A stretch of 33,271 nucleotides of DNA. It comes from Alphaproteobacteria bacterium. GTDB taxonomy: Bacteria; Pseudomonadota; Alphaproteobacteria; UBA7985; JAUIBT01. A model generated the notes under the pieces. The model was not told where the DNA came from. It made no database searches and saw only the letters and a program-made list of their open reading frames with translations. The stretch covers positions 1 to 33,271 of the forward strand of contig JAUIHE010000018.1 of assembly GCA_030432195.1 (NCBI GenBank), written 5' to 3'. The first letter of the stretch is position 1; every line of letters starts with the position of its first letter. A program made the translations under genes and the position numbers. Below are positions 1-33,271 of the stretch, piece after piece.

Positions 1-504
1 TCTTTCGTTCCGGGCGACCTGGAGCGGACCTTGAAGAACCCCGCCTACTACTCGACCCAGTTCGACCTGGTTTTCCCGGATGGCACGAAAGAGCACGTCA
101 TCCCCAAAGCCGTGCAGTTTGATAAGGTCCTGGACCACCCGATCCACTTGGACTTCCTGCGCGTATCTGGCGACACAATGGTCAACGTGTTCGTGCCGAT
201 CGAATTTGTAAACGAAGAAGCCTCACCCGGTCTGAAGCGCGGTGGTGTTCTCAGCGTCAACCGCCACGAAGTGGAAGTTATCGCTAAGGCATCGGTCATT
301 CCTGACAAACTGATCATCGACTTGACCGGCCTGGAAATCAACGACGCGATCAAGTGGTCAAACGTGACCGTTCCTGATGGCGTTGTGCCTGCGATTAGTG
401 ACCGTGACTTTGCAATCGCAAACGTTTCTGCACCTACCGGCATGGCCGCGGCAAGCGACGATGACGAAAGCGAAGAAGCAGGCGAAGAAGACGGCGAGGA
501 GTAA
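1..504 (+). CDS. rplY: 50S ribosomal protein L25/general stress protein Ctc (5' truncated by window edge)
   Basis: Frame is open from base 1 (SFVPGDLERTLKNPAYYSTQFDLVFPDGTKEHVIPKAVQFDKVLDHPIHLDFLRV) with acidic C-terminal tail; followed by pth and ychF, a common alphaproteobacterial order. Confidence 0.95.
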   Translation, partial: SFVPGDLERTLKNPAYYSTQFDLVFPDGTKEHVIPKAVQFDKVLDHPIHLDFLRVSGDTMVNVFVPIEFVNEEASPGLKRGGVLSVNRHEVEVIAKASVIPDKLIIDLTGLEINDAIKWSNVTVPDGVVPAISDRDFAIANVSAPTGMAAASDDDESEEAGEEDGEE

Positions 505-509
505 TCCTC

Positions 510-1088
510 GTGTGGCTTCTTGTCGGCTTGGGCAATCCTGGCGACAAGTATGCCCGCAATCGCCACAACATCGGCTTTATGGCCCTGGACCGCTTGGCGG
601 ACAAATACAGCGCGTTTTCGCTCTGGAAGTCCAAGCACCAGGGCCTTTTGGCTGATGCGAGCTTGGCCCAGCAAAAGGTCTATTTGCTCAAGCCTCAGAC
701 CTTTATGAACAACAGTGGTCCCAGCGTTAGTGCGACCGCGCGTTTTTATAAAATTCCGCCCGAGCGGGTTGTCGTTTTCTATGACGAACTGGACCTGGCG
801 CCTGGCAAGATCCGCATCAAGCGGGGCGGCGGCAATGGCGGTCATAACGGCCTTAAGTCCATCGACGCCCATTTCGGTAAAGAGTACTGGCGCGTGCGCC
901 TTGGCATCGGCCATCCTGGCGCTAAAGAACGTGTCATCGGGCATGTGCTGGGCGATTTCACAGCAAGCGAAAAAGCCTGGCTCGATCCTTTGCTAGATAC
1001 GCTGGCGCTCCACTTGCCCCACCTCCTGGCGGGCAAGCTTGAGACCTATCAATCGAAAGTCGCGCAAGACTGCCCGGCGCCCAAATAG
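510..1088 (+). CDS. pth: peptidyl-tRNA hydrolase
   Basis: WLLVGLGNPGDKYARNRHNIGFMALDRLA, KPQTFMNNSG, GGGNGGHNGLKSI motifs; GTG start. Confidence 0.97.
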   Translation: MWLLVGLGNPGDKYARNRHNIGFMALDRLADKYSAFSLWKSKHQGLLADASLAQQKVYLLKPQTFMNNSGPSVSATARFYKIPPERVVVFYDELDLAPGKIRIKRGGGNGGHNGLKSIDAHFGKEYWRVRLGIGHPGAKERVIGHVLGDFTASEKAWLDPLLDTLALHLPHLLAGKLETYQSKVAQDCPAPK

Positions 1089-1150
1089 GCCCGCAGGCGA
1101 GCGCTCCAGCGGCACTTCCGCCGCTCTAGAAACAGAACGGAAATCAAGCC

Positions 1151-2248
1151 ATGGGTTTTAACTGCGGTATTGTCGGCCTGCCCAATGTCGGCAAGTCCAC
1201 CCTCTTTAATGCGCTGACCCAGACGGCGGCGGCTGAGAGCGCCAACTACCCATTCTGCACCATCGAACCCAACACGGGCCGTGTTGCCGTGCCCGATATG
1301 CGCCGCGACGATATCGCCAAGATCGCTGGTAGCCAGAAGATCATTCCGACGCAGCTTGAGTTCGTTGACATTGCCGGTCTTGTGAAGGGGGCCTCCAAAG
1401 GCGAAGGCTTGGGCAACCAATTCCTGGCCAACATCCGTGAGACCGACGCCATTTTGCACGTCCTGCGCTGTTTTGAAGGCGATGTGACCCACGTTGAGGG
1501 CTCTGTTGACCCTCTGCGCGACGCTGAAATCATTGAGACCGAGCTGATGCTTGCCGATCTGGAGAGCGTCGAAAAGCGGCTGGTCAATCTACGTAAAAAA
1601 GCCCGCGCCAAGGAAAAAGAAGCCGCAGAACTGGTGGACCTGTTGGAGCCGGTTGTTGCCGCGCTTGAGCAAGGCTTGCCCGCCCGCACGGTTGAGGTTT
1701 CCAAAGACCAGCAGGCCCTGTTCGAACAGCAGCAACTGTTAACGGCCAAACCGGTTCTTTATGTCTGCAACGTCTCGGAAGAAGAAGCGCAGACGGGTAA
1801 CGCGCTGACCGAAAAAGTAGCGGCAATGGCCGCCGAAAAGGGCGCTGACTACGTTATTATTTCGGCTGAAATCGAGGCGGAAATCGCTCAGCTGGAGAGC
1901 CAGGAAGAAAAAGACGAATACCTGGCTGACCTGGGTTTGAGCGAACCCGGCCTGGCAAAACTAATCCGCAAGGGCTACGCCCTGTTGGATTTGCTGACCT
2001 TCTTTACCTGCGGACCCAAAGAGGCGCGGGCCTGGACCGTCGAACGCGGGTCTTTCGCCCCACAGGCGGCGGGTGTCATTCACTCGGATTTTGAGCGCGG
2101 CTTTATTCGCGCCGAGACAATCGCGTTTCAAGACTTCGTCGATTGCGGCGGCGAAAGCGCGGCCAAGGAAGCCGGGAAAATGCGCCAAGAAGGTAAGGAC
2201 TACCTGGTCAAAGACGGCGACGTCTTCCACTTTCGTTTCAATGTCTAG
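1151..2248 (+). CDS. ychF: redox-regulated ATPase/GTPase YchF
   Basis: MGFNCGIVGLPNVGKSTLFNALT P-loop, FVDIAGLVKGASKGEGLGNQFLANIRE, C-terminal TGS-like region ending DGDVFHFRFNV. Confidence 0.98.
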   Translation: MGFNCGIVGLPNVGKSTLFNALTQTAAAESANYPFCTIEPNTGRVAVPDMRRDDIAKIAGSQKIIPTQLEFVDIAGLVKGASKGEGLGNQFLANIRETDAILHVLRCFEGDVTHVEGSVDPLRDAEIIETELMLADLESVEKRLVNLRKKARAKEKEAAELVDLLEPVVAALEQGLPARTVEVSKDQQALFEQQQLLTAKPVLYVCNVSEEEAQTGNALTEKVAAMAAEKGADYVIISAEIEAEIAQLESQEEKDEYLADLGLSEPGLAKLIRKGYALLDLLTFFTCGPKEARAWTVERGSFAPQAAGVIHSDFERGFIRAETIAFQDFVDCGGESAAKEAGKMRQEGKDYLVKDGDVFHFRFNV

Positions 2249-2548
2249 TTGAAAAAACATGCTTGGCGGCAGCTCGCTGTCTGCCGACCAACGGGTGAAT
2301 GCTACGTGAAGTGCTAGTACAAGCTGCTTGCGAAGCCCTGCCGCTGTCATAATTTTATAAGCATTTTTATAGACTTAAGTCGTATTTGCGGCCTGCGTTT
2401 GGGTGGCTAGTGCTGGGAAACGGCTATCTCGCCTGTGGTATTTTGGCAACATCGTTGCAATTTATGCGGGAATTGCTCGATTGTTGTTCGACTCTTTCGG
2501 AACGTAGGTCTAGAACGGGTCTCAACAAGTATAGGTGGGACTATTCAA

Positions 2549-3784
2549 ATGATCAGATTTCGAGCTCTGCGGTCAGCCACCGTGGGGGCAGCCCTGGCAG
2601 CCGTCGGCAGTTGCGCAATCGCCCAAGATCTCACAGTGAGCGGTTTTGTCAGCTTTGAGGCGGCCTACGGCACCGCCTACGATTTGGAGCGCGTCTACAA
2701 TAGCGACTGGGTTTTTTTCGATCCGTTTGACGAGCTGGTGATCACAAGTGCTGGCCAAATCCAAGACTTGGACTTTGGAACCGACGCCAGGCTAAACTTT
2801 GACTACTCCAATGCGACGAAAAGCGGCTTGGAGTATGGTGCCCACTTAGAACTGGACTTTTACGCTTCTGACCGAGAATTCGAACAAAAAGCAACTCAGT
2901 TACCAGAGTTTCTGGCGGGGCCGCTTGAAGATATTGTCGGTATTAGCGTTCAAGAGGTGCTCGACCTCGTACAAAAAAATGACTACCTGGGCCCCCGAGC
3001 GGTCGAATTCAACGATGGCTATGTCTTCATAAATTCCGCGCTGGGGAATGTAAAACTCGGCGACACCGGCTCAGCGGGCCTAGCAAGCAACCAGCTAAAC
3101 GTCCCTTACTTGGCACCGGGTGCGCTGGAAATCGGCGCCTATGATGGCCTAGAAAAGGCGCAACTATTCTATAGCAACAGCTTCGTTGGCGTGGATTTTG
3201 AAGCGTCTGTCGATGACGATTCTAATTGGGCGCTCGGCCTGGGATACGCCGCCGCCGTCGGTGGCGTCGATATTGACCTTGGCCTGTCTGTTGGCGAGGA
3301 AAGCCTGGCGGCCTCTATTGGCGCGGCGATTGGAGGGCTTTCCTTTGGCGTGAACTACGCCATGGAGGAGGTGGGTTACACCAGCGAATACATAGCCAGC
3401 GGCATTCAATACAGCATGGGCGCACTGACAATCGGTGGCGGCGTGGAAACGGAAATCCGACATGGCGCGAAAGAGTACACTCAAAACCCCGCGGGCCTCT
3501 TCCCTGTCATGATTTCGAACCGATCTGGCGAAGAGTTTGAGAGCAATTTCTTCGTAGGCGCGCGTTATGAGCTGGCGGATGGGCTAACCTTCGCGCTCGG
3601 CGTGGCAAATCTTGACAGCGATTCGACCAGCAATACATCAGCCGATAGCGATCTGTTGTTAGTTGTCCAAAGTCCGCCAGGCGGATTGTCAGGTCGTGGG
3701 TTTGATTTCAATAACTTGGGACTATTTGGCGGCAAAGAGCGCAGGGATTGGGTCGCTGGCGCATCGGTTAAGGTTGAATTCTAG
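2549..3784 (+). CDS. Gram-negative porin
   Basis: Signal peptide MIRFRALRSATVGAALAAVGSCAIAQ then DLTVSGFVSFEAAYG, alternating beta-strand pattern (NVKLGDTGSAGLASNQ), C-terminal VKVEF. Start placed at 2549 rather than the track's 2435 because of the signal peptide. Confidence 0.85.
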   Translation: MIRFRALRSATVGAALAAVGSCAIAQDLTVSGFVSFEAAYGTAYDLERVYNSDWVFFDPFDELVITSAGQIQDLDFGTDARLNFDYSNATKSGLEYGAHLELDFYASDREFEQKATQLPEFLAGPLEDIVGISVQEVLDLVQKNDYLGPRAVEFNDGYVFINSALGNVKLGDTGSAGLASNQLNVPYLAPGALEIGAYDGLEKAQLFYSNSFVGVDFEASVDDDSNWALGLGYAAAVGGVDIDLGLSVGEESLAASIGAAIGGLSFGVNYAMEEVGYTSEYIASGIQYSMGALTIGGGVETEIRHGAKEYTQNPAGLFPVMISNRSGEEFESNFFVGARYELADGLTFALGVANLDSDSTSNTSADSDLLLVVQSPPGGLSGRGFDFNNLGLFGGKERRDWVAGASVKVEF

Positions 3785-3829
3785 TACCAAGCCGCCTGCG
3801 CAATTGAAACCAAGTGCTAGGGTTTTGCG

Positions 3830-6097
3830 CTAGGCAAGGCCGCTACGATATTTCTGGGCGCCTGCTTTGTATCGAGACGGCCATTCGCGCACCGGCCCCG
3901 TGTCCACATGAATGAAATCGGATCCCGGATAATAGCCGACGCCGCCTGCATTCAGGCGCAAAGCGTCATGGTAGAACGATTCCAGCGAGCCCTTCGCGGG
4001 ACTGATATCGACCGCTTGACCGCGCAAATGGTAAGAGTTCTTTGCGACCCCACCCGACCGCGCGCGTAACATGGCGTTGGTTTGGGGGGATCGGTAGGCG
4101 GAAATAACCTGCAAATCCCTGCCAGGCGCCAAGCGAGCCAGCAGGTCATAGAGGCCCAGGTCCATTTTCCGGGTCTCATCATTGCGCCAGTCGCGCATAA
4201 AATGCTCCAACTCGGCGACGGCAATCGGGTCTAGCGCACCGTTTAGGCCCCTGTGTGCCAGCAAGATTTCCTCGTTGTTGTGAACATTGCGCAAGCGCAC
4301 GCGCTCCCCACGTGACCCGAGTGCAGGCCGGGCTAGCGGGCTAGCACTTGAGCTGGGCGCGTCGGGAGTTCGGCTGGCTGTCATCGTTTGTGTGGCGGCC
4401 GGGCTGGTGTCGATCTTAGGCGGGGCGGGCAGTTCCTGGCTCAGGCGCGCGATCATGGCATCCAAATCCCCTTCATCGCTGCGCCCTTCATCACTGGGCG
4501 CGGGCTGGCGTTCTGCCCAAGCCAACGCAGAACTTTCAACCGACCGGGGCTTTAGGCGCGGCAAGGGTGAAATGGGCGAAGCCGGGACCTTGGCCAGCGG
4601 CAGAGCTTGCGGCAAGTTGGCTTGCAGTTCAGGGCTCAGCGAGGCCAGTTGCAATCGCGCCGGGCGGCTGTCTTTGGCAAAGCTGTTGCTGCTGCTGGCG
4701 GCGGCGGTGCTGGGGCGCTCGGACTCGCGATCCAAGTATTCCAGGGCCTCGGCTTGTTCCAGCACGTAGGTGGAGACCGGCTTTAGCCACGGGTTGGGGC
4801 CGGTCGCGGCCGTTGCAGCCAAGGGCTCTGCTTGCCCCAAGGCAAAAGCGCGCCCTTTGAAGGCCGAAATGAAGCCAAACGTTGCCATGCCGCCAATTCC
4901 TGCGAAGCCCAGGCCTGAGAGGCCCATCAGCACCATGCGCCGGGCTGGATTTGCTGGCGTTTGCGCCGCTGGATGGGGAAGGCGGTCTCCCGAGTAGTCC
5001 GAGTAGTCCGAGTAGGGTTCTTCATGCGAGTAGGATCGCGCGGGGATTGGCCGCAAAGGTTGTTCAGACCAATGGCTGTGCTGCGTGGGTTCGGGCCCCT
5101 GCGTGTAGTTGAGGCCGTGATCAAGCCAAGGCTGGCCGTAGAGCGGTGGCGGCGATGGCCATGACGGGTCGGTCTGTTCCGGCCAGGCCGCACCCATTTC
5201 GACATGGGCTCCCCGTTCTTGCTGTTGGGGCCAGGCAAGTTGTGCCAGGCCTTGATCGTCCAAGGCTTGGCCGTGCCATCCTTGGTCATCCCAGCTTTCG
5301 TTATCCCAGCCCGGCTGTTTCCAGGGGGCCGCGTGATCTTGTTGGAAGTGGGCGGCTCGCTGTGGCCGATGATAGCTAGGGGGGGTGTATTCAGGGGGGC
5401 AGTACTCAGGAGAGCCGTCAACCTCGTTCCAATAGAAGCGCTCCTGATAGCCGCCTTCATCGACATCGTTGTTGTCTAGGAAATTTGCGGCTGGCGCGCT
5501 TTGGACATACTCGCTAGGGAAATCACAAGGGAAGTCATTGGGGTAATCGGATGGCGCGTTCTGGTCCGTGCGCCCGTAGGGGGGGCAGTCCGCGCCCCAG
5601 TCCGTGCCCCAGGCTTGGGTCGAGCCCCTGTTTTCAGACCAGCCCTCGTTTTCAGACCAGCCCTCGTTTTCAGACCAACCCTCGTCCTCAGCGCCGATCC
5701 ATCGCTGCTCCCAGTTTGCCGGTGTCACGTCCGTGGCCGTGTCGTTCCAGACGGAGGGCTGCGGCGCAACGGCGTATTGCTCGCCTGGGTACGGGTCGCC
5801 TGGGTACGGGTCGCCTGGGTATTGGTCGCTCTGGTGCTGCCTATTGAAGTATCGTTCGTCGGCGTCGGCGTCGGGGGCATCAAGGAGAGGTGCTCCCACT
5901 TCGGCAAAGCTCGACCGCCAAGGCGGGGTTGTGCGATCGGGGGAAATCAGAGCGCTGGGGTCCTGTCGACAGCCGCTTGAGGCGGGCTCAGCAAAAGCCG
6001 TCGCCGGGCCAGGGTCGAACGCTCCACCCGGCCTGCCGCTGCTGCCAGCGGTAGGCGCGTCTGAATTTACGCGAAATCGGCCTTTGGCGATGCTCAC
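3830..6097 (-). CDS. DUF882/YcbK-like (M15-type) protein with about 385-aa low-complexity N-terminal extension and internal transmembrane segment
   Basis: C-terminus: VISAYRSPQTNAMLRARSGGVAKNSYHLRGQAVDIS...DFIHVDTGPVREW typical of DUF882/peptidase M15. Internal RRMVLMGLSGLGFAGIGGMATFGF hydrophobic segment preceded by W/Y/P/Q/D-rich region. Confidence 0.85.
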   Translation of the reverse strand: MSIAKGRFRVNSDAPTAGSSGRPGGAFDPGPATAFAEPASSGCRQDPSALISPDRTTPPWRSSFAEVGAPLLDAPDADADERYFNRQHQSDQYPGDPYPGDPYPGEQYAVAPQPSVWNDTATDVTPANWEQRWIGAEDEGWSENEGWSENEGWSENRGSTQAWGTDWGADCPPYGRTDQNAPSDYPNDFPCDFPSEYVQSAPAANFLDNNDVDEGGYQERFYWNEVDGSPEYCPPEYTPPSYHRPQRAAHFQQDHAAPWKQPGWDNESWDDQGWHGQALDDQGLAQLAWPQQQERGAHVEMGAAWPEQTDPSWPSPPPLYGQPWLDHGLNYTQGPEPTQHSHWSEQPLRPIPARSYSHEEPYSDYSDYSGDRLPHPAAQTPANPARRMVLMGLSGLGFAGIGGMATFGFISAFKGRAFALGQAEPLAATAATGPNPWLKPVSTYVLEQAEALEYLDRESERPSTAAASSSNSFAKDSRPARLQLASLSPELQANLPQALPLAKVPASPISPLPRLKPRSVESSALAWAERQPAPSDEGRSDEGDLDAMIARLSQELPAPPKIDTSPAATQTMTASRTPDAPSSSASPLARPALGSRGERVRLRNVHNNEEILLAHRGLNGALDPIAVAELEHFMRDWRNDETRKMDLGLYDLLARLAPGRDLQVISAYRSPQTNAMLRARSGGVAKNSYHLRGQAVDISPAKGSLESFYHDALRLNAGGVGYYPGSDFIHVDTGPVREWPSRYKAGAQKYRSGLA
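4992..5015. repeat. 9-bp repeat, about 2.7 copies (gagtagtcc)
   Basis: Direct reading; encodes YSDYSDYS on the minus strand. Confidence 0.85.
5626..5690. repeat. 18-bp minisatellite, about 3.5 copies (ccctcgttttcagaccag)
   Basis: Direct reading; encodes GWSENE repeats on the minus strand, in frame. Confidence 0.9.
5782..5830. repeat. 15-bp minisatellite, about 3 copies (cgcctgggtacgggt)
   Basis: Direct reading; encodes YPGDP repeats on the minus strand, in frame. Confidence 0.9.
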
Positions 6098-6222
6098 CCT
6101 TGCCTCGTCTAACCTAGCTTAAAGTCTCAAAACAATTGCTGGGACTGTTCAAAGACTATCACAGCCCCCTGTGCAGGACTATGCGATAGATTAAGGCAAG
6201 ATTGGGCAAGTTTCCCGTTTAA

Positions 6223-8112
6223 TTAGAGGAACTTGAGGATCAGCTCGTTATCGTAGCGATAAAAATCGTCCTGGAAGCGCAATGTCCCGTCGTCATCGAC
6301 CCAAACGGTGATGTAGGACAAGAAGACCGGCACAGGATCGTCAACTTTGACAAAGCGCGTGTCGCCTTCGCTCATATAGCGGCGGATCTTCGACATCGGC
6401 CATTCGCCTTGCTCGCCCAAAATGAACTCAGCAAGGTCCGCGGGCTTGCCAACGCGCACACAGCCAGACGAATAGGCACGGGTCGCATGGCTAAACAGGC
6501 TTTTGGATGGCGTGTCGTGCAAATAGATCGACAGATCGTTGGTCAAGCTGAAACGCACGCCGCCCAGGGCACCGCGGTCACCCGGCGGCTGGCGCAAAGT
6601 AACGTGTTGCAACAGGCCGCGGCGGGCCGCTGTCACAGGGTCAATTTGCCGACCGTTGTAGTACACCTCAAGGCCTTTGTTGGTCGGGTAGTAGGGGTTG
6701 GCCAACATGTTGGGCAGATAGTCTTGGGTGAAGATGGTCTTCGGCACCGTCCAATCGGGACGGAACTTCAAGGTCACCACCTTGTCGGCGATTACCGGGG
6801 TTGGGCGCTTTGGTTTGCCGATGACGACGGGCATTGTCAGCTCTTCTTTGCCGTCGCGATAGGCGCGCAGCATATATTCGCCCATGTTAACACGGATATA
6901 GCGGCTTCCAGTGGGATCAAATTCCCAACGCAGGCGCTCCATATTGGCCTTGATCTGCAAGACCCGGTATTCGGCCGAGGTGTTCAGATGCTTGAAGGTA
7001 TTGGGGCCAACCACGGCATCGGGGCTCAGGTTGTGACGCACTTGGAAGTGCTTGACGGCATCGGCAAGCGTGTCATCAAAATAGTTGGGGTTGCTGGCCT
7101 GTGCTTTAGCCGTTTGCACGCGCGTTTGCTCATCGTGCGCCTGCAGACCTGCGTCGTCGCCGTTGGTCGCCAGCTGGTCTTGCAGGGCTTCGGCTTGCTT
7201 GCCCGCATCGCCGGCGCTCGGTGACAGACTGTGATTGATTTGCTCAGCGCTCAGCTCTGTATTATTGCCGACTTGATCCAAGGGGCTCGGCGCTTTCAAG
7301 TCGCCCATCAAGATGAGCTTGTCGCGCAGCGCGGCCACGTTGGGGTGCTCCATGCCTGGCTTCAAAACTTCAGAAGCGTCGATTTCCGGGAAATCGCCAT
7401 GAGAAACGATGTTCTGATACTGTTGCAGAGCTTTGCGCAGGTCGCGATAGTACTTGGATTTTGGCAGCCGATCGTCCAGCCATGCCAACAAGTTATCGGC
7501 GGCAAGGCCGTCGCTCGACAAATCAGCTAGATTGATGGTGTAGCGAAAATTGAAGCGCCCTTCTTCAAAGTCGCGGGTCAGGCTCATGTAAGCAGCGGTT
7601 AGAAGGTAGTCGGTCTCCGCAATGGCTTCATCGCTGTCCGGCAAACTGGCGGTCAGGGCGTTGACGTCATAGTTCGCCGGATTGAGACCTTCGCGTTTAC
7701 TGAGCGCCGCCGCGGTCATCAGGTCTTTTACCTTGGGCGACCAACGCCGTTCGGGCAGCCATACGGGCTTGTAGTTCCGCGCCCTGTAGAGCGCTTTGAT
7801 CTTGCTCTTTTCGACGTCATAGCGCTGGGCGTCGCTGGTACCGTTTGAACCAACGAAATCCCTTAGTGCGGCAACCAGAGTTTCTTCAGCCAATTGTGTG
7901 TCGATGACTGGAGCCGCCATGGCAGTGGAAACCGGGACAATGGCGCTGCTAGTCATGCCCAGGCCAAGCAGCAGGGCAAGGGAAAACAGCGCTCTTCGAG
8001 AGACAAGGCAGCTTGCCGCTACAAGGTTTGCAGCGGTTGATCGGCGGTTGAAAGAAAGGCGATCAAGAAGAAGGGGCATGAGAATGGCTCTTTGCGTGCG
8101 CAGGGCGACCAA
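6223..8112 (-). CDS. YcbB/LdtD-like L,D-transpeptidase with peptidoglycan-binding domain
   Basis: YkuD catalytic motif HDTPSKSLFSHATRAYSSGCVRVGKPADLAEFILG; PGB-like DDTLADAVKHFQVRHNLSPDAVVGPNTFKHLN; N-terminal signal/TM. Adjacent to DUF882 gene as in the E. coli ycbB-ycbK arrangement. Exact start uncertain. Confidence 0.93.
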   Translation of the reverse strand: MVALRTQRAILMPLLLDRLSFNRRSTAANLVAASCLVSRRALFSLALLLGLGMTSSAIVPVSTAMAAPVIDTQLAEETLVAALRDFVGSNGTSDAQRYDVEKSKIKALYRARNYKPVWLPERRWSPKVKDLMTAAALSKREGLNPANYDVNALTASLPDSDEAIAETDYLLTAAYMSLTRDFEEGRFNFRYTINLADLSSDGLAADNLLAWLDDRLPKSKYYRDLRKALQQYQNIVSHGDFPEIDASEVLKPGMEHPNVAALRDKLILMGDLKAPSPLDQVGNNTELSAEQINHSLSPSAGDAGKQAEALQDQLATNGDDAGLQAHDEQTRVQTAKAQASNPNYFDDTLADAVKHFQVRHNLSPDAVVGPNTFKHLNTSAEYRVLQIKANMERLRWEFDPTGSRYIRVNMGEYMLRAYRDGKEELTMPVVIGKPKRPTPVIADKVVTLKFRPDWTVPKTIFTQDYLPNMLANPYYPTNKGLEVYYNGRQIDPVTAARRGLLQHVTLRQPPGDRGALGGVRFSLTNDLSIYLHDTPSKSLFSHATRAYSSGCVRVGKPADLAEFILGEQGEWPMSKIRRYMSEGDTRFVKVDDPVPVFLSYITVWVDDDGTLRFQDDFYRYDNELILKFL

Positions 8113-8520
8113 AAGATTAGCGAAAGGTAACCAAGGTCGAGCGGCACCGGTTGTTGTCAGGTGGGCTGGAATTCAGCCTCAGTTTTTTGGCTCAATCGGT
8201 TTGACCCGATCTGTGTTGCGGCCATCGCGTCAGTTACTTGCTGTTTCTTGCCAGGTGGCCAAGTCGAGGGGCTTGAGGCCATCAAGCGAGCCTTCACAGC
8301 CGTCCAGGTCCGGCGAGCAGGTTGACACGATAGGCGCTCGATTGTTATCGCGCCTTGCTTATCTTTGCAATATGAGAACCGGGGGCTCGGGATCAAATCA
8401 ACGAGACCTTGGCCATGGCGTGCTAGCGCCGGGCTCGTGTAGGCTAAAGAACGCACAGGCAAAAGAGCGTTGGGTACGGACAGCGCCGCGATGGTGGCAA
8501 AACGACAGCAAGGCGAACGG

Positions 8521-9180
8521 ATGATTGACATGCAGCGCCCAGCGCGAAAAGCGGGGCAAGATTCGGGCTACGGTGGAGACATAGGGCGGGCAGTTTTACG
8601 CTTGTCGTGCAGGTTCTTTGCGGTGATTGGTCTTTTGGCCCTGGCTGCTGGCGCCACCCATGCCTTTGCCCCCAAGCCTATCGCCAAGCCACAGCGACTG
8701 GTGGCCGCCGAAATCACTGTGCCTGCGGCAGCCGCGCGCTCGCAACAGCGGAGTGTTGTATCAATGGCCCCACCGCCAAAGCCTTTGATAAAGCCGGATT
8801 ATATCGCCGTGCTTGAACAACGCTTGGATCGGTTGGTCTATCTGCCGCCGGTCTTGCGGGCGCAATGGCAGGCCTACAACAGCTATCGCGATGTTAAGGC
8901 CTTTGCGGTCAGCGTTTCCGGCTTGAATGCGCGCCCAGTTGGCGCGTTTTCGGTCGCTCACGCGCGTGTAGCCGCTGCCATAGACGGCGCCATCACGGCC
9001 TGTGAAGCCACCGCGCGCGAGCTCGGGCGCCCGGACGATTGTGAAGTCTTCGCGATCGGTGACTACGTGGTGTTCGGCGCCGATGCCAGCTATGACCGTC
9101 AAGTCATCGAGCTTATGGAGTCTCTCAAAGCTTCAGGGCAAGTTGGGCGCGACGCCAAGGGACGGATTCAAAAGCTTTAG
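8521..9180 (+). CDS. exported hypothetical protein
   Basis: ORF 8470..9180; start at 8521 preferred (upstream AAGGCGAACGG). TM/signal FFAVIGLLALAAGATHAFA; C-terminal CEATARELGRPDDCEVFAIGDYVVFGADASYDRQVIELM. Family not recognised. Confidence 0.7.
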   Translation: MIDMQRPARKAGQDSGYGGDIGRAVLRLSCRFFAVIGLLALAAGATHAFAPKPIAKPQRLVAAEITVPAAAARSQQRSVVSMAPPPKPLIKPDYIAVLEQRLDRLVYLPPVLRAQWQAYNSYRDVKAFAVSVSGLNARPVGAFSVAHARVAAAIDGAITACEATARELGRPDDCEVFAIGDYVVFGADASYDRQVIELMESLKASGQVGRDAKGRIQKL

Positions 9181-9256
9181 CGGCAAAGCGGTCACCGGCT
9201 CGATCCCTTCGATGTGTTACGGCAAAGTCCTTCGACCCGGCTGCCTGTTCACCAGG

Positions 9257-12200
9257 TTATTGGAACAGCCCGTCGAGCAAGTTATCCACAGCTTGGCCCG
9301 CTGATTCTTCCAGCGACTGCTGAGCGTCTCGTAGGCGCTGGGCCTGCTCCAGCGCGCGCGCCTCAGCTTCAGCGCGCAGGCGATCGGCTTGGGCGGCCAG
9401 CTCGGCGGCGCGTTGAGCGGCAGCATCTTCGGCCTGTCGCCGCAGCGCCTCGGCTTGGGCGGCTTGGTCCTGAAGCAGTTGGTTTGCTTGCAAGCGCCGT
9501 TCAGAGACCAAGGCCTCCAGATCAAAATCGCTCGGCAGGATGTCTTGAGCCAAGTCGCGCGGGATCAGATCCAGCAGCGCTTCGGGGTTTTCGCGTGCCA
9601 GGGTCAGGAAGCCCGTCAGATCCATTTGAATTCGAAGATCATTCCAAGGGCCATAGATCTGAAGGGGTAAGGTGAGCTTTGAGATGCCCGGCGTGAGCCG
9701 TTCGGCTTGCACGTATTCGGGTGTCAATCTTGGTTCAATGCGATAGTTGAGCGTGCGTTTGCCTAGATCCACCTGGCCTTTGCCCGTCAAGGCAACCTTG
9801 TCGGATGTCAGCTGAAACCCTTGCGTGCTTAGAACGCCTTGTTCAATCAGCGCGCGCGCGCCCAAGTCGCCGAATTGGGTCACCCGCGTGCGCCCCAGGG
9901 CAGGGTCAAGCTGGCGCGATTTTAGGGTCGCGATGGTGGCGGGCACATCGAAGCCCAGCAGCGAGCCATCGCGCAGATTAAGATCAGCCACGCCCTTCAG
10001 ATTGGACATCAGCCGCGCTTGGTTAATGCCGAATGTGAGGACATCAATTTCCAGATCACCGCGGCCTGTCAGTTCCTCGCGCCCGGCAAGGGCCTGGAAC
10101 AGGGGCTTGATATCAACCTGGGAGACCTTGGCTTTGACCGCCAAAGAGGGTTCGGCTTCGCGGGCGTTCAGCACAAAGGTGCCGCTGCCGCTGCCTTGAT
10201 AGGCGCGTAGGCTAGGGATGTCAGCTTGCAAGCGGCCATCGCGCAAGCTCGCGGTCATCTCGGCCTGCTCCAAATCAAAGCCATAGAGGCTAAGGCCTTG
10301 TGAATTCAGTGCAAAATCACCGTTTAAGGCTTGCAGACCAGACCAGTCAATCGGTGCCGTGTCCCAGTCGCTTCCACCTGCGGCGGCCCCACGATTGGCG
10401 CCTTGCGCGGCGGCCAGGGGCTGGTGGTCTTGGGCGCTTAGGTAGGGATCAAGGGCCAGCTTTGGTGCGGCAAGATTGGCTTGGATGTAGGGCTTTGCTT
10501 GGCCCAGATCCAACAAGGCGGCCAGGCGCAACGCCAGGCCATCAAGATTAAGGGTCGCTTCTTCAAACCGGGTCTGGGTTTGGCTGTGTTGCAGTTGGCC
10601 TTGCAGCGAAAACGGGCCGTAGACCTCGGGCTTGCCGGGCAGCTCAACACCGTATTGCTTGGCGAGGGCACGCAGGGATCGGCCTTGCGCGGCAAGTCGG
10701 CCATCGGCGCTTACGGCGTCAGCGCTGTAGCGTGCTTGCCCATTGAAGCTCGCGCTGACGAGGCCGTTGGAGAGCGCAAGCTGGGTGTTGTCAAGTTGGC
10801 TAACGCCGCCTTGGTGCTGCACGGCGCTTTCAAAGGTGAGGCGCGTGGCCTCATCGAAGCCGGTCGAAACGCCTGGCGCAAAAAGGTTTGCCACCTGGTC
10901 AAATGCGGGAATATCGGCGCGGGTCTGGATTGCGAGCCCGAGCTGCTGGTCCAGGCTCTGCCCTTGCGCGCCGTCAATCCAAACGTCCCCGCCCATGGTG
11001 AGCGAGCCCAAGGAGGTTTGCGCCTCGACTTGCGTTTGTCGGCTCTCTAGCCGCTGATCTTGGGCCTCCAAGCGGCCCGAAGCGCGCAAGGAGCCGCTGA
11101 GTTGAGCCAGACCAGGCGAGCCAGTGAGCAAACCGGCGGGCACCAAGGCCAGAAGGGCTTGCAGATCATTGGCTTGTGCGGCGTAACTGCCCGAGGCGTA
11201 GCGCTGATCGCCGACGCTCTGCAAATCACCGTTGAACAGCAGTTCACCTAGGTTGGTGCGCGCCTCGACCTTTGCGCCAAGAAGAGAGAAATCGCCGCCC
11301 GATACGGCGACCTTGCCTTGCGCTTTGGCCGACCCGCTGACTTGGGGCAGGCCCGGCTGCATTCCGCGCGCCCAGTCCATGACGGGCGTTAAGTCGGGCA
11401 CATCTGCGTTGAGTTGGCCTTGCGTCGCGATGAGGGCTGCCCGCTTTGACACTTGGCCGTCATACTGCAACCGCCCCCAGTTCAACGCAGCATCGAGCAC
11501 TGCGCTGCTGAGGTCGAAGTCTTGCCCAACAAGCAGCAGATCGCCGCTGGCGCTCAGGCTGCCGTCCAGGGGCGGGCGCGGCGCCGACGGCGTGTCGGGA
11601 ACAAGGCGCATTAGGCTGCCCGCGTCCTTGACCTGCAAAGAAAAGCGACCGGCGGCATTGGGTGCTGCATTTTGGTAGCCCAAACGGCCACCGAAGTTCG
11701 CAGCAACGGCAGGCAAGTCAGCGGAAAAACTGGCGTTGGAGAAAGCAAAAGCGCCGTCCACGAAGATGAGGTCGCCTTTTGCCGCCAGCGGGCCGCGCAA
11801 TTGGCGGGCCTGGTCGATCTCTAGGCCTGCCATCTCCAGCAAATCGGGCAGGCGATCACTGGCGACCTCGACTTGCCCTTCAAAGCCCAGGTTGGGGGCG
11901 AGCTGGAGCCGTCCGTTAACTTTGCTGGTCAAGGCTTTGCCCGCGTTCAGCTCGGCGCCCAGGCTCAGAAGGCCGCCATTCAAAAACGCGCTTATGGGCG
12001 ACAGTTCCAGGTCATACGCCATTTCCAGCGACTGCCAGCCCAGCGCGCCGGTCAGGGTGAGGCGTTGCTCGCTACCCGATAAACTGCCTTTGAGGTTGGG
12101 CAAGGTCAGGGTCTGGCGGTAACCGCTGCGCTGATCCAAATAGGTGACGCGCCCCTTGTTGATCCGAAAATCACGGATATCCAGGCGGGTTAGCTGTTGT

Positions 12201-12721
12201 TCTAGGCCTGCGCCCGACGGGGAGCTGGCGAGCGGGTCGGAGGAAGGAACCGCCGCCGAGCCATCTTCGGCAGGGGGAATAGTGGGGACCGATTGGCCCG
12301 ATTGCGTTTGATCGACTGGCGCTGGGGTGAAGCTCCAGTTCGCGGTGCCGTCGCGGCCGATCTCCAGCAAGATGTTTGGTTCGTTAAGAACGATGGCGCC
12401 GACATCGATCTTGCCTTGCAACAAAGGAAAAAAGCTTGCCTGAAGGTTGAGGGCATCGATCCGGGCCATGAGGGGCTGAGAGCCGCCAGCCATGTTCTCA
12501 ATTTTGACATCCTGGATCGAGACCGCCAGTTGAGGCACAACGCGCAATCGAAGCGGGCCGTCAATGCTGACTTGGCGACCCAGCGCTTGGCTGAGCTTGG
12601 TGTTAATCTCAGGCTTAAAGTGGTCAACGGGAATGCGCGGGACGACCACAAACACAGCGGTTGCGGCAACGCTCAGCAGCGCGATGATAATCGCTATCCA
12701 GATGCTTAGTAGACGTGTCAT
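9257..12721 (-). CDS. AsmA family protein
   Basis: 1154 aa; N-terminal TM, ALGRQVSIDGPLRLRVVPQLAVSIQDVKIENMAGG, C-terminal GRGDLEIDVLTFGINQARLMSNLKGVADLNLRDGSLLGFDVPATIATLKS typical of AsmA C-terminal region; Ala/Gln-rich coiled tail. Confidence 0.93.
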   Translation of the reverse strand: MTRLLSIWIAIIIALLSVAATAVFVVVPRIPVDHFKPEINTKLSQALGRQVSIDGPLRLRVVPQLAVSIQDVKIENMAGGSQPLMARIDALNLQASFFPLLQGKIDVGAIVLNEPNILLEIGRDGTANWSFTPAPVDQTQSGQSVPTIPPAEDGSAAVPSSDPLASSPSGAGLEQQLTRLDIRDFRINKGRVTYLDQRSGYRQTLTLPNLKGSLSGSEQRLTLTGALGWQSLEMAYDLELSPISAFLNGGLLSLGAELNAGKALTSKVNGRLQLAPNLGFEGQVEVASDRLPDLLEMAGLEIDQARQLRGPLAAKGDLIFVDGAFAFSNASFSADLPAVAANFGGRLGYQNAAPNAAGRFSLQVKDAGSLMRLVPDTPSAPRPPLDGSLSASGDLLLVGQDFDLSSAVLDAALNWGRLQYDGQVSKRAALIATQGQLNADVPDLTPVMDWARGMQPGLPQVSGSAKAQGKVAVSGGDFSLLGAKVEARTNLGELLFNGDLQSVGDQRYASGSYAAQANDLQALLALVPAGLLTGSPGLAQLSGSLRASGRLEAQDQRLESRQTQVEAQTSLGSLTMGGDVWIDGAQGQSLDQQLGLAIQTRADIPAFDQVANLFAPGVSTGFDEATRLTFESAVQHQGGVSQLDNTQLALSNGLVSASFNGQARYSADAVSADGRLAAQGRSLRALAKQYGVELPGKPEVYGPFSLQGQLQHSQTQTRFEEATLNLDGLALRLAALLDLGQAKPYIQANLAAPKLALDPYLSAQDHQPLAAAQGANRGAAAGGSDWDTAPIDWSGLQALNGDFALNSQGLSLYGFDLEQAEMTASLRDGRLQADIPSLRAYQGSGSGTFVLNAREAEPSLAVKAKVSQVDIKPLFQALAGREELTGRGDLEIDVLTFGINQARLMSNLKGVADLNLRDGSLLGFDVPATIATLKSRQLDPALGRTRVTQFGDLGARALIEQGVLSTQGFQLTSDKVALTGKGQVDLGKRTLNYRIEPRLTPEYVQAERLTPGISKLTLPLQIYGPWNDLRIQMDLTGFLTLARENPEALLDLIPRDLAQDILPSDFDLEALVSERRLQANQLLQDQAAQAEALRRQAEDAAAQRAAELAAQADRLRAEAEARALEQAQRLRDAQQSLEESAGQAVDNLLDGLFQ

Positions 12722-13196
12722 CCACCGGTTCCTTTAAGGGCCCTGGGCTTAAGGTAGGCTCACAGACCTAGGTTTAAAACCGCAAGCAGAGCATAAACAC
12801 CTGGGGCCATTGCGCTAGTCTTGGCAGCAATTACGAAGAAATTAGGGCTCTTTGGTCCGATGATTGCGCAAAACAGCCCGCTTCTGGATTGCCAGGCTTG
12901 GCCCACAAGGCATGCAGCCTGAATGCGATTGGCTGAGCCGGGACACACGTTTGACGACTCCCCCCTTGGCGCGGCGCGATCGGACGCCTACATTGGGTTC
13001 CTTGTTATCCACCACGCGACGGAGCAAGGGCACGGGCCTGGATGCTAGGCTGTCCAAGGTGTTGCCAAGTTTGGGGCCTAGACTTGGGCTTTGGCGAAGG
13101 CGAAAATCCTGGCCAGCGCCTGCGTCAAGCCCTTGTTGTACGCCGTTGCATCTATTGATTTGGCTCTCTGTTTGAGGCTCGTAACTGTTGAGGCTT

Positions 13197-13643
13197 ATGG
13201 CGCAAAAGCAAAACCAAGATTTGGAGCGCAACGCGGCTTGCTTGCCCGTGGCAACTGGCCACTTGCGGCCCGCGATGGGCGATGACGACCCCAAAGGCCC
13301 GCAGCGCAACGACGATGAGGGCGACGGCGGGTCAGATGGCGGCGCAGGCGGCGGCAACGCCACACTGCTGGAGCCCAAAACGCGCGTTAAAAAGCCCAGC
13401 ATGTATCGCGTGCTGTTGTTGAACGATGACTATACGCCGATGGAATTTGTCGTGCGGGTCTTGATGTCGATCTTCAAGAAGTCGCAGGCTGAAGCTGAAA
13501 AAATAATGCTGCATGTCCACCAGCACGGCGCGGGACAGTGCGGCGTTTATACCTACGAAGTTGCGGAGTCTAAAGTTCATCGCGTTTTGGACTATGCCCG
13601 CAAAAACAACCACCCGCTGCAATGCACGATGGAGGCGGAGTAA
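13197..13643 (+). CDS. clpS: ATP-dependent Clp protease adaptor ClpS
   Basis: [82 protein letters not shown], directly upstream of clpA. N-terminal start uncertain (13197 or 13275). Confidence 0.96.
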
Positions 13644-13697
13644 CCGCATCCGTTTTGGTCGCAGTTCGGCTCTACTCGCTCGCTTTCAGGAGTCCCT

Positions 13698-15995
13698 ATG
13701 CTTTCGAAAACCCTGGAAAATACCCTCAATCAGGCCGTAGCGGTTGCTGCTGATCTGCATCACGAATACGTGACGCTGGAGCACTTGCTGTTGGCGCTGG
13801 TTGAAGATGACGACGCCAAGGAGGTGTTGGAAGGCTGCGACGTCGATTTAGAAGCGTTGGCAGCGCAACTAGCGGACTTCTTGGACAACAAGATGGATGC
13901 AATCGTTGATCTCGATTCCAACGCTCCAGAGCCCAGCATCGCGTTCCAGCGCGTTTTGCAGCGCGCACTAATCCACGTTCAGTCCAGCGGCAAACAGCCC
14001 GCGACGGGCAGCAATGTGCTGGTTGCCATCTTCTCAGAAGAAGAATCGCATGCGGTTTATTTGCTGCATGCCATGGGCATGACCCGTTTGGATGCCACAA
14101 CCTTCCTGTCCCACGGCCGCCCGTCGCGCGGCACCCTAAGCCAGCGCGATGAAGACGATTGGGACGAAGAGGGCCAAGGTAAAGATGGCCCGAAGACCAA
14201 AGCCCTGGATGCCTATTGCGTGAACTTGAACGCTAAGGCGGCAGAAGGAAAGATCGATCCCTTGATTGGCCGTGACCTTGAAGTCGAGCGCGCCATTCAA
14301 GTTTTGTGTCGACGGACCAAGAACAATCCGCTGTTGGTAGGGGATCCTGGCGTGGGCAAGACCGCGATAGCCGAAGGCTTGGCGGCGAACATAATCGAAG
14401 GCAATGTGCCCGACGTTTTGACCAACGCCGAAATCTACGCCTTGGACATGGGCGCTCTGTTGGCGGGCACGCGCTATCGCGGCGACTTTGAAGAACGCCT
14501 GAAGATGGTGCTCAAAGACCTGGGCAAGTTGGAACATGCCATCTTGTTCATTGACGAAATCCACACCGTGATCGGCGCTGGAGCGACCAGCGGCGGGGCA
14601 ATGGATGCCGCCAATTTGCTAAAGCCGGTGCTGGCCAGCGGTGAACTGCGCTGTATGGGCTCGACCACCTATAAGGAATACCGTTCGTACTTCGAAAAGG
14701 ATCGCGCCTTGGTGCGCCGCTTCCAAAAGATCGACATCAACGAGCCTGATATTGAGGACGCGGTGCGGATTTTGGACGGTCTGAAGACCAAGTATGAGGC
14801 CCACCACAACGTTGAGTTTTCACCCGAAGCCCTGCGCTCGGCGGTGGAGCTGTCCGCGCGCTACATCGGGGATCGAAAGCTACCCGACAAAGCAATTGAC
14901 GTTATTGACGAAGCGGGGGCGGCGACCCGTTTGGTGCCCGAGGACCAGCGGCAGAGCAAGATCGAAAAAGAGCAGATCGAAGCCATTGTTGCGAAAATTG
15001 CGCGCATTCCGCCCAAGTCGGTCTCGATCGACGACAAGCGGGTTCTCAAGAACCTGGTTACCGACTTGAAGCGCCTGGTGTTTGGTCAAGACAAGGCCGT
15101 TGAGATTCTGGCCAACGCGATCAAGATGTCTCGGGCCGGGCTACGTGACGGGGAAAAGCCCATCGGCTCCTTCCTTTTCTCAGGCCCCACCGGGGTTGGC
15201 AAGACGGAGGTCGCGCGCCAGCTAGCGGCGACCTTGGGCGTCGAGCTGCTGCGCTTTGACATGTCGGAGTACATGGAGCGGCACACCGTCAGCCGTTTGA
15301 TTGGTGCGCCTCCGGGCTATGTCGGTTTTGACCAGGGCGGCTTGCTGACCGACGCAGTGGACAAGCAACCACACGCGGTCTTGTTGCTGGATGAGATCGA
15401 AAAGGCTCACCCGGACCTCTTCAACATCTTGCTGCAGGTCATGGATCACGGCACCTTGACGGATCACAGCGGCAAGCAGGTCGATTTCCGCAACGTCATT
15501 CTTATCATGACGACGAATGCCGGTGCGAGTGAGCTGGCCAAGCCCGCCCTGGGCTTTGCTCAAGAACAGCGCGTTGGTGAGGATACCGAGGCGATCAACA
15601 AGATGTTCACGCCAGAATTCCGCAACCGTCTGGATGCGATTGTGCCCTTCAGCTCGTTGCCGCCCGAGGTGGTATCGTTGGTGGTGGACAAGTTCATCTT
15701 GCAGCTTGAAATGCAGTTGGCCGATCGTGGCGTGGATATCGAGCTCAGCCAAAGCGCGCGCGCTCACTTGGCAGTCAAAGGCTATGACCCACAGATGGGG
15801 GCCCGGCCTCTGGCGCGCGTCATTCAGGATGAGATCAAAAAGCCGCTGGCTGAAGAGCTGCTGTTCGGCAAACTGGTCGGCGGTGGCAAGGTGGTGATCG
15901 ACTTCGAGCAAGGCGAGATCAAGTTTCGCTTTCCCGTGCTAGAAATTGAGGACGGCACGCCGCCGTCGCCGCCGCAGCTCGAGTCTACTTCCTAA
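13698..15995 (+). CDS. clpA: ATP-dependent Clp protease ATP-binding subunit ClpA
   Basis: Two AAA+ modules ([30 protein letters not shown]), Clp N-domain, C-terminal D2-small domain; adjacent to clpS. Confidence 0.98.
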
Positions 15996-16074
15996 AGCAA
16001 AGTCCGAGCAATCACCCGTGAGTGTGCCAAAGACAAGCCAAGTGCATTTGCGGTAATATCAAATATATAGAGCG

Positions 16075-16097
16075 CGTTGAATGAAAATAATTCAACG
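16075..16097. repeat. perfect 8-bp inverted repeat CGTTGAAT-gaaaata-ATTCAACG
   Basis: Direct reading; intergenic between clpA and the DUF1127 genes; no T-run so not an obvious terminator. Confidence 0.8.
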
Positions 16098-16150
16098 AAA
16101 CGCGGTCTAGCGGTAAATTGATTGTGCTTTAGTACGTGAACGCCAAACGA

Positions 16151-16189
16151 AAAAAGCCCCGACGATCGCAAGATCGTTGGGGCTCTTTT
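16151..16189 (-). terminator. Rho-independent terminator for the minus-strand DUF1127 gene
   Basis: Minus strand reads AGCCCCAACGATC-ttgc-GATCGTCGGGGCTTTTTT; near-perfect hairpin (one G-T wobble) plus T-run; also plausible in the + direction (GGGGCTCTTTTA). Confidence 0.88.
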
Positions 16190-16261
16190 ATGCGTTGGCG
16201 GCTTGTGTTGGCTCTATTGAGCCGAATTTGGCCAACGCGCGCCTTCAAGCGATGCTTCGAA

Positions 16262-16408
16262 TTAGAAGCTGTTGTTGATGATGCGTGCAAAGTCGGCGCG
16301 GGTAATGCCGATATCGTTCAGCTCGCGCTCGTTCAGAGCTTCCAGCTCTTTGCGGAGAGCGTTGCGCTGTGCGTTCTTTTCGATCATGCGGAAGAGGGGA
16401 TTAGTCAT
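16262..16408 (-). CDS. DUF1127-type small protein (48 aa)
   Basis: Manual translation: MTNPLFRMIEKNAQRNALRKELEALNERELNDIGITRADFARIINNSF; LxxLxxRELxDIGITRxDF is the DUF1127 signature. Absent from the ORF track because of its length. Confidence 0.9.
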   Translation of the reverse strand: MTNPLFRMIEKNAQRNALRKELEALNERELNDIGITRADFARIINNSF

Positions 16409-16543
16409 AGCTTTGTGTCTTTACTTACAGGTATTAGCGGGCGACGGGCCTGCTAGCCGGACAGGCGCTGTCATGGGCGCCTGCGGCCAACACGGGGATA
16501 AGGGGCCTATTCGGCGCGCCCCGGTCGGCCTTGGGGGAGAAAT

Positions 16544-16690
16544 TTAGGCTTTGCTGCGAACCGACTGGGTAACGTCGCTGCGTGTCAAGCCGCGGTTCAT
16601 CAGGTCGCGATCACTCCAGTTGGCCAGGTTCGCTGGCAGAGTGTTGCGGCGAGTTGCAATATCAAGAATGCTGGTCAAAGGAGAGAACAT
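16544..16690 (-). CDS. DUF1127-like small protein (48 aa)
   Basis: Manual translation: MFSPLTSILDIATRRNTLPANLANWSDRDLMNRGLTRSDVTQSVRSKA; LANWSDRDLMNRGLTRSDV matches the DUF1127 core pattern. Upstream of, and codirectional with, the other 48-aa ORF. Confidence 0.82.
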   Translation of the reverse strand: MFSPLTSILDIATRRNTLPANLANWSDRDLMNRGLTRSDVTQSVRSKA

Positions 16691-16949
16691 GGTCGGTGCC
16701 TTAGATCAAAGAGGGCTGAGGCGGTCAACCGCGACCGCAGGTGTTATTTGCGCTCACCAATGCGGTTTCACAAGCGAAGGCATTGCAGTTCTGGCATGCG
16801 GTTTTTGCAGCGCAGTTTGCGACGTTGGTGAAGGCGCAAACAGGCTAGAACCTTGCGGTGGGTTGCTGGATCGGCGGCGGCATGTCCCCTTTCATAAATT
16901 ATGATAAAACAATAAACTAGCGCTGGAATTTGGACCAAAGGACCACAGT

Positions 16950-17702
16950 ATGCAGCTCAACTCGCCTTCGTTGTGGAAAGCGCAATTGCCGGTCAAATCG
17001 CCTGTCTCGCATAAATACAGCCACGGACATGCGTTGATCTATGCCGCGCCTGCCTTGACCGGCGCAACGCGCCTAGCGGCCGAGGCATGCGCGCGTGTCG
17101 GGGCCGGTTTGGTAACCGTACTGGCACCGGCTGCGGTGGTTGCCACCTATCGCGCCACCTTGCCCGCGCACATCATTGCGCGCGACGATCTGGAGTGGCA
17201 GGACAAACGCGTCAGCGCAAAACTGTACGGGTCAGGGGGGCTTGCCTGTCAGCCCGATTTTTCTAGTGCATTGCCAGTTATCTTGGACGCCGACGCTCTG
17301 GCGGTGCTGCCGGACCGTTTGGCGCCGAATTTTGTGCTGACACCGCACGCCGGTGAGTTCGCGCGGGCCTTTCCGGATGTCCAGGGAAGCCGCGAAGAAC
17401 AAGTGCGCCTGGCGGCATGCCGTTGTCAGGCGGTGGTCGTCCTGAAAGGCGCTCAGACCCTTATCGCCGCGCCGGATGGCCGCCTCATCATCAATCAGCA
17501 CGCGGCTGCCAGCTTGGCGACCGCGGGTTCGGGGGATGTCTTGGCAGGTATGATTACGGGCCTAATGGCACAAGGCATGCCCAGCGTCGAGGCCGCCGCC
17601 GCAGCGGTGTGGATGCACGGCGATTGCGCGCTACGTTTTGGGCGCGGCTTGGTGGCCAGCGACCTGCCTGGGCTCATCCCGGCGGTGCTGAACGACCTGT
17701 AG
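16950..17702 (+). CDS. nnrD: ADP-dependent NAD(P)H-hydrate dehydratase (YjeF C-terminal/NnrD-like)
   Basis: KYSHGHALIYAAPALTGATRLAAEACARVGAGLVTV, VILDADAL, FVLTPHAGEFARAF, VVVLKGAQTLIAAPDGRLIIN, LATAGSGDVLAGMITGLMAQG. Confidence 0.9.
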   Translation: MQLNSPSLWKAQLPVKSPVSHKYSHGHALIYAAPALTGATRLAAEACARVGAGLVTVLAPAAVVATYRATLPAHIIARDDLEWQDKRVSAKLYGSGGLACQPDFSSALPVILDADALAVLPDRLAPNFVLTPHAGEFARAFPDVQGSREEQVRLAACRCQAVVVLKGAQTLIAAPDGRLIINQHAAASLATAGSGDVLAGMITGLMAQGMPSVEAAAAAVWMHGDCALRFGRGLVASDLPGLIPAVLNDL

Positions 17703-17710
17703 CGGCAACC

Positions 17711-19177
17711 CTATTCGGCTGGCTGAAACAGCTGGGCGTAGTGCTGCTTGAGCGTTTCCAAGAAGAGCGCAAGATCTTGTTGATAGTCTTCGCTCATGCG
17801 CGCTGCGTGGGGGCGCAGCAGGCGCGTGTAGGCTTCGAGCCCTTCGCGGGCAAGCAGCAGGGCTGGTTCCATTGATTCAAATTCCGCACAAAGTTCTTCG
17901 CGCGGTTTGGCCAGGCTCTTTAGGCGTTCCTTGGCTAGCAATTTTAGGCCTTCTTGCGCCATGGGATCGCTGTCACTGGCTTCTGCCCGACGCAGGCCAT
18001 AGGCCACCGTCAGCCATTTGCGCAGCTTGTCAGAGATTTTGTCGAGCGAAGCAATGGCCTGGTCGTAGGGCACCGCGTCGCGGCCATCCATGCGGTCGGC
18101 CGGGTTGGCGTTGTTCTTGGAGGCAAAACGGAGATCATTGGAAATTCCTGCCTGGATCGGGTGGAAGCAGGTCATTTTAAGCCAGCTCGACCAGAGAACC
18201 GGCAAGCTGCCTTGGCAGGCGAGCAGGGATTCGATGTAGTCCAGGTCCGCCTTGTTGAACAGCTTGATATCGGCGTGTCCAACACGGTCTTGGAAGCGCT
18301 CAAGCTGGCTCTCTTCAGCACTGGTCTCCAGGATCTGGCTGGACTGGGCATAGCCCATGGTGGACTGCAGCTCGGCGTTTGCCGCGCTGGCGGCCTCGAC
18401 AACATGGTCTTCGCGGGCCTCGGCGCCGCTGAGGCCGTCCAACAGCCGGGCTTGCCGCCGGGTCTCAATGGACTGCACACAGGCCCAGAAGCAGGATTTA
18501 TAAGTGGTCAATCGCGTATTACTGGGATGTTGCCACAGCTCAAGGACCGGATCGAAGCCCTGGTGGGCGCTGAAATCGGCTGGCAGGCAGGCATCGACAA
18601 GCTTGAGCGTCTCAGCAGCGGCACCCTCTTTGAAGTGGGCCGCGCGATAGCGGTACCAAAGCTTCGACAAATCGCGCACAAGCCCATTAAAGCCGCTGGC
18701 ATCTCTGCGATCTAAGGTATTGACTTTGCCCAATAAATCAAGAATTTCGGGTGTGTGCTGGTAGGAATCGCATCCCAAAATGAATTGCGCAATCTTGGCG
18801 ATCTGCTGGACCTTGTAGCGCGTCAAGCGCAAGCGCTGAGCGCCGACATCCAGCATCAAACCGCCGTCCTTGTCGTGCTGGCAAGCGGGCGTGTCGTAGG
18901 AGGCTAGGTCTTTCAGGGCGTGCCATATGTCGCGACCGTCGCGCAAAATCGCCATGGCGCCATCGCTGGCGAGCGGGGCATCCGGCGCGGAGCACAGCGC
19001 CCATTGCACGCGAAGCCATGCCCATATGGGTTTATCTTTATTGTTGGACCAGCCCGCCATCAAGGCGCGCGCTACGTCTCGGCGAAATTGCCGCGAGTAG
19101 TCGGCATCTTGAAACAAGGCTTGAAATTCGGATCGCGCTGTATCCGACCAAAGCGTCATCAGACTGCCTTGCACCAT
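17711..19177 (-). CDS. hypothetical protein, predicted cytoplasmic, mainly helical
   Basis: ORF 17711..19324; start at 19177 (or 19159) preferred because the ORF 5' extension overlaps a strong terminator hairpin of the upstream gene. No recognised domain. Confidence 0.7.
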   Translation of the reverse strand: MVQGSLMTLWSDTARSEFQALFQDADYSRQFRRDVARALMAGWSNNKDKPIWAWLRVQWALCSAPDAPLASDGAMAILRDGRDIWHALKDLASYDTPACQHDKDGGLMLDVGAQRLRLTRYKVQQIAKIAQFILGCDSYQHTPEILDLLGKVNTLDRRDASGFNGLVRDLSKLWYRYRAAHFKEGAAAETLKLVDACLPADFSAHQGFDPVLELWQHPSNTRLTTYKSCFWACVQSIETRRQARLLDGLSGAEAREDHVVEAASAANAELQSTMGYAQSSQILETSAEESQLERFQDRVGHADIKLFNKADLDYIESLLACQGSLPVLWSSWLKMTCFHPIQAGISNDLRFASKNNANPADRMDGRDAVPYDQAIASLDKISDKLRKWLTVAYGLRRAEASDSDPMAQEGLKLLAKERLKSLAKPREELCAEFESMEPALLLAREGLEAYTRLLRPHAARMSEDYQQDLALFLETLKQHYAQLFQPAE

Positions 19178-19282
19178 TCTCGCCTTCCCTATTGGGTTAT
19201 GTTTTTTGTTACTAAACTCGCTTGGGGGTTCAATAACAACCAGAAAGCGGACAAAAATAAGACGATTGGTCAAAATTTGGGC

Positions 19283-19317
19283 AAAAAAGAAGGCCGTGCC
19301 AGCGACACGACCTTCTT
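19283..19317 (-). terminator. Rho-independent terminator downstream of the 354-aa gene
   Basis: Minus strand AAGAAGGTCGTG-tcgctgg-CACGGCCTTCTTTTTT; 12-bp stem with one G-T wobble, then T-run. Confidence 0.88.
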
Positions 19318-19356
19318 GATGCAAGTTAGAACGTCTAGTTATCCAAGATGTTCTGA

Positions 19357-20421
19357 TTAGTAGGAGCGAGTCTGCAAGATCTCGACCTTGATTTCGTTCT
19401 GACCATTGGTGCGAACCGAGCCAACAACTCCCATGGCATCCAACATCAGGCGCAGATTACGAACCAGGCGGCCTTGGTCTGCAGAGGTCTTATAGTCGTA
19501 GGTTGCGCTAGAGAAGTTAGACTGAACGATGTCTACGTCGAAGGCACAAGACCAAGAAGACAAGAACTGCTCAACCGCGGTGATACGGTAGTTATCAAAG
19601 CCCTCGAAGGTCAGCGAGAAGTTGGTGGCCAGGTTGCGACACTCGGGGTTCGGGTAACGCGGAGCCAATTGGCCGCCAGTACCGTTCTGGTTGTTGCCAA
19701 TGATCGGCTGGCTAGGTTGAACCGGCTGGGTCGGCTGAGTAGGAACGATGACCTGCTGGCGCCCACCGAAGGCCAGGCCCAGAGGGGTCGCCAACTGGAG
19801 CGCCATTTGGTTTGCGGCGTCGCGAGCCAACACGTCGAAGTTATCCGACACGAAGCGCTTCACACACTCTTCCGATGGCTGGCCGTTGTTGCCGGTGCCG
19901 GCCGCACAGCCGGTGAAGGGGATGCCAGCGGTGTTCAAGGTCAGGCGATCGCCGCCCAAGAACTGGTTATCCAGCATGTTCAGCGCTTGATATTCCAGCG
20001 TGCCTTGCAGTTTGGCAATGCCAGTGTAGGGATCTTCAACCGCTTCAGCGTAGGCTGAATAGGTGATCACCACGTCCAGCTTGGGGTTGGTGAAGTTGCG
20101 AGCGAAGGAGATAACTTCTTGCTGGCTGCGACGGTGATTGTCGCGGTTATAGTTGGGGAACTGAATGCCCAGCGCGGCCTCGTTGTAAACGTCAAAGCCC
20201 TGGATGTTGTACTGAGCCATCAGGCGCTGATAATCAGGAGAGCGCACGGTGTTCTGGAAAACACGCAGGATCGAATTTTGAATGCGGTTGCCAGCTTTTA
20301 GCGAGGTCTGATCTCCGTCAACTTGCATGACCATGACCTTCACGGTCTGGGCAGAGGCAGCAGTAGCAGCACCAAAAAGAGTGAGGCTGGCCAAGCCAGC
20401 TGCGGCGAGAAGGCGTTTCAT
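19357..20421 (-). CDS. exported protein of unknown function
   Basis: Signal peptide MKRLLAAAGLASLTLFGAATAASAQ, mature TVKVMVMQVDGDQTSLKAGNRIQNSILRVFQ, Pro/Gln linker VPTQPTQPVQPSQP, separate C-terminal domain (FSLTFEGFDNYRITAVEQFLSSWSCAFDVDIVQ...). RBS AAAGGACAAAG upstream. Confidence 0.85.
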   Translation of the reverse strand: MKRLLAAAGLASLTLFGAATAASAQTVKVMVMQVDGDQTSLKAGNRIQNSILRVFQNTVRSPDYQRLMAQYNIQGFDVYNEAALGIQFPNYNRDNHRRSQQEVISFARNFTNPKLDVVITYSAYAEAVEDPYTGIAKLQGTLEYQALNMLDNQFLGGDRLTLNTAGIPFTGCAAGTGNNGQPSEECVKRFVSDNFDVLARDAANQMALQLATPLGLAFGGRQQVIVPTQPTQPVQPSQPIIGNNQNGTGGQLAPRYPNPECRNLATNFSLTFEGFDNYRITAVEQFLSSWSCAFDVDIVQSNFSSATYDYKTSADQGRLVRNLRLMLDAMGVVGSVRTNGQNEIKVEILQTRSY

Positions 20422-20710
20422 GACTTTGTCCTTTTTTGTCAGTGAAGGAGTTCGCTTGATGCAGGCTGAGTGGGAAGCACAGGCGAAAAAATGACTCTGT
20501 GCGAAGCGACGGACGTTTTTTTGCGAAAAAAGCGTGGCTCCCTTTAATAAATTCCACCCAAAGGCGCTGCTTGTTGGCCACCATGGGCGCCGAGCTCAGG
20601 CGGTGCGCTTGAGGGTCGCTTGAGGTGCGGGGCCATTTCGCCACCCGACCTTTCCCGTCGCCTCAACCCCAAGCTTGCGCGCGTCCTTCCCAGCGTCTAC
20701 TGGCCGCGCA

Positions 20711-20743
20711 CAAAAACCCCTCCAACACCAGGTGTTGGAGGGG
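20711..20743 (-). terminator. strong Rho-independent terminator downstream of the cytochrome c peroxidase-like gene
   Basis: Minus strand CCCCTCCAACACC-t-GGTGTTGGAGGGGTTTTTG; 13-bp perfect arms followed by T-run. Confidence 0.92.
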
Positions 20744-20781
20744 CCGTTGAGACGCAACGCGCCGGATCGTCAGGGCGGGCC

Positions 20782-23061
20782 TTAGGGGCGTCCTTGGACC
20801 GTCGGTGCCAAGCTGAGTTCGACCGGCAGACGCAGCGATTGCAGGAACGTAATCAAGGCGGCTTGATCCTGCTCGCTGAGACGGCGGAAGGCAGCAACCG
20901 AGGCATTGGCTTCTGACGGCGCCAGGTTGGCATTTTCGCGCGGGATACGGCAGGTATCGTCCGCGTGAGCCAAAATGGCATCCTTCAGGGTCAAAGCGCG
21001 CCCGTCGTGCATGTAAGGCGCTGTGTTGGCAACTCCCCAAAGCGGGCGGGTCAAGTAAACGTCCCGCTCAACCAGCAGACCTTCGCGGTCAACCTGCTGC
21101 CCGAAAATGTCCGCCAGGCAGGCGCCCATGCGGTGGCGCTTCAAGTCGCTGAACAAAGGAACATCGACCGCGCCGTCCGGGTAAAACGGCAGGCGGGGAT
21201 AGGACGCGGGCAAGGCGTCTGCCACAGGATCGACCATGTTCAGATCAAAGGCATAGGAGCCAATTTGCTCGCGCAGGGCCGTATCCAAGCTTTCTTGCGC
21301 TGCGCTTTCGCTTTGCGCGCCGTCTTTGCGTGCCTGATCCACCAACAGGTCAATGGGCAGCGGGCGGTTCTTGGGGCTTGCAACGCCCAGGCCAACACCG
21401 TCATCGACAACAGCAGGGCTGTCGGCCAAGCTTTCTTGCAGGGTGCCCAGTTCTTGGCGGAAATGCTCTGGGTTATGAATACCGACCCAGGGGCTGTTCA
21501 TGCGCAACGATGTTGTGTGACAAGCGGCGCACTGTGCGTCTTGCTCGAAAACCTGCTTGCCACGGGCCAGCAAACTGGCTTCGATCTGGTTAGACGCCGC
21601 CCGCTGAACAGGGGGGCGGTTCGACAATGCAAACAGGGTCAAAGCGGTGACCTCGCCTACGCTGATCTCATTGTGCACGCCGTCTTGGTCCGCATCGGGA
21701 TTGCCGGGGAAGGCCTCAACAGGTTGCATGCCGAAGTGGAAGTTAAGCGCGTCGCGTACAAAGTTGCGCATATTCGAGGCAATGCCTTTCCATTGGAACG
21801 GCCGCACCACGAAATCGAGGGAAACCCCTTCAATAGCCGAGCAATCTTCTTCGAAACCGCGCAGCTCACCACAAACGCCGTCTACGTCGTCGGGACCACC
21901 GGGGCGCTTGAGCGCCGCATAGATACCGAAATTGATGCCCTTGGAGATCAGATCGACTTCATACCAATTGCCCGGATCGCCATTCGCGGCCTGCAAGACG
22001 CGCTCGCGCAGATGCAAAAGGTCCACCGTCATCTCTTGCGCCAGCTTTTGCGTATAGCCCGCACCCATGACATGAGGAGGATTGCGCAGGTACATGAAGG
22101 TCGATGCGTGGTCAGGCGAATGGCCCCGTGAGCGCATTTCGTCGATCAGCCAGCCAGGCGGGTTGGCTTGCAGCAAAGGATTGATGAGAGCGTTGACAGA
22201 AATGCCGCCACCACCGGCGACACGATCAGGACGCGCGCTCAAAGCGTTGGTCTGGCTGTCCGTGAGTTGATCGACGCCGGTCAGGTTGTGGCACTCCAGA
22301 CAGTTTTGACTATCCAGGCCGTGAACGCGCAAGAAGGGCACGTTGGGGTAGAACTCGAAGGCTGAACCACGGGTATTGCGCAGTTGTTCGATTTTGCTCA
22401 TACGCGCGCCGCCGGGGCCCTCACCAAATCCGTCACGCTGGGTGAAGGGCTGGGTGAAGAGGTGGCGTCCGATTTCTTGGATTTCGCGAAAGCTGAGCGC
22501 GCCCGTTTCGATGTCTTGCTGGCTCACGCGCACCAGCGGGACCAAAGAGCGCGTGGCGTCGGCCGGCCGGGGGAATTCAGGTGGGCTGCCGTGCGAAGCG
22601 GCCTGCACAGAGTTGCTATTCTGGTTTTGGTTGGCGTTGCCACGGCGCTTGACGACAGAAGGGCGCACGCCGTTACCATCGCTCTGCCCGCCATCTTGGT
22701 TTTGTGCCTGATCTTGGTTCTGGCTGTCAGACGGCGGAGCAGGGGGAGCGGGCGGCGGAGGTGGAGCGGGGGGCTGACTGGTTTGCGGCTGTTGCGGCTG
22801 GGTCGGCGGGCTGGGCGGCTGTGGCGTGGGGAGCAGGCTGCCGCCAGAATCACAGCCAGGCGCATCTGGGTTGAAAATACAATTCAGCGTCTGGCTGGCG
22901 GCGGGGTTGACTAGCCCGGTCAGCGCCAAGCCGCTGAGGGCAAGCGTTCCGACGACCAAGCTTGCGCCGAGCAAATTGGACGTAAATTGTGTGCTGGCCT
23001 TCAGCACAAATTTCGGCCGGGCGAGACCAGATGATGGGGGCGGTGATTGGGGGCAAGGCAT
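20782..23061 (-). CDS. di-haem cytochrome c peroxidase/MauG/DHOR-like protein
   Basis: Two CXXCH haem motifs (CLECH at 22288..22302; CAACH at 21517..21531), GVANTAPYMHDGRALTLKDAILAHADD and LSEQDQAALITFLQSLRLP typical of this superfamily; N-terminal signal/TM and Pro/Gln-rich linker. Confidence 0.85.
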   Translation of the reverse strand: MPCPQSPPPSSGLARPKFVLKASTQFTSNLLGASLVVGTLALSGLALTGLVNPAASQTLNCIFNPDAPGCDSGGSLLPTPQPPSPPTQPQQPQTSQPPAPPPPPAPPAPPSDSQNQDQAQNQDGGQSDGNGVRPSVVKRRGNANQNQNSNSVQAASHGSPPEFPRPADATRSLVPLVRVSQQDIETGALSFREIQEIGRHLFTQPFTQRDGFGEGPGGARMSKIEQLRNTRGSAFEFYPNVPFLRVHGLDSQNCLECHNLTGVDQLTDSQTNALSARPDRVAGGGGISVNALINPLLQANPPGWLIDEMRSRGHSPDHASTFMYLRNPPHVMGAGYTQKLAQEMTVDLLHLRERVLQAANGDPGNWYEVDLISKGINFGIYAALKRPGGPDDVDGVCGELRGFEEDCSAIEGVSLDFVVRPFQWKGIASNMRNFVRDALNFHFGMQPVEAFPGNPDADQDGVHNEISVGEVTALTLFALSNRPPVQRAASNQIEASLLARGKQVFEQDAQCAACHTTSLRMNSPWVGIHNPEHFRQELGTLQESLADSPAVVDDGVGLGVASPKNRPLPIDLLVDQARKDGAQSESAAQESLDTALREQIGSYAFDLNMVDPVADALPASYPRLPFYPDGAVDVPLFSDLKRHRMGACLADIFGQQVDREGLLVERDVYLTRPLWGVANTAPYMHDGRALTLKDAILAHADDTCRIPRENANLAPSEANASVAAFRRLSEQDQAALITFLQSLRLPVELSLAPTVQGRP

Positions 23062-23297
23062 GGGCTTTGGCTCCGTTTTTGGGCGAAGGGCAGCGGCACC
23101 CAGGGGCCTGGTGGGCCCCCATGATCGCGCTTGAGTGCGATTCCATGGTCCAGGGGCGCGGTCGCTTGCCGATCCGCATTTGCAGTATTGGGCTCTGTTT
23201 CAGTGGATTGGGGAGGGCGAAAACTGTGCTTTTGCGGGCGGCACCCTTCAAAATTTTATGCCGGGTGCAGCCCGCACCTGAGGCGGGCAGGCGCAGG

Positions 23298-25034
23298 CTA
23301 GCGGACCATGGCCTCAATGAACATTTCGCCAAAGCCTACTTCGTTGCGCAGCACAGCCAGCAAGATTTCCGTCACGTTGCTAGGCTGGAATTTGTAGGGC
23401 TCTCCGCGGTCATCCAATTGTTGATCAAAGGCCTGTGCCCAAGCCTCCAACGCCTTCTTGCTCCAAGAATTGTGCGTCAGACACTGAACAAAGAACGCAT
23501 AGTCTCCAGTCATGCCGATTTGGCCAACGACAAAATTAAAGGCAGCCGCTTGCTCGGGATAGAAGATTTGCCCCGCAGCGCCGCCGCTGGCGGCATCACT
23601 GGCCTTCAAAGCCATTGGCGCTTGGCTGAGCAAGAAGGTCTCGTTGCTGTCGTCGTTAGCCAGGCACAAGGCGCTCTGCGTGGTCTCCGCGTCGTTCAGA
23701 AGGGTAAAGCGCAGCTTATCACCCCAGCGAAGGTCGATCTTGTCTTGGTCGCTTCTGACGGGCGAGGGGTGGCGTGCCGCCATGATTTGGCTGAGCGCGA
23801 GCGGCCCGGCTTGGTCGTCCTTGCTGTCCATGGGATCCAAGCCAAGCTCTAGCTCGCGCTTGTCGCTCTTTCCGCCTCGGTCGCTATCCGCGCTGAGAGG
23901 ATTGGTCTTGAACAGCGCGATTTCGTCGTTGTCGTTGATACCATCGCTGTCACTATCGGCGGCGTTGGGATCGGTGCCGAGTTGGCGTTCGTCCTTATCG
24001 CTCAAACCGTCCTTGTCACTGTCGCGCGGGATGGAGGCCAATTTACAGTGGAAGGCCTTCACGCGGGTAGACGGCGTGGAAATGAGTTCTTCAACCCCGT
24101 CCTTGGTCAAAGAGAATTTGGTGGCATAGATAGATTCGCCATCGCTGCCGATGACCTGCGTGCCGTCACTGGCGTCTACCTTGATTTGCAGATGCAAGCT
24201 CTCTTCGGGTGACAGGCTGATGCGCAGCTGGTGTTCGCGCTGCAAAAAGCTGGCGATCGCTTCGCGGAAGGCTGGCCCACACGATCCGCCGCCGCTTTGC
24301 AATTGATCGCCGTCATAGTTTTCGATCGGGGGGATGTAGACTAACTGGCCGTCCTGCTGGCGTACCAGCTTGGCAATCAGGCGCGCTTGGCTGGCTGCAT
24401 ACTCGCGTAACCAAGGCTCGTCCACGCGCACTTGATATTCGCCCGCGACTTCCAAGCACTGCACATTGCGGTCAAACAGCTTGATCTTGATGTTGGCGCG
24501 GTTGCGCACGGCGTTTTGTACTTCGACCTGTGCCATCAGCGAAAATGCGCCTTCGATCTGGGCAATGCGCTGGCGCGCTTCGGTGTCGGTCGCGCCCGAA
24601 AGGCCGACCAAGATGCTCACGTCGCCGCCTTCACCGATCGAGGCGAGCGGCAGGTGCGCTTTGGTGACAGCATCCTGAACAATGGTCTTGATGCGGTCCA
24701 GCTGTAGTTGGGACAGGTTGGCACGCGCGTTGCCTTCAAATAACGGGTTGAGGACCGCGACCTGATAGTCCGGCGTGATGCAGCCCGGGCTTTTCAGAAG
24801 GCGAATAAACCCAAAGGCAATGTCGGCAGCGATGCGCTCGGGCAGGTCGAGAGCTGGCCCCGCGCCTGGTCCTGAGTTGCGCACACCGGGCCCAGCCTGG
24901 CCGATGGGCGGCGGCGTTACTTGCGCCTGGGTTTCGCTTGTGGCCAGAAATCCGGTCGCCAGAACCAGTGTGCCAACGACAAAGCCCTTAAACCTTGCTG
25001 TGGTAGGTCGAAGCGAGAAAAGAAAGCGGAGCAT
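23298..25034 (-). CDS. exported protein with thrombospondin type-3-like repeats and DUF4384-like C-terminal region
   Basis: Signal peptide ...GTLVLATGFLATSETQAQ; DSDKDGLSDKDERQLGTDPNAADSDSDGINDNDEIALFKTNPLSADSDRGGKSDKRE; C-terminal WGDKLRFTLLNDAETTQSALCLANDDSNETFLL...FNFVVGQIGMTGDYAFFVQCL resembles DUF4384. Confidence 0.75.
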   Translation of the reverse strand: MLRFLFSLRPTTARFKGFVVGTLVLATGFLATSETQAQVTPPPIGQAGPGVRNSGPGAGPALDLPERIAADIAFGFIRLLKSPGCITPDYQVAVLNPLFEGNARANLSQLQLDRIKTIVQDAVTKAHLPLASIGEGGDVSILVGLSGATDTEARQRIAQIEGAFSLMAQVEVQNAVRNRANIKIKLFDRNVQCLEVAGEYQVRVDEPWLREYAASQARLIAKLVRQQDGQLVYIPPIENYDGDQLQSGGGSCGPAFREAIASFLQREHQLRISLSPEESLHLQIKVDASDGTQVIGSDGESIYATKFSLTKDGVEELISTPSTRVKAFHCKLASIPRDSDKDGLSDKDERQLGTDPNAADSDSDGINDNDEIALFKTNPLSADSDRGGKSDKRELELGLDPMDSKDDQAGPLALSQIMAARHPSPVRSDQDKIDLRWGDKLRFTLLNDAETTQSALCLANDDSNETFLLSQAPMALKASDAASGGAAGQIFYPEQAAAFNFVVGQIGMTGDYAFFVQCLTHNSWSKKALEAWAQAFDQQLDDRGEPYKFQPSNVTEILLAVLRNEVGFGEMFIEAMVR

Positions 25035-25252
25035 GGTCTGGTCTTTATTTTTGTTGGGGCAAGAAGCGCTAGCAAACAGGGGGCAGTGGGGCCGTCAGCA
25101 GTGAAACGGTCGCCGGGTGGGTAATCGGCGGTTCAAACAAGGGCAAGGTCCGGCGTCGCGCCCGGTTTGACACGACCGCCGGTGCTTTGCCCAGTGGAAC
25201 CGCCAGGCTGATTAGCGCTGAACCCTCGGTCTTTTTTGATCTGGCGACTTGC

Positions 25253-27871
25253 CTAGTCACAGCGGGCATTGGTGTCGATGATGGTTAGATATTTGCCGTA
25301 GGAACAACCTTCAGGGTCAGGTCGCCCCCACTTGGGTGTCAAGCAGCGCCCCTTGATGCAAGCGACCCGGTACCATGATCCTTCCTTGCCGGTGATCTCC
25401 ACCACGTCACCGCGATACAGCTCGCCAACTTGGCCCGCCCGTGTGGTACAGCCGGTACGCACGGCCAAAAAGCCGCGCCCGCTGCTGTGGTTGTATTGCG
25501 AGATGGAGGCAATGTTGTTGTTGACCCGTGCGATGGTGCATCGCCGCGAGGTGTCAACAGGCTGGCAGATCAAGAAGCCCGCGCTTTGTTCAACGGCGGT
25601 AACGGCGCTAGCCAATGTCTCTGCCGACGTGACGGGCAGGTGCTGACCGGTCGCCTTTGAGAAAGTCGCCAGCGCGGCGCGGGTGGCCGTGTTGAACTGG
25701 CCGTCCAAGCTGCCCTGATAGCAGTTGGTGTTGAGCAAGGCCAGTTGCAGGCGCCGATAAGCCTGTTCGCGGCTGACGCAGGCGCCGTTGATATCAATGC
25801 CTTGGCAGCTAAAGCGCTCGATCAGTCGTGTGACCTCTTGGCGTAGGCCCGGCACGGATGCAAAGCGTGCCCCGCAACGTCGCAACAGCGCGACCTTGTT
25901 GTCGCTGGATTGCACGGCATTGGCCAAGCACTCCTCGCTGGCGCGTTGTTCTTCGCGCGCGCAGGCTTCTTCGCTCAATTGTTCGGCGCGGCGCAGTTCA
26001 TTTGTGATGTCAAAGTTCAGCTCCCCGCGCTTGGACTGTGCCAACCAGGTGTCGCCAAAGGCGCGCCATTGCTGGCAGCTGCCATCAAAGCGTAGCGCGG
26101 AAAGTTCTGCATCAAAACGCTCGCGCAGGACTTGCTGTTCAACCTCACAAACGGTGTGCCGGGTGGCTTGGTATTCGCTCAAGTCGTCGGGGGCCTTGGG
26201 GTGATTTTGCCAGACGCTCAAAAAGTCGTCCCAGTCTTGGCAGCTTGACGGATTGGGCATCAGGTCCAGAGCAGCCAAGAAGGCCGGTGAAAGCGCTGGC
26301 GGCTGAGGCGGATCTTCGTTGGTTTGGGTAGCCTGGATGTTGTCGTTGCTGGCCGAATCACCTGAGGCCGTTTGCGTGCTATCGCCACCTTCCGGTGCCA
26401 CAGGGCAATTTTGTTCGGCCAGGCACTGGCAATCAGGGCTGCCCGTCTGGCCGCTATCGACGCAGGCTTGCATGCGCTCTTTTTGAGGGCAACACTCACA
26501 GCGGTCGAGCAAGAAACTCATGCGCGTGAGCGCCCCAGACTGGGCAAAGCTTTGTTGCAAGTCGGCTTCGACCTTACAGGCGCTGGCACGCGCGCTGAGC
26601 TGATTGATTTGTGCTTGAAGGGCGGCGCGCTGCCCTTCTTCGTTGCAGAATTCACAGGTCAAGCTGAAGCTGCGCAGCAAGTCCAAGGTCTCTGCGATCG
26701 CTTGCGGATCACTGGAGGTCAAGGCGCTGCCCGCCGCGGCCATTAGCTCATCGTTTTTGAAGGCTTCAATGAAGGCCCGCTCTTGGTTCAAACCGTAGCT
26801 GGGGTAGACCCCGCCTTCATAACGCAGCACCACCTCGTTATCGTCCATACCGGTAAAACTTGGGCGCTGTTGAAAGGCGCCGGTTTGCCCACTTGCCGCC
26901 AGACGTGCCAACCGCCGTGATATGGTCGCGGTGACCGCCGAGCGCATTTCCCCGGCGGTGACCTGAAAGTCGCCGTTGGTATCGGCCTTGCCGTCGTGCA
27001 GCGCCGACATCAGCGCGTCAGTAAAAATGCCCCGCTGAAACTCGGTGTCCCAGACGGCGAAGTCGGTGTCCGGCGAGGTCGCTGCCCAAAGGCGGATATC
27101 GGGCAAGTCAACGACGGCCGCGCGCCCAAGGGGCGGGGCTGATACGCCGCGTACTAGCCCGCTAGATTGGCTGCCGTCGGCGCTGGGCGACAAACCTGAA
27201 AAGCAGGACTCCAACACCAGTGTAATACGCCCTTTGGTAAGCCGGTTGCTCTGCAAGTTCTTCAGCGCTGCTTGCAGATCACTCAAGCTAAGCGCCTGAT
27301 CTGACAAGAATTTTTGATCCGGGTTGGCGTCAGTCGGCAGCAAATAGTTCTGCGTCAAATTGGGGTTGCTGGGCGAATCGTGGGTGCCGTGGCCCACGTA
27401 GTAGATATAAAGGTCGGTGTCAGGTGCCAGCACGAAGTTGGCCAGACTGCCAAGCCGCCGATCATCGCCGAACAGCTCGCGCATGCGATTTGTGCCCATA
27501 TTATCAAACCGGTGGACCTGCGCGCCCAGCACCTCACTGGCGAACAGGGCAAAGGCTTCGGCGTCTTGCTTGGCGTAGGCAATGTCGTCGGTCTGGGCAT
27601 AGCTTTGGTTGGCGATAATGATCGCCACACGCTGACCAAAGAAGGGCTCACCGATTGGCGGGCTGCTTGCTTGCGTTCCATCTTGGGGCCAGGCCGAAAC
27701 GGACGTCAGAGCAAGAAACAGGGTCGCAATGAAGGCAAGGCCCAGGCTTCCGCCCTCGAACAGGCGGTGGCGAATTTTCGAGCCGCACCTGCCGAAAAAT
27801 GTGCGCAGCCAGATGGTTAACCGGGCGGCGTGGTCGCTGAAGTGGTGGGGGATCAGCAAGTTGTGTGGCAT
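25253..27871 (-). CDS. caspase family (C14) protein with peptidoglycan-binding-like and SH3-like C-terminal regions
   Basis: RVAIIIANQSYAQTDDIAYAKQDAEAFALF; catalytic His in LYIYYVGHGTHD (27389..27391), catalytic Cys in LVLESCFSG (27203..27205); C-term AYRRLQLALLNTNCYQGSLDGQFNTATRAALATFSKATG and GDVVEITGKEGSWYRVACIKGRCLTPKWG. Start at 27871 (RBS AAAGAGA) preferred over 27985. Confidence 0.9.
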   Translation of the reverse strand: MPHNLLIPHHFSDHAARLTIWLRTFFGRCGSKIRHRLFEGGSLGLAFIATLFLALTSVSAWPQDGTQASSPPIGEPFFGQRVAIIIANQSYAQTDDIAYAKQDAEAFALFASEVLGAQVHRFDNMGTNRMRELFGDDRRLGSLANFVLAPDTDLYIYYVGHGTHDSPSNPNLTQNYLLPTDANPDQKFLSDQALSLSDLQAALKNLQSNRLTKGRITLVLESCFSGLSPSADGSQSSGLVRGVSAPPLGRAAVVDLPDIRLWAATSPDTDFAVWDTEFQRGIFTDALMSALHDGKADTNGDFQVTAGEMRSAVTATISRRLARLAASGQTGAFQQRPSFTGMDDNEVVLRYEGGVYPSYGLNQERAFIEAFKNDELMAAAGSALTSSDPQAIAETLDLLRSFSLTCEFCNEEGQRAALQAQINQLSARASACKVEADLQQSFAQSGALTRMSFLLDRCECCPQKERMQACVDSGQTGSPDCQCLAEQNCPVAPEGGDSTQTASGDSASNDNIQATQTNEDPPQPPALSPAFLAALDLMPNPSSCQDWDDFLSVWQNHPKAPDDLSEYQATRHTVCEVEQQVLRERFDAELSALRFDGSCQQWRAFGDTWLAQSKRGELNFDITNELRRAEQLSEEACAREEQRASEECLANAVQSSDNKVALLRRCGARFASVPGLRQEVTRLIERFSCQGIDINGACVSREQAYRRLQLALLNTNCYQGSLDGQFNTATRAALATFSKATGQHLPVTSAETLASAVTAVEQSAGFLICQPVDTSRRCTIARVNNNIASISQYNHSSGRGFLAVRTGCTTRAGQVGELYRGDVVEITGKEGSWYRVACIKGRCLTPKWGRPDPEGCSYGKYLTIIDTNARCD

Positions 27872-28061
27872 GAAGACGTCTCTTTGAAACTTTTTTGAGC
27901 GTTGGTTTGTTGTTGTTATCGTTTGGCGATGCAATGCAGGTCCTACCGTCGAATTCCGTACCGAGCAGGCAAAGGGGCCTGACAAACTAGGCCGCCAAGC
28001 TGCCTCCTCTAAGCGGTGGAAACATCAGGTGAAAAATGCTTCGTCGATGCCCTCCGACTGG

Positions 28062-28083
28062 CCGCTCACGCTTTAGTGAGCGG
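28062..28083. repeat. perfect inverted repeat CCGCTCAC-gcttta-GTGAGCGG
   Basis: Direct reading in the intergenic region between the divergent caspase genes. Confidence 0.8.
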
Positions 28084-28344
28084 TAATCGACAGCTCAAAG
28101 GACAAAAGTGGCAATTTCCACCCAAATTATTCCACGCTCAGGATATAGTCTTACAAGTCATGCCCGTGTGCAAGGCGCCACAAGGTCGTTTCGAAAAAAG
28201 AGCGATACATGAATATAGCACAAAGCTAGCAAGCCTGCGTTTCGAACAAAGAGTGCCAACAGGGCGAAGCTAGCGCTGCCTTTGAATGCAGACTTGATCT
28301 GCAGAGCGGCCCGGCACACGACACACAGAGATGAGGAAAGCCAT

Positions 28345-31053
28345 ATGTTAATGCGACGCGAAAGGGGTTCGGCACGAGCGACGGGGAGCAGGGCCTCGGC
28401 TTTTGCACCATCTTTAAAGCTGCTGATTTGTGCACTAACGGCCAGTTTGAGCCTTGCTATCAGCGCGGGCTCCGCTTGGGCCTATAGCCAAACGGTAGCC
28501 CTGGTCATTTCCAACTCTGACTATCAGCAGACCGATGACGTTGCTTATGCCGAGCGCGACGCGCAAGCCTTTGCGGATTTTGCAACCGATGTGTTGAACG
28601 CGCGCGTTGTCCATCTAAAGGACTTGGGCACCAACGCCATGAACGAGCTGTTTGGTGATGCCCAACGCTTGGGCAGCATTCGCAATTACATCAATGCGCC
28701 TGATACGGATCTGTATATTTATTACGCTGGCCACGGCACTCACGACGCGCCAGCCTCGGGGCCAGCTAAGAACTATCTCTTGCCGGTGGACGCCAATCCG
28801 GATCAGTCCTTTTTGGCGCGCCAGGCCTATGCAATTGACGATCTGCGGGCCAGCTTGAAGCGCCTGCAACAAGAGGCCATGAGCGATGGCCGCATAACTC
28901 TAGTGCTGGAGTCATGCTTTTCGGGCCTCAACCCCAGCGCTGACGGGCAGGCAAAAGGCCTGCTGCCCGGCGTCTCGGCCCCACCGCTGGGCAAAGCGGT
29001 TGATTTGGAGCTACAGGACATTCGTTTGTGGGCGGCCACATCGCCCGATACGGATTTTGCCGTTTGGGATGATCGCTTTGAACGCGGCGTCTTCACGGAC
29101 GCTCTGCTGTCAGCCTTGCATGGTGGCGCTGCCGATAAAGACAAGGATTTCAAGGTTACCGCCAATGAGCTGGAGGCCTACGTCACGCGGCGCGTGAACC
29201 AGCAAGTTGCCAGCCTGACCCAAGCCGGTCTGGGTTTTCGCCAGCGCCCCACCTTCAGCGGAATGGCGGATAGTGACGTCATCGTCAGCTATCCGGCAGA
29301 GATTTACCCAACCTATGCTACCGATGAACAGCGCCGATACGAGGAGGACTTTGTTGCCTTTGAGCTGTTGGACAAGACCATGCCGCACTTGGCAAGCAGC
29401 GACCCCAACCAACTCGACAGCTTGGTGGGCGAAGTCCGAGATTTCACGGCAACTTGCCAGTTCTGCCAGGGCAACCAAAAGCTTTTCCAGCGTATGAACC
29501 AGCTGCGTCAGCGCTTGCAGACCTGCCGCGCGGAGCAGCGATTGCTAGCCCGAATTGTTGAGCAAAAACGCATCAAGAGCCTTCAGCGATTAGCGGGTCG
29601 TTTGGAGTGCGGCTATGGCGCCGCCGCCATTCAGGCTTGCGTTTCAACGGGCGATTTCACCTCAAGTGCTTGCCAGTGCTTGAGCGATGAACAGTGCTTG
29701 GCGCAGTCGGAAAATCTGACCCCGCGCTGTGACGCCGACCTAGCCAAGATCAGCGATCAGCCCGTGGCCGTGCAAGGCGCGCTCTATGCCAGCTTCACGC
29801 GCGATCATCCCGAATGTGCCATCATTGAAAGCAAGGCAAAGACCGCCCTGGCTGCCTTCTGCCAGACCCAAGCGAGCCTGGCAGGCCTTGGCAGCGACAG
29901 TGCAACGATCGCCGCTCTCACCGGATTTGTCGCTAGCTTTGGCTATTGCGAACGGGCCGTCACGCAAGCAGAGCAGCAAATCGCGTCCCTGGAGACCGAG
30001 CTGCAAGAAGACGTCTGCGAAAGCGATTTCCAGGCTGTTGCACTCAGCAATGATCCGGACCTGCTGGCTGGTTTTGCCTCGACCCATCCATCTTGCCCCG
30101 TGCAGATCGCCGAGGCGCAAATCATCCTCAGTGATTTGAATGAGCGTTTGGGCCAGTGCCAACAGGCTTATTTGGAAGCCGTCGTCAGTGAAGATGTCGA
30201 GGTGCTGGACCGCTTCGTTCAGAACTATGCCATGTGTGCAAATGAAGTCGCGGTTATTGAGCAACGCATCGAAGGCCTGGAGCACCAATATGAACGGGTC
30301 GAAGAGGCCAATGCCTGCATGGCCATTGCAGAACAGCGCCTGCCGCAAAATCAAGAAGAAGGCTTTGCCGTGCTGGAAGAATGTTCGGTTGTCTTCGCCG
30401 ATATTCCCGGCATAACCGAGCGCGCCGATCAACTGCGCGAATCATTCGTGCCGGGTTGTGACCAGATCGACCTGGGCAACGATTGTGTGACGTCGCATCA
30501 AGCCTTTGTCATTGTTCAACAGCACCTCAAAGCAGCGGGCTGTTATGGTGGCGCGATCGACGGCGCCTTCGGGCCCATGTCTCAAAAAGCGCTGGGCACC
30601 TACAACAAAGTAACAGGCGCGAACCTGAGCGTTTCTAGTGAGGCTGCTTTGGTGCAGACAATTGCTTGGTTGGGCGGCAGCTCTGGCGTGGTTTGTCAGC
30701 GCGAAGCCCATTTGGACTATACCAAGCGCCGCGACATCGACCTGTCGCGCCATGCCAACGATATGTATGAACACGGCCTGCGCTTGAGTGTCGCCGAGTG
30801 CGCGCAGCAGTGTAACGCGCTATCGAATTGTATCGGTTTTGCTTACGTGACCAAAAAGAGCACCAAGTATGCGCGCTGTTGGCCGAAGTCCGATTTCGGC
30901 AAGCGCTTCAAGATTTCGGTCGTCGATTTCTACATCAAGCCTGGTGTGAAGGATACCAGTGTCTGGCCAAAGAGCAGTTCGCCAAAGACCAAAAGCGGGA
31001 CCTTCAGCTTTGGCTCCGGTAAAGGCAGTTTCAGTTTCTCGACCAAGCACTAG
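28345..31053 (+). CDS. caspase family (C14) protein with peptidoglycan-binding-like and PAN/Apple-like C-terminal regions
   Basis: QTVALVISNSDYQQTDDVAYAERDAQAFADF; catalytic His LYIYYAGHGTHD (28732..28734), Cys LVLESCFSG (28915..28917); C-term AFVIVQQHLKAAGCYGGAIDGAFGPMSQKALGTYNKVTG and LSVAECAQQCNALSNCIGFAYVTKKSTKYARCWPKS. Start ATG 28345 with upstream GAGGAAAG. Confidence 0.9.
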   Translation: MLMRRERGSARATGSRASAFAPSLKLLICALTASLSLAISAGSAWAYSQTVALVISNSDYQQTDDVAYAERDAQAFADFATDVLNARVVHLKDLGTNAMNELFGDAQRLGSIRNYINAPDTDLYIYYAGHGTHDAPASGPAKNYLLPVDANPDQSFLARQAYAIDDLRASLKRLQQEAMSDGRITLVLESCFSGLNPSADGQAKGLLPGVSAPPLGKAVDLELQDIRLWAATSPDTDFAVWDDRFERGVFTDALLSALHGGAADKDKDFKVTANELEAYVTRRVNQQVASLTQAGLGFRQRPTFSGMADSDVIVSYPAEIYPTYATDEQRRYEEDFVAFELLDKTMPHLASSDPNQLDSLVGEVRDFTATCQFCQGNQKLFQRMNQLRQRLQTCRAEQRLLARIVEQKRIKSLQRLAGRLECGYGAAAIQACVSTGDFTSSACQCLSDEQCLAQSENLTPRCDADLAKISDQPVAVQGALYASFTRDHPECAIIESKAKTALAAFCQTQASLAGLGSDSATIAALTGFVASFGYCERAVTQAEQQIASLETELQEDVCESDFQAVALSNDPDLLAGFASTHPSCPVQIAEAQIILSDLNERLGQCQQAYLEAVVSEDVEVLDRFVQNYAMCANEVAVIEQRIEGLEHQYERVEEANACMAIAEQRLPQNQEEGFAVLEECSVVFADIPGITERADQLRESFVPGCDQIDLGNDCVTSHQAFVIVQQHLKAAGCYGGAIDGAFGPMSQKALGTYNKVTGANLSVSSEAALVQTIAWLGGSSGVVCQREAHLDYTKRRDIDLSRHANDMYEHGLRLSVAECAQQCNALSNCIGFAYVTKKSTKYARCWPKSDFGKRFKISVVDFYIKPGVKDTSVWPKSSSPKTKSGTFSFGSGKGSFSFSTKH

Positions 31054-31075
31054 CCTTGCTGGCATTACGCATTGG

Positions 31076-31107
31076 GCCGCCGACCTGGGAACGGGTTGGC
31101 GGCTTTT
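31076..31107 (+). terminator. Rho-independent terminator downstream of the + strand caspase gene
   Basis: GCCGCCGACC-tgggaacg-GGTTGGCGGC-TTTT; 10-bp stem with one wobble. Confidence 0.78.
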
Positions 31108-31261
31108 CGCTGTTCGCGACCTGGCTTGTCTGTATCTGGGCAAGACGCAGGCATCGGCGTGGCCCAGGCTCTGGGGGCAAACCTAAGCCGCGCTCCCAGT
31201 CCAAGCTCGCCTGCTCACCGGGGACCAACCAGCGGCGCAATCCGTCGAACGAGGAGGGGCT

Positions 31262-32605
31262 ATGAGCCAGTCAGACAACCGCCGCAGCTATCAAACGCGC
31301 GTGCACCCGGACAACTTCCGGCACCGCGATGACCTGCCGGACACCTTGGGTCTGGGCTCCTTTGGCGACTTGGGGCCAGGCGATCCGGCCGTCAGGGAGT
31401 GGCAGGCTGCGGGTCTAGAGCTGCCGCACATTTCCAGTTTACGCGACTATCGCCTTTCGCGCATGCGCGCAAAGTTGGCCGAGCACGGCTGTGCTGCTGG
31501 TCTATTCTATGACCCTGTGAACGTGCGCTATGCAACCGACAGCACCAACATGCAGGTCTGGTGCCTGCACAACGCCGTTCGCTATACGCTGGTCTTCGTT
31601 GACGGCCCGGTGCTGGTCTGGGACTTCCACGGCTGCGAGCACCTCAACAGTCACCTGCCGCTGGTCGATGAAATCCGCAACGCAACCGCCTATTACTACT
31701 TCGCCACTGGCGAGCGCTCGGAGGAGGCCGCCGGTCGCTGGGCGGACGAGGTTCATGAACTCCTGACCCAACACATGGGGACCAGCAAGCGCCTCGCGGT
31801 CGATAAACTGGAGCTGCATGGCAGCAAGGCTTTGGAGGCCAAGGGCTGGCAGCTCTACGATGGTCAGATGGTGGCCGAACAAGCCCGGGCTATCAAAGGC
31901 GCCCAGGAGATCAAGGCGCTGAAGTGCGTGACCTATGCGACAGAAATTGCCATGGGCCACATGCAGGATGCCTTGGTGCCCGGCATCTCTGAACAAGAGC
32001 TGTGGGCGGTCCTGCACCGCGAAAATATCGCGCGCGGTGGCGAGTGGATCGAAACGCGCCTGTTGGCTTCGGGGCCACGCACGAACCCCTGGTTTCAAGA
32101 GTGCTCGTCCCGGCGGGTTGAGAACGGTGACATCGTGGCCTTTGATACCGACCTGGTCGGCGCATGGGGCTATATGTGCGATATCTCGCGCACTTGGCTG
32201 GCGGGCGATCGTGAGGCCACCCCCGAGCAGCGTGAACTCTACAAAATGGCGCGCGAGCAAATTGCCTATAATTTGGAAGTCATCAAGCCGGGCCTCTCTT
32301 TTCTGGAATACAGCGAGCAGGCCTTTGTTTTACCAGACGAATTCCAGGCCAATCGCTATTCGGTCATCACGCACGGGGTAGGGCAGTGCGATGAATATCC
32401 ATCAATCTACTATCCCGCTGACGTCGAGAAAGTGGGCTATGACGGTATCATCGAGCCCGGCATGTGCCTGACCGTGGAGAGCCTGATCGGCAAGGTCGGC
32501 GGGCGCGAGTGCGTCAAGCTGGAAGAGCAGTTGATGGTGACCGAGAGCGGCGTTGAGGTCATGTCGTCCTACCCCTTTGAGGATGAGCGCTTCGGCTTGG
32601 TCTAG
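31262..32605 (+). CDS. M24 family metallopeptidase-fold protein, DddP-like (candidate DMSP lyase)
   Basis: FYDPVNVRYATDSTNMQVW, ENIARGGEWIETRLLASGPRTNPWFQEC, FDTDLVGAWGYMCDISRTW, THGVGQCDEYP, TVESLIG, KLEEQLMV; SD GAGGAGGGG upstream of the ATG. Confidence 0.85.
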   Translation: MSQSDNRRSYQTRVHPDNFRHRDDLPDTLGLGSFGDLGPGDPAVREWQAAGLELPHISSLRDYRLSRMRAKLAEHGCAAGLFYDPVNVRYATDSTNMQVWCLHNAVRYTLVFVDGPVLVWDFHGCEHLNSHLPLVDEIRNATAYYYFATGERSEEAAGRWADEVHELLTQHMGTSKRLAVDKLELHGSKALEAKGWQLYDGQMVAEQARAIKGAQEIKALKCVTYATEIAMGHMQDALVPGISEQELWAVLHRENIARGGEWIETRLLASGPRTNPWFQECSSRRVENGDIVAFDTDLVGAWGYMCDISRTWLAGDREATPEQRELYKMAREQIAYNLEVIKPGLSFLEYSEQAFVLPDEFQANRYSVITHGVGQCDEYPSIYYPADVEKVGYDGIIEPGMCLTVESLIGKVGGRECVKLEEQLMVTESGVEVMSSYPFEDERFGLV

Positions 32606-32758
32606 AGCTTAGTTGGGGAGTGAACCCCGCCCCGTGGCCCCAGCCAGGCGCGGCTTAGCGCAAGTCGCGAATGATTGGCAACACGATTGAGCATGGACTT
32701 GCGTTAGAAATCAGTCAGCTAGAGCGGATGGGTTGTTGCCGCACCGGCGCCCGACCCT

Positions 32759-33271
32759 CTAGTCTTCGCCGTAGCCGTAGGCCTCGATCCAAGGCTGCAA
32801 TTGGGCCATCAAGGGCGCAAAGGCAAATTTGTAAGAACGCCAACGCCCTTGCGCAGTCTTATAGAGCGGTTGCACGACCTGGTTGAAGCTGGGTGTGCGG
32901 ATCATCTCACGCTGCTGCGCGGTCTTGCGGTAGTCGAGTAGGGCGTCTTGCCATTCCAGCCCCAAGAAGCTGAGCAAGGCTTCGCAACGCCCCTGCATGT
33001 CGGCGACCAAGTCTTCGTAGCGCAGGTCAAAGACCGCTAACGGCAGGTGCGTGCGCGCTGCTTGCCACAACCGCATGCTGGCGTCATAGGCGCGCACCGT
33101 GTCCGCCAATGTCAAGAAATTGGCCATAGATTCGTTCACCACGAAGTTTTGCATGAAGCAGCTAAGGCAGGCATCGCAGGGATGACGCAAAGAAAAAACG
33201 AACTTGGCGGCAGGGAATAGGCGTTGGATCAACAAGGCATCCACCAGGTTTAACGGCATCTTATCGACCAG
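32759..33271 (-). CDS. sulfotransferase family protein (C-terminal part; 5' end outside window)
   Basis: LVDKMPLNLVDALLIQRLFPAAKFVFSLRHPCDACLSCFMQNF...YDASMRLWQ...FDLRYEDLVADMQGRCEALLSFLGLEW...YKTAQGRWRSYKF; frame stays open to the window end. Confidence 0.9.
   Translation of the reverse strand: MVDKMPLNLVDALLIQRLFPAAKFVFSLRHPCDACLSCFMQNFVVNESMANFLTLADTVRAYDASMRLWQAARTHLPLAVFDLRYEDLVADMQGRCEALLSFLGLEWQDALLDYRKTAQQREMIRTPSFNQVVQPLYKTAQGRWRSYKFAFAPLMAQLQPWIEAYGYGED

Follow-up and report, generated by a model that had tools for sequence, protein, structure and literature searches.

The two apparently exported caspases encoded in the window, the 33,271-nucleotide stretch of DNA analysed here, lie at a locus that we tentatively interpret as half of a conserved Pseudomonadota envelope island, present here in a derived copy that is split in two, and as an envelope-surveillance or remodelling protease system. 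On sequence evidence, two neighbouring genes, P0001 and P0006, belong to this island, in which caspases recur, and both caspases of the window have intact catalytic residues and a conserved cysteine pattern. Most discussion of bacterial caspases treats them as proteases that serve death or defence in the cytoplasm. An exported caspase that belongs to a conserved cluster of envelope genes would suggest another role, and the P1 and d500 families described below (the names P1, d500, c180 and RVFe were coined in this analysis for working use and are not established family names) provide concrete partners with which a caspase role outside the cytoplasm becomes testable.

The window is contig C201 of a draft genome (G000; 3.14 Mb, 86% complete), which was compared with the draft genomes of two congeners (G001 and G002); the three represent three species of one genus, and all other genomes are referred to as non-genus. 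Five consecutive genes, four on the minus strand and one divergent on the plus strand, had been singled out at 19357–31053 in a sequence-only reading. All five were recovered as intact open reading frames at these coordinates and strands, and they occur in identical order in both congeners, but the limits of the locus had to be extended since the adjacent gene P0006 (17711–19177) belongs to the set. The N-terminal signal or TM segment claimed for all five products could also be read from their sequences, in which a hydrophobic stretch precedes a signal-cleavage-like motif. Comparison of the three species gave dN/dS values of 0.01–0.19 across all genes, indicating purifying selection, with synonymous sites mostly saturated. 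Since the minus-strand genes lie ∼180–360 bp apart, they do not evidently form one tight operon. The synteny is not specific either, since the gene directly downstream of P0005 (31262–32605), coding for an M24-family protein resembling the DMSP lyase DddP (489 bits against a cut-off of 600), is likewise syntenic in the congeners. An Rfam search gave no match.

Judged against curated Pfam cut-offs, P0004 (25253–27871, minus strand) and P0005 (28345–31053, plus strand) are C14 caspases (PF00656; 41.5 and 57.5 bits against 21.4), and signals for export were read from both sequences. Their likely ATG starts are at 27871 and 28345, which corrects the earlier assignment. The two intact caspase catalytic motifs reported previously are indeed present, as YYxGHG and LESCFSG are found and the His-Cys dyad is kept in both proteins; the Glu that precedes the catalytic Ser-Cys may hint at a preference for a basic residue at the P1 cleavage position. 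In P0004, the catalytic domain (26852–27631) is followed by a Cys-rich middle region, a weak PG_binding_1-like segment and a C-terminal SH3_3 domain that scores above the Pfam cut-off. P0005 has a catalytic domain at 28495–29268, a Cys-rich middle region, a PG_binding_1-like segment and a PAN_4-like C-terminus, the last two falling just under their cut-offs (19.6 versus 23 bits and 26.7 versus 27 bits, respectively). A PDB sequence search with P0005 returned nothing useful.

In the alignment of the three orthologues, each caspase has exactly 27 cysteines that are conserved; one of them is catalytic and the other 26 are all located downstream of the catalytic domain. These 26 residues would leave room for 13 disulfides per caspase. 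Since they occur together with signal-like N-termini, the conserved cysteines support a location of the caspases in an oxidising, extracytoplasmic space, where disulfides would form. A third paralogue, which keeps the GHG and ESCFSG motifs, is found on its own on contig C97, where its neighbour is an ammonium-transporter-like gene; contig C38 codes for a more distant caspase. In a phylogenetic tree P0004, P0005 and the C97 paralogue form one genus-specific clade, indicating that they are lineage-specific duplicates. The alignment of the three species also revealed a conserved block between the divergent caspase genes (28109–28174, no strand assigned), a candidate for a shared promoter or regulatory segment, in which a simple promoter scan found no sigma-70-like match.

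P0001 (19357–20421, minus strand) codes for a 354-aa protein that is exported, as read from its signal, and that is under the strongest purifying selection of the set (dN/dS 0.012–0.05). It has no Pfam match above cut-off, and a PDB sequence search gave nothing useful. For the island families we used home-made iterated profiles. A first profile, for which P0001 and its orthologues were combined with one order-level homologue, picked up relatives in other families. An improved profile (A4) detected this P1 family in 20 of 385 class genomes and, beyond the class, in four further genomes of the phylum; none was found in phages. P1-family proteins have two invariant cysteines, and a GEDxDxxSVPR-type motif is common to most of the other members. 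The AlphaFold model of P0001 is of moderate quality (pLDDT 69, pTM 0.52). Using this model, Foldseek returned the structures of FlgT, CsgG, CT253, GNA1162, PelC and TolB (E 5e-5 to ∼1e-2) with probabilities of up to 1.00, at TM-scores of 0.2–0.5 (whole-query 0.2–0.3). The fold is predicted to be CsgG/FlgT/PelC-like and of an envelope type, which does not imply a function. The modelled protein would share an alpha-beta fold with CsgG, FlgT, PelC, GNA1162 and TolB and is likewise exported, but it has no sequence-family match to them and has an extra C-terminal alpha-beta domain and the conserved cysteine pair. No curli, flagellar or Pel genes were seen beside P0001.

The gene adjoining P0001, P0006 (17711–19177, minus strand), codes for a protein of ∼488 aa. 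It matched a d500 profile from which this genus had been left out (hmmsearch 1.5e-18, colinear; 0 of 200 shuffled controls reported), and hhalign aligned it with d500 almost end to end at a probability of 98.8%. By these profile comparisons, P0006 is a remote, near-full-length d500 homologue. No signal peptide is evident in its sequence, so at least one part of the set is probably cytoplasmic.

Outside the genus, a C14 caspase gene was located less than 10 kb from the P1 gene in four of the first seven genomes, for which the probability by chance is ∼6e-6 as derived from caspase counts per genome, assuming uniform gene placement. In an extended set of 30 non-genus P1 loci, some of them on short contigs and partly related, with several from one family, a caspase was found within 10 kb at eight (in G010, G289, G169, G358, G387, G513 and G520 and on a plasmid of Methylobacterium aquaticum), a DUF4384 protein at 10, an OmpA-like protein at 12 and a d500 protein of ∼500 aa at 17. 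The suspected linkage of the 354-aa gene to caspases elsewhere thus holds, and since a caspase is absent from most P1/d500 loci, it may be an optional partner. Six genomes have a single-copy DUF4384 gene, which is next to the P1 gene in five of them; in the sixth, ∼16 kb separate the two genes. The island also repeatedly includes a lytic transglycosylase, a one-helix protein, c180, RVFe and several small exported proteins. The cluster looks unannotated because neither Pfam nor NCBIfam has a matching model for most of the island proteins tested, and the island is not described in the open-licence literature searched. We conclude from these sequence comparisons that the P1/d500 cluster probably constitutes a conserved but seemingly undescribed proteobacterial cell-envelope gene island, sometimes accompanied by a caspase.

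On the M. aquaticum plasmid pMaq22A_2p, genes for a caspase, two hypothetical proteins, d500, c180, RVFe, a serine protease, OmpA and P1 form a contiguous cluster (L129:4654-14876) annotated mostly as hypothetical proteins; integrase and toxin-antitoxin genes are found nearby. A single run of genes in an order-level relative (L016:1723-10315) codes for two caspases, for one P1 homologue and another, weak P1-like protein, and for several unknown exported proteins. An island in a genome of another class (L127:43-13638) contains three P1-family genes, a transglycosylase gene and genes for many uncharacterised small exported proteins, and no caspase was seen in it.

The recurrence of the island bears on a different explanation, according to which the caspases are secreted digestive or matrix-remodelling proteases equipped with wall- or carbohydrate-binding modules, and their neighbours are loosely clustered exported genes with no joint function. 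The SH3_3, PAN-like and PG-binding-like modules are in keeping with such proteases, as are the wide intergenic gaps and the third paralogue on its own on another contig. However, the adjacency of P0001 and P0006 repeats a pairing that recurs in the island in other families, and the proximity of P1 genes to caspases exceeds chance; we regard this explanation as unlikely.

The genes for c180, RVFe and OmpA are absent from the window and are found together at a second island locus of the genus (on C222 in G000, C36 in G001 and C42 in G002; L133:95-5572, L134:8638-14729 and L135:8002-14061). At this locus c180 and RVFe, which are the usual neighbours of d500, are accompanied by two further exported proteins and by one OmpA-like and one glycosidase-like protein; c180 was seen only in G001 and G002 because the G000 contig starts at RVFe. 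Several of the exported proteins of the second locus have an N[AST]LI[DGN][DN]-type motif near one end. The simplest history would be that the island was split into two loci, with caspase duplication and the arrival of new neighbours at the window locus.

Two of these neighbours had been given a central role in the sequence-only reading. P0002 (20782–23061, minus strand) codes for a DHOR-type di-haem protein with a signal for export, as read from its sequence, and a Pro-rich N-terminal linker. Of the CCP/DHOR-like label that it had received, the DHOR part stands (39.5 versus 22 bits in Pfam, with Cytochrom_C also above cut-off) and the peroxidase part does not, as the score with the di-haem cytochrome c peroxidase model NF040606 was 38.1 bits against a cut-off of 150. 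Like DHOR/MauG-type di-haem proteins, P0002 has two CxxCH haem motifs, which are kept in all three species, but it differs from them in its long Pro-rich N-terminal region and inserts and stays under the cut-offs of the di-haem peroxidase, MauG and RoxB models. A PDB sequence search gave nothing useful. Near its closest non-genus homologues (G003, G011 and G080), inspection by eye showed sugar-binding or transport-type proteins, ROK-type regulators and FG-GAP-like proteins and no caspase. These three neighbourhoods led us to reject the idea that DHOR proteins belong to a general caspase module, and the linkage of the di-haem gene to caspases does not extend to these genomes.

P0003 (23298–25034, minus strand) codes for a genus-restricted TSP3-repeat protein, exported as read from its signal, with dN/dS of up to 0.19. 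Its TSP3 assignment was upheld (TSP3_bac, 42.8 versus 25 bits), whereas the DUF4384 part of the same label found no Pfam match, and there was no PF14326 hit in the source genome. By eye, P0003 had also seemed a possible divergent DUF4384 protein, but hhalign comparisons with six DUF4384 proteins, made with a shallow P0003 alignment, were negative. A domain that appeared by eye to be shared with proteins of G010 found no support, and the AlphaFold model (pLDDT 34) was unusable.

The earlier proposal of an envelope protease module is sustained as regards caspase export and the envelope link of the 354-aa protein, but not as regards its gating by redox (haem) and Ca2+. In a redox/Ca2+-gated stress protease the di-haem protein would sense or remove peroxide and the TSP3 protein would bind Ca2+, both controlling the caspases. 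That the five genes have remained together in the three species, whose synonymous sites are mostly saturated, with haem motifs and TSP3 repeats intact, is consistent with such gating; however, the DddP-like flank shows the same synteny, the DHOR homologues of other genomes have no caspase nearby, and a search of 385 class genomes for relatives of the TSP3 protein gave nothing outside the genus but one TSP3-repeat-only hit. Since the di-haem and TSP3 genes look like later additions of this genus, gating is conjecture, and we consider it very improbable.

Among known caspase systems, the portion of the 2012 metacaspase and orthocaspase survey considered here (Asplund-Samuelsson 2012, PMC3501461) describes C14 caspases as abundant in Alphaproteobacteria, some with N-terminal helices, and counts OmpA in 14 operons and more than one metacaspase in 20. 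The window shares with these operons its C14 caspases and the presence of more than one, and the island shares OmpA. That portion of the survey defines no system combining P1, d500, c180 and RVFe proteins and makes no mention of duplicated caspases that are Cys-rich and have DHOR and TSP3 proteins as neighbours. Caspases are also components of several bacterial conflict systems (PMC7159879), raising the possibility that those of the window are death effectors in programmed cell death or anti-phage defence, with the envelope proteins sensing infection or damage. The patchy distribution would fit this role, as would the occurrence of one copy of the island, which includes a second protease, on a mobilizable plasmid. 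As in Caspase-EACC1 and related conflict systems, a caspase-superfamily peptidase is next to accessory proteins, but the window caspases score far under the EACC1-caspase model (38.4 and 44.1 versus 140 bits), no STAND, MoxR or vWA partner, NTPase sensor or toxin lies alongside, and the caspases look extracytoplasmic in design. Comparison with known anti-phage systems in PADLOC gave no convincing match, only 17-bit caspase matches. We likewise consider death or defence very improbable.

Returning to the envelope island, we propose, somewhat more guardedly than the general interpretation given at the outset, that P1, d500, c180, RVFe and OmpA make up an undescribed envelope apparatus with an exported caspase as an optional effector arm, and that the caspase arm of one such copy, now split, lies in the window, with duplicated Cys-rich caspases bearing wall-binding modules. 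P0001 and P0006 would then be ancestral island members at the window locus, the two caspases lineage-specific duplicates, and the DHOR and TSP3 genes would have joined later in this genus. The caspases would be exported and would fold with many disulfides, and their C-terminal SH3, PAN-like and PG-binding-like modules would tether them to the peptidoglycan or outer membrane. The CsgG/FlgT-like P0001 and the OmpA-like protein of the second locus may form an envelope scaffold or ring, whose damage or assembly state would bring the caspases together for proximity activation, and the activated caspases would cleave envelope proteins after basic residues. P0006 may act from the cytoplasm. Elsewhere in the window (3830–12721), other envelope genes code for an M15_2 peptidase, an L,D-transpeptidase and an AsmA-family protein.
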